DNA from: Macrotrachela quadricornifera
Lineage: Eukaryota > Rotifera > Eurotatoria > Philodinida > Philodinidae
NCBI GenBank assembly: GCA_022393335.1
Contig: JAJEKB010020615.1
Coordinates: 349,218 to 413,217 of the forward strand
Reading direction: 5' to 3'
Length of the DNA: 64,000 nucleotides
The notes under the pieces were generated by a model that made no database searches, was not told where the DNA came from, and worked only from the letters and a program-made list of their open reading frames with translations. Below are positions 1-64,000 of this stretch, piece after piece (within the stretch, counting starts at the first letter, position 1; each line of letters starts with the position of its first letter). The translations under genes were made by a program, and so were the position numbers.

Positions 1-270
1 TCCAGATGTAATCCAGATGTAATCCGAGTGTAATCCATGTGTAATCCGACTGTAATCCAGATGTAATCCGAGTGTAATCCAGATGTAATCCGACTGTAAC
101 CCATGTGTAATCCAGTGTAATCCGACTGTAATCCAGTGTAATCCGACTGCAATCCATGTGTAATCCAGATGTAATCCGAGTATAATCCAGGTGTAGTCTA
201 ATGCAATCCAGGTGAAATCTAGATGTGATCCAAGGACAATACAGATGTAATCCAAATGAAATACAAGGGT
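1..270. repeat. Degenerate 11-13 base tandem repeat (GTAATCC core)
   Basis: More than 20 units share a GTAATCC core, with alternating spacers such as AGAT, GAGT and GACT. The array runs off the left edge and decays after about 200. It has no coding potential. A minisatellite is the simplest reading. Confidence 0.9.
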
Positions 271-379
271 AATCGAAGGGTAATTCAGTTGTTAAAGCAG
301 GTCGAGAGGGTTTAGATTAGCTGATTGTGATTGGAAGGCTTGTAGCTGATTTGATATTGTATTGATATCAAGTACGGCG

Positions 380-645
380 GTGTACTGTGAAATACGGTTG
401 TAAACGGTGGTGTTTACAATCGTAATCCGGAAAAATACGGTCGTTTTACGGCCCGTTTTCCATCGTATACGATATTCGTATTTCGTCGTTTACTACACGG
501 CGTGACACGGCAGTAATACGGGGCATGCCAAATGGATGATTTACGACGCGTTTACGGTCGTAATTATGGCGTTTACGGTCGTTTACGCTAGCGTGTACGG
601 ACGTTTACCACTGTTTACGTTCGTCGTAACGTTCGATCTGGGTAT
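380..645. repeat. Cluster of TTTACGG/TACGGTCG motifs
   Basis: The motif TTTACGG or its variants (TACGGTCG, GTTTACG) occurs about 15 times, irregularly spaced and on both strands, in a stretch that is G+C-richer than its surroundings. It lies upstream of the EnSpm/CACTA transposase gene. Such elements often carry subterminal motif clusters bound by an accessory protein, so this may be the left subterminal region. That role is inference; no terminal repeat was found. Confidence 0.55.
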
Positions 646-714
646 TGCTCTTGGCAAAGAAAATAAACGCAATAATGAAATTTATGAAGAAAATGAACAG
701 TTTTAACCTTACTT

Positions 715-1290
715 AGAGTTTACCAAAAGTTCTAATGCCGGTGTTGAAAGGATCTTGTTGAATAAGATGATCTATTCAGAAATGAGAAACCAAATATATC
801 GTGTTGTAGAGCTGTTCAAGACGCATCAAATGGCATAGAGTAAATTCTGTTCACATAAAATTTTGAGGCAATCAGAACCAATTTACTAAGAGATGACTAT
901 TTATTCATGCCCGAATTCATACTCAATCATAACAAGTTAACGAATATTGTGATCCTTGGTAATAATCGAAAGTATCTGTAAAATATTTTCTCTCACATTT
1001 CATTGAATAGAACTCTTGGCAAGCTACAACCTCATATATGTAGCGTCTCCTGTCATCTTGTAGATATGAATGCAGATGGACATGGGTACGGATGTATATC
1101 AATCTATTAGTAAATTGACTCTGATTGTTTCAAAGTCTTATGTTAACAGAAATTACTATATACCATTTGATGCGTCTTAAAAACCTCTACAACATGATAT
1201 ATTTAGTTTCTCATTTTTAAATGGGTCACCTTATTCAACAAAATCTTTTAAATGCCGCGATCAGAACTTTTGGTGCATCCTAAGTATGTG
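715..1290. mobile_element. Foldback (long inverted repeat) element
   Basis: About 180 bases at 715-900 reappear as an imperfect reverse complement at 1105-1290, around a centre of about 200 bases. Shared blocks include ACCAAAAGTTCT near the outer ends and AAGACGCATCAAATGG inside. No coding capacity is seen, so it is probably a non-autonomous DNA transposon. Confidence 0.75.
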
Positions 1291-1397
1291 ACAAAAATAC
1301 TTTGTACTTGATTTATTTACTTATCAGATGATTAATAAAAGATTCTATGTAGATTAGTTACAAAAGCAATTTGATTTAAAGATATATCTTCTTGTAG

Positions 1398-3694
1398 ATG
1401 GTTTCTAGAGCTACTCTATGGCGTCGTAACAAGCAATGCCAACAACATTTATTTCAACTTCTAACTACAACTTCATCGTCTGATGAAAAGTAAATTTTGA
1501 TAATTGTTACTTATCACAGATTTTCTTCTGCAATTTAGTTGGATTAATCGAGTATTCTTAGATGTAACAAATAACAAGACTTATGCTAATTTATTGACTC
1601 GGACACCAACAGTTACTGCTACTGAAACTGAATCTAATCTATATGCATTTCCTGTCGATAATGATGATGAATTTGAAGATGAACCAGATACATTAGTGGA
1701 TAAAACATGGTTTGAAAATGATATGAAGGATGTTGATCCATGGAAGAATGTAGAATTAGAATCACCATTTCAACGTCCAATGGAAGATAATGAGTCTTTA
1801 TTTCATCAAATTGATTCGTAAGTGTTATCTAGTTTTCTCCTATTTATGTAAAATATTTTTGGGTAAAAAATTAGAAATCCAACGGAAAAAGAAATTGCTG
1901 CAGCACTTGTTTTATTAAAGGTATGGTTTTCAAAAATAATATAAGAATGCATTGAGTTATGTAGTTCACTCTTTAAGGAAAAAAAAATATCAAAATTTTC
2001 ATTATAGATTCGTCATCGAATATCAAACAAATGCATCGATGATATATGCAAATTCATAAAACTCTTGAAAGTTCCAAACTGTCCATCCAATTTTTCAAGA
2101 GTTAAACATCTTTTTTTACCTGAATCTTCTCCATTACCATCATCAATGATTACTCATCTATGTCCAGTTTGTTGTGAAGCATCTTTATCGTCGGATCATT
2201 GCAATAACACTAGTTGTACACAACACTCGTCGTTTACAAAGTCTCCATTTCAATATTTACGTTTACCAATTCTTCCTCAATTACGTGAAATTCTTTATAA
2301 CACGTGTTCGATAAACTTCGAACACCAACAAAATTTTTCGTCTAATATAGATGTCTTGAATGATATTTATGATGGAAAAACATATCAAAATATAATTAAG
2401 AGCCAACAAGGAAAGCAATTTTTAACTTTTCTGATGAACGTCGATGGTATTCAAGTATCGAAGAACTCTTCTACTTCGTTATGGATTTTTACACTAGTAT
2501 TAAACGAAATCAAAAGAACTGAACGTTTTAAATTGAAAAATGTAATTATAGGTGGAATTATATCAGCTCCATCAAAACCTACTCATTTACAAATGCAATC
2601 ATTATTGTCACCGATGGTTGATGAATTATTAATTTTGGAGCACGGTACATCTTTTGAAATAAAAAATACGGATTGTTACGTTATTAAACATCTTAAATGT
2701 TTTCTAATTGCATCCTGTTGTGATAAGCCCGCACAAAGTTTAGTTCAAGGTATTAGTGCACCAACTGGAGCATTTGGATGTGGTGCTTGTCAAATTAAAG
2801 GTATACTTATATGAATATAATTTATTAAAGAAGTTGTCATTTTTTCTTAATCTATCTATTGTTTCTATTATAGGTGTTACTGTACCTATCAATTCTAAAT
2901 CACGAAAAAGAATACGAGTTTTTCCACTTGTGTCTACACGTCAAAAACAACCACGTTTACGAACCAATAAAACGTATGATAGGTTTATAAAAAGACTTGA
3001 AAAGAATTATTCATTAAATTATAATGAATTACGTGATCGATATCGAGGTCACGTAAGTCCTTGTGCCTTACGTGAACTCGCTCATTTTGATGTTGGTACT
3101 AGTTTTCTTTCTGATTCTTTGCACAATATTTATCATGGTGTAGTGGTACGTATTTTATGTATCGTTTAGTTATATTAAGAGATTTTGAAATAGTAGCTAT
3201 TTAGTAGAAAATAGCTTTGGTTTTTTCTCATATTGCAAAATCTAATGATAGGTTTACATAGAATAACGAGAAAGATTTGCTTTTATTGTTACTTAAAATT
3301 CTTTATTTGTTGGAGACTCCTACTATCTTAATTTAAGAAATATTTTTTCAGATATTTTAATCTATATTTTCATGTCGTTAAGAAGCGTCTTCTTCGTCTA
3401 TGGTTTAACAAAAAGTATCGGAAAGAGCCGTGGAGTATTTGTGGTAAAGAAAGTATCGTTAACCGATATCTTTCCTCGATCAAATACCCATCAACTACTG
3501 TTCGTTTACCACGTTCTTTATCAAAATACGAACAATACAAAGGTAATGAAACTCGAGCTATTTTACTATTTGGTTTTTCTGGTTTTTGCTCTGTTTTACC
3601 GGTCAAATATGCAAAACATTTTCTTCTTCTTGTCGTGGCTGTGCACATTGCCGAATCTCGTCGTATTCATCAAACACAAATATCCACTTTATAA
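1398..3694 (+). CDS. EnSpm/CACTA-type (Tnp2-like) transposase, six exons
   Basis: Probable DDE transposase of a cut-and-paste DNA transposon. A phase-consistent model joins 1398-1489, 1539-1817, 1875-1920, 2008-2800, 2874-3145 and 3383-3694, all with GT-AG borders, giving about 597 residues without a stop. The N-terminal part is acidic. A zinc-knuckle-like region with CPVCC follows. The core has the family signatures MNVDG (first Asp), SLWIFTLVLNE, a GGI...KPTH segment, CCDKPA (second Asp) and GAFGCGACQ. The C-terminal part has an LRELAHFD segment, the KEPWSI block, and a PRSL...KGNETR block carrying a candidate last Glu. The start and the last acceptor are the least certain points. Dense short-motif clusters lie on both sides (380-645 and 3860-4190). 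The frame looks intact, so the element may be young. Family assignment is firm; activity is not shown. Confidence 0.8.
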
Positions 3695-3859
3695 AGAAGC
3701 TAAACTCAAATTAAATAAATTAGTTTCATAAAGACATGAATAAAAGAACTCTAAGTAAAGCTGATTATTAGTGCAATCCGTTTGAACACGAATACAATTT
3801 CGAACGAAGAAAAACAGGTTTCAGATAGTACAGAAAGCAGATCGTTCTTGCGTGCGAAC

Positions 3860-4190
3860 GCAACTATTAAATCAAACGCGTCTGAACGCATTAAGTAAAT
3901 ATGAGAACGGGAGTTTGAACACGTTTATCTTATAAAACGCACGAAGACGCGTTTTTGATACCATCTAAATAAAACGCGTTTCTATTGAATATGTGTCTAA
4001 ACGCGTTTTTTAGTTCAAACGCGTTGGGATGCGATTTTGAAACGCGTCTACGCATAACTCTTACTACAAACGCGTTCAAACGCGCCTAGTGGATGCGTTC
4101 AGACGCGGTACAGTACCATTTGAAACACTAGACGCGTTCAAACGCAGATTAAACGCGTATAAACGCGTTTGGTCTGCGTTTCTGAGTTAC
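3860..4190. repeat. Cluster of AAACGCGTT motifs
   Basis: About 20 copies of ACGCGT, AACGCG or close variants lie within 330 bases, often extended to the palindrome AAACGCGTTT. CpG is far denser here than in the AT-rich surroundings. The cluster begins about 170 bases after the transposase stop, so it may be the right subterminal region of that transposon. The motif differs from the one on the left side. Confidence 0.6.
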
Positions 4191-4573
4191 ATGGGCAGAA
4201 CATGAGAATACCATTTGTAGAGTTTTCAGGGGTATATGTTTTGGGGGTATCCATAAATCTTGATGCGGTTTCGTGTGAAGCTACCCATAAACCTTCAAGT
4301 GCTTTTCATGAGCAGTATTTATAAGTCCGTAAGAGTTGCCCATGTTTGGTATCGTTAACTTTTCAAGCATGGTCTTGGGACAGTTCTGGTTATTCGTCGA
4401 GGATTACGACGTGGAGGGATATCAGGTACCGGTAATCATCGAGAAATATTCAGTGTTAGTGGCCATAGATTTTCAAGGACTTTCGTGACAGGATGCAAAG
4501 CTGTTATTAGCACGCCATTCGAACATCATGCATTAATTGGATTTGAATGTAGTACAAGGCACTGAGTCAAGTG
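4191..4573. other. Spacer, nothing recognised
   Basis: No frame with recognisable protein similarity, no strong repeat and no RNA gene was seen. Confidence 0.5.
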
Positions 4574-6556
4574 TAGAGGTGTAAGCCATTTAGATGAACC
4601 AGCAGTGCTGATGACCACAAAAAAGTTCTAAAATCTCAGTCGTGGCCGCCAAAAGCTAAAGAGAAATTAAAAATTTTCAGCGGCAATCAACGTAGCAGAA
4701 AAACAATGACGTGTGAATTTGGAATATTTTTGACATTCAGGATTAATTTTCGATTTTTTGCACAAAAAAGTAAAAAAAATTGCCATTGATTCACTTTTGT
4801 GATTTTAAATCGATTAAAATTAAAAGAAATCTGTCTTTGAAGCAAAAATTCAATCTTTAATTGACCTAAGGAAGAAATCACCATTTTACCATGCTGCTGA
4901 ATGTAACACCCGAAAGTGTTTACATGATAGAAACAAAAATGATGATATTTAATAGGAGTTTCATTAATAAGTACTCTTCATGAGAAATGCTGCTGGTAAA
5001 AGTTTCAGTTCGATATGTCATACTACGCCAAGATTCAAGTCGATTTATTTACTAGCTCTCTGAAAAACCGTTCTAATCTGACTACGGTTAAAGATACAGA
5101 GATCGACTTGATTTTAAATTAAAGCTAATCTCTGTGCCCAACTTTTGTCCGAGCAGAATTTTGAAATTTTCTCTCCATTCATTTTTTATAGAGATTTTAG
5201 TACACATGACGTGCAAGTATGCACAAAAAAGGGTAACCCTCGAATGGTAAATTACACTTTTCTCAGGCCAAGAGTCAATTATAAAATATCCGTTCGGACA
5301 AAAGTTTACTCTTATCTAGATCTTTAAAACAAAAAAAATCATAAGAAAATGGCAAATTTTTTAGTTATTTCGTTAGACCTTTTCAAAAACGTGTAATAAA
5401 TGCAGTAAGTTAACACCATCTATCTCTTCTAAATTAAGTAATACGTATATTCTTATGCCGTTGCATTTTCTAGAAATCAATGATTCATATCAGTTGTTTG
5501 ATAAATTTTAAAAAATTGAAAGAATACCAACAAAAACAAATAAAATACTACAGGCGAACTATAAACAGCTGTATTCATGTTCTATTAGTTTCAAAACTCG
5601 CAAAAAGTCTAAATTTCTTTGGATGTGTTCTTACAGACTCTATCTCAATTATAGATGTAAACTGTCGAGGATAGATGAAAAATATAAAATCTATGTTTAG
5701 AACATTTCAAGCCGCAAAAAGATCCATGTAAAATTGATCTATTCGATGTTTGTACAAACGATAAAACAATTCTTTCGATAAGTTTATGAAAACTCGGTCT
5801 TTTTTTAAGAATTCATTTATATTCTGAAAGCGTGGATTCTAACGCATATTTCTATAAAAAAAGTCGACTTTTGTAAGGGAGCCATTAAGCCAGAATCTAC
5901 ATCATTAATGCAAAGCATTTTGCAATAATCTCCTAATATCATTAGAACAAATATTGTTTTATACTTGATAGGATATCAAGAGAGTAATAATAATAAAAAA
6001 AAGAATGAAAATAAATACCATGAAAAGAGAAAGAGAGATAAAATACTTTTAGAGAGAGGTATAGAAATAGGGAGTATTATAAAGAGAAGAAAGAAAACGA
6101 AAAGAAAGAGAGAACAAAAACTGAAAGAAATGGCGCATTCTGTTCGTGTTGCTTTTGTGTAATATAAGTTCGCTTTGATAGAAAGAATTCACTTTAAACT
6201 AAAGAATATGTATTGATTTAGTGTAGTATGTCTTGTCAAAGGTCGTTCTAGCATTATGCTCACCATTTGCTAAGTCGAGAGGGTCAAGATAATTGTCCCA
6301 AAATTCAAAAATAAGCGTTTTACGACCACTGTAATTAAAATTGTTGAGAAGTTATATAGTATGGTTTAAATCGAACTAAGACAAAGTTTCTCTTATTATT
6401 TTATATAACTTATCCATTTTCTTGCCAGCTACTTCTCCACTAGTATCTCCGAATAAAAAAAAGTTTTAAAAAAACTCATTGAAAATGTCGAAGTGCCGCT
6501 GTGGACTAACAAAACCTCCTAAGTCGCCGCTGAAAATTTTTACACCTCTAGCGCCA
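4574..6556. mobile_element. Candidate 2-kb element with short inverted ends
   Basis: The blocks AGAGGTGTAA and TAAAAATTTTCAGCGGC occur near 4577-4586 and 4669-4686. They recur inverted and directly joined near 6525-6554. A 17-base exact inverted match 1.9 kb apart is unlikely by chance. The left end would carry about 85 extra bases between the two blocks. The inside is AT-rich and has a short purine-rich Lys/Arg frame (5965-6162) but no recognisable transposase. Confidence 0.4.
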
Positions 6557-7027
6557 TGTAACTGAGTCATATCATGAAATAGTTTTATTTCATAATTAGT
6601 ATTATGTCCAGGAGGTTGCGTTTGACGAACTTGGGTCGAATTTGACTTATTTAATTAATAAACCGTTCAACATTCGATGCATGACAGGCCTGGGACCACA
6701 GCTCTAACTCACTCAAACGTAAACTTGCTAACAAACTCCAGCTCATCAAATTGAACTGGAGCTACCATACATCTTCTTATGCGTACTCCTACAGGACAGC
6801 CCTTGAGGACTTATCAGTATGTACACCGAACGTCTTGTACGTCATGCGTGCCAAGTACACACGAGCTGAATTGGGTTGTACTCTAGAGTTTTTAAGAAAT
6901 TTTATTGAAAATTTTAGGGATTGAAATCCCAAAAATCCGCCATTTCTCTCTCGGTCGCAGCACCACAAAAAATAATTGATATTTAGTTTTTAGGCATCGG
7001 CGGCATTCATTCAGACAGTAGAAGACG
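6557..7027. other. Upstream region of the ART/FG-GAP gene
   Basis: No coding signal was recognised. The stretch contains the promoter and 5' leader of the gene starting at 7028. An AG acceptor-like site near 6994 may end a leader intron. Confidence 0.4.
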
Positions 7028-10000
7028 ATGAGAGGTCATGACATGAGAAGAACCACAGCAATGGAAGATGATCACGTTCCAGTCGAATTCACTGAGATCA
7101 CAGCTAATAATGAAGAGTCAAATGATCAACGACACATAATGAGCGAAAATATTCACATTCAGAGTGATTCATCGCACGAGTTTGATAGGCGACATTCAAA
7201 CATGAATGGAGAAGAAACACTTAATCAAACACGAGTGGCAGCAACAACCGAGGATTCCGATAATGCACCGGACAATTCTATGACAAGAAATCATCGAATC
7301 GTAGAAGTCATTACTGAAAGACCAAATTTGACAATTACGAATATTATTAATGATATTAGAGATGATGTCAATCCTATTATAGAATACGCTGCAGAGCCTT
7401 TGTTGCCACTTTCTAAAGCTTGTGCTCCGTTGATCGATATTGTTTACAATATATCCTTCTATGTTCAAAAGGCACTCGATGAAACACCAGAAGAACCACC
7501 TGATCGACTGACAATTGATGAGAGTGCTGCAATTCGACTCTACACAATCGAATGGGCAAGACCACATCGAAGTCTTTATTCAGTTCTCAATCACACTCTC
7601 ATGAATGAGGATCGTGAACATCTTCGCCCTTTTTTCAAGTATTTGAAACTATTTTTAACTGCTTTAGCCAAACTACCATGCATTCCACAATCAACTGTTT
7701 GGCGAGGAGTAACTAAAAATTTGAGTGCAGAATTTCCACCTGGTTCCTCGGTGATCTGGTGGGGATTTTCATCATGTACAACTTCTTTGACTGTGCTTCA
7801 AAACAATATGTATTTGGGTAGGGCTGGCAATCGGACATTATTTTCCGTAGAAGTCACTAATGGTCGAACAATACGTAATCATTCGCATTTCGTTACTGAA
7901 GATGAAATTCTTCTTCTACCTGGTACTCAGATGATAGTTCAATCACAGACGGATCCAGCACCTGATCTTTATATCATTCATTTGAAACAGGTGATACCGA
8001 AGGAAGTGCTATTAGAACCGCCATTCGAAGGTATTTTCAATCATTTATTTTAAATTAATATATTTCTACATTTAGGTGCACGCCTTTACCCTGACATGGA
8101 GTAAGTCTAATTGCATCTTTGTTTAATTGTATTTTGATGAAAATTTTCATTACATTTACCAGACGGCGCTGGTATCGAAAGAAAAGATTCATCATTTCGT
8201 TTTGTTTATTAACTAGTCTTTTGATTGGGGCAATCATTATTGGCTCTGTTTTAGGAACAAAATCCAATAGCAATTCAGCAGGTACGATTTTTGAGATTCT
8301 TTTCAGTTCAAAAGCATGCGACACTTCATTGTGCAATAGCTGACTAATTCATTGCACATGCATTGGAAGGGATTAAAACTATTAGACTATAGGGCGTATT
8401 CGACTTTTATATTTTCTTTGAGTAGACATACAATGTAGTCCATTACTTGTTCTTAAACTTCTTTATGGTGCATTAGAAATAATAAACGATGTAAAATTAC
8501 TGAAGTGAAATAACAAAATTTTCATAGGACGACTTGTTGCCTTACGATTTGAAGAGAAACTATACACTAATAAACCTACTATTGAAGTGTGTGTTAATCC
8601 TGATATATTCAAAAATATTTCTGCCGTTGCAGCGATCCACATCTCCGATGACATAACAAAGTCAAAAGTTCTTTATGAGGGGGTTTTTCAGTTGTACAAA
8701 TTCTAAAAATGTATCGTTGTAATGTTCATAAATGAACAAAACGGTTAAGAATTTCACACTGATAATTGCTGTCCAGTGTATTTGCAACATTGTCTACTAT
8801 TAGTACCCATATGCAACAGACCATTTCAAATTTCAAACTCTTATCGCACTGGAAACAATCCACTTTCTGCAGCACTAGACCACTTTAAGAACGACAGAGA
8901 ACTAGATGTGGCAGTTGCTAACTATGATGATAACACTATCACTCTGATGCTTGGCAATGGATATGGCGTCTTCACAACTCCAGGAAGATATACAGTTGGT
9001 AGGTCACCACAATCTGTCATATCAGCTGATTTTAACAATGATAAGAACTCGGATCTGGCAGTGGCCAATCAATGGGATAACACTATCAGTGTGCTGCTTG
9101 GCAGTGGCAATGGAATTTTTCAGACTCCAATAAACTATACGGTTGGTAAATTCCCAAAATTTGTCAAATCAACTGATTTTAACAATGATAACAAACTAGA
9201 TCTGGTAGTGGCCAACAATGACGACAATACCATCACTGTTCTACTTGGCAATGGAAATGGAACTTTTGAGACTCTAGGGAACTACAAAGTTGGTGGATCT
9301 CCACGTTCTCTGATATCAGCTGATTTCAACAACGATAACAATTCGGATCTGATCGTGGCCAATTCCAATGACAGCACTATCAGTGTACTACTTGGTAATG
9401 GAAACGGAACTTTTCAGACTCCAGTGAATTATATGGTTGGTACGTCTCCATACTCTGTGATAACAGATGATTTTAATAACGATAACAAACTGGATCTAGT
9501 CGTAGTCAATTTCGGTGACAACACCATTAGTGTACTACTTGGCAATGGAAATGGAACTTTTCAGATTGCAGTGAATTATACGGTTGGTACGTCTCCATAC
9601 TCTGTGATATCAGCTGATTTCAATAATGATAACAATTCGGATCTAGTAGTCGGCTCCCTTGTCGGCACCACCATCAATGTGCTGCTTGGCAATGGGAATG
9701 GAACCTTTCAGACTCCAATGAACTATACGGTTGGTTGGTCCCCACAATCTATGATATCAGCTGATTTCAACAATGATAACAACCCGGATCTGGCAGTGGC
9801 CGACCAATATAGCAACGCCATCAGTGTACTGCTTGGCAATGGAAACGGAACTTTTCAAACTTTAATGAACTATACAGTTCCTAATATACCAACCTCTCTA
9901 GTATCAGCTGATTTCAACAACGATAACAACTCGGATATGGCAGTGACCAGCAATGATGACAATACTATCACTGTGCTACTTGGTGATGGGAAGGGAATTT

Positions 10001-10878
10001 TTCAAACCCCAATGAACTATACAGTTGGTAGATCCCCGAAATTCGTGATATCAGCTGACTTGAATGATGATAACCACTCGGATCTGGTAGCGACCATCCA
10101 ATGGGACAACAGCATTAATGTGCTTCTTGGCAAGAAAAATGGAATTTTTCAGAGTCCAGTGAACTATACAGTTGGTAATGATCCATCTTCTGTAACATCA
10201 GGTGATTTTAATAATGATAACAAACTGGATTTGGCAGTAGCCAATTCCGGTGACATTACCATTAGTGTACTAATTGGTAATGGAAATGGGAGTTTTCAGA
10301 GTCCAGTGAACTATATGGTTGGTAATAATCCATCCTCTGTGATATCAGCCGATTTCAACAACGATAACAAACTGGATCTTGCAGCAGCCAACCTCCGTGA
10401 TAACACTATCAGTGTAATGCTTGGTAACGGGAATGGAACTTTTCAAACTCCAATGATCTACGCGGTTGGAAGATTCCCAAAATCTATGATATCAGCTGAT
10501 TTCAACAATGATAAGAATTCTGATTTGGCAGTAGCCATACAATGGGACAACAGCATCAGTGTACTGCTTGGTAATGGAAATGGAACTTTTCAGAGTCCAA
10601 CGAATTATACGGTTGGTAGTAATCCACTCTCTGTTATATCCGCTGATTTCAATAACGATAACAAACTAGATATGGCAGTAGTCAACAATGGCGACAACAG
10701 CATCAATGTGCTGCTTGGTGATGGAGATGGAACTTTTCAGACTCCAAGTAAGTATATGACTGGGGCAAGTCCATCTTCTATTATATCGGGTGATGTCAAC
10801 GATGATAACAAACCAGATCTAATTGTGACGAACAGCGCATCTGGGACCTTGTCTGTTTCTTTAAATGTCTGCAACTAG
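7028..10878 (+). CDS. Membrane ADP-ribosyltransferase with 14 FG-GAP/VCBS repeats
   Basis: Five exons (7028-8030, 8076-8100, 8163-8281, 8528-8693, 8820-10878) join in consistent phase to a predicted 1123-residue protein. Exon 1 is an R-S-E class ART with Arg226 in VWRGV, the serine motif FSSCTTS at about 247-253, and the E-x-E motif EDE at 291-293 before ILLLPGT. Known members transfer ADP-ribose from NAD to arginine or other acceptors. Exons 2-3 encode a basic stretch (RRWYRKKR) and one hydrophobic helix at about 352-374. Exon 5 encodes 14 repeats of about 49 residues, each with a calcium-loop motif such as DFNNDN..D and an LLGNGNGTF segment. Many N-Y-T and N-G-T sequons suggest a glycosylated outer domain. 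The basic flank predicts N-in topology: ART inside, beta-propeller-like repeats outside. The exon 4 borders are inferred from phase and splice signals only. Confidence 0.82.
8840..10865 (+). repeat. Fourteen 147-base coding repeats (FG-GAP)
   Basis: This is a direct tandem array within exon 5 of the preceding gene, with a unit of 147 bases (49 codons). Central units are most alike, and the first and last are the most diverged. Every unit stays in frame, so selection keeps the protein repeat. Unequal crossing-over would be expected to change copy number. Confidence 0.9.
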
Positions 10879-11224
10879 TTATTCATTTTATTTTCAATTT
10901 ATTCCCTTTTTTGAAAGAACAGGTTATATAGCGGTTAAATACCACGGCTAAAAAGACTTAAAGTTTGTCTTTACATTGATTCGAAAAGGATGTTTCATTG
11001 GCCTTAGGAAATTAGGAAATTATATATTTATTCTTCTATTTGATCTTTCCCTAGTATTTCTATTCATTCTATCAAAGTAAAATTTAAACACCAAAGAATG
11101 ATCAAAAGAAAAGGGAAGAATAATATGAACTAGCACGAAAAATATGTGATGTATTTGAATAATATCAACAGAACAAAAGTATTGACTCATGCTTAGAAAA
11201 AATACAAAATATAAGGAAAAAAAT

Positions 11225-11615
11225 GTCCAATAAAACAACTATATCGTATAAAAATACGCGTTGGTTTTTTTTCTTCTATCGAGCAAAGAATCGGAAGAAA
11301 AGACGAATTTGGATAGTGTAGCGTTATGAGAAAAACGCATGCGAAAAATATATCAGTGTGAATTTTCATCATAAGTATGCCTAATCACCTATATATCGAT
11401 TTTTCTATGTAATGTGGCACTTCAGATATAAGTATCTACTTCAGAAATCAAAATAAATATTTATATGATGTTATAGAGTAAACGCAAAAATGTCAAAAAA
11501 AATGAATACTTTATTATTCAGATGATCGTTTCTATATATCTTTAAAATATATACACTAAGGATTAATTGCAGTGTTCTTCGTTGCAATATATTTTATCTT
11601 GCTTTGAACCTATTT
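11225..11615 (+). repeat. Dispersed repeat, copy 1 (partner at 33130-33590)
   Basis: Segments such as GTGTAGCGTTATGA, TATATCGATTTTTCTATGT and ATATCTTTAAAATA.AT recur in the same order and orientation at 33130-33590. The second copy has about 130 extra bases. No coding frame is conserved. It could be a segmental duplicate or an old transposon. Confidence 0.65.
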
Positions 11616-14600
11616 ATATCTCTTAATGCAAAGCTCCAACCCCCGCTATCAAATATTGTTTAAACTGTCCTGTATGATCTTTCTGTGAGAAACAGAAGAA
11701 ATATTCTTCTTTTATCTACGTGAAGTTATTCTCAAAATATTATTGATTAGTATCGCTATAATAGCATTTACAAAAAGATCTTGTTAAATTTCATTAATTC
11801 ACTTATGAGATATCAGTAAAAACTAGTAGACAATAATTGAATTTTAACAATGATTCAAATACGGTAGTTGTTTCACAAAAATATTGCACGTTGAGCTGGA
11901 TAAATGCAACGTTATTGCAAAAATCTCATCTTTAACACAATTTTTGTTTATATAGTAGCGAAAATGCTACGATAATACGAACTTGAAATAAGTAACTGAT
12001 ATATTGCTGATGGAAAAAGTATACTTGGATAAAATTGACGTTTCTTTCGAATCGGAACTGTATGAAAATCTATATGCTTTAGTTCAGAGTCGAGATCGAA
12101 ATTGTCTCTTCCTAGGTAAAAGATCTACGACTTCCGAATAAATTTTCTTCTCAAGCGTACAATGATCGATTTTCCTTCTCTCAGAAAAGGTTCAGCAAAT
12201 CTCTTAGATTCGCACTATTTGTTGAAATATGAACTGATTATTAATGGTGGACTAGAAGTAATATAAACTGTAAAAGAATATTATTTCTTTGTTTGTTTTT
12301 TTATTTTGATGCATTAGAAAACTATGGCATTTAAATATGTGCGTGCGAATTCATTTTGTTTATCTCGATCTTTTTTACTAGTTTTCTTCATGTATGAATC
12401 TTGGATTTACTTGCGGTTGGGTAGCATATTTATACTTACACTCTTCACTACTTACTGCAGTGACATGATTGACTTTTTAGACATTTGCTTAAGCTCCTTG
12501 TTTGCTGACGATTTAGCAGCCGTTCTTACTGGTTCTATCTGACAGGTTTATAATTGATACCTTTATGTTAATTCACATTGATGATTTTTCAATGAATTTA
12601 CGAGTCAAATGCCCAAGTTGGAGTATTTTTCAAACAGAAAAAGTTTTTTTTGAAAAACTGTTTGATAGGATAGCAATTATATGTTCGATAGAATAAATGC
12701 ATAGCTTACTTGATGATATGAGATTTTATTATTTTTCAATACAGATAAACTTCACTAAGATTTTTAAAATTCTGATCAAACTGAAAAATTAATAAAAAAA
12801 AAAGACAAGAAAATGAAATAAAACGATGAAGAAATGGTAGAATTTTATTTAGAATAAATGATCATAGAATCTAAAAACTGGTTCAAAATGAAGTTATTGG
12901 ATTATTATTTTATTTTAATCATATTAAATCGAATTATTTTCTGATTTAAACTTTCTTTTTCATATAAATATTATATTACATCGATTGATTTAATCAAATA
13001 AATCAAAACAAAAAATAACAATTTGAATCAATCTCACTTTTATTATTATCACTATTTTGAAACTAATTAACGTTTTCTAAACAAACAAATATTAAATAGG
13101 ACAAACATTCTACAAACATTTTTGGTTTTACATACATCGTCATTCACAAATATGTTTTCAAATATGTAACATTTAATCCTTCATCAGAATTGTAGAACTA
13201 AATCTTTTTGTTTATTCCATGAATTTAAATAGTTTACTAAACGTGAATACCAAATTGTTGATATTTGTTCAGTAATCAGTGATGTTTTCTCTTTTTAATG
13301 ATTGATTCTTATTTTCCATTCAATTCAATATCTTTTAAAACTGTTTTTTTTTGATATTTCAGTGTAAATATTTTCTGAAAGTGAAATGAGATCAATGATT
13401 TTTGAATAATCGAATGTTAAATGGCGTATCTTTTTAACAAAACAAATCTTGAATAACAATCAGAACTTCAAATTTAAGGCTTCCTTCAAGTACGTTTTTA
13501 TCATCACAAATTTTCCAACAAACAATGATTTGTATGATGTTTCTTATTATTCAACATAAGTCGAGAAATGAAATCGAAACAAAACAAAATTGATACATGT
13601 TGGTAATTTTATCTATGTGTACATGACAACCATTTATATATTACTTATCTCTTTAATATTTGACCAGTAAATATCAACAAACAAAAAAAAGGTAGAATCT
13701 TCTGAAATATAGTGTGTTAAATCAACATCAACGCATCTGAAACGATGTAAAGCAAATATAAAGATACACTTTTACCCTTACAGCTATTATGACTTTCTTT
13801 TATTGTTAGAATTCTTTTTTTTATTAAATAAGCAAGTCACTCAATGTGTTTTTATCATCTCGATGACAGTTTATATAAGTTGAAATCATTTGTTGACTTT
13901 TGCCTTACTTGATAAATATGGCGTCATATATTTAGATACAACTAAAGAATTAAGTATTGACACATGCGTGATTCAGTATAAGATGTGAAATCAATACGAT
14001 TGTAGTTACATCAATAGTTCATAGGACAAATATTAATATAAAGTTCAATCACAACGGCAATGATACATTGAATAATCGATATTGTAAGTAGAAAATAATT
14101 GATAATATAGTTTTGCATCAAGATAAACGACATAGAGAGGGAGTTAAAGTTTTGACTATAATATTCTTGAAAGAATGTTTCAATGATAGAAAAAAGAGTC
14201 CAAGCCACGAGTTCTATCCTTTTAAGATTTAAATAATATTTATCTTATGACATCAGTTGACTGAATGTTTTATAATATGTTCTACAAAAGTCTCAAACCA
14301 ATTCCATTGTACGTCAGTGTCAGATCAAGGTGATCTACAGAACGAGTTCTTCTTTGAATTTCAAACACTTTTGATTATTCGTCTATATAATTATTATACA
14401 CAGTACTAATACTATCGTAGAAATAAACTAGGTTGAAATAATTCAGAGATGATTCGATGTCAAAAGACTTTAACTAATTTGAAATGTCTTTAATAGTCGT
14501 CAAGACTAGTCTGTAAAACTCTAAACAATCTATCCACTTTGTTTGAGCTACCTTATCCCACTAATTTTGTTTAAACTGATCAATAATAGAAAGTGAAAGA

Positions 14601-16535
14601 AGTAGAACGTAAAGAAAAAGATTTTTCAACATCTATGCCATTCAATAAAAATAGTCGATGAATAATCAGATGCATTATTTAGAACATGGACTAGAGAGTA
14701 GAATAATAACCATTTTAGTGTCTGTCTTGTGTTGAAACTATCGCAGATTGATAGTGAATAAGCATGATCTGTTATAGTATGTTAACGGAGATGAATGACA
14801 TCTACTTATTTTATATTGAAATGATGTCGATTATCATCGATGTTATTAATTTTTTTATCTAGCTAGAACGACAATAGGAGAGTGCGCCATAATCAATAGC
14901 CATATCGAAGATAGACATTATACTTTTTTTGTGGTATTTATGAATTTGGTAGGATGAATAAACGCTGAGAATAAAAAATATCGGAAGGACTATTAATGCA
15001 GGTTCACTACACGCTATTCATGCAATTATGATGAAAGAATGCGCTGAAGCTGCACTAACAACATTTCGATACTTTTTTCTCTTTCTACCAAATTCATATC
15101 ATTCTACTTTGTGTATCTATGTCGTGATATTTCTTATTATATTTTGTATTTCCATACGTCGAAAATGTAAGAATATATGGAAACATAACAAGCAGAAGTA
15201 GGTACGAAGATCAATATTTATCTCATAGTAAGAAGTGCTAATTTATTTATATTATAATTTTATGTTAATTTATTTTGAATATAAATTCTAATAATTTGAA
15301 TATTAAGAATAAATCTAAGTTAAGAGACGTTAATCTAGTTATTAGTCGAAGATACAATGATCTAAATTTAAACCAAACCATAATATGAAAATATCTGGCT
15401 TCTTTTCAATTTAAATAGATTTTTACTTTTGGGTATAAAATTTATTTTGCTTAAATGAGAATGAATACAGACAGAAACAATTATCATGCGAATAAATGAA
15501 TCAAACATACGAAAGCTTAATGTACTAAAATGTAGCACTCATACATATCCTCTTCAGATCCATTTTACTACTACGAAATGCGTAAGGTGAAGTGGTTCTA
15601 ATAAATAATAATTTCTCTTCAAGGAAGGAAAAATTATATCTCAGCAAACACATACTCTTCTATTGATTCTTGTTCAAAGTTATAATTTATTTATATCATA
15701 CTTTTTATGTTGGTTGTGTACTGAGTATGTCAAATCGACACATCATCCACAATCATGATCATATATCTGCACCAAATTTCAATAAGGTATTATTTCGTTG
15801 CTAAAGAAATAGAGAAAGAGGATCTTGTGTCTGCAGTTGATTGCTAAGGAAATATATCCGTTGATCTTAGATCGTATTTGCAATGTTCTTTGGTTACTAG
15901 GGAAATCTATTCGTTCACCTTTGATTCGATTGCTGAACTTGATAATATATATGCTCTCTTTTCACAACCGTTCTATAATTGAAAATCTGGAGAATCTAAT
16001 GGTTTGCCTATTACGACTAAAGGAGAGGGTGGTTCCTCGTTAGTCCCTATCATATTGCTCTTAAATGCTCTCTTATGGTTCTTCCCTTTAATATTCTCTT
16101 CTTCTCTAAGATATATAATAAAGTGTACTTTCACTTTAGACTTATATTCCGACTTCTACATGCTTTATATGAATCTCTAATAAAAGTAAGATTTTGTGTA
16201 CAGCAGAAGAATTCTCATCTGTTGTTCGTTCTAGTGAATCAGAATAACTCTATTTAAAACCATGCTGTTTTTTTTTCGATTATATTTGCGTGTTCTGTCG
16301 TTGGTGAAACATTCCAAATGTATTTAGTTGCAAGCCGTAGGAAGTAACGACTGAATGATTCATTTTTGTCGAAAAAGCAAAGACAAAGTCAACAAATGGA
16401 GAAAATGAAATTGCCAAACTGTTTTAAGAATAAACAATATTACTCGTTTGTTTTTATTTCTCGTTCTTTCTCCTTCTGTTATTAACAAATATCATGCGTA
16501 TTTAATAGATTTATCGAGAGTGAATAAGAGTTTTT
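11616..16535. other. Long AT-rich spacer, nothing recognised
   Basis: Nearly 5 kb is dense in A/T homopolymers. Open frames are all under about 75 codons and none resembles a known family. I saw no tRNA or rRNA signature. The last part is probably the promoter and 5' leader of the helicase gene; a pyrimidine-rich acceptor at about 16552 may end a leader intron. Confidence 0.5.
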
Positions 16536-16613
16536 TTGCTTTTGTTTCTTCAGAATCATATTTTACATAAATTGAAATTATCGGTCGACATCTGTTACAT
16601 TCCAAAAAATACC

Positions 16614-19600
16614 ATGTCATATAGAGTTACAAACAAATGGCGTGTTAAGATTACAGGACTTTCATCAGATGTGACCGTTTTCGATTTATCCAATCAATTT
16701 GAAATTATACCTGAACTGATAAGTATCCAAAAATATGAAACGAATTCATCAAAAGTGTATGCATTGATCGATGGTTTTGAAAGTGAAGGACAAGCTGTTG
16801 TATTTGTTTCAGAATGGAATGAAGCATTTACACGTGGACGAATTTCTATGAAACGTGAAATCGATGCAATGGAAGATATAATAAAGCCTAATGATAAAAG
16901 GTCACATTCTATACATATGAATCGATCTACATTGGATGATGATTATACATCAGAAAATCGACATCGTAAGTAGACAAAATTTGACAATATTTTTGTATTT
17001 TGAAGATTGTGCGAATATGACTTAAAAATGTACTCTAATATTGTACTTGTATTTGTCGATATTTGAAGGTACATCAAGCAACAATTTTCAACAAGATGAC
17101 AATGATTCGTATTCATCTCAAGAAAGAACTAATTCGAAAAAATCTATTCCATGCCGTCATGGTGATAGCTGCTTTAATGCTGACTGTCCATACATACATT
17201 CACCAGACTGGCATGCATGTAAGAATGGTGCGCAATGCAACGATTTTGACTGTTCTGGTAACCATCCGCGAAATCGTAAGAACAAATGTAGGTACGGTAG
17301 TGCATGTCGAACAGGTAATTGTTCCTATTTGCATCCAAGTAAGAACAAGTTCGGACATTCCTATAACAATGATAGTCATAATTTATGGGACAATGAGAAA
17401 TCATATTCAAACAGATCCTATTTACATTCTCAATTGAATGAAGATGATTTTGTCGAAGAAGTTCAATATGGACAACAACAACATCGATTCAAATCAATTG
17501 CAACTCGAATGGCTGAACGGCAAAAGGCTCAACTACCAATTTTTGCATTACGCAATAAATTTTGTGAACGACTTCAACGAGAGAAAATGCTGCTTGTTGT
17601 AGGCGAACCTGGTAGTGGCAAGAGTACTCAATTATCTCAATATGCAGCCGAATCTTTTCCTAATGATCATATTGTATGCATACAATCAAATGCAATTACT
17701 GCCATGATGTTGGCTTGTCGAGTTGCCAACGAATACGATGGTACATCGGAAGGTAATTCAGTCGGATATCAAATTGGTAAAGATAAGAATCGAATAAATG
17801 ATTGTGTCATTGGTACGAACATTATGTTCATGACGAATACAACTCTTATTCATGAATTTCAAATGGATTCGAATTTGAGTCAAATACGTGTATTGATTAT
17901 AGATGATGTTCATGAACGTTCATTAAATACAGATATTGTTATGGGTATTGCTAAATTATTATTAGCTAAACGAACAACAGATTTTTTTGTTGTTCTCACT
18001 TCGGCTACTATTGATCCAGTGCCATTTTTGCATTTCTACGATCATTCATCGAGTTTACCATTAAATATTCCAGATCGTATACAATCAGTTAAAATAGAAA
18101 ATTTACCACCACCTATCGATTGTCTAGATCATAAATTTATTGAATTACATGTTATACCTACTTTACTTCGTCTCTATCCAAAATATTCAGGACATACACT
18201 TGTATTTCTACCTAGTCAACGTGATATCGAAAAAGCATTACAAATTTTTAGTAACGATATACCAGATGGATGTGTTGCATTACCATTCTATGAATCTTTA
18301 TCACCAAAAGAACAGAATAAGGTATTCACATTTGATGACAAACGATCAAATCAACGAATGGTTGTTTTTTGTACGAATATAGCTGAAACATCACTTGCAA
18401 TTAAAAATGTTCAACTTGTTATTGATACTGGTCTTGTAAGACAACTTCGTTTTGATAATCAACATCAATTTAATATTTTGGAAATAGTACGTATTTCACG
18501 ATTTTCAGCAAAGAAACGTACAAATAGAGCAGGTTGTACAAAACGAGGTCATTGTGTTCGTCTGTATAATGATGACGAATTAAAAGAAGAAAATATTGAA
18601 CCTGAAATTCTTCATTCTTCACTCGATCTAGTCCTTCTCCAATTGAAACACTTACATCTTGATTTACAAACATTTCCTTTCATTACTAAACCTAATTCTG
18701 TGTCAGTACGCAATTCACTTGATCTTCTCAAGAATCTTATGTGTCTGGACAAAGAAACAAAACTAACAACACTTGGTGAACTCTTTGCTAAATTGTCATT
18801 GAATCCTCGTTTGAGTGCATTCATGGTAAATACTTACACACAGCAACAACAAGGTCGACGATTACTCTCACTTGCAGCTACTATCGTTGCTATTTTGTCA
18901 ATGCCCAGTTCTATATTCTCAATGAATGATACCACTAATGATTTCAATGACAATATTCATCAAAATGCAACATCCGATACAGATGAATATAATAGCGATT
19001 TATTTCATCTTTGTACTGTGTTTAATAAATGGAAAACTGTAGGTAATATTGATCAAGCAACAAACAAATGTGTCACCTGCCATAAATCACTTCATCCTCA
19101 ATCTGATATCTGTCAGTCGTGCCGAATACAATATTCATCAATGAATGGGCTCAACAATCAGATTCTTCAACTTATTGAAAATTCGATAGAATTTTACGTA
19201 GAAACAATAACCAGCTCTCGTTGGAAGTTAATACCAGGTGCTAAAAACACTAGTAAAGAATCAAATGATGGAGATATTATCGGAAGACATCTTCAACAAC
19301 TTTTTCCTACTCAACTCGGTCATCTTCTCTTAGCACATTTACCAGACGAAGGAGTTCGACTCATTGAAAGTGATCTACGTGCAAGTATTGCTAATAGAAG
19401 TATCTATGTTCAGCGTGCACATAAAAATACGAATCAATATTTTGTAGCTATGTTCATTACACGATTATCTTCAGGAAGATATGCTGTGGATCGTCTTCAT
19501 CAAGTTCCTGCACATAATCTTCCAACTTCACCTGTACAAAAACTACTCGTTCGAGAAAATGTCGGTTGGTCAATTAGTAACGATGTGAGAACTGTATTCA

Positions 19601-22272
19601 ATGGCATTCGTTCAGAAGCATGGGCAAAATGGCTTGTTCATGAATATGATCGACTATCATGTCGTTTAACAATATGGGGTTTGAAAACTGATCGATCTCA
19701 TCTTGAATCCATTTTACAACCAATTCTACAAAATACACATTCTAAAACGATTGATTGCGGTCCAATTCGAGCAACATTTCAACATGGTTTAATCTGTTCT
19801 GCTATTGAAATTATGGAAAATGATCTTCGACTTAATCTTCAACGAGTACCATGTAAAACTTATGAACAATTACAAATTTGGTTGAAAACAAAACTTGATA
19901 TCAATCGACATGATATTAGAGAGAATAATTTTCAAGAACAAACATCAAGTTCAAGCGATGACGACGACGATGATGATGACGATGACAACTATGAAGCATT
20001 ACCTTTTTATATTGTATTGAAATCGACAGAAGCTTTTCAAAGAGCAACAGCACGTTTACCATCATATCATATATGTTCTCAAGAATCTTTATCATCGTCA
20101 ACAACTGGTACGCATATGAATGAAAAAGATGCATGGGGTCGTCAATTAGTATTAACTATTTCGCCAGATAGTATTTATGTAACTGATAAAGAAATTTTAA
20201 ATCGTCTTACTCCGCATGCTGTTGATTGTCGACAATTTGGCAAGAGAGGTATAAGAGCTCATCCAGGCATCCAACTTATAAATTTACCAAGAGATGCTAG
20301 TGAATCATTCATACGTCAAATTTTACAACCAGTTAATCCAATAAAAGTCAGTCTACGACAAACACACAAAGATGGTACTGGTTCATCATCAGCACACATA
20401 TTTTTTGCTAATAATCAACAACGTCAACAAGCGATGACAATTCTTCAATCAGATTTTTGTCAAAAACCAATAAAGATTACTGTTCGAAGTCGAACAAGTC
20501 ATCAACTTGTACAAAAACAAGTTATTCCAACTTTGAATGAATTACAAGGAAAATATTCTGTATCACAGACATTTCTTATTACAACTATCAATCGTGAATC
20601 AACAAATCAATTATATAAAGAAATCATTCCAAAAATGGAATCATCATGGCAAATTGATAGTTCTGCAACAGTGACTGTAACTCATCCATATTTATATTCA
20701 AATTTTGATACACTTGTTCAACAAATAGCCGATAAATTCGAAATACAAGTTCAACAAAAATCAATCAATAGAAAACAACAAAAAGGACGTAGTGCTATTC
20801 GTTGTTTCTTCAATCATGGAACTCCACAAAAAACAGCATTAGCAGCAGCTATGCTTGCACAAGCAACATCACCAATTATTATTAAAATGACAAATGAACG
20901 ACAAAAACAATTATTCGATGAACTTTTCTCATATGGTATCATTCAAAATTGGTCAGATAAATTAAAACTTGAAACTATTAAAAAAGAAAAATCAGGTACA
21001 TGGATTGAAATTCGTGGTCCTCAAGTTCAACAAGGTCAATTAATGCGTCAAATTGCTGATTATTCTGATACATTTGATGAACGATTTCATGTACTTCAAT
21101 TAAATTCAATAACAGCTAATTTTTTTGGACGAAAAAAACTAGCTGATAGTCAACTTCAAATTCTTGCTAATAAATGGATGAATTGGGGATGTCATATAAA
21201 TTATATATCAAAAATAAAATCTATTATCATTTATGCACAACCTGAAACACAATTATCAATGATTAAATCATGTGAAACAGAAATTAAACAAATTTTAAGT
21301 AAACTTTCAGCTGATAAAAATATTATTCGAGATAAACAGACATGTGTATTTTGTGGTAAAATGTCTTATTCAACAAATACATTACGTTTATGTGGTCATG
21401 CTTATTGTCAATGTGCTTCAACTTATTTAACTCAAAAATATCCATTACAATGTAATAATAGTAAATGTAAAATGAATATCGATATACAAGATTTATTTGA
21501 AATCTTTCCTGAACGAGAAACATTTCTTAGTGTATGTAAAAAATCAATTCAAATCTATTTAAAAAATAATTCTAATGTACGAGATCAAATTTTTTGTCCT
21601 AATGAAACATGTAATGGTCTAATTAAACGAAATCGTGGTTATCAAATTTGTCTCCCATGTGGACGATATGTTTGTCCTTTGTGTTCTTTAATTGATGATG
21701 ATTCACATCAAGGACGAACATGTGCTGAACGAGATATGATTCACAAAATGGGTGATTTTCTTCCAAGTTTATTTAAAGCAGCTGAAAAATTTGCTCGTGA
21801 CAATTGGAATCCACAAACACCACCCATTATTCGAATTGATTACAATATGGCATTAGCTGATCAATGTCCATCAATGAAACGTTTCAATAAAGGTGTTGAA
21901 TCTCTTGGTGGTCGTTTACCACCAGATATGGCACGTGGTTTCTTTGCATTTCATGGTACAGCTGCAATATCTATTAAACCAATTTGTACTGATGGATTTG
22001 ATCCAAAACGTCGTGCAGGACAAGCTTGTGGTCCAGGTGAATATTTTGGCGTATCAGCAGCAATCTCACATGGTTATTGTCGTCCGACAAATCCACAAGG
22101 ACCTTATGCTATGATCATTGCTTTTCTTCTCAATTGTCCTCAATTAAGTACTCGCCAAGGATTTTGTCATGTGATGAACAATCCAATAGATTGGTCATAT
22201 GCATTCAATATACCAGTTGTTGTTGTATCTTATGGCACTCAAACTAGTTGTCAATCACCATTTGGTAACTAG
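16614..22272 (+). CDS. CCCH zinc finger / DEAH helicase / RING-IBR / PARP-like fusion protein
   Basis: Two exons (16614-16965 and 17069-22272, phase 1) give a predicted 1851-residue protein. The start is the ATG in ACCATG. Order: an RRM-like region (about 8-90); three CCCH fingers (146-205, spacing C-x5-C-x4-C-x3-H in the first); DEAH-type helicase with Walker A GEPGSGKS (296-303), DDVH (396-399) and SAT (429-431); a helicase-associated segment with an inserted four-Cys zinc ribbon; an acidic Asp run near 19960-19990; a RING-like motif then an IBR-like motif (about 1543-1669); and a C-terminal PARP-type ART (about 1692-1851) with His1746 in FHGT, Tyr1776 in GEYFG, and no obvious catalytic Glu. 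The helicase/RING-IBR order resembles plant DEAH11/12 proteins, and CCCH plus PARP recalls ZAP/PARP13. Motif VI is altered (KKRTNRAGC where QRAGRAGR is usual), so ATP hydrolysis may be weak. RNA sensing coupled to ubiquitin or ADP-ribose transfer is inference. Confidence 0.85.
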
Positions 22273-22374
22273 ATCAATTCAGATAAATGGATTTCTTCCA
22301 CTTCTAATTGACTGTGAAAGAAAACTTTGAAAACATTTTCAAAAAATATTTTATATTTTCCTACTATTTTGCAT

Positions 22375-22380
22375 AATAAA
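22375..22380 (+). terminator. Polyadenylation signal AATAAA
   Basis: A canonical AATAAA lies about 100 bases after the stop codon of the helicase fusion gene. Confidence 0.5.
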
Positions 22381-23641
22381 ATGCCCATGTAAATATTTTT
22401 TTGATCAAAACACGTCTGACCGTGGGGTCAGCGGCACCAATAATTATATGATGACATCAAATTCAAAATAGATTTGATATTTACTTTACAAAAGTAGATA
22501 GTAACTCATTTATGTACTTTACAAAAAGGAAATAGCAAAGAAATTATTTACTATTTACTGGTAAAGTAAAAGTAAAGCAAAGATAAAGTGCCACTCCTAT
22601 TCAGTATCATTTTCTAGCTCTCAATGAGCTCTATTTATGCTAACAAAATCACACTTTTACAGATGGACTGAGTCAGAGATCCAAGGATGTCAGTATGTCA
22701 CGTTCAGTACCAATCTGTTATTAATACACTTTGAGAGAGACATTCGTTGAATATACCCTGAAGTGTCATTGAAAACGGTATATTTGAATCTAGAGTAGTG
22801 TAGTGCTGCAGAAAAAAAACATATAACCTAATATATAAATACTATCGGGACTGATTATCAATTAAGAGTTTTGTGGACAAAGTGTCCCCGTCTTTTATAT
22901 GAAAAATTATGAAAAACTTTAAAGTTTTGTAGTAATTGATCTTACCACATACCCTCATCCTCACGGACAGGAGTGAAAGTTTGTGGTGGTAAGGATGAGA
23001 GGTTAAATACGAGCGACATGGATCAGTGGGAAAATCTTAATGAATAAATTGCAGATAAAAATGTAAGGCAGAAGGAGAGGTTAACATGAAACAGAGACAA
23101 ATGTATAGAAGTAACTTATGAGAAGAATCTATGAGAAGTTAGAGCGGGTAGGTATATAGATTTAGAGAGAAGAGGTAAAAACGAAAGTGAGGTAATAGAA
23201 GGTAGGGTCGGAGATTACCGTTTCTTTACCAAGTAATTAATAACTGGAATCCATTACGAGTTATCTGACAACTGTAACAGAAAACAGCTACCTTTACTGG
23301 ATAAAGCAACTGTTTGGTGATCGTAACTACCACCCCCTAGTTGAAGATAAGAGTGAAGCAACTGATATGAGTCAAAGAATCCAAAATTGGAATCATAAGC
23401 TACTAAGTTGTTACGTCGAAACGGTGAAATGACAAGTAGTCGGAAGGTCAAAAATACGAATGAAAAGTCAGAATATAAAAGATTGAACAGAGTTTTCGAC
23501 TTTTGTCTCTCTCGTCATAGAAGAAAAAACTTTATGGTTTGGAAGGTTTTCTCTGAAAGCAGCAATAATTTATTATTGTTCAGTATGGTTTATGTAATAT
23601 AATTAATTTATTTCGTAAAAACAAATGAGTAGTAAATTGAG
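22381..23641. other. Spacer between convergent genes
   Basis: Mostly A/G-rich low-complexity sequence, including variants of TTTACTTTACAAAAGTA at 22480-22570. No coding frame was recognised. The flanking genes converge here, so both 3' ends should lie in this stretch. Confidence 0.5.
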
Positions 23642-24736
23642 TTAACCTTTATTCACCTGCCATTGGTTTAAATCTTGTGATAAAGGTAAACTGTCAAGGA
23701 AATAGCATGGCATTGAGACAAAAATGATGTTACCAAAATGTTTGTGTTTAACAAATACCGGAGCACGATGCTCATCAAGCCACCAATCACTTTGAAAAGT
23801 GAGTAAATAGTTGACTTCACTAGTGTGCTTCGATATATGTTTAAAGAGAAATGCAAGTTTCTTGAGACGTTGGCATGGTTTGAGCATCGTTTCAAGACGA
23901 TATCCATCAATAGCATCAAGATGTTGTTGATAAATATTGCTAAAAGAATGCACATTAAGTATCACTTGTTGGAGAGATAATTTGTAGCAACTGACAAGTA
24001 CTTCGAGCCATTCAAAGTTAGTGTAGTCCTTCGCTATTATATTTATTTTGACTAGCGTCGGTGACATTCTATCAGTGAGTATTGGAGTATTGTTGTAATA
24101 CGAATGTATGTCAGCTGTCAAACATTCAATTGTGAGATGAGTCAAATTTGGCAAGGAAGCACAGACAAAGAACAATTGCTCCACAGAACACATAGAAATA
24201 GTCAAATGCTCAATCTAAAGTCTTATTCTTAATTACAAGCATCTGTCAATCACAGTTATTCTTCCACTCACCTTATCATTTAGAATTCTACCACGGAGAC
24301 CAAACGAAGAACTGTAATAATTGCATTGCGTTCCAATACGGCTTAGCTGAAAAAACCATGAAGCAGAACTTGCAACTTCTCGGGCCGAAATGTTCTTAAC
24401 TTTCGACTTCGCTGTCCATCCATTTCCCACAAGAAGAATCGATCGAATATTTGGGCAAGAATCTGTGATAGGAAAGACATCCGTTATCGATTGGGCGTTA
24501 AGAGTAATCGTTTCGATCAGATTTTCAATTGGGCGTATATACTTAGCAGTCCAACTAGAGGACGTATTGATAGGTAAATAAATGTGCCGAAAACACTCAT
24601 TAAGAAGACTATTGAAACGTTGATTCAGACCTCGAAATGCTTTGAAAATATCAGGTGTATTTAGATGCGAAAGTATGATCAGGAATAGTTCGTTGGGTAA
24701 CGTTTCGAGACTAAACAATAATAGATAGATGCTCAT
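23642..24736 (-). CDS. F-box protein with leucine-rich C-terminal region
   Basis: Two exons on the minus strand (24736-24272 and 24214-23642) with a 57-base GT-AG intron in phase 0 give 345 residues. Residues about 11-50 form an F-box (LPNELFLIILSHL and following helices), which in known proteins binds Skp1 of SCF ubiquitin ligases. The remainder has irregular leucine-rich stretches (LPNLTHLTIE; LKKLAFLFKH) typical of the degenerate LRR-like tails in large invertebrate F-box families, presumably the substrate-binding side. The ATG at 24736 is the first in frame and sits just before the F-box. No substrate can be inferred. Confidence 0.8.
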
Positions 24737-25514
24737 TTCGATAATATCATAGTACGTTATTTCATGATACCTGTTGCAAGTATTGACATAATCCAGATCT
24801 ATGTTTTTGACTATAACATGAAGTGTTAGTGTGAAATACTTAATTTTGATCTACATACTTGTTACACGATTAGTCCGTGCCACTAATTTGTTTGTTAAGT
24901 TGTTACTGTTGAAATCATCGATCGGATCCATTCAATAAGAATCTGAAATAAAGTTCTAGGTTTAAGAAAACGATCACTACTTATGTTGTTTCCTCAAACT
25001 GCATAGTAGAACCTTCACAGGGAAAGAAAATAATAGTAACTTGTATCTATAGGACTCTCAGTATTGGAGAGCAATAACCGATCGTACGTTAAGTTCTTTT
25101 TCATATGTAATGCCGATGTGATTCATACCGTTTTCCAAGCGATATTTTCGTCGTTGCAATCAACCATAGGGCTCGAGGATGTCGGTGCTGTATGTATTCC
25201 TCATTCTCACCCTTTTCACACTCGAGAGTATCGCTTTTCAGTCTCAAACTCACTCAGTACAACTGATACACAATCACATCCTTAAAAAAATATTAACAAA
25301 TTGCCGCATATCATTTTTGAGAATTATATGTCCAAAAAAATGATATATGTATTTGTGAAATGAGAAATAAATTAAACATACATATTTGGATCACATAATA
25401 TCATTAACGAATTTATAATTATTTCGTTTTTAGTTGGTTCTAATCAACTTTATCAACCACATAATATTACTTTGAGAGGACATATGAAATATTATATTTT
25501 ACCAATGAATTCAT
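24737..25514. other. Upstream of the F-box gene, nothing recognised
   Basis: Contains the promoter side of the minus-strand F-box gene. A 73-codon frame at 25064-25285 has no recognisable similarity and looks like chance. Confidence 0.4.
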
Positions 25515-26452
25515 AATTCCCTTGACTGTAGGTCAGGGTCTAAATCCCGAAATTGTCGGTGGGTTTATGTGTTTGTCCGCAGGGTCAAAGGTCAAAAAAA
25601 CATCCTCAACTGCTATACTATGAGGATATTCTTAGGTCCTGAAGTCCTATACTAGGAAGATACCCTCAGGTCATCAACTGCTATACTATGCAGGTAAGCA
25701 TGACTCCTCAAGTCCTACTCTAAAATGGAACTCATGGGTCCTAAAGTAACATACTGTAAATTTAACTGTAGCTCCTCAAGCCGTATACAATGGGTATAAC
25801 GAAAGGTCCCAAAGGTGTATACTATGAAGATACCTATAGCCTCTCAAGTTCTATGCTATGAAGGCATCCGTAGTTCCTGAACTTCTATACCATGAAGGTA
25901 CGTCTAGGTCTTGAAGTGCTATACTATGAAGGTACCCCTAGATGCTATCGTTCGCCTCGAACACCAGGATATTGTTCCAATATAATAGTGAAAAAACAGG
26001 GAGTTGGGCTGGCCATTATAAAAATGACATGATGGGGCCTCAATATTGCCACTATTATACGTGTGAAACATGGGGTTGTTTGGATAGATTAAAGGTTGTC
26101 GTAGACATTTCCTTGACTGTAGTGAGGATCTCAATCCAGAAACTGACGGTGTGTTTGTCCGCACACTCTCGGATTGGTCAATTTTTTCGATCAATCAGAA
26201 TACATTTTTGCTAGGACTCACACATGCTCACGTAGCCTACTGCGGGCAGGTTCTCAAGCACTATAGATTGCAGGTATCCATAGGCCCTCAACTACTATAT
26301 ATTTGAGGTACCCTTGGGTCCTCAACTACTATGCATCGGTGGTATTATTCATTATTATCGAGACCTATCCCATAGGCTTTAGTCGTAATATTAGTCTCTA
26401 AAAGGAATGTACTTGTTGCTAGGGTATTAGTCCGAACCTACAGTCAAGGGAT
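25515..26452. mobile_element. Minisatellite-bearing element with inverted ends
   Basis: The block TCCCTTGACTGTAGGT at about 25516-25531 returns inverted at about 26437-26452, and a diverged copy lies at about 26109. Between them are about ten degenerate units of about 38 bases with the core CCTATACTATGAAGGTACC (25600-25930, and again 26230-26345). The same unit occurs at 63115-63900. This is probably a non-autonomous mobile element that spreads a minisatellite. Confidence 0.6.
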
Positions 26453-27097
26453 CTAGTGGATCGCCTCGATCCACGCTACTTGTATTATATTTTATTCTAT
26501 AAACGTTTTGTTCAAATTAAGAAAAGCAATCCGTAGCGTTTCTCTTGCTATATGATGGTTCAAATACAGTATAAACGATGGTATAGGTTTTACGATGAAA
26601 AATTAGATAGGTTTTTGAAAATTCATCAGAAGCATTTGCCACAGGGTGGACCTACTCGAGATGTTTGAATCAGAGGTTGTTGGTCAAATTCGATCAAACA
26701 TTATTCTCGTACTCAATTTAGGTGAGGAATTTGAGTAAAACAATGCCAAAAAATTAGAAAAGAAGAAGTAAAATTTTAAGTCTTCTCAAAAAACGAACAA
26801 ACTTTTTAATTAAGACTTGCAGTTTGAGCCTGTAAAAAGATTTTCTGTCCTAACCAGACGTTTTTATAAACTTAAAATGCCATATTCTTACTCACCTAGG
26901 CTACTTTTTCCAACCATGTGTAAATAAACGAAAAATCAAATGGTATGATAAATTTGAAACTTACGTATCTAAACTATCTATCTTCAGCCCTTGAATGTAT
27001 TTTAGGTTGCTACAAAAATCTGATATGTATTCCCGAACGTGGGGGGTTTATATTCAGTTATGAAAATGTCAATACCATTTATAGCTTACAAAGTAGT
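26453..27097. other. Spacer, nothing recognised
   Basis: AT-rich with no recognisable gene, repeat or RNA. A 66-codon frame at 26945-27145 overlaps the next foldback element. Confidence 0.4.
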
Positions 27098-27400
27098 AAC
27101 CCATGTAAAAAAAAGATTGGGAAGATCAGATTATTAATCAATTAAATATGATACTATTTTTACTTGATTTTAATCAAGTTTTTTCATATAAAATAATCAC
27201 AATTTTTGATTTTTGATTTTTTTTCTTAATCGATTATAATTAACTGTAAAAAATCAGCTAAAATTGATTCAGAAAAAATCAAAGTCCAAAAATTTTGATT
27301 ATTTTATAGGGAAAAACCTGATTAAAATCAGGTTAGACTAGTGCCATTATAATTTATTAATAATTTGTTCTTCCCAATGTTTTATTTTACATGGGTTAAA
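27098..27400. mobile_element. 300-base foldback MITE with ACCCATGTAAAA ends
   Basis: The ends AACCCATGTAAAA and TTTTACATGGGTT are perfect inverted matches. Most of the interior is also palindromic, for example TTGATTTTAATCAAG against CTGATTAAAATCAGG. The whole element could fold into one hairpin. No coding capacity. Confidence 0.8.
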
Positions 27401-27989
27401 ATATTCAGTGAGATACACAATACTGAATTATATGAATTGATTCATTAAAGATAAACACCACAATATTGCATAAGATTGAATGAGATGAATATTAAAAAAG
27501 ATTCAACAAATATTTTTATAAAGATAGCGTCCGTATAAAAGGCATCTCTATTAAAAAGGACAAGTAACCTTACCACCAGCCGTGGCATCATTGTTTATTG
27601 AGCTTTTTCATCACTTCAATCGTCATAGAAAACGGAAAAATCATGTGACTATATGCCTTACAATATGATGTTTAATCAGTTCTGCGCTACCTTCAAGTAT
27701 GCATCTTTTTAAATGCATCTATTTCACATACAACATGTGTTTGTATGCATACACAATGGATGAGAGGAGAAAAAGAATGAAAAAAGAATACGAAAGGAAG
27801 AGAACGAGACGCCATCACGCATTGAGGGGCTACTTCTCATTTGCGAACATAAAAAAATTTAAACTTAATAATCTCTTTTAAATTTTCGACTGATTTTCAA
27901 TTTGAATAATTAATAAATTTTAAAAAACAATCGAATGTTGTTAAAATTTGATTCTGTAAAGTTTTAATTTGAAATTTTTTTAAAATACA
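27401..27989. other. Spacer, nothing recognised
   Basis: AT-rich. The only frame (27699-27881) is Lys/Arg-rich low complexity. Confidence 0.4.
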
Positions 27990-28255
27990 CTTCCTACACT
28001 TTATAGAGGACGTAAATTATTAATTAATATACATTTTTAATACATCAGACTTTTTGTAATTTGAAGACTTGAGTTAATACCTATAATTAATTTTTAAAAA
28101 AAGTAATAATACTTTGCAATTTGTAAACGTCGTAAGCTATTTATTAGAATACATTTTTAATGAGGCAAAACTTCTGTAATTTGTAGAGGACATGAATTAT
28201 TGATGAAAATAATCTTTTTATTCCATACAGTTTCTGTAGTTTGTAAAGATCATCG
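27990..28255. repeat. Four diverged units of about 65-70 bases
   Basis: The block TTTGTAATTTGTAGAGGACATGAATTATT, allowing several changes, is repeated four times and followed each time by ATACATTTTTAAT-like sequence. It is an old tandem duplication without coding signal. Confidence 0.6.
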
Positions 28256-28946
28256 TGAATGTAGAGATAAACTTGAGTACTTTATACCTACGAAAGAGAC
28301 TTAAATATTTCCTTATGATTTTAAGTGAATGAATTAATTATTGATTGTTCAAGTAACAATACTACAATTGCACGAGCAAGGATCATTAATGCAGGAACAT
28401 ACTAAAGAAATAGCATCTTAAAAGTGATGAGGAGGTCTTAAATAATTTTTATCTCGATTTATTTCAACGATTCAATATTTATTTATCTTTCTAAAAAATT
28501 CTTTCGATGACGGTTTAAATCTTTTACAATGTGGATTTTTGCATATAATCTGATACCTATATGTATCGGTATCAATGATGATACAAGCTTGGTTTCATTT
28601 ATAATGGCGTTGTGAGTGTTCACAAAATCGAAATGAACTACGCTTCCGATATCATTGTCTATTGTAAATAAAATAAAATATGTTAGTCGAACTTCAGATA
28701 AAAAAATAATTACAAACGCTAATAATGAATACTTTCTCTCTCTGTAATTTAGCGAACTCTATTTTAAAATCATTGAAATGTTTAATATTAATTTAAGTAT
28801 AAATAAACTTTACATTTAATTTTTTTTAAACTTTGAGATCAAGTTATAGAATTTTAAAATAGTATTTATGCTGATGTTCGCAAATGAGAAACTACGTTTC
28901 GGCCGTGAGCAAATATCGCAGGCTAGAAAAAACCTAAAATTGTCTT
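28256..28946. other. 3' side of the APH-like gene
   Basis: AT-rich sequence without a recognisable gene. It should contain the 3' end of the minus-strand kinase gene. Confidence 0.4.
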
Positions 28947-29942
28947 TTAAATGATAGAATTTAATGTCTTGAATTGCGATGACGCATCTTTGTTCTTCTT
29001 CTGATAAAAGTCGACCATGAACTTGCAAAAAGGTATTATGGGGTGTTCAGCTGGTAGCTCCAAAATCGCTCGTGGGCAAACTCGTCTGTAGAGCTCTCCG
29101 CGAATTATCACCATTCTCTGGAGCGCTGCTCGATCCACAACACTTCTCTCGTCTGACTCGTATCCTTCGAGAAGCCACATTGTGTAGAGCTCGGAATTTG
29201 CTTGCGGCACAGTCGATCGATCAATGGGCAAACCAGCTTGCTCAAGTAAGGTGACCCACCAGATAGATGCCGATAAATCATAAAGGAACCATGATTGCTG
29301 TAGTTCATCCCAATCGAACATGCATGGCATTTCAATAGAAGAGTCCCAATAGTAGTTGCTATGAATCACATCACCATGAATCAGCCCAAAATGCATGGGA
29401 TTAGATGCCGTTCTTCTGTCGTGTTCGTCGACTGGTACATCGGCCAAAATTCCGTCATGTATTGTAGTCCAGTGGCGGGCACGAGCGGCGAGTGTCGGAT
29501 GCTCTTGAACGAAACGGCGCGTGAGTTTATGTAGACGAGCAAGCCAACGTCCGAGACCGATCACTATCTCTTGATTCGTCATCCATACCCAATTCGTGAA
29601 AACTACAGGCTCGCCAGTGGCGAATTCGAAGAGGCAAAGAATGAAGGAATCACTACAAACGACTGCAGATGAGATGATCGAGCTTCGTATGGCTCGACAT
29701 ACAGGAAGCTTATTTTCGTACAGATAGTCTAACAAAGCTACTTCGAGCTCAATGCTATCGAACCGCTTGTTCTCTGGATCGGGCGTAACACGTAAAACGA
29801 AACGCTCTGTTGTGTTCTTGTTGGCGAGAAACGTATGGTTTTGTGATTTCTTAATACATTCGCTCACTTCAACGTCCCAATGAGCGCGTGCGAGCTGACG
29901 AACTTGCTCAAAATCAACAGGAATAGTTTCGAAAAGAGGCAT
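28947..29942 (-). CDS. Aminoglycoside/choline kinase-like phosphotransferase (APH family)
   Basis: An intronless 331-residue frame with the APH kinase fold. Residues about 45-52 give the VLRV beta-strand. The Brenner motif HGDVIHSN is at 189-196 with the catalytic Asp191, and MFDWDE at 208-213 supplies the metal-binding Asp210. The length fits bacterial phosphotransferase-enzyme-family proteins. The substrate is unknown; family members phosphorylate aminoglycosides, choline, homoserine, fructosamines or proteins. The coding region is clearly G+C-richer than its roughly 30% G+C surroundings and has no intron, unlike most genes here, which suggests acquisition from bacteria. No bacterial neighbours are present and the flanks look eukaryotic, so contamination is less likely. 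The start ATG at 29942 is the first in frame. Confidence 0.85.
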   Translation of the reverse strand: MPLFETIPVDFEQVRQLARAHWDVEVSECIKKSQNHTFLANKNTTERFVLRVTPDPENKRFDSIELEVALLDYLYENKLPVCRAIRSSIISSAVVCSDSFILCLFEFATGEPVVFTNWVWMTNQEIVIGLGRWLARLHKLTRRFVQEHPTLAARARHWTTIHDGILADVPVDEHDRRTASNPMHFGLIHGDVIHSNYYWDSSIEMPCMFDWDELQQSWFLYDLSASIWWVTLLEQAGLPIDRSTVPQANSELYTMWLLEGYESDERSVVDRAALQRMVIIRGELYRRVCPRAILELPAEHPIIPFCKFMVDFYQKKNKDASSQFKTLNSII

Positions 29943-30365
29943 TTCTTTTTATCTTAGAAAAAAAACACGATGAAGTTAAGAAGAAAAAGAAATGAAAACA
30001 TAAAGATAACTTTTACTATGTGATTGTCAAAACAGCATTTTCACTATCAAAGTACTAGTTTAAGTGTTTAGTAAGACTAGATTCGAGTAAAGATCGAGAT
30101 ATAAAGTCATTGAAAACATATGAAAGTCCCTTTTTCATTGACTATTCACGTGCACAACTATACAAACTCTCGATCTTTACAAGCTTTATTTATTTTCTTT
30201 TCTTCTTTCTGGCCTACGAGATAATGTGTGCCGTGGTCTACCTCATATTTACTATCTATTTTTATTCTTTTGTTTTATCTTTTTTAATGTCCAGCAATCG
30301 AAACCTACGCTTAGAGCATAATGAAATGGTGGTTTAAGTTGTTTCGTGCAGATCGAGAAAACATC
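29943..30365. other. Upstream of the APH-like gene
   Basis: Promoter side of the minus-strand kinase. TAAAGATCGAGA near 30090 and TCTCGATCTTTA near 30168 form a small inverted pair. No gene was recognised. Confidence 0.4.
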
Positions 30366-30383
30366 TATATATATAAAGAAGAA

Positions 30384-30384
<1 letters not shown>

Positions 30385-30416
<32 letters not shown>

Positions 30417-30424
30417 GTCTGTTT
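30385..30424 (+). repeat. (TCTG)n microsatellite
   Basis: About ten TCTG units with one TCTA interruption, inside the first copy of the dispersed repeat. Confidence 0.95.
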
Positions 30425-30538
30425 GTTCGCTATGCATTTAGTCCCTGTAAAAGCTACGACCACCAAACTTTCCATGGTGCCTCCCCAGGCCCAGAGGAAG
30501 GTCATAGCGGGGTCACCCACCGAGGGTGTGAGTTTGGG

Positions 30539-30556
30539 TGTGGGTGTGGGTGTGGG
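30539..30556 (+). repeat. Three TGTGGG units (telomere-like)
   Basis: Three perfect TGTGGG hexamers. This hexamer is the telomeric unit reported for bdelloid rotifers. The run is too short to be a telomere and may be coincidental within a GT-rich stretch. Confidence 0.5.
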
Positions 30557-31299
30557 TGAAATCTCACCCAGATAGTATTGTCTTAACTAAGAGTACCAAA
30601 CTTTCCACGGTGCTTTTCTGAGTGAAGCGATAGTTTTATAGCGTGCTGTTATCATGAAGAGGGGTAGGATGGGGGTGTTTGGGTGTAATTGCATCCATGC
30701 CATATGATAATGAAATTTGCATGAGTTTTCAGAACTTTAGGAAATTTGTTAGGATTGTAAGTTGAATCATTTTGTATCGATGGTTCTTTGGTTTAAATAT
30801 GAAAATCAAATGCTTCTAATAGGTTATAAGAGAAAAAAATGTACACAAGCGTATCCTTGATTGACAACGATGACGTATGTATATATTTAAAGAAGAACGT
30901 GTGTCTGTTCGCTATGAATTCAGTCCGTGTGATAGCTAGCGTCACAAAAGTTTCCACACTACTTCCTTAGCTTTTGAGGAAAGTCATCGTGAGGTTGGAA
31001 ACACCAAACGGGGTGCGTGGAAGGGGCTGGGTGAAATTTCATCGCGATCAATACAGATCGAGATTCTGATGAGCCTGTTCGCTATGTATTTAGTCATCGT
31101 GAGAGATAGCGTCACGGAACTATCCGCATCAGTTCCTTGAGTGCTAAGGAAAGTCAGCTGAGTGATTGGCGGTGAGAAAGAGAGGCGTGCGTGAAACTTC
31201 GTCCAAGCCGTAAGAGACCGTGATTTTAGTCACTTTCTAATCAAATGACGCAGTTCAATGTAAATTTGAGAGTGATCGTGTCCAGAGTGGATGCGAGTG

Positions 31300-31960
31300 A
31301 GCATGTCAGCTTGGGCCCGATGAGAAGAGTCCTGTTGAAGATGCCTGATGCACGGTGAGAAATGGTCTGTGAAAGATACTCCAAGCACGGCGGGAAAAGC
31401 TTTGTGAAAGATGCTCCACGCACGGCGGGAAAAGCTCTGTAAAAGATGCTTCGCGCACGGTGGAAAAAGCTCTGAAAAATACCGCGCCCCCCCCATCCAC
31501 AGAAGGATAAGCTCTGAAAAATTTCTCAAGCACGGCGGGAAAAGCTTTGTGAAATATACCCATGCACGGCGGGAAAAGCTCGGAAAAATACCCCACGCAC
31601 AGCAGGATAAGCTCTGAAAAGTTCCTGAGGCACGGCGGGAAAAGCTTTGTGAAATATACCCATGCACGGTGGGAAAAGCTTTGTAAAAGATACCCCATGC
31701 ACGGCGGGAAAAGCTCTGTAGCAGAGGTTCCAGGTACAGTGAAAAAAGTCCTGTGAAGGAGGTATCACGTACGACGAGAAGAGTCCAATGGCAAACTCCT
31801 AACGCATAGCAGGAACAATCCTGCTAAAGATGCCTGACGCATGCCGGTAAAAGTCCGGTCCAAGAGGTTTCAGATGTGACGCGAAAATTTCTGTTGTAGA
31901 TGGTTCACCCACAGGGGAAACAGTCCTATAAAAGACGTGTTACGTACAGCAGAAAAAGTC
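31300..31960. repeat. 35-base G+C-rich minisatellite, about 17-18 units
   Basis: Units read roughly AAAGATGCTCCACGCACGG followed by CGGGAAAAGCTCTGT. The central units (31380-31730) are close to identical and the outer ones are diverged. The array is open in several frames on both strands because the unit has few stops, which produces repetitive false frames (FPPC, SFSRRAW, HGGKS). I do not regard these as genes. Confidence 0.9.
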
Positions 31961-32282
31961 GGATTGAAGATGCAAAACTTCAACCATATTCTCTTTACAG
32001 CGGGTACCTCCGCTAGTTAAAGATAAAGAGTAATGCTTGAAAATATTGAAAAATTCGTGATAGTGTTACTAATGATCTATATATTAGAATAAAAGAGATA
32101 AAAATGCAATCTGATTTGAACCATAGTACCATTCAGCAAATAATCAGCGATCATCGAAAGGTGAAACGAATTATTATTTGTTATATATCCAACATTTCAT
32201 ACAATACAAAGTAAAGATGGGAGTGCTCAACCGTATGGTGCCTCATTGATATTTTTTTTCTATTGTAAGAATAGAACATACT

Positions 32283-32895
32283 ATATGAAAATAGAGATTC
32301 TTGAAATTTTATAATAAATTTTGAAGAAATAATAAATTTTGAAGAAATAATAAATTTTGAAGAAATAATAAATTTTGTGTAGTTTTTTTAATGAATGGTT
32401 TTAATTTTGTATTCTTTTTTATTATTATTGGAATTTTCGGTCTTATACGATCATTTTCAACATACTACGATCTTTTATGCTAGATGTTACAAGATACAAA
32501 TGAAACAAAATGAACTAGACAACATAAACATGAAAAAATTATGATTGAAACAACATTAACATTTAACATCATGATCATACACATCATTATCTGGTGTTTT
32601 CAAATTATACATCAAAACTACAAGCTTCTACTATTTCTTTAAAATTTATTGTAAAATCTCAAGAATCTCTATTTTCATATATTATTATATAAAAGTAGTA
32701 CTTATTTGTCTTGAGTAATTAATTACAGGTATATTGGTATTGGATTTGATCAACACCACTTAAATATTGGAAAACACCAGATAATGATGTGAATGGTCAT
32801 GATGTTAAATGTTAATGTTGTTTCAATCATAATTTTTCATGTTTGTGTTGTCTAGTTCATCTAGCATAAAAGGTTGTGGTATGTTGAAAATGATC
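32283..32895. mobile_element. Two interleaved inverted repeats (A B A' B' order)
   Basis: Arm A (about 32283-32325, TATATGAAAATAGAGATTC) returns inverted at 32640-32682. Arm B (about 32448-32610, including CTTTTATGCTAG and GAACTAGACAACA) returns inverted at about 32743-32895. Because B begins before A closes, the pairs interlock rather than nest. Short 18-base tandem units (AAATAATAAATTTTGAAG) lie at 32311-32377. Probably one foldback element inserted next to or into another. Confidence 0.7.
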
Positions 32896-33129
32896 GTCAC
32901 CTGAGCTCCGATTCGACCTATATTTCCTATAAAACCTATATTTTTGGAAAATCCTTTAATTTGTCCTATATTTGGACTATTTTTTCTATTTTACCTATAT
33001 TATATGAAATACACTATGAAATGTCTAGGAACGGCGCGCAATGGTCGAAGCAGGCGCTTAATCCAAAATATCGGCTTATATTCAGGAAAAAAACAGCATA
33101 AAAAGAAAAAAATCTAGTAAAAAGACTAT

Positions 33130-33590
33130 ATCATATACATATATATGCGTTTGTTTTTGTCCTACATCGAGGAAAGAATCGAAAAAAATAAAATTGTATA
33201 GTGTAGCATAATGAAAACAACGTGTGCGAAAAATATTCATCTGTCTTACTCCCCATGACGTGTATGAAATAGCATGATTGATTGATTCACGTCAACCAAC
33301 GTTACTTGGAGAAAACCAACTAATTTCATTGAATATAAATACGTAAGATAACTTACTTCTAAGATACATAAAAGCAACATCAATATATTTCAGTGTTAAT
33401 TCTCATCGTAAGAACGTCTGATTATTTGTATATCGATTTTTCTATGTGGTCCGATACTTCAGACATAAGGTAAGAAAATATATTTCATCATTCGGAAGTT
33501 CGTTTCTCCATATCTTTAAAATAGATAAACTAAGCATTACTCACAGTTTTCTTCATTACAATATGTTTCATCGTACTGTGATTTTGCAAA
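33130..33590 (+). repeat. Dispersed repeat, copy 2 (partner at 11225-11615)
   Basis: Same orientation and block order as copy 1, interrupted by about 130 bases near 33243-33375 that copy 1 lacks. Confidence 0.65.
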
Positions 33591-34003
33591 TATACCAACA
33601 TAGTATTAAAAAACGAAATTCAAAAAAAAAGATTGAGGAACTTCAACTTTTTTCAGATGAAAAAGTCGAAAACGTTGAAATATCTATAACAAAAAAATTC
33701 TGCTATGTCTATGGGAACGAGATATTTGTATAATATCTACTGAAGAAGTAAATAAATAAAATATGAATTTATACTGTTATATAATACTCGTTGCCGACTA
33801 TCTGCCAGTATATAAAACAATTTGAAGAGCACTTGTATAGAAGATGATCTATGTGGAACAATCTTTCCAAGTTATTTTGGAAACAGCTGTATGCATATCA
33901 AGAGGAAGAAATACAAAAACATAATAGAAGAAAAAAGAATGACACAACAAAAAGTTTATCAAGGTCTTATGATGATCAATATAACCATACATATTCCGAT
34001 CAG
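33591..34003. other. Spacer, nothing recognised
   Basis: Short frames only (33822-34051), with no recognisable similarity. Confidence 0.4.
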
Positions 34004-34541
34004 ATGCGTTTGGAGAATATCCCCAGAAACTCGATGAAAATGCTAAGATAGCAAAACGTAGCAGATATAAGAGATATGGAGGTATAGGGTTATACTTGTC
34101 TGAGGGACTGAAGAGGTGATAGGGTTTATAGCGTTTATAGAAGAAGTGGGGTTACAGAAGATGTAGGGGTTATAAGAGATACAGGAGGTATACGAAATAT
34201 AGGAGATATATCTCCTATCTCTTCTATAAATCGTCCATCTCCCGAACCCACTATAAATCCTAGACAGACATATCCTCTGTCTACACTTCCGCGTGTGTTC
34301 GAGTTTCCGTGGCACACTCACCCTCGAAAGACTCCTCCTGGGTGTTTCCTCTCGTGTTTTCGTAGCACCCTCATGGAGAGACACGCCCTTCGTTTACGTT
34401 TTCGCGTGTGTTCCTCTTTCCGTGGCACCCTCATCGAATGGCACGCCCTTCGTCTATGTTTCCGTCCTATATCTCCTATACCTGCTACGTTTGCTTTCTT
34501 ATTATTTAATCGAGTTTTTGGGGATATTCTCCAAACGCATC
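34004..34541. mobile_element. 540-base inverted-repeat element with internal G+C-rich tandem units
   Basis: ATGCGTTTGGAGAATATCCC at the left end returns inverted at the right end, and weaker pairing continues about 75 bases inward. The interior has three units of about 65-75 bases containing TTTCCGTGGCAC and CACGCCCTTCG, and a perfect 20-base palindrome (ATAGGAGATATATCTCCTAT near 34199). No protein similarity was recognised. Confidence 0.7.
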
Positions 34542-34744
34542 ATATGATTCAACAGAAAGAAAACAAGTTATATGTGTATATATTGAATACAACTTAGCGT
34601 CATCAAGTAACATCCATGGCCGCTAACAGAAATTTTAACTTCAATACAACAACAATCGAAAAGTTTCACTATTATCTACAGCAGAGATTATCTGCACTTT
34701 AGAGCGGGCAGACCCCGCTCACGCTTTTTTCTCATTACTCCATT

Positions 34745-35195
34745 ACATGACACATATCTGATTGTTAAAGAAACAACGCAAAAGTACTGAGTCAAAAGCA
34801 ATAAAGACTATTTAGCGACATACAACATCTGAAAGTCTAATTCACAATCTTTTTTATTATATTCTTTTATTTATTACATGAAATATGAGAATGCGTAGTG
34901 ATACACAATTGACGACAATAAAAAGCAAACATTTTTTTTGCATTTTTTGCTATAGTATTAAATAAAATACTGACAGTTTTATTTTCTTGTTTTATTATTA
35001 TTTGCACAATTCTCTATTATCAAGATATTTATAATAAATAAGGAAAATATATAGACTTTTTTACTTTATTTTACTCAATGTCCTAGTATTTCTATTGTTA
35101 TTAAGAACCTTCAAATATAAAAGTGAAAAGAGAAAAATCTATTTAAAAGCAAAGGTTTGTGTTTGTCTATTATTCTAATCTGTGTTCTCATCGAA
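34745..35195 (+). promoter_or_regulatory. Conserved upstream region of PGRP-ART gene A
   Basis: About 440 bases before the ATG are almost identical to 45584-46026, upstream of gene B, with only scattered substitutions and small indels. A TATA-like AAATATAAAAG lies about 80 bases before the ATG in both. Either recent duplication or gene conversion has kept the promoters alike, so both genes should be regulated alike. Confidence 0.6.
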
Positions 35196-38100
35196 ATGTT
35201 ATCATCATTATCATCAAATAATCAGGATGAGGAACAACATATCATTGATTCATTCTATCAATTATGTAAAAACAACGAAATACAGAAAGTTCAAAATATT
35301 TTATCTTCTATTGATGATATTAATATTATAAATAGAATCCAAACTTCAACTGGTTCAACATGTTTGCATGTAGCATGTTATTATGGACATAAAGAAGTGG
35401 TACAAATTTTACTAGAATCTGGAGTTCAACATTCTATTAGAAATTTAAGACATAATTTAACTCCTTATGAAGAAGCTTCAAGAGATGATATAAAACAATT
35501 ATTTCTTCAACAAAACAATTTATTTTCTAATAATGATTATAATTATATTGAATGGTCAATGATAGGAGATGATCTTCTTGGAAAACGACGAGAATTTCGT
35601 CAAGCTATTAATTTATATAGAACTTATGACAATCATCATTTAGTATCAAAATTATTAGCTGAAGTTATTCAATATTATTTAAATGAATATTTGATTAATC
35701 AAAATAATAACCGAGGCAATCCAGAAGATCATGTCACTCGTGAACAAATTGAAACTGTCGAAGCATATTTCAAAGAAGCTATAGAAAAACAAGATTATCT
35801 AAGTTATTTTATAAAAGCTTACACAGTATCAAGTTTTTTCCATAAAGTATTAAATAAGCATTTGGCTTTGTATGTATTACAATATTTCGATAAAACGAAA
35901 CATTTTGCATCAAATTATCGTCTTGTGAATTGCCTGGTTCACATTGTTACACTCTTAATTTATAATCCTAATTTATCAGAATATCAATATCAAGGTTTAT
36001 GTTATCGTGGTATGAGAATAACACAAAATGATTTAGATCAATATCAACTAAATCAACATATATTAAATCGTGCATTTTTATCAACATCAATTGATCGTCA
36101 AATTGCTGAAATGTTTGCTGGCGAAAGTCAACAATCTAAAATGAGATATACTCCTGAAAATCATTCGGCATTACAATATTCATGTTTATGTCAATATTCA
36201 ATAAAACAAGATTCAACAGCTATCAATGTGGAAAGTTTATCAACAAGACCAGAAGAAAAAGAAATTTTAATTATTCCATTTAGTGTATTTAAAGTAGTGA
36301 ATATAAAAAGAAATTATCTTTTGGATTCAAAAGCATCAATTTCAATTGAAATTGAATTAGAAGAATGTGAAGATACAAATGATAATAAAAATGAATTAGA
36401 AAGTAAGATATTTTGATCACTTATCTCGAGAAAAATAAATTCATTCAATTGTATTCGACAAATTTTTAGGTAGTGATACATCTAGAACATCATCATTCGC
36501 GTCATCTACTGACGATATTATATATATTGAAGGACATCAAAAATTTAACAACCAATCTACGACAACTTTGCAAAACCATCGAACATGGTCAGTAATTAGA
36601 TTTCGTTTATTCTGTATTCAATCGAAATAGTATGTTGAGAAACGTTTAAATTCAAAGTTTGATGATTTTTCGATTTTCTTTTTTCGAGTTATATCATGTC
36701 GAACTTAACTCGAACAATGACAACGAGTCTTTTCATTTTAAAGTTATCCTTGACTATTTCAAGAATGATAATTTTCAATGACATCTCATTTGAAATAGCA
36801 TTGGATTGCTTGGTATCTACAGTATCTTTCAAGTCTGAAAAACATTTTTTCTCTTGTCCAGGTTACACAAGCAACCTGTATTGATAATGGAAGGCTAATC
36901 GTATATTGCTGAAAATCGAGCGATTAAGAAAAAAAATACATTGTCGAAAATTCACTTAAACAAAATATTGCGAAAAGTCATATTTCGCAAATTATGCTAC
37001 ACGTATCCATTTTGGTATGTGAAGACTGGCGTTGTCATATAAAAAGGATATTCGATCATGCTTTCCCTTGAGTTTTGCTGCAACCCGGTCCAGTTACTGA
37101 CAGTAGAGATCAACAGTGATGGCACAGTCAGTAGGAAGAAGATTGTGGAGCTAATGGTAGTTACGGTGGGGCGTCATTAATTCCATACAAGCATTGACTC
37201 TGTGTTGGAGCTGATGTAGTGACAAATCATGTGGTATCCAAACTCCATATTTCCACGTTTTACCCAATTTGTGCAGATGTGTTTCCATTGTAGTATGAGA
37301 GCATCCAAGTCGTTCTGCTAAACACCGTGAAGTCATCCTGAGATCTCCTTCGATAAGCTGCTTTAAAAGGTCCATATCCACCTCTGGATAGAGTGTACAT
37401 CCTTGCTCATCGTGCTACATATACTGATTGTTGCTTTGCGATCTAAACAAAATTCATGAAGCAGAAATATTCAGAGCTCTCTACGAAGTGTCCTCATTTC
37501 TAATTCGAGATCCACATCTATATCCATAGTTTTGTTGTTATTCGAAAGATATTTGTGTTCCTTTTAATTAGGGTGATCCAAAAGTTCCCGAAACTGCACT
37601 GTATCTATTTAGAGAAACGGCATTCTGCCCATCTCTCTACGCCATATATTCGAGGTAGTTGTTGTGATATTACATGGGAAGTTTCATCTTTTTAACTCAC
37701 TCTTCAGATATCCTTTCGTACTAAACAATATGTATTGAATTTACCTTCTTGATTATTGCTTGAATTTGGATACTTTTTTGAGCCCTCAAAAACTTGAAAA
37801 CGTTACTCAGCGGTGAACAGATTTTATGTGATACCATTAGTGATTATCATACTGATATGTGCCATCAGAATATTGGATGAAAACTATTGTTAAAACTTGA
37901 GTCAACTAGAGACAGTAGCCCTCGAACCGACATTTAGTGTGAATAACCATCAAAAACACTGACATAGGTTACCTTCATAATGACTTTCGACTCATTATCT
38001 GGCATCTAGTAGTTTCTATAGAGGATATCAATCCTATCGATATTAGTGATAAATGTTTAAATTCATAAATAAAACAAATTGTCGAACAAAAACGCATCGT

Positions 38101-41100
38101 CATGGTCTAATCCAATCAGTTTCTATCATGGATTTTTTCAACAACATGTAAAATAATGTCATTATTAACTACAGAGTTACAGAAACGAAGTTAAACTTCG
38201 CCGAACATGTTCACCTTAGACTAGACGTCTATAATCTTAGTTGTTCAGATATATTCAGCATAGCCTCGATAAACAGCAGCTACAACAATTTAGTAGGGGT
38301 CGTAACCAAGGAGGTACATTGAATACCTATTGTTTACTTCGAAACGATATCTGAAGAGTGAGTTAAAAGGATGAAACTTCCCATGGAATATCACAACAAC
38401 TATCTCGGATATATGGCGTAGAGAGATGGGTAGAATGTCATTTCCCTAAATAGATATAGTGCAGTTCTGGGAACTTTTGGATCACCCTAAGTATATACCT
38501 TTAGTATGGCAACTTCTCAAACTTTCTCGATTGTTCTAGAAGATTTATAAAAAAACCCAAAGTTTTCTTGCTAATCTAATATCATTAAAACTGGACATTC
38601 AGCTATTACCAAAAGTCCACTACAGCTTGTATGGTACCTACAAGGCCATCATGAACATCTTAATTTTTCTCAAATCTATATGTTTCGTGCCTTTTATCAC
38701 AGTCAGCCTTTTAAATTGAAAATATTTCCGAAATATACAGCGGTTTCCTAGGAGACAATACACGAAAGTGGTGGCATATTTTACCAGAACACCTGTTCAA
38801 TCGATCTCTCAGATATCAATGAAACCATTCTGTTCTTCGGATATTGAATCTACAAGTTAGTACTTTTCTTTTTTTAACAATAACAGTTCAAGCATTAAAT
38901 TTTATAGGTATACAGTACCATTGGTACTCTGGATAATGGCACACTAAAAATTATCTTCCATTACGTTAAACCAAATCGGAAGATTTCGTACGTTCTGAAT
39001 GGTTCCATATACCTCTACTCCCATGTGTGCACCAAATTTTTCTCTAACGAGCAAGTTACACGCTCCAGCTTCGGAACGAAGTAGTATTTTATCCATTCAG
39101 AGTGTATGAAATCTTCCTATTTGATTTAACGTGATGGGAGATGATTTTTAGTGTGCCATTACATAGAGTGTCAATGGTAGTATATACCTATAAAATTTCA
39201 AGGTTAGAACTGTTGTGGAACGATTTCAAAAAGTGAAATTTTGAGCACTTTTATAACTCATTTCGGGTTACATACTGGCTAAAGTTCATTGAAATTTGAG
39301 AGGTCAATTGAGCACGATATGTCGTGGTTTTCGTATATTGACTCCTAGAGACGTACTGTAAATCTAAAGCTCGAGTTTTTTTAACAGTACTTATTTTTTC
39401 GACTGCTAATCAAAAGGGAAACTATAGTTGTGGACACAATAGTGCTTTCAGTTTTACTTGAGGGGAACTAAGACTTGGTGTCTTATCCAACAGAGTCTTT
39501 TCTCACGAATGATAGTTGATGCTATCCAAGAAATCGTGACTTTCACTCTCCTACTGATCTTCCAAACTTGTAGAGAAAAGCATTTTCTACAAAATAGTAC
39601 TAGTTTAGTCAACTTCTGACAATAGATTCATGTTAAAAAAGATCCAAAACGATATTTTTGAGCTCATTCCATATGATCGACTTGTCTTTTAGTAAAAATA
39701 AATAAAAACTATTCTTAAACTTGACAGATGCGAAAAGTAGTGTGCAATACAATTCTCTTTCTCATCAGAAGTTATTCGAAGCAAACAACCCAGAAATAAC
39801 CAAACGAAAAGGATCGTTTTCCATGTCCGAGTTAAATGTGACATGATATAACTCGACAAGAGAAAGTCGCAAAATTATCAAACTTAGCATTTCGAGACTT
39901 CTCAACATGTATGTTCTCTTGATTAAGTTTATAATGAACGAAATCTAAATACTGACTATATTAGGCACCTTTGGCATAATGCTCTATCGTACCACCAATG
40001 GTCTCTCAAACAGCGAAAATATTTGCGTTATGGCATTATTGGATTTTTGATTCTAGCTATTATTTTAGCTTTAAGTCTAACGTTTATTTTTACTTTCGTT
40101 ATTAAAAAAAATTCCACGAAAATTACTACAACCATGTCAATGCCTACAACCATGTCAGCGTGTACAACAAAAAATGATACTGACGTCACCGATCCATTAC
40201 CATCAGGTCAAAGTGACTCAATAGAAAAACTTGCCAGAGAAGCTCCTAACAAGCTAAAATGTGTAATCTTTCCTCAAATCCTTTAGCATACATATTTTCT
40301 TTTGTGAAATAAATTAGTTTAATTTTATTCTTTCCTTATTAGTAAGTAAAATCAGTGACTTTGAATTCAGATAGGACTATTCACTCGCTAATTCCATATT
40401 TCATCGACTTCGAGGGAACATGTAAAATTGAATTCTCGTTCAAAAAAATCGTCAAACTTGATACCTTCAGAATAAACTATTCCTTTAAAAAAAGTGCGAG
40501 AAATTTGTATCGTCTATTGAACAAATACAAAATAGACATATGTAGTGTTCATTTTTTATAGGTTGTCCTGATATACTAAATCGAACTAGCTGGAATGCGT
40601 GTTCATATACAACTCGTGATAATTTAACAACACTACCGGTTATGTATATTGTTGTACATAATGCTGAAAGTTCAATTGTGAATCAAGAACATTGCATTAA
40701 AAAAATAAAAGAATTACAACGTCAGCAAATGAGTTCAATGGATTGGGATGATATTGGTTATAATTTCATGATATGTGGTGGTAAAGATGACCAACAGAAA
40801 ATTTATACAGGTAGAGGATGGAAATATATTGGTGCACATTGTAAAGGTTATAATACTAGATCATTAGGTAAGAATAAGTTTTCTTCTAACTTTCTGTAAC
40901 AATAAATGTGAAGCTTTTATCAATTTGATCTCGATATTGTCATACTTTTGTTCGAAATAGATGTGTGACAATTCCTGATTACAGAACTGAACTGGTTCGA
41001 TTACCCAGTTCCTTTGAAAAGATATGGATCATTCTCATAAAAAGAGCCACCTCTAGTTCAAAGTCAATAAAATTTTCAATGAGTTTTGATATGTACAATC

Positions 41101-41406
41101 ATAAGAGTTTTATTTCTAAAATGTTCGATTATTCTCTAAATTGTCATTTCGAGATTTCAAATCATATACTTTTATTTTATGAAAGGTATTGGTATTTGGG
41201 GCAACTATACGAGTATAGAATCGTTGAACACATTTAAATCATTAATTCAATGTGGTATTAAAAAGAGTGATATTGTGAACAATTTTACACTGGTCAAACA
41301 TAAGGATTCCACAGATATTTATGAATATTATTTGGAATATTTTCGCAATAATTTTGATCTTCAATATAGCAATCAAGTCAGCGAGAAAACGCTTTTTTGT
41401 CAATAA
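35196..41406 (+). CDS. Ankyrin/ADP-ribosyltransferase with membrane helix and PGRP ectodomain (gene A)
   Basis: Five exons (35196-36402, 36470-36587, 39965-40206, 40562-40867, 41187-41406; the last acceptor may be off by one base) fit a predicted protein of about 697 residues. Residues about 49-107 are ankyrin-like (STCLHVACYYGHKEVVQILL). The ART core has Arg271 in CYRGM, the serine motif FLSTS at about 294-298, and E-x-E at 354-356 (EKE). A basic flank (KQRKYLR) precedes one helix at about 464-488 and a Thr-rich stalk. Residues about 524-697 form a PGRP domain: LPVMYIVVHNAES, DDIGYNFMICG, GRGWKYIGAHCKGYN and SLGIGIWGNY. His, Tyr and His zinc-ligand positions appear present (VVHN, GYNF, VKHK) but the Cys ligand is missing, so it should bind rather than cleave peptidoglycan. 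Predicted topology is ART inside, PGRP outside. Intron 2 is swollen to 3.4 kb by transposons. Confidence 0.83.
36985..37545 (-). pseudogene. Decayed mariner transposase
   Basis: On the minus strand, a start-like MDIDVDLELEMRTL region and LLHEFCLDRKAT are followed in other frames by the helix-turn-helix part DLLKQLIEGD...RCLAERLGCSHTT and GKTWKYGVWIPH. After HRVNACMEL...HRNY the frame jumps to LDRVAAKLKGKHDRI and LYDNA. The order matches mariner/SETMAR-type transposases, but the middle of the catalytic domain is deleted and several stops and frameshifts are present. Confidence 0.85.
37569..38491. mobile_element. 920-base mariner-like element with 150-base inverted ends
   Basis: The left end TTAGGGTGATCCAAAAGTTCC returns inverted at the right end (GGATCACCCTAA), and pairing continues about 150 bases on each side. 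The terminal sequence resembles mariner ends. The centre has no transposase, so it is non-autonomous and could have been mobilised by a mariner such as the adjacent decayed one. Confidence 0.8.
38905..39200. mobile_element. 295-base foldback MITE
   Basis: TATAGGTATA ends and about 100-base arms (sharing AATGGCACACTAAAAAT) surround a centre of about 90 bases. It is nested inside intron 2 of gene A. Confidence 0.8.
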
Positions 41407-41554
41407 TTCAACAGTATCCGGCTTTTGTCATATCATGATAACAAAGCAATAGATTAATAGAAGACATTTCAAACAAGATAATGATATGTAACGATAGCAT
41501 TCATCAAATGTAGAGGTGTTAATTTATATTTATGATTAATTTAATTTATGTGTA

Positions 41555-42655
41555 AATAAAATTCGATCATTTCTGTTTCATATCAAAAATAAAAAATTTT
41601 TTCTCCTTTTAATCTAATATTTCTTGATGAATCAAGTCTCAACAACCCAATATTATCAATTAAATAATATGTTATGATGATTCCTAGCTAGCGATACTAT
41701 TTCCTATGGATACTATCTAGAACCGACTGGGACTCTTGTGACCCTATTTGAGGATGTTACCTAGAAGTTTTTCGATTCTCCCTGGGGTTGTTTGGTATCG
41801 TGATCATGAATGCAATATTTTATTCCTATAATACATCTATGATTCATTGATCTTAGACTCATTAGACGCAGATCCGGTTACTGCCTCAGAAGAGATAAGA
41901 AGATTTCAGAAATGAAATTAATTCTAAATAGTGATTCGATGAACATCATCCCCAATTAGCGCTCAATTATCATATACAATATTTATCACATTATTAAAAT
42001 CAGATTTTTTTCCACAAAGAGTAACTTGATAAATTCCGTCTAATGGAATTCATTTCACAATAAAAACCATGATTTAAATTATCACAATACGAAAGCCTTC
42101 CTTTCTCTCCGGTATCTGTACGAAGAGTACAAAAACAGTTCAAACTATTAAAAATAATTCCATTAAACAGAGTTTGTTGAGTTAACCTTCGTGAAGAATA
42201 ATCTAATTTATTTAATGATGTAATATAAATATCATATATGACAGTCAATCCCCAATTGAAGGTGATATTCACCAGATAACTATTTAAAATCATCCTGATT
42301 TCCAAAACCTTCTTATCTATTCTAATGCAGAAACAAAATCTGCATCGAATGAGTCTAAGATCAATGAATCATACATATAATATAGGAGTAAAATATTATA
42401 TTCATGATCACGATGCCAAATAACCTCATGGAGAACCGAAAAACTTCTAGGTACCATCCTCGAATAGGGTCACAAGAGTCTCAATCGCTTCTAGATAGTA
42501 TTCATAGGAGATAGTACCGCTAGTTAGGGATCATCATACCATATTAGTTAATAGATAATATTAGGTTGGAACTTTATTCATCAAAAAATATTAGATTAAA
42601 AGGAGAAAAATTTTTTTATTTTTGATATGAGACAGAAATGATCGAATTTTAATTC
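41555..42655. mobile_element. 1.1-kb foldback element with 330-base arms
   Basis: 41555-41885 pairs with 42330-42655 over nearly its whole length; shared blocks include TTTTAATCTAATATTT, GTGACCCTATT and ATTGATCTTAGACTCATT. The roughly 440-base centre carries a 101-codon minus-strand frame (42305-42000) with four cysteines and no recognised family. It begins about 150 bases after gene A. Confidence 0.8.
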
Positions 42656-43504
42656 AATAAATTCCAACAATTAAATAAATGAAATTTAAAATGAATTTAA
42701 CTTTAATAGGAAGATGACACTCCTAAATCAGCTGTTATATTTGACATACAATATGTGCCTTTTTTTACAATGAAAAGCACAATATTCGGAAAAAATAAAA
42801 AAGAAAGTATGATGATGAAACTATAGAAACAAGTAAGATGTAATCAAGAAGATTATCCGAAAGTCACCTTATCGCCACTGCCGATAAACTTATGCATTGT
42901 TCGAGTACCACAATCCAAATGACAATCTCACTAAATGTTCTTAAATACTGATCGTAAAACACTACAGATGACGAAGAAAGATTTGACGCGATGCTTTTTC
43001 AATTACAGACTCTGCAGTATAGTGTAATGACTAAAAAGTTTGAAAAACAAATTTTCTTTCGCAACTTACTCCAATGGTAAGTAAGAAGAACGTCACATTG
43101 AAATGATTGTTTAGAAAAAGATCTGAGTTAAGTATAAAATTGTTCATTATTGATGCAAAGATCGTCCAGTAAGTTAGGAAAATAAGAAGGTGACTAAGTG
43201 CGAATCAGAAATTGTCCAGCATAATATATCCTGCATAGTAATATTGTTCACATTGTACTATCGATAGATGAATGTTTGATTAGTTTCTCTTTTGAAATGA
43301 TCGATTTCTGCATCACTAGTTGCACTGTGACACTTGTCAGCACATTAACTTTAATGTCAATGTATTGGAGATAAGAAAAGACATGAATAAGTTTATCAAT
43401 CGAATTGATAGGCTTATAAAAATATTAGCATTTGACTTGTAGTGTTCGAATCCAATTGAAAGAGGATGAAAATCATGGATTTTCCCTTAAGCTAGCGAGG
43501 ATAT
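42656..43504. other. Spacer, nothing recognised
   Basis: The first part (near 42720-42850) resembles sequence after gene B (50995-51060, around TTTGACATA), so it may be duplicated 3' flank. No gene was recognised. Confidence 0.4.
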
Positions 43505-43985
43505 AAAATGAAAATACTTGATGAGTATAAAGATGCTCCGATGTTGGTTTTTTTAGGTCTCATCCCTTCCGTGGATAAAAACTCAAGGAATGTTATGTCT
43601 ATATCCTATGTAGGATCTTAAGTTTCAGAAAAAATCGTATTTTCGAATTTTGATCTGAAACTTTGTGCATATAGAGACCTCAACTAGGCTAGTTTCCATA
43701 AGAAAATTTAGAAGTTCTCACCAAAGTCTCTTCAACATATGAAGCTTTCAAATTATAAGCCCTTGTCCAGAAGCAGTTATACAATATAAATTTGTTGAGA
43801 AATTCTAAATTTTCTTATGGAAACTAGCCTGGTTGAGATCTCTACATGCACAAAATTTCAAATCAAAATTCGAAAATACGATTTTTCTGAAATCTGAGGT
43901 TCCACAGAAGGCACGAGATTTAAAGAAACCAACATTGGAGCATCTCTATACTCATCAAGTATTTTCATTTTATACCATCGTCAGC
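43505..43985. mobile_element. 480-base foldback element
   Basis: GGATATAAAATGAAAATACT at the left returns inverted at the right. Arms of about 190 bases also share CTAGTTTCCATAAGAAAAT and the GAAAAATCGTATTTTCGAAT-like block. No coding capacity. Confidence 0.8.
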
Positions 43986-45583
43986 GTAGAGAAAAGTCCA
44001 TCATTTTTAACCACCTTCTTAAAATGTTTGACAAGAGAAAAATTGAAAAAGTCATGTGCTATGTAAGTTCAAATTTCAATATTTATGTAATGATTACCAC
44101 AAGCAAACTTTTGTTGCCAAATAGACACGGATTAATCTTACTTCGAATATCTCTGCTGCATCTATATAGTCCTTTTTCCTTTGCCTTTATAAGGTGCCGT
44201 CAAGTCCTTTCTTCTCAGCAAAACGAGTCAAATTTTACCTTTTTTGATTCGACCTGAGCATCTGAATTGATAATGTTTGAAATCTCTGAATCAAAGTTTG
44301 AAGGACATTCGACTAGTTCCTTAATAAAAAGTCATGTTATCTCAACTTTTCAATACTCATCAAATACTATGATAAAATCATAGAAAATTACTTTCAAAAA
44401 TTGAAACTTCTAGCCATCCATAGTCGATATGTACTGATTTGGTAGAAAGAAAAATTGCCGAAAAAAGTGGTAAAACAGTTTCAGTAAAAGAAAAGAATGT
44501 CGATCACATAACAAATTTTGAAAATTGAAATTCTCATTTACAGACATCAATAATTGCTTGAAGCGAATCTCGGTGCTCAATAGTGTCCTGTATGATTTGG
44601 TTTTCCAAAAATCTGTGGATAAATTGCAGAAGGCAACCATTGAAATCATCCAGCGCAAAAAAGAATTTATCGGCTTTCGAAAAGCATTTGTTAAACAATC
44701 TTTCTCTTGTACGGAAAAATACTTGATGATCAATGTATATCTCTTTCGCCCATGTATTAAATAATTGCTGATGTGACCAGCTGAGAATGGCACAATAGAT
44801 GTATTTCGACATTTTTCGTGGTATCATATCTGTACCATTCGTCTAATTTAACAATCAATCTCAAACTTTTTTAGTTAATATATTGGGTGATAGAGTGTCG
44901 AAAACTAGAAACGCTACAAAATAGTATTAACATGTTGGAAACAAGGTGAGGGGTGTGGGTGTGGATCTTTAGGCTTGCATCGACATCAAACAACACAGGA
45001 TCAGTTTTCAAGGCAAAATTTGTTCTTTTCCTAGAAAAAACGAGAAAATTTTGGTTTTGGGGGATATACATTCGTACATGCTCCTGCTTTCGCGAGTTCT
45101 ATATCCTGCATTCCGCTACATTCTCAGATTTCTAGATTTTCGTGCGTGTTAATCCAAACAGATCGAAATGCTTCGTACCTTGACCTACCCTGGAGAACTC
45201 TAATAGTTTGAACAATTAGTCGATCGATTTGAGAGCTTTGGACAACTCTACGATTCTAAAACTTACTCAACAACTATGTAGATAGTCGTAAACTAGCTTC
45301 AATCAATGTGAAGTTTCGTTTTCTCTGTAATCAAAAGAGGATTAACTTTGCATATATAGAATCTTCTTGAAGGCTAGTCTATACTGATGGACCCTCATAC
45401 TATAGCTCTAATCTTAATGAGGATGTTTCGCAGTTTTATGAAAACTTCCAGTTTCATCGAATGAACATTCGAAAAAGAAATGATTGGCCTAGCAAAATCA
45501 AACAAATTATATTTTTCACGTCAATCGGAATCAGATGCGAGTTCACAAAAATCGAACTGCGGAGAATTCTACTTCCTACAATG
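43986..45583. other. Spacer before gene B
   Basis: Overlapping frames on both strands at 44410-44827 have no recognisable similarity. A short GT-rich stretch (GGGGTGTGGGTGTGG near 44950) is the only other notable sequence. Confidence 0.4.
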
Positions 45584-46026
45584 CACATATCTGATTGTTA
45601 AAGAAACAACGCAAAAGTACTGAGTCAAAAGCAATAAAGACTATTTAGCGACATACAACATCTGAAAGTCTAATTCACAATCTTTTTTATTATATTCTTT
45701 TATTTATTACATGAAATATGAGAATGCGTAGTGATACACAATTGACGACAATAAAAAGCAAACATTTTTTTTACTTTTTTGCTATAGTATTAAATAAAAT
45801 ACTGACAGTTTTATTTTCTTGTTTTATTATTATTTGCACAATTCTCTATTATCAAGATATTTGTAATAAATAGGAAAAGTATATAGACTTCTTACTTTAT
45901 TTTACTCAATGTCCTAGTATTTCTATTCTTATTAAGAACCTTCAAATATAAAAGTGAAAAGAGAAAAATCTATTTAAAAGCAAAGGTTTGTGTTTGTCTA
46001 TTATTCTACTCTACGTTCTCATCGAA
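45584..46026 (+). promoter_or_regulatory. Conserved upstream region of PGRP-ART gene B
   Basis: Nearly identical to 34745-35195. The match begins abruptly at CACATATCTGATTG in both copies, which marks the left edge of the duplicated or converted block. Confidence 0.6.
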
Positions 46027-49000
46027 ATGTTATCATCAAATAATCAGAATGATGAACAACATATCATTGATTCATTCTATCAATTATGTAAAAACAACGA
46101 AATACAAAAACTTCAAAATATTTTATCATCTATTGATGATATAAATATTATAAATAGAATTCAAACTTCAACTGGTTCAACATGTTTGCACGTAGCATGT
46201 TATTATGGACATAGAGAAGTGGCACAAATTTTATTAGAATACGGAGGTCAGCATTCTATTAGAAATTTAAGACATAATTTAACTTCTTATGAAGAAGCTT
46301 CAAGAGATGATATAGAACAATTGTTTCTCCAACGAAACAATNNNNNNNNNNNNNNNNNNNNNNNNNNNNNNNNNNNNNNNNNNNNNNNNNNNNNNNNNNN
46401 NNNNNNNNNNNNNNNNNNNNNNNNNNNNNNNNNNNNNNNNNNNNNNNNNNNNNNNNNNNNNNNNNNNNNNNNNNNNNNNNNNNNNNNNNNNNNNNNNNNN
46501 NNNNNNNNNNNNNNNNNNNNNNNNNNNNNNNNNNNNNNNNNNNNNNNNNNNNNNNNNNNNNNNNNNNNNNNNNNNNNNNNNNNNNNNNNNNNNNNNNNNN
46601 NNNNNNNNNNNNNNNNNNNNNNNNNNNNNNNNNNNNNNNNNNNNNNNNNNNNNNNNNNNNNNNNNNNNNNNNNNNNNNNNNNNNNNNNNNNNNNNNNNNN
46701 NNNNNNNNNNNNNNNNNNNNNNNNNNNNNNNNNNNNNNNNNAAATTGAATTAGAAGAATGTGAAGATATAAATGATAATAAAAATGAACCAGCAAGTAAG
46801 AGGCTTTTTTCAGATAAAGCTAGTGACATATGCTAATTCGAATATAAATGGGCTCTTGACTGACTAATGTTACTACAAAAAGAAATAGAAAACATTAAAG
46901 TTTAGCTTAACAAAAAAAATATACACCTAGGAAAAAATTTTGTTTTTTTTCGCATCTCTTTTCTCTCCTTGAATAGATGTATAAATCAACATATATACAT
47001 TTACCTATGCTCTATCTCAATATGAAGTCAGAATTTTTTCAAAGTTATTTATTTTCATAAAAAAATATCTATAACAAAAAATATCTGTTTTGTGAAAGAT
47101 TATTTTTATTGTTTGCGCGTAGAATTCTTGCGCTGAACATCATTCATCTTACATCTTTTATCGTCAATGAAATGAGTCAAAAAAAGTCACATAATATTAA
47201 AAAAATTAAAGTTCTTACACGTTTATAAGCTGGTTTAACATATCGAGAAATTGGAAATCAGCTTGATGCTTCAAATGGTTGTATTAGTAACGCTGCCAAA
47301 AGAGAAAAGTTGAATTTACTACTGGAAAATCGTTCTAGTCAAGGTAGAAAAAAGATCGACTAAACCTGTAGAAGATCGAAAAACTAGTCAACATGAAATT
47401 TAATAAGTGGAAAATCAGTTAGTCCCCGAACAGTTCGTCGACGGTTATTTAATCCTGACTACAAAAGTTATACGTCCAAATGGAAACCGTACCGAAACTT
47501 CATCATCGTTCTGTCCGATTAGGATTTGCTCGTAAATATTCTGCTTGGTCTTTTAGTGAATGGAAAAATTATATTGATGGTATTAAATGTCACTTATTAC
47601 CATATATTGAAAAAATCTTGATTCAAATAGTTCATGGTATTATGCACAAGACAATGCACTTTGCCATAAGCTAAGTGTTACTATGAATTGGTTTAAAAGA
47701 AACAAAATTAAGATTTTGGATTACTCAGCTACATTATTTGATTTAAGTGTGATAGAAGATATAGGGGATATTATTGATAAGAAACTCACTAATTATCATC
47801 CAACTACTGTTAATGATGTTCAACAATTGATCCTCAAATTATGGACAGAAATATCTATTGAAACATGTATTCGTGTAAAAGGAAATACGTCATCAAAATA
47901 TTAATTCTATCTTGTTAAAAAAGTTATATAAATATTTATTCATCCTTATAATTTTGATCAGGTCAAAGAAACATTCTTTTATGAAAATAAATAACTTTGA
48001 AAAAATTCTGACTTCATACTTAGGTAGAGCATAGGAAAGTGCATATATGTTGATTTATAGATCTATCCAAGGAGAGAAAGAGAATACGAAAAAAATTAAA
48101 TGGTTTATGGCCAAAAAAAGTGAGCCCGACGCAGCGTAGACTCGAAATTTCGAGTTCATTTCACATTTTACCATCAAAATCAGTCCGTGTTTTCCAGATT
48201 CTATTAGATGATAGGTTTCCATCAACCATACTCCTGATATTATAAGCATAAACTGAATAAAATTTAGTGAATTAATTAATACTCAGCTAATTAGTACCTA
48301 CTACTTAGTACCTGGAAATAATTCTCAAAACAGAACAATGACACTTCCTGTTTCAGAACATCATTTTTCTGTATCTGCTTATTATAAATCATGAAACATG
48401 AACTTGAATTTATTGGTAAAATGTGAATGCGTGAATGAGCTCGAAACTTCAAGTTTACGTGTCAAGCTCACCGTTGTTGACCATGGTTTACGATATATGT
48501 CATTTGATAGAAGAAAACAATTTTCTACTAATTGATGTGTAGCATTTGCAAAAAAAATCTAAGTTTTTCAGGTTCGATAAAATGAAAACTCAACTAAAGA
48601 TGTGGGATTCGATTCAATGTTTTCTCCTCTATTTTCTTTGTAAAGTTCAGTGCACAAGATAAATGTTATTGAGTCTTCGAATAATGATTTTACATAGTGT
48701 GTCTCAAAAAAAAAAATAATTGTTTCGATTCTGTTTGTCACATTTTCAGATAGTGATATAACGCGAACATCATCATTACCATCATCTACTGATGTTATCA
48801 TACATACCGAACAAGATCAAAAATACAGCCAACGAAAATATCTTCTCTATGAAATCATTGGATCTTTGGTGTTAGCTATTATTTTGGGCTTAACTTTAAC
48901 ATTCATTTTTATTTTCGTTATAAATAAGAATCTTAGAACAACATCGACACCAGAAACAGGTAATGAGATTTTCAATTCACTACCAAGAGATAAAATGAAA

Positions 49001-50802
49001 ACAATAGAAAAAGCTTCCTAGATAAGCTCATAACGAGCTAAAATGTATAATCTGTCCTCAACTTCTCCAGGATACGTATTTTGATAGTTAAACAAATTAG
49101 CTAAATTTCAATCTTTTCTTATTAACAAATAAAAACACTGACTTAGAGTTCAAATAGAACAATTCACTCGCTAATTCTATATTTCATCAGCCTTCAGAAA
49201 GCATGTAAAGTTGATGCCTTAGTCAACAAATTAGTATAAACATGGTACATTTAGAGTAAACATATTCTTTCAAGAACATACTAAAAACTTGTATTCTTTA
49301 TTGAACAAGTATAAAATAAACATATGTAATGTTCATTTTTTGTAGATTGTCCCGATATATTAGATCGATCTCGCTGGAATGCACGCCCTTATGCAACTCG
49401 TGTCAGTTTACAAACATTACCAGTTACACACATTGTCGTACTCCATCCATGGGCTACAATTATGAGCCAAGAACATTGTATTACAAAGATGCAAGAATTT
49501 CAAAATACTCATATGAATACAAAGGGTTGGGTTGATATTGCTTATAATTTCATGATATGTGGTGATAAAGATGATCAACAAAAAATTTATGTAGGTAGAG
49601 GATGGGAATATATGGGTGCAAGTTGTAAAGAGTATAATGATAAATCATTGGGTAAGAATAAGCTTTCTTTTAACTTTCTAAAAGGATGAATCTGAGGTTT
49701 CTGTCAATTAGGCATAGCCAGTCATGGATCATCTTCACATGAGGAAAACTTTTAAGAGACAAAAATAAAGAAATCTGTTTCAACCTTTGGGATGACCTAT
49801 TTGTGAGTAACATAGGCTCTACCTAGTCGCCTCAAATGCATCGAAGAAGAAATATTTTGATTGATTTCACGGAAATTTTTCAATCTTGAATCTTGTTACA
49901 TTTTATTTTTGCTCAATAGTAGACAATTTGTAGTGTAATTTTATTCTTACAAAAAAACTAATATAATTGAGCCATAAAACTATCTTAGTGTCACTTGTAG
50001 ATTAGAAAAGAAATGAGTCCTTACCATGAAACTTTGGATTTTTAATTTCTTCAACTTTCGTCTTAAAACAATAAAAAAAGAAGAAATTCTGTAACGAACA
50101 GTATTTCGAATACTTTTATTCTATGTAAATGTGCTTGTTCGAAAATAAATTAATAATCTGAAAGTTTATAGAACGCTGCACCCTCTATGCATAAAATGTT
50201 AATTTATACGCCATTTCGTTCTGCATAGAAATGTTGAACTCTGGGATTACCTTGAAAGAAATCTCCATTTTTGAAATTCTGTAACAGACGATATTTTTTT
50301 TCAAAGCTCACTCTAGGCAAACAAAAATTTATGAAAATTCTTTTGGCAATAAATCTACATAATCTCTACCTATAATAAAAATTTAAGGAGCTTGAAAAAT
50401 ACTAGTAATAAATTAAAGGTACTACAATACAACAAAACGAAAATTCCATGACGCTGGTTTTGCTGAATTTGATCTGTATGATTATAAGGATTATGTTGTT
50501 GAAATGTTCTATTATTTTCTAAGTTTATATATCGAAATTTTAAATCATATTCTTTTGTCGTTTAAAAAGGTATTGCTATTATTGGCAACTATTCCAGTAT
50601 AAAATCTTTGAACACATTTAAATCATTAATTCAATGTGGTATTGCAAACAATAATATTAAAAAAAATTTTACATTCGTCAGAAATAATAATTCCAAATAC
50701 ATTTATGAATATTATTTAGAATATTTTCGCAATGATTTTGATCTTCAATATAGCAATCAAGTGAGCAACGAACAGGAATTTTGTAAATTGAGCAGTGTCT
50801 GA
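46027..50802 (+). CDS. Ankyrin/ADP-ribosyltransferase with membrane helix and PGRP ectodomain (gene B, gap inside)
   Basis: Four exons (46027-46795, 48750-48959, 49346-49651, 50570-50802) join in phase. The first 105 residues match gene A at about 90% and are ankyrin-like. The ART core is hidden by a 400-base N run, although gene A has 829 bases there, so the gap length is not real. The tail IELEECED resumes in frame. Exon 2 gives the stalk, a KYLLYE flank and a helix like gene A's (LAIILGLTLTFIFIF). Exons 3-4 give the PGRP domain (LPVTHIVVLHPW, GYNF-equivalent AYNFMICG, GRGWEYMGA, IIGNYSS). The His of gene A's VKHK is Asn here (VRNNN) and the Cys ligand is absent, so it is non-catalytic. The PGRP halves of A and B are only about 60-65% identical by eye. 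Intron 1 holds a Tc1 element. AATAAA lies at about 50920. Confidence 0.8.
46342..46741. other. Assembly gap (400 N) in gene B exon 1
   Basis: A run of N over the ART catalytic core. The second gap in the window is also 400 bases, so these are placeholder lengths. By alignment with gene A the missing piece should be near 830 bases. Confidence 0.95.
46935..48105 (+). mobile_element. Tc1-like transposon with 115-base inverted ends in intron 1 of gene B
   Basis: Left (about 46943-47085) and right (about 47980-48100) arms are inverted copies sharing TATAAATCAACATATAT, CCTATGCTCTA and ATGAAGTCAGAATTTTTTC. A decayed transposase lies between them on the plus strand. Confidence 0.85.
47172..47902 (+). 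pseudogene. Decayed Tc1-type transposase
   Basis: Frames must be joined across stops. The N-terminal helix-turn-helix reads GLTYREIGNQLDASNG; a SPRTVRRRLF segment and KLHHRSVRLGFARKYSAWS follow; then a DNALCHK-like D-N motif, NWFKRNKIKILDYSA and a tail with IIDKKL and KGNTSSKY. The order fits Tc1 elements. At least four stops or frameshifts interrupt it. The second Asp is discernible, the NPIE-like motif has decayed to a DLSVIED segment, and the first catalytic Asp is not evident. Confidence 0.85.
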
Positions 50803-52119
50803 TTTTGTCAATTACAACTCTACTCTTCTGCAATTGGAATTCATAAAAAATGTTTATAATCACAAAAACATCTTAACGAAGCACATTCGATAACGCTTCT
50901 ATACAATATTTTAATTCTAAATAAATTATAATAAAAGAACAATAAGTCAAAAGAAGATATTTCAAACAAAATAATATGTAACAGTAGCATTTATCAGTTG
51001 TCATATTTGACATATAATGAGTGCTTTTGTTACGATGAAAATATAAGAACAAGTAGGATAACATCAATAAGGTCCAAGTATTGTCATTCTATTGTTTTGA
51101 TTGAATATATCAGAGACCAGTTGGACATGTCGAATGGTTTTTGGAGACAAAGCTTTTATTGGTCTTGAAATATGACAATACACATAACAAAACAAAAATG
51201 AGTAGAATGCAACAAGTGGTATGTTCATAGGAAATGCTGGACACAGAGAGAAGGACACATGAAAATAGTCTTTTTTTCGTAACATATATTGGATCAGTAG
51301 ATTGTAGTGTGAGTGACGTCTTGTTGAAGGTATAGTGGTGTATAATAGTCGATGTGATGTCGAAAGGATAAGTAAAATAATTTTGCAACTTCATATTGAA
51401 TATGAAGTGGAAAAGAAAGAAGACACATAATAAAATATCTCTTAACAGAATTCTTGTGAGATTAAAAATGTGAAACATGATCTATCTGACTACATAGTAT
51501 ATAAAACAATACCATGGTCATTTCTATGCTCTGTGATGAGTATTTAATTAATTAGGCATTAATTAGTTAATTAATTAAAATGTCGGTCACGGTCGATGAG
51601 AGGCGAAGGCAACGGATCCAAATTTCAACCTCTATTCACTTCAACACTCTCTTTCAGATCGTGTTTCACAAAATATAGGAAACCTAAAAAATATACTCCT
51701 ACTATGAAACTAGATTATGTCGTTGTGCTAAACAAAATAAATGTCATCGATATATATTTCTGCGATTTAAGTTCAAGAAGTACCGTTTGAGCATGTCCTT
51801 CTTGCAGAATCACACAGTAACAGACGCGATACAAGCCTCTTTCCTTCTGACTATGGATGAAAGAGTTGCCCTTTCAGCTTGTTTCATTCTAACAATCAAT
51901 GGCAGAAATACTCAAATCATGTGTTTCTCCTTCACGCTGAGCGAGAGAAATGCATTGTACCTTTTTTTGCCTTTACTCTCAGTAGGACAGATGTGCTTAA
52001 TCTGTGTCTTTCTTCCTCAGCCATATACATGCATCGTGACCACTGAAGAGTCCGAAATGGCTTTTTAGAACGATTTATAAATAAGTCAGGCGTTTATAAA
52101 TCACCTTTTAAATATCGTA
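50803..52119. other. 3' flank of gene B and spacer
   Basis: Includes paired TTAATTAA palindromes near 51546-51580 and a frame at 51787-52068 without recognisable similarity. No gene is supported. Confidence 0.4.
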
Positions 52120-52855
52120 GCATTTCAAAAGAAATACTTTTTATTAAAACGCGAGCTATTTATTTCTTTCAAATAGCTATTTAAAAACTGATACAAATTT
52201 GAGTTTTTCCTCATTTTGCTGTTTAAAAATTTGAGCTTCTAGTGTAATGCTTCAAAACTAGAGACCAGCTAATTAAACGAAGTATAACGTAGAAGTTAAA
52301 ACACATAATTTAGTTCTTCACTACGTCAATGATCGAAAACCGAATAACTATCTCTCTCCAGCTCTGTCCGAAAAGAATCAATGATGTTTAAACCTATCTC
52401 GGAAAACTCATAATAACATGTACATACCAACTAAATTTTCCGACTAAATATCTAATCTCCTGAATACAGTCTAAAAAATATTCAATCAAAAATTTAAATC
52501 AATATAGAACTTCAATGGATACTCCTAAATAGAAGGTAGCTAGTCATTAGAATATAACACAATTACAAGATAAAGGCAGGCAATAAAGATTGAAGAATCA
52601 CACATTAAATAAATAAAGCTCAACATCTTTTTGTAGTGATGACGATTATGTTGCTACTCCTTTGAAGATGATGACAAGATTTGAATAGTCAGAAAAACAT
52701 TTAAATAGCTATGCATGTTTATTAAATACTGTTGGCACTTAAATAGCTATGAAGTTGTTTAAGTAGCTGCAGGTATTTAAAACCCAAGAAGAAAAGATTA
52801 AATAGCTATGCGTAAGCAATAAATAGTGCTACAAATAAAATAGCTATAATTCATT
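52120..52855. repeat. Dispersed AAATAGCTAT motif cluster
   Basis: About ten copies of AAATAGCTAT or its variants (TAAATAGC, TAGCTATTTA) lie at the two ends of this stretch (52145-52200 and 52690-52850), with unrelated sequence between. It may be subterminal motifs of a non-autonomous element. Confidence 0.5.
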
Positions 52856-53449
52856 TACGTATCACTTATTAAATGCCGCGGTAAATCTACAATGTTGCAG
52901 AAATCTTGAAGGGGTGAGTTTACAAGATATAATTCCAAGCTACTTAAGACGTACTTTGAATGTGGCTTGTTCCATTGATCATCAGGTAAATTCGAATTAA
53001 AAAGTATAATCTGCACTATATTAGTTTTCGGATGATCCAAGTGGTTTTTTAGATGTATGTATCTATAGATATCTACTTCAGGTATTGATGGGTTTACTAA
53101 AGTTTTAATAATAGAGTAAATAAGACTTTATTTTAATTTTCAAGAACTATAGAATAAAAACGACACAAAATAGAGATTAGAACCGTCTCCAGTAAAATTA
53201 TACATTTTATTGAGCTGCAATCGTCCTACAAGAACAAATTCTCTGTTCATGTTTTTTGCATTTTGGTTAAGATTTGTCGGGAAGGCTTCTTGTGTATAAA
53301 GAAAGTTTCCATGGTACGATTGGTATTTGGAAATAATCTTGTTTGTAGATTTTGAAGCGATAATCCATCGAATGTATAATATGTTCCTCGCTATTGGTAG
53401 AATTGCGTTGAGAAATCTGTAGTTAATCCACTGTTGCATAGATAATACG
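52856..53449. other. Spacer, nothing recognised
   Basis: Frames at 52855-53040 and 53140-53439 (minus) show no recognisable family. Confidence 0.4.
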
Positions 53450-54395
53450 TATATAAAGGGTGGCCTAGGTTTGCTGACTCGATTTGTACAATTAATTTTT
53501 TTCTATTATAACACGTACTTAAAAATTGGTCTCTGTGATAGAAAGATGCAGTAGAAGAGACGCTCTACAAAACAATTTATGATTGATTCTTTCTAACTCA
53601 TATAATAAGAAAGTTATAAGCTTAGAAGTATGCGTTGCAAAAAAATAATAATTATCGGTGAACCCAATCTCGGTATTTTTGCTTGGGCTCCTGCTCCTTA
53701 GATCCTCTGAAACAAATTCTTTTTTGGAAAGAAACATTATGAAATTCTGTACAAAATCATACCTAAGCTTTATTTTCAGATCTTTAATCAAGATAACTAA
53801 GTAAATTATACACAACGCGAAACAAATAAATACTTTGTAAATTGGATATTTTTTCGACTCGAATTTTGTTCTTTTCCTATTCTTTGAATGTAAAAGCTTA
53901 ATGATAGTGAGAACTCAGTTTGTGTTTGGTACTTTCAAATGTACTCTTTCTCGTGGCCTATAAAAAAATTTTCACAGTAGATGATTGACTCCAGAATGAA
54001 GTTTAAAAAATCGAAGACCTTCGTTTTGTACAATGCGTCCAAACAAAAAAGAAAAAGCGTGATCGAAGTTTGGTTTTTCAGTAAGGTAGAGAAGAGTAAT
54101 CATTGCTGATCTAAACAAAATAAATTCGGTCGAAAAATCTTTTGTTCTGATGAGGTTACCAAACTTCTGATGAGAGAAACACCAGATGAAGAAGGTCCGC
54201 GGTTAATTTTTCTTTTTTGTGAAACACATTTCTAAGCCCATAACTTCTTACTATATGAGTTAGACAGAATCAGTCATAGGCTGTTTTGTAGAGCATCTTT
54301 CTATTATAGAGACTAATTTTTAAGTACTTGTTATAGTATAAAAAAACTAACTATATGAATTGAGTCAGCAAACCTGAGCCACCCTTTATATATAT
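53450..54395. mobile_element. 950-base foldback element with AAAGGGTGGC ends
   Basis: TATATAAAGGGTGGC..AGGTTTGCTGACTC at the left returns inverted at 54355-54395. Pairing continues inward about 200 bases, for example CTACAAAACA against TGTTTTGTAG and AACTCATATAATAAGAAAG against its complement. TA-rich flanks would fit a Tc1/mariner-type target. No transposase. Confidence 0.8.
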
Positions 54396-55225
54396 ATGAG
54401 TGACTTGCAACTTTTTGGCACGATTGATGTGAAATTACTACATAATAACTGAGATATGATTTACTTCAATGTAAACGTACTATAAAAAATCTTACTTTAT
54501 TGAAAAACGTCCTTTTAAATATCATAATATAGTGTGAATATCTTGAGAATAAAAAGTGATAAAGAACTAATTTTTTATCGGTTGTATAACTTTCAGAAGT
54601 ATATCTACAGTAAAAATTTCAGCGAAAACATACGAATTGTTCAGGAGTTATTTACATCATAATTTTCAAAAAGTGAGTCTACAAAATGAGTAAAACTTAA
54701 ATTTTTGGGAAAAAGATCGTTTTGTTATAACAAAGAGAAAAGCTATTCACAAGAAGTTTTTTATCAGCTTGTTTTTCGTTTCTTCAAATCGTAGTCAGAG
54801 AGAGAAAATTACCAAATAAGATGGATATATACAAAAATAACAGTGTCTGCCATTACGTATGAAGTTCGAATGGATGTAAAAAGAAGAGCAACGGAATACC
54901 AAAGATATATCCTTTCATCGAGAGTTTTAGGTTGTACAAAATGGACTATTTATGATATTTTTTCTCTTTTCGTTCGTACTTAAAAAATATGCTTTTCTTA
55001 GCATCTCTCTATATAATATATAATTTTTGAACAGCGTAAAACTTATAATTCTACGATGATACGAGCTAGAGAACTGAAATTTTATGTGGCACTGGAACAC
55101 TCAGAAAAGAGTAATCTATAAAAAAAATGGCTAAAGTGGTCAACGAGAATAAAAGTTATCATATAAATACGATTAAAACCGCAACCGTAACAAAAAGTTG
55201 CAATTGACCCACATATATATCAGAT
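54390..55225. mobile_element. Possible element abutting the previous one
   Basis: TATATATATGAGTGACTTGCAACTTTTTG at the left resembles the inverted right end near 55196-55225 (11 exact bases plus scattered matches). Interior pairing is weak. The left end overlaps the end of the preceding foldback. Confidence 0.3.
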
Positions 55226-55693
55226 TCGAAAATTCAAAAAATATTTAGCTATTATGATCACCATTTCGATCTCGCAAAATGTCTAATCAGGTGGCAAGAT
55301 GCTCTGCACTTGTTGTTAACAAACAACAGTGAAAGAATTGGTTCTTCAATAAATGTTTGAATTAATACCAAACAGTGATAGAATTTTCTGTGCATCATAG
55401 TAAATGTAAATGGAATTTTAATAGAATCTGTTGACAACAATTATTAAACATTTAGTACTGATAAAAATAGTAATCGGAGATGATTAGGATTTAATTCGAT
55501 CTGGTCTCATGTTCTAAAGCTTAAAACAGTCTCAAGAACGAAAAGAAAAGACATTTGTTCTTAATTGAATAAAGTAAAAAGATAAATGTGAGTGAGAGAA
55601 TGACATCTGTTTTACGTTCCCATTTTATTCGTATGGTTTTTTTTTATGGAGGCAATGATCAAAGTCAGTATGATTACAGTTACTTCTATTTGA
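55226..55693. other. Upstream of the GNAT gene
   Basis: AT-rich. Holds the promoter and probably a leader intron ending at the TTTCAG near 55710. Confidence 0.4.
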
Positions 55694-55717
55694 TTGATTA
55701 CTACATTTCAGCAAATA

Positions 55718-56242
55718 ATGGCTGTTACGGGTGAAACTTCTATTGCTACGTATACATCAGCTTCAATCCTTGAACTTGATTTAACAAAGTTTGAAGAGAT
55801 TCGAAATGTTATCAACGACGCATATCAATCACGTGCTCATCTTCTCAAAGCTGATGTTGAGCGTGTAAAAACTGCTGAAACAATGGCTGAGGAATTAAAA
55901 TCAGGTGGGGTTCTTATTGTTCTTAGCCATAGAAATGAAGTTGTCGCAACAGCTGCTGGTATACCTGTTGAAGATGATATTTGGAGGGCAGCCATGGTTG
56001 CAACGAAACCGACACGCCTTCATTGTGGCTTCGGAACTCAGGCCGTGAGACATCTTGAATCTCTTGCGCGCAATGCTAAAATGAAGAAGATCCTTTTGCG
56101 TCATGTTATTGGTGAATTTGGTTTAATTCCATTTTATCAACGTTTAGGATATTCCATTACGGGACAGTACCATCATGGTGAAGGTGGATCAACCCAAGCA
56201 GTTCGAGAATATGAATTTACGACAATGGAACTGATCTTGTGA
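55718..56242 (+). CDS. GNAT-family N-acetyltransferase
   Basis: A 174-residue single-exon frame. The ATG at 55718 follows a CTACATTTCAG acceptor-like site, so an upstream in-frame start at 55694 is unlikely to be used. The fold is GNAT: the N-terminal helix pair (FEEIRNVINDAYQSRAHLL), the strand GGVLIVLSHRNEVVATAAG, the acetyl-CoA loop HCGFGTQAVRHLE (the Q/R-x-x-G-x-G/A position), and FGLIPFYQRLGYSITGQY, which is the usual C-terminal FYxRxGF block. The substrate is unknown. Base composition is richer in G+C than the flanks and there is no coding intron, as in genes gained from bacteria or fungi, but this is only suggestive. Confidence 0.85.
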   Translation: MAVTGETSIATYTSASILELDLTKFEEIRNVINDAYQSRAHLLKADVERVKTAETMAEELKSGGVLIVLSHRNEVVATAAGIPVEDDIWRAAMVATKPTRLHCGFGTQAVRHLESLARNAKMKKILLRHVIGEFGLIPFYQRLGYSITGQYHHGEGGSTQAVREYEFTTMELIL

Positions 56243-56916
56243 ATCTAATTTCTCATTTGATAGTTAATTTTTGTAGAATTTATCTATTGAAATTTTTTTC
56301 AAGAAGCATATATGAACATGCAACAAGAATTCTTTCAATTCTTCATTAACGTTTTTATTCAACACTCGAATCGCTTTAAGATTTTTGCTTTCCCGTTTTT
56401 TTCGTGTACTAATTTGTTCTATTCTATTACTATCGATGATATGTCTACTTCAAACTCTGCCAATGCGAACATCAAATCTATTCTTTTCGAACATCATAGA
56501 TTATTGCAACGATACTTTTTATGATTTTGTTCGACTCTTTATACTTACATACTATAGAAATTTTGTGCAAACAACCGATACACACTTCAGTTTTCAATAG
56601 TAGCTAAATGATATGTTATAAAAGATCTCCATTCCTTAGATTCGAAATCAAAACCATCATGGTAACACCATAACTGAATGCCACACAATTAATACTTCGT
56701 CTCCTACAATTCTCAATTCCCTTATCCTTTTATATATTTCTGTTGCATATCTTTTAGGTTTCTTTTCTGTATATTCTATTCAAAACTTTTGTATTTTCGC
56801 TAGCAATGATTAAACAGCAGCTACTGAGACTTATTTTTTTGGGATTTATTCGATTTTTTAAATAAATCCGTAAGGTGCGAACAATGCAAAATTCAAGCAA
56901 ATTTTTTTTTCCGTTT
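56243..56916. other. Downstream of the GNAT gene
   Basis: No gene was recognised. Near 56838-56875 a short palindromic block (GGGATTTATTCGATTTTTTA) also occurs near 63930. Confidence 0.4.
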
Positions 56917-57316
56917 NNNNNNNNNNNNNNNNNNNNNNNNNNNNNNNNNNNNNNNNNNNNNNNNNNNNNNNNNNNNNNNNNNNNNNNNNNNNNNNNNNNN
57001 NNNNNNNNNNNNNNNNNNNNNNNNNNNNNNNNNNNNNNNNNNNNNNNNNNNNNNNNNNNNNNNNNNNNNNNNNNNNNNNNNNNNNNNNNNNNNNNNNNNN
57101 NNNNNNNNNNNNNNNNNNNNNNNNNNNNNNNNNNNNNNNNNNNNNNNNNNNNNNNNNNNNNNNNNNNNNNNNNNNNNNNNNNNNNNNNNNNNNNNNNNNN
57201 NNNNNNNNNNNNNNNNNNNNNNNNNNNNNNNNNNNNNNNNNNNNNNNNNNNNNNNNNNNNNNNNNNNNNNNNNNNNNNNNNNNNNNNNNNNNNNNNNNNN
57301 NNNNNNNNNNNNNNNN
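56917..57316. other. Assembly gap (400 N)
   Basis: A second placeholder gap. Frames that cross it are artefacts of N being read as open. Confidence 0.95.
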
Positions 57317-57507
57317 CATCCCACAATTTGATTTACATTGCAAAGATTTATATATTTACATTTATTTATTTTATTGTATTATTCAAATATTTATTTGATG
57401 TTGTCCAGTATGCACTGTGTTATTCTTTTCCATGAGTACAAATTCACAGCTTTCATTACATTCAATCATTAATACGAGGGCTGTTAGTCATCAGTATGAT
57501 AATATTA

Positions 57508-60170
57508 TACTAATACCCACTCAGAAAAAGGTCGATGGGTATTTTTACAATAATTTTGCTTCACAACCACTTGCAGAGTTCGTGTTAGTGGCGTTTCAAA
57601 GAGGCTTATTCAGCGCATCGATTCATATAAAATTGTTGAGATTCATTTCATGAGCATATAGTGATTCATGGTCATCTAGGAAGAGTGGACTGTTGTCCTA
57701 TGAAGATTAAATAAATTTTAAATTTTGAGTAGTGAACTAGAATTGCCAGCTGACGGCCTACACATTTACGAAAGTCCGAAATTTTTATCTCAATTCATTC
57801 AAAAGTTATAAACCGAATACTAACACTATTTGACCGAGTTTTTGCCGATTATATGTTGCAAGTAACATTTTTCAAATTATCATTACTGATGTTTTCGATC
57901 ATGGTGGATCGATTTGCAATGACTATTTCATTATACAACGAGTCTTTTTCTATCAAAACATTCTTACTAACGACTATATGATATTAATTTAATGCGTAAC
58001 TACATTGGCAACTTGAACCATATACATCACTTTTCACCGATACTCACTACTGTAAGCGACACATATATGACCATGGATAGATTGTGTGAAGTTTTTGCGT
58101 TCTCATCTGGATATTTTTCTGCTGGTTATTTTTACAACACTATTCTAATAATTAATAGTAATTTTGTTAACGTCCCGTACTATAAAAATGCCTACAGATC
58201 ATGAATTTTTTCATGAAATGAAAGAGATAATTTTCAATGTCATCAAGTTTGTCGAATAATACAAACTTGGGCCAATAATTCTACTCTTTAATGTAAATGA
58301 ACGATTCTCATCCATGTTGAATATCTCGATAAGATGTGTCGGGAGATTGAAAAACAAGATGAAAAAGATCGAGCATGAAATAAAGGCAGAGAAGACAAGA
58401 ATGGATGAGAAAAAGTAGCAGGTGGAGAATCAAAAACTTTAGGTAATTTGTCGAGTTCGAAATCTACGATCAAGATCATCGTCGTCATCATCATCCTCAC
58501 CTACCACCAATACTGACACCAAGGCAACCCACTTTTCCGCTCATAATCTATTACAAAAGCTATCAAATTCTGTTTGTCCATCAATCATCTTAAATGAGCA
58601 ACAACAGGATAATATTCGGCGAGTTCGGTTCTCTTAAAGAGTAATATCGATATGAATGATTTGTTTAGCTTTCATGTTCATTATCTTTTGGAAGAACGAA
58701 TCTATCCTACCATTGACAAGATTCTTATCTGTATTCTGACGGAAGATGCTGATTTTCCTACTGAGACTAGGACATTGTTATGGCAGTGGATGAGAAAATT
58801 CGGATTTGAATACAAACAAACATTGAAATTTGTTGTCCCACTCGATACTCTTGCATTCATGGGTGCGTGTACACGCTACTTTGCTGCAATCGATAAACTG
58901 AAGGTCAATGGTTCTAAGATCTTTTGGCATGACGAGACATGGCAAAACAAAAGTGAGAAAAGGCGTTTTCTCTGGACTGATGGAACAACATGCATATGTC
59001 GGCTTCGAGTCAGTCAAGGCAAAGGTAATGATAATTTTTTTAAAATTCGACTGAATAATGCTCATTGTTACAGGCAAAAGACTAACGATCTCTGCGCTTT
59101 TGAACGACTTGGGTTTCCACAAGGAAACAATCGACATATTCGAATATGACGAGAATCATAGTATGGACTTGAGACAGTTTCAGATCTGAATTGATCGAAC
59201 AGCTTTTCTTTTCAGAAAAGAGCACGGTAATATAATTTTTAACCTTTTGTCATAACTTTCATCGTTGATATACGTAGGCAAGCATGCCAAGCTTGTCATG
59301 ATTATCGATAACGTGACTTGGCACAATCAACTTACTGAAGATACTATTCTTCCCCAAAAGAGCATAGTGGAAAGAATTCATCGTTCAGTGATTGATAAGT
59401 TACGGTATCACAGTCCCGATGAAAGCCACCAAAGCCATGTTACTCGAGCTCGCTTTCGATAATCTACCAACAAAACGTTATGTGATGGATGAGATTGCCA
59501 AGAAACTACAATGTCAATATTTTACGGTTAGTCCCTAGTCTTCCCAAACAATTTTTACTTTAGTATACGTATTTTTTAAAGTTTACCATTGAAGCACTAC
59601 ATGCTCAACCCAATCGAGCTAGGATGAGTTGGACTGAAAAATGATGTACGAGACAAAAAACGTTAATTTTGGTCTACCAATGGATGATGTTTTCGAATAG
59701 AAAAACTGCTGTTGGCTATATCAATCAAACATGCAAGATCGAAGACATCTTCAAGGAATCAGATCGTTTCACTGAAGAAATCAAGGAGCAGGTAGTGGAC
59801 GAGGAGGAAGAAGTCAGTTCGAAGGTAGAAGAGATAATGATTCATGATATGGGTTGGCGTTCTTTATTCCTTTCTGTTTTTGTCAATAAAAGTCGGGAGC
59901 TAAAATGTGCCAGTTACAGTGGTATGCATCTATAAAATATGATGAACATATTTCAAGTTAGCGATGTAATCGCGCATGAAAACAGTATCATATAGTCGTT
60001 AGGAAGAATATTTTGATAGAAAAAGACTTGAATCTCAACAATTTTTATATGGATCGATGCGGCGCGTAACACTCTTTGAAACGCCACCAACCTGAACTCT
60101 GCAGGTGGTTGTGAAGCGAAGTTATTGTAAAAATACCCATCGGCCTTTTTTTCCGAATGGGCATTAATTT
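57508..60170 (+). mobile_element. IS630/Tc1-like DNA transposon with about 225-base inverted ends
   Basis: The right arm (59940-60170) is the reverse complement of the left arm, including GATGGGTATTTTTACAATAA, GTGGCGTTTCAAAGAG and AACGACTATATGATA. The left arm is split: about 57508-57650 and 57942-58025, with about 290 extra bases between. A decayed transposase gene lies inside on the plus strand. Confidence 0.85.
58298..59935 (+). pseudogene. Decayed DDE (IS630/Tc1-like) transposase with introns
   Basis: Pieces are an N-terminal coiled-coil stretch (KMKKIEHEIKAEKT); a main exon (about 58670-59022) with FPTETRTLLWQWMRKFGF and FWHDETW, where the Asp is the first catalytic residue; ISALLNDLGFHKETIDI; LVMIIDNVTWHNQL (second Asp); MLNPIEL (the Glu); and an acidic tail (FTEEIKEQVVDEEEE). 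Short introns separate the first parts. An in-frame stop follows LRQFQI and frameshifts follow the second Asp, so it is inactive. Confidence 0.8.
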
Positions 60171-60910
60171 CGCTTTTTCCGTTGTGCTTCGATCATTCTC
60201 ACTAAAATTAGACTTTTGAGGTGAAGATCAACTCTAAAAACGAATTTTTTTTAATCGGGAAGAGCATGATATTCTCTATTGATCGGTGTACTTTCTTTTT
60301 TTTAGCGCAAAACTCTTGGTTAAATACTTTTATTATAAAAGTTCTATGCGTACAGACAGAGTCCTCTCCGTTAGTGTATCTTATAGTCGATCTCTTATAC
60401 TACCTATATCACGATTTTAATCAGTTCAAATCTTCTTAATGTGAAGGACAAATTAGAAAATCAAATTCGCTTAAAGTTTTGTCGTAGACTAATACTTGAA
60501 CAGTCTCATACGTAAACTGTTTGCCAAAAGAATCTTCGTTCAATTTTCTGAAAACATGTAGACAACTTTTTATTGCAAAAGCTAATCATGAAACACTGAG
60601 TTGAGAATTATACGCCATGAAAATAAGGAGTTTTGTAGCAGGTTCTTTTAAAGAGCTACTTGTGTTTTTTCTCTTATAGAACAAACTTTTAGTCGTACTC
60701 GTCTCAGTTTTTCAATGTTTTAGTGTTTCTTTTTTTTCTTATCAAGTTTAGTAAAGATCGTTTAAACTCAAAATTGATGAACATATTTATTGTAGAACGA
60801 CGTCAAATCATTCAAAGCAAATATATCACGCGATATGATTATAAGTAGCATAAAATGCATGTCAATCTATATTACGTTTATAGTTTTCAAATTTATTTCC
60901 ATACATTAGA
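60171..60910. other. Spacer between transposon and F-box/LamG gene
   Basis: A 72-codon frame (60221-60439) has no recognised similarity. The 3' end of the minus-strand gene lies here. Confidence 0.4.
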
Positions 60911-61888
60911 TTAATTTTGGAAGCTGTTGACATTGATATTTGATTTGAGAGATGCTGCTGTTAACATTTCATCTTTAATAGAATTACTTGTATTCAAAAT
61001 ATATTGCACCATATCAGTCTTATCAACTGGTGTATTTTGCCTAAAAATTAACTGAAGTTCCATTGGTGACAATTCACGTGACCATAGCGCAACATCAGCT
61101 ATACAAACACCTGCGGAGCAACTGCGCACTAGAACATGATCGTTAAAATCTACTTTCTCTGGCATTTTCATTTCGTTTGTTTTATTAGCATTTAAATAAA
61201 ATTTGATCGTTGATTGTGACAATGAAAAAATTGCTACAGTATGATACCATTTATTCGTTTGCAACTGCTGGGCAATGACTATGTCGTTTTGTCGTCGTCT
61301 ATTCCAAAACTCGAAAAATGTATCAAATTTACCTGATGGTAAAAGCTGAAAGTTGAAAGAAAGAAAATATCGTTTACCATGACCAAAAATAAATCCCAAC
61401 GGCAGGTTAATGTAACTTGAATGATTACGCAGTAGCAACCAAAATGAAATTGTGAATGAATCCGTCACATTGAAATTACATCTTTTCTGAATGTACGTTG
61501 GTCTATCACTTGGAAATATTAAACATGGACGATTATCAACTGTGCCAATTTGCGGGTTAATTCCAGTTACATGAGTTCTGGGATGGTTTGCATCACAGCC
61601 TTTAGTATTATACAAGAAATCATCATTATTAACTGCTATGTCAGACGTAAAATTACATAGAACATCAAGATTTCTAGTAAGTGTACTCATACCATCATGG
61701 AAATATTTTTTAAGAAATCGTTCATTTCGAATCATTCTATAAAATTCTCGGCAAACATTACTTGAACGTAACAAATCACGTAATGATGAAATTGATAGAA
61801 ATATTTTTTCCCACATTTCTGGTGGTAACAATAGATTTGAAGGACTGGAAGAAGAAGATGGCATTGCTGTTCTTACACTAGTGGACAT
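60911..61888 (-). CDS. F-box protein with LamG/concanavalin-like domain
   Basis: An intronless 325-residue frame. After a Ser-rich start, residues about 20-63 form an F-box (LLPPEMWEKIFLSISSLRDLL, then the VCREFYRM helix). Residues about 115-285 resemble a LamG-like jelly roll: a GTVDNRPCLIFPS strand, FTISFWLLLR, WYHTVAIFSLSQSTIKFYLN, and VCIADVALWSRELSPMEL, the conserved closing block of LamG-like domains. The F-box should recruit Skp1-Cullin, and the lectin-like domain may select glycan-bearing or other substrates, by analogy with sugar-binding F-box proteins. That analogy is inference. The start ATG at 61888 is the first in frame. Confidence 0.82.
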   Translation of the reverse strand: MSTSVRTAMPSSSSSPSNLLLPPEMWEKIFLSISSLRDLLRSSNVCREFYRMIRNERFLKKYFHDGMSTLTRNLDVLCNFTSDIAVNNDDFLYNTKGCDANHPRTHVTGINPQIGTVDNRPCLIFPSDRPTYIQKRCNFNVTDSFTISFWLLLRNHSSYINLPLGFIFGHGKRYFLSFNFQLLPSGKFDTFFEFWNRRRQNDIVIAQQLQTNKWYHTVAIFSLSQSTIKFYLNANKTNEMKMPEKVDFNDHVLVRSCSAGVCIADVALWSRELSPMELQLIFRQNTPVDKTDMVQYILNTSNSIKDEMLTAASLKSNINVNSFQN

Positions 61889-62234
61889 TTGAGTTTAGTT
61901 AAATTTGAATTTGAAAATTGAAACACAAATAATCAAAATGATCTGAAAGTGAATAAGAATAAAGGGTTATGTTCAGAATTGTTATAGAATTATTGTAAAC
62001 GATAGTTTACAATCGTATACAGTAGGGATGGAAGAAATAGCAGTCACTCTTGTCATTTTGTTCCATCTTGTCTGACACTATATTCTCAAATACTCACCAC
62101 ACTTAAAAATGGTTTTCTTCGAAGAAGAATGCAGCGGTGAAAAACGAAAGACAAAAACCGTCGCTCAAAAGTAAAAACCGATTTTCATTTGATATAATCT
62201 GATTAGTTTATATAGATTTGAACTACTATCTATT
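61889..62234. other. Upstream of the F-box/LamG gene
   Basis: Promoter side of the minus-strand gene. CGATAGTTTACAATCGTATAC-like sequence near 61999 is a short imperfect palindrome. Confidence 0.4.
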
Positions 62235-62885
62235 GCAAAAAAGAATGGACTCAGTTCTCAGTTGAATAACTCGACAACACTGATAACTATGAAGCTCGAA
62301 TTTTCACCATTAGAAAGAGAATTGGTGGAGGTACAAACCTAGCTGGAAATTAAAATACTTCAAAAGTTTTCTAGAGGATGTCAGAGAATTTTTGAAAAAT
62401 CACTATCTCATTCACTTGATTGAATGTATTCTCAATTTTACTTAAAAGACGAATATCTCGAGAAAGGAACATCTTTTTAGGATATTCTATGGGCCATTAG
62501 ACTTATCAATGGACAAATTTACAGGTCGAAACTCCGTAATTTGATTTTCTGGTGAACATCTAGGAGAGCCATAGGAAATTTAGGAAAGTGGTCATGATTT
62601 TCTGAAAAATTAGAAACATCTAAAACTTGGAGTTTATAGAGTAAACACTCGACTCAAATATGATTGAATTGAAATTGAAAATACGTATAATCCCAGAAAC
62701 CAGATAGTAGTTTTCCATAAATCGTCTAGAGAGTTTTAGGAAACATTTCAAATATTTTGATTCTCAGGTAGACTTGTATCCCTACTCATTCTCTTTCTAA
62801 TGGCAAAAATCCGATCTCGATAGTTATCAAAACTGCCAAGTTATTCAATAAACAATCGAATCCATTCTCTTCGGAAATGGATCGC
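62235..62885. mobile_element. 650-base foldback element
   Basis: 62240-62420 pairs with 62690-62880, including GTTGAATAACT..., CATTAGAAAGAGAAT and the GATAACTAT block. The centre is about 270 bases without coding capacity. Confidence 0.7.
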
Positions 62886-63114
62886 AGTTTTTCTTTGATT
62901 TGCTGTTCTTCTTGATGTTACTATTGGTCTTGAAGAACTGATTCAGTGGTTGCTTACACAAGAAACAACTCTTCTACACGAATTGATCGATAATAGAATA
63001 AAAATCTCTTGTCTATAACACAAAAGTTACAAAAATCCATTTGAATAGTCATTGATCACATTCCAACGATCATCTCTGAGAAAAAACCAATAATCACCGG
63101 TTGAATTATCGTGA

Positions 63115-63900
63115 ACAATTTAGGTTATTCTTCGGTCCTCAAGTACTATACTGCGAAGGAATCCATAGGTCCTCATCTCCTATACTATGAGAGTACTCTT
63201 ATGTGCTTATCTCCTATACTACGGAGGTACTATGGGGCATCCATCGCTCATTGGGAGCTATACTACTTGGGAATCCGCAGGTTCTATACGACGTAGCTAT
63301 GGGAATGCCCATGACTCACTAAACATTATCGGATGACATATCAATAGTTTAGGATGTGACCGCTCCAATTGTGTTACTTGTACTCAAAAAGCAGTTGTTG
63401 TAGGAAACGATGGAAATAGATTTCAGAAGAGATGACAACCCAAATATACTTTTGTATAGGAATCACACAAAACACTGGAAAAGGATTTTTTACTATCCCT
63501 AATCCATAAGTCGGTTTCGAAGGATATAAAGTAGGTGTTTGAAATTCCAAAAACTTCTTAAAGTTTTTTTAGATGAATTAAGAAGCATAATTCGGTTTGT
63601 GAATATTCAAAAATTTATGTTAAGCCCTCTCCAGAGTGCTTTATTTTTCCAGTACAGAAAATTCAATTACAACCTCTACACACCTATTGAAGGGCATCTG
63701 AATCGAAAAGCACGCAAGAAATTATGAATGTCTCTGTGTAGTAGACTTTCAGGACCTATGCCTGTCCCCATAGGGTTTCGATTAAAAATTTATGGGTAGC
63801 CTTGCAAGACAGTCATTAGAAACCTATGAGTTCCCTAAAGTATAGAACTTCATGACTTATGGGTATTACTACAGTATAGGTCTTGAGGAGCAATTGGTAC
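63115..63900. repeat. Minisatellite units in inverted halves (same family as 25515-26452)
   Basis: 63115-63300 carries four or five units with the core CCTC..TCTATACTA.GA..GTAC. 63740-63900 carries the same unit on the opposite strand. The middle 440 bases are unique here. Confidence 0.6.
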
Positions 63901-63917
63901 CAGTAGGTACCGGAATC

Positions 63918-63962
63918 TATTTTTGTGGGATTTATTCGGATTTTTTAATAAATCCCCATACA
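63918..63962. repeat. Short palindromic block shared with 56838-56880
   Basis: GTGGGATTTATTCGGATTTT...AATAAATCC is found in both places. It may be the end of an uncharacterised element. Confidence 0.45.
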
Positions 63963-64000
63963 ACTTAAAATAAATTTCACATAACTCCTATTGAGGGTGA

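Follow-up and report, generated by a model that had tools for sequence, protein, structure and literature searches.

Two neighboring genes in a 64,000-nucleotide stretch of the genome of the bdelloid rotifer Macrotrachela quadricornifera (GenBank assembly GCA_022393335.1, contig JAJEKB010020615.1, positions 349,218 to 413,217; hereafter, the window) join ankyrin repeats and an ADP-ribosyltransferase (ART), which in gene 2 is assigned from the matching gene on contig C4396, to a peptidoglycan recognition protein (PGRP) domain through a single membrane helix. The fusion is real and extends beyond this window. Both genes are probably type II receptor enzymes in which the ectodomain would control a cytosolic ART.

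Gene models in the window

The five exons of gene 1 (Table 1), joined by hand, agree in phase and yield 682 codons with no internal stops. The same junctions were recovered identically by a purpose-written spliced aligner with the Rotaria proteins P0003 and P0005, which were obtained after the hand model had been drawn. Exon 1 matches the Pfam families Ank_2 (1.1e-7), ART (PF01129; 1.1e-6, 28.6 bits against a cut-off of 22.3, with the R, S and E residues in place) and ADPrib_exo_Tox (4.5e-7); in a comparison of this exon with PDB sequences, ankyrin matches dominate and no ART is named in the best 60 of 353 matches. The joined PGRP exons match Amidase_2 (4.5e-9 in gene 1; 37.2 and 32.5 bits for the two genes, cut-off 26) as well as solved PGRPs in a PDB sequence search (best 2e-23). 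The TM and PGRP exons are separated by a conserved stretch, which was considered as extra coding sequence and rejected: it is open in gene 1 (ORF 40346-40561), gene 2 has no matching ORF of at least 60 aa, and the stretch was accordingly treated as an intron.

Table 1. Features of the three ART genes in the window (positions are those of the window)
Feature	Positions	Strand	Content and basis
Gene 1, whole	35196-41406	+	Ankyrin, R-S-ExE ART, one membrane helix, PGRP; splice phases match
Gene 1, exon 1	35196-36402	+	ATG, ankyrin repeats, helical region, complete R-S-ExE ART; Pfam; exon end GTAAGA
Gene 1, exon 2 (first part)	36470-36591	+	Ser-rich cytosolic linker (predicted); hand model, spliced aligner
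Gene 1, candidate element-derived intron	36592-40013	+	GT..AG, phase 0 on both sides; most of the ~3.4-kb inverted-repeat element
Nested inverted-repeat element within the gene 1 element	37565-38493	.	Arms of 191 nt, 90%; missing from C4396 (alignment)
Gene 1, TM exon	40014-40206	+	Basic flank RKYLRY, one membrane helix, Thr-rich stalk; hydropathy 2.95, spliced aligner
Gene 1, PGRP exon a	40562-40867	+	Amidase_2, PDB PGRPs (a and b joined)
Gene 1, PGRP exon b and stop	41186-41406	+	Hand model, Amidase_2, PDB PGRPs
Gene 2, whole	46027-50802	+	Same ends as gene 1
Gene 2, exon 1	46027-46795	+	Ankyrin start, last ART residues; hand model; 400-N gap at the expected ART site (46342-46741)
Gene 2, intron 1	46796-48749	+	Contains an inverted-repeat element (arms 46939-47066, 47973-48100)
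Gene 2, exon 2	48750-48959	+	Linker, basic flank, membrane helix, short stalk, uninterrupted; hand model, spliced aligner
Gene 2, PGRP exon a	49346-49651	+	Amidase_2 1.3e-7 with exon b; spliced aligner
Gene 2, PGRP exon b and stop	50570-50802	+	Hand model, Amidase_2, spliced aligner
Third gene, whole	7028-10878	+	Receptor-like ART; hand model
Third gene, exon 1	7028-8030	+	ART; PF01129 2.4e-9, 37.3 bits; hand model
Third gene, mini-exon	8076-8100	+	Hand model
Third gene, helix exon	8163-8281	+	Basic WYRKKR flank and membrane helix; similar motif in homologues
Third gene, ectodomain and stop	8804-10878	+	FG-GAP repeats; hand model

The first-pass annotation had both genes run in phase from ankyrin repeats through ART and helix to PGRP; this holds in full for gene 1, but the ART of gene 2 is unreadable in the window because of the N gap, which also distorted the automatic model of this gene. 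The whole ART is present in the matching gene of C4396 (C4396:736620-737817), taken from sequence as the other haplotype; further near-identical pairs are likewise taken as haplotype copies, and in the C4891 pair both members lie on one contig. The single membrane helix with a basic N-terminal flank was borne out, and of the Thr-rich stalk originally assigned to both genes, that of gene 1 is clear and that of gene 2 very short. Between genes 1 and 2, the 5′ repeats are 94-98% alike and the 3′ repeats 74-83%.

The ART of the third gene, which was missed by the search with gene 1, is of another lineage, and the ORF at 8749-10878 matches FG-GAP_3 (1.3e-95, 12 stretches). Other bdelloid proteins in which ART and helix precede a different C-terminal ectodomain carry NHL, LRR, FG-GAP, laminin-G or PAN domains (the FG-GAP, laminin-G and PAN examples come from a search with another ART, in which one row labeled Sphagnum was taken for rotifer contamination). 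These ART-helix proteins with non-PGRP ectodomains, the third gene included, are new here.

Recurrence of the fusion and integrity of gene 1

The first-pass annotation had proposed looking for the fusion in other bdelloid proteomes, and there it was found: in the first protein search, ART and PGRP occur in one protein in 58 of the 120 matches listed (of 133), including those of eight named bdelloids, and the remaining 62 listed are ART-only models. Among the matches listed, a membrane helix lies between the two domains in 37 of the 58 fused proteins, as judged by hydropathy, and 21 have none; the N-terminus of one fused protein, P0091, is hydrophobic. A second search gave 29 rows, of which six are proteins of bdelloids and 23 are amidases, bacterial-looking ones among them; such searches depend on shared 5-residue words. 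Within this genome, where at least 122 matching ART pieces were scored, the same domain order is found at 12 further loci, some of them near-copies, and one compact locus encodes ART, TM and PGRP with introns of 53, 67 and 61 nt (the models C937_b and C4278_b hold only the tail of a neighboring gene and are uninformative). Neither window gene offers an in-frame ATG ahead of the domain in its TM and PGRP exons. The co-occurrence in the proteins listed, the further loci, the missing ATGs and the compact locus give good sequence support to the prediction that one polypeptide carries the ART in the cytosol and the PGRP outside the cell. Chance adjacency or a one-off mis-join was rejected in view of the recurrence across proteins and across loci of the same genome.

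In gene 1, the ~3.4-kb element (arms 36582-36623/39921-39962 and 36615-36738/39802-39925) sits within an exon that gene 2 has uninterrupted, and the final ~16 codons of the first part of exon 2 derive from it. The junction 36591/40014, at which the element would be removed by splicing, is put forward as a hypothesis because the candidate intron is itself an insertion into that exon. No clear target-site duplication was seen when the flanks were inspected by eye. The automatic model of gene 1′ ran through cryptic exons in the element and omitted the helix, and a hand model with the junctions of gene 1, which are conserved in gene 1′, was used instead.

Two alternatives bear on whether these genes are what they seem. 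Gene finders could have merged adjoining but separate ART and PGRP genes, given that the models rest on DNA sequence, that many are ART-only and that odd joins occur among the homologues, such as the ART-GPCR join in P0045; we consider such an artefact extremely unlikely, as the same order recurs in proteins of eight species and at the 12 further loci, the TM and PGRP exons lack their own start codons, the introns of the compact locus are only 53-67 nt long, and the PGRP tree contains two subfamilies, each on one side of a well-supported branch. It is somewhat unlikely, but compatible with the receptor reading, that gene 1 is dying, broken by the inverted-repeat element, and that only element-free copies work; gene 2 and the loci on C4385 and C4891 are free of it. 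The element does lie within an exon and, unspliced, the frame ends ~60 codons past exon 1 (ORF to 36630); against decay, C4238 and C4396 share the element and have preserved the frame, the splice sites and a 12-bp deletion that is in frame, and the PGRP downstream of it has a dN/dS of 0.26 (Fisher p 0.02), although a frame this near to its copy could also persist by gene conversion.

Active sites, constraint and predicted topology

Across the homologue rows, the ART catalytic residues are conserved (R in 60 of 68, S in 70 of 71, E in 72 of 72), with the arginine replaced by C, Y or Q in the other eight; the first E of the ExE motif, which we take to confer arginine specificity at the catalytic Glu of R-S-E ARTs, is present in 70 of 72. 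The PGRP domains differ from catalytic PGRPs, defined here by two His and a later Cys. Gene 1 retains both zinc-binding His but has no Cys; gene 2 has its first His displaced by one position and is without the second His and the Cys. Of the 36 rows that extend to the third ligand, none has the Cys, and both His are kept in 17 of 37. The zinc site is thus incomplete in both genes, as originally reported; a digestive PGRP was rejected on this ground, and the earlier preference for sensing over digestion is supported. Both folds, which were to be checked, are displayed by a homologue's structure model of moderate quality (pLDDT 67.8, pTM 0.46, ankyrin part poor), and the Amidase_2 and PDB matches agree with a PGRP fold.

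Pooled near-identical gene pairs indicate constraint on both ART and PGRP. Constraint is weak in the PGRP of C937/C4278 (dN/dS 0.93) and the ART of C4278_523k/C1212 (0.59), and the TM exon of gene 2 and its C4396 counterpart gives 1.86 from only 7 changes. Between paralogues, PGRP diverges more than ART (61% versus 81-93% identity; gene 1 with C4385 and gene 2′).

In both window genes, one membrane helix is followed by the C-terminal PGRP. The basic side of the helix faces the ART in 31 of 37 proteins (2 ties), and sequons exceed shuffled sequences 1.88-fold on the PGRP side and 1.34-fold on the ART side; the positive-inside rule and the sequon bias accordingly predict a type II topology, with the N-terminus inside and the PGRP outside. 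From its ATG, gene 1 has no hydrophobic N-terminus or stretch before the ART by hydropathy. Upstream of the ATG, the frame stays open for 23 codons in gene 1 and for 22-23 in gene 2, without another ATG, and contains a hydrophobic SIILICVLI or SIILLYVLI, respectively, which, if used via an unseen upstream exon, could alter the topology.

Proposed mechanism and relation to known systems

In the receptor reading, the N-terminal ankyrin repeats and R-S-ExE mono-ADP-ribosyltransferase of a single-pass type II protein would lie in the cytosol, and the C-terminal PGRP would bind peptidoglycan fragments outside without cutting them. Binding, or clustering driven by the ligand, would gather or free the cytosolic ARTs, which would then use NAD to modify nearby proteins, probably on arginines. 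The proteins would be members of a wider group of receptor-like ARTs from bdelloids that combines the ART-helix part with varied ectodomains. Peptidoglycan as the ligand, the coupling of outside to inside, the protein target and the immune role are here inferred only. Several observations count against the receptor reading: the element that gene 1 would have to splice out, the sequon excess on the ART side, the weakly constrained pairs, the replaced ART arginines, the fused proteins that have no intervening helix or a hydrophobic N-terminus, the hydrophobic frame upstream of the ATG and the moderate quality of the structure model.

Other uses of the same parts can be envisaged. If the topology were reversed, the ART would act on PGRP-bound microbes, either outside the cell or in the lumen of a vesicle, in the manner of the vertebrate ecto-ARTs (ARTC1-5), which are secreted or GPI-anchored and have a signal peptide; the absence of a hydrophobic N-terminus from the ATG of gene 1, the orientation of the basic flanks and the ankyrin repeats, which usually are cytosolic, make this quite improbable. 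Alternatively, the PGRP could be a tether or decoy that positions a constitutively active ART at a surface or sequesters peptidoglycan and sends no signal across the membrane. The lost zinc site and the greater divergence of the PGRP are in line with this, as is the precedent of Drosophila PGRP-LF, a transmembrane PGRP that is described as not binding peptidoglycan and as inhibiting PGRP-LC (PMC3724876). A fast-changing ectodomain on a conserved enzyme, together with the variety of ectodomains on ART-helix proteins, fits variable sensors better, and we regard the tether or decoy as unlikely. An IMD-type receptor acting via a RHIM was rejected: the tetrapeptide [IV]Q[IVL]G, presumably the RHIM core of IMD signaling, is missing from all 72 sequences as a simple pattern, which a divergent motif could escape.

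PGRPs are a kind of domain that binds bacterial cell walls, and animal pattern-recognition receptors signal via adaptors, kinases, caspases or TIR domains; we know of none that carries its own ADP-ribosyltransferase, an enzyme whose chemistry is most familiar from the toxins and effectors of bacteria. In searches of the open-access literature, neither ART-PGRP fusions nor ARTs on another kind of receptor were seen, in agreement with the initial remark that no immune receptor of this architecture had been described; the review in which Aravind and colleagues compare the evolution of ARTs may mention rotifer ART expansions. Control of the inside ART by an ectodomain ligand would constitute a new output for microbe sensing in animal cells, and the receptor reading would explain what some of the ARTs in this genome do. 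How bdelloids, which are regarded as asexual, withstand microbes is an open question; it would become testable given a large set of receptors whose ectodomains change while the enzyme stays constant. On balance, the chances seem even that bdelloid receptor ADP-ribosyltransferases form an undescribed class of receptor enzymes, with a cytosolic ART, a type II helix and swappable microbe- or glycan-sensing ectodomains (PGRP, FG-GAP, laminin-G, NHL, LRR, PAN) in large families that change fast; they would be the animal equivalent of the receptor kinases of plants, with NAD-dependent protein modification as the signal.

The two window genes resemble the transmembrane non-catalytic PGRPs of Drosophila (PGRP-LC, LF and LA) in having one helix followed by a C-terminal PGRP, but differ from them in the cytosolic part, which is an ankyrin-ART enzyme. 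Unlike R-S-E (ARTC) ARTs such as ART2.2, the rotifer ART has no signal peptide by hydropathy from the ATG, is predicted to be cytosolic and is tied to a helix and a PGRP. The NHL, LRR, FG-GAP, laminin-G and PAN proteins of bdelloids share the order of ART, helix and C-terminal ectodomain and differ in the ectodomain. Plant receptor-like kinases have varied ectodomains, and the rotifer proteins are similar to them in combining a variable ectodomain, one helix and a conserved cytosolic enzyme in many paralogues, whereas the rotifer enzyme is an NAD-dependent ART rather than a kinase and the N-terminus is predicted to lie inside (type II).

The tandem ankyrin-ART-helix-PGRP genes

The architecture proposed in the first-pass annotation for both neighbouring genes holds throughout gene 1, the joined exons of which agree in phase (1, 0, 1, 1) and comprise 682 codons plus a stop, but is only partly visible in gene 2, where the ART is hidden by a run of 400 N. 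The window is part of contig C4238 in a 450-Mb assembly, and its best named protein matches are bdelloid. The same gene 1 junctions were picked by our own spliced aligner with either of two matched proteins, Rotaria sordida P0003 or Rotaria sp. Silwood1 P0005. Exon 1 of gene 1 produces profile matches to ankyrin (1.1e-7), ART (1.1e-6) and an exoenzyme model (4.5e-7). Amidase_2, the Pfam model of the PGRP domain, is not matched by the PGRP exons when these are left unjoined; once joined, they match it at 4.5e-9 (gene 1) and 1.3e-7 (gene 2), and the joined domain of gene 1 retrieves 31 solved sequences at E <= 0.001, headed by bumblebee PGRP-SA (2e-23). Because no in-frame ATG lies between the preceding stop and the start of the helix or the PGRP domain in either gene, the respective exons look internal.

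Features of the window
Feature	Position	Strand	Composition
Third receptor-like gene	7028-10878	+	ART, WYRKKR basic flank, helix, FG-GAP repeats; hand model, phases agree, no internal stop
Helicase frame	17026-22272	+	1748-aa open frame with DHX-type DEAH helicase (PDB DHX15, 2.5e-64); by eye, what look like Cys motifs of CCCH and RING type; at the C-terminus, a match to the PARP catalytic domain (22.4 bits, 9.6e-5, under the 26.7 cut-off)
Tandem 5' ends with upstream DNA	34744-35507; 45577-46329		94-98% alike
Stretches upstream of start codons	35127-35195; 45958-46026		Frame open, hydrophobic, no ATG
Gene 1, five exons	35196-36402, 36470-36591, 40014-40206, 40562-40867, 41186-41406	+	Hand model
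Nested element	37565-38493		Inverted repeats; lies within the gene 1 element, missing from C4396
Gene 2, exons	46027-46795, 48750-48959, 49346-49651, 50570-50802	+	Hand model
N run of gene 2	46342-46741		400 N
Element in gene 2 intron 1	46939-48100		Inverted repeats; mariner-like fragment by eye
F-box frame	60911-61894	-	Single open frame joining F-box to laminin-G-like lectin domain

Recurrence of the fusion and other ART-helix proteins

The first protein search passed 133 proteins; the figures rest on the 120 matches listed and on profiles made from 10 listed proteins plus both window genes (PGRP) and from 9 plus gene 1 (ART). The fusion of ART with Amidase_2 recurs in other bdelloids: among the 120 matches listed, 58 contain both domains and 62 ART only, and 37 of the 58 have a hydropathy-predicted helix between the two. 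The fusions come from eight named species, Rotaria sordida, R. sp. Silwood1, R. sp. Silwood2, R. socialis, R. magnacalcarata, Adineta steineri, A. ricciae and Didymodactylos carnosus, plus two other rows. Within the same genome, 12 of 18 modelled stretches outside the window have ART followed by PGRP, both on the same strand and in a single spliced frame; several of these loci are near-copies of one another or of the window genes. Of the 12, one has a stop within ART, one is cut by the contig end and one adjoins a long N run. The remaining stretches are two with helix and PGRP but no ART within the part modelled, two with PGRP alone and two that are uninformative. The introns of the fusion locus on contig C4891 measure 53, 67 and 61 nt. 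Loci L052 (contig C4472) and L055 (C4223), one of which has a stop, carry helix and PGRP exons with ART absent from the stretch modelled, and are possibly truncated relatives. A tree was built from 38 PGRP domains, of which 20 belong to the 58 homologues, 14 to copies in this genome that have ART or helix, and 4 are solo domains; in it, subfamilies A (25 rows, three genera; support 100/99) and B (9 rows; 99/98) each occupy one side of a branch, the root being midpoint only.

The ART-helix unit is also joined to other domains, in a wider set that consists of gene predictions. Three matches of Adineta steineri resemble gene 1 but carry another ectodomain in place of PGRP. P0101 has ART, helix, a long stalk rich in Thr, and LRRs; its model begins inside the ART region, so that ankyrin is not visible. 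P0067 and P0068 have NHL repeats along with ankyrin, ART and helix; P0067 also has a Thr-rich stalk and P0068 a Cys-rich stretch. Fusions like the third window gene occur in Adineta and Rotaria. The ART-helix region of that gene retrieved 67 proteins, 26 of which have a predicted helix after ART and none ahead, a count that may be low, since in some rows two ART matches cover the stretch where the helix would sit. Among ten of the 67 searched with Pfam, the seven with a helix bear FG-GAP, laminin-G-like, PAN or NHL domains, and three without bear Kelch, Ig and LRR; the latter may be soluble or poorly modelled. The GPCR join in P0045 and the aldo-keto reductase join in P0058 look like annotation errors.

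The second copy, constraint and catalytic residues

Contig C4396 bears the same tandem pair (genes 1' and 2') at ~93-95% identity across the main blocks and is taken as the other haplotype. Both of its copies have a complete ART, 97% and 92% identical to that of gene 1. The linker and helix exon, intact in gene 2, is interrupted in gene 1 by a 3.4-kb element with imperfect terminal inverted repeats (79%, 76%) that is also present on C4396. Gene 1', the helix of which was taken from a hand model and not from the automatic one, retains both splice sites and has a 12-bp deletion that preserves the frame. Between genes 1 and 1', dN/dS is 0.11 for ART, 0.48 for linker and helix and 0.26 for PGRP (Fisher p: ART 4e-6, PGRP 0.02). 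Given these low ratios and the kept splice sites and frame, the exons past the element probably remained under constraint after it arrived, which fits splicing; alternatively, gene conversion between the copies may have preserved them. The near-identity of the 5' ends of the tandem genes versus 74-83% likeness of their 3' parts suggests gene conversion or recent partial duplication.

Across five near-identical pairs, pooled without gene 2 and its C4396 copy, pN/pS is 0.30 for PGRP and 0.19 for ART. Single pairs scatter, and PGRP of the C937/C4278 pair is near neutral (dN/dS 0.93). Gene 2 versus its C4396 copy gives dN/dS of 0.37 for the ankyrin part, 0.47 for PGRP and 1.86 for the TM exon, the last on seven changes. 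Between paralogues, PGRP diverges more than ART (61% versus 93% identity for gene 1/gene 2'; 61% versus 81% for gene 1/C4385); for gene 2', part of the contrast stems from homogenised 5' halves, because dS differs too (0.13 versus 0.38).

The ART catalytic residues are kept (75 matches in 72 sequences, counting rows with a residue at the site): R in 60/68, S in 70/71, the first E of ExE in 70/72 and the catalytic E in 72/72. The PGRP zinc site, already described as incomplete in the first-pass annotation, is so in every row that extends to its third ligand. In columns that we take to be zinc ligands, the His columns being set by alignment to amphioxus PGRP3, 79 matches have the first His in 37/71, the second in 29/42 and both in 17/37, and the later Cys in 0/36 rows reaching that position.

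Topology, proposed mechanism and known receptors

The more positive flank of a membrane helix faces the cytosol (the positive-inside rule). The mean net charge of 15 residues is +3.9 before the helix and +1.5 after it, the N-flank being higher in 31 of 37 rows with ties in 2, and sequons reach 1.88x the shuffled expectation on the PGRP side (144 vs 76.6) and 1.34x on the ART side (190 vs 141.3); as they come from 37 related rows, the figures show leanings. Because the N-flank is more positive, ART is predicted inside and PGRP outside. Counting against a cytosolic ART is the hydrophobic stretch upstream of both start codons, which may lie in the 5' UTR or else belong to a further, unseen exon; P0003, P0005, P0006, P0002 and P0018 begin at a Met matching the start of the window genes.

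The architecture, its recurrence, the kept ART residues, the lost zinc site and the constraint are shown by the sequences. In the proposed mechanism, ligand-induced clustering or release would switch on the cytosolic ART, which would then modify arginines of membrane-proximal targets; the coupling of outside binding to ART is the least certain step.

In Adineta vaga, the ADP-ribosylation term is enriched among genes over-expressed in a study of desiccation and radiation (available part of PMC10809525) and among those lowered in spaceflight, where the authors speak of PARPs (available part of PMC12220480). In line with the earlier statement that no immune receptor of this architecture is known, no ART-PGRP protein or receptor ART turned up in searches of open-access papers or in the accessible portions of PMC12419801, PMC9533005, PMC12220480, PMC10809525 and PMC3724876. 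According to the portion of the last that is available, Drosophila non-catalytic PGRPs lack the zinc residues and some serve as sensors. The Rotaria sordida fusion P0002 has a tandem pair of PGRP matches, and Drosophila PGRP-LF likewise has two PGRP domains (same portion of PMC3724876). Genes 1 and 2 can be viewed as a new variety of transmembrane PGRP receptor or, more boldly, as a new receptor class.
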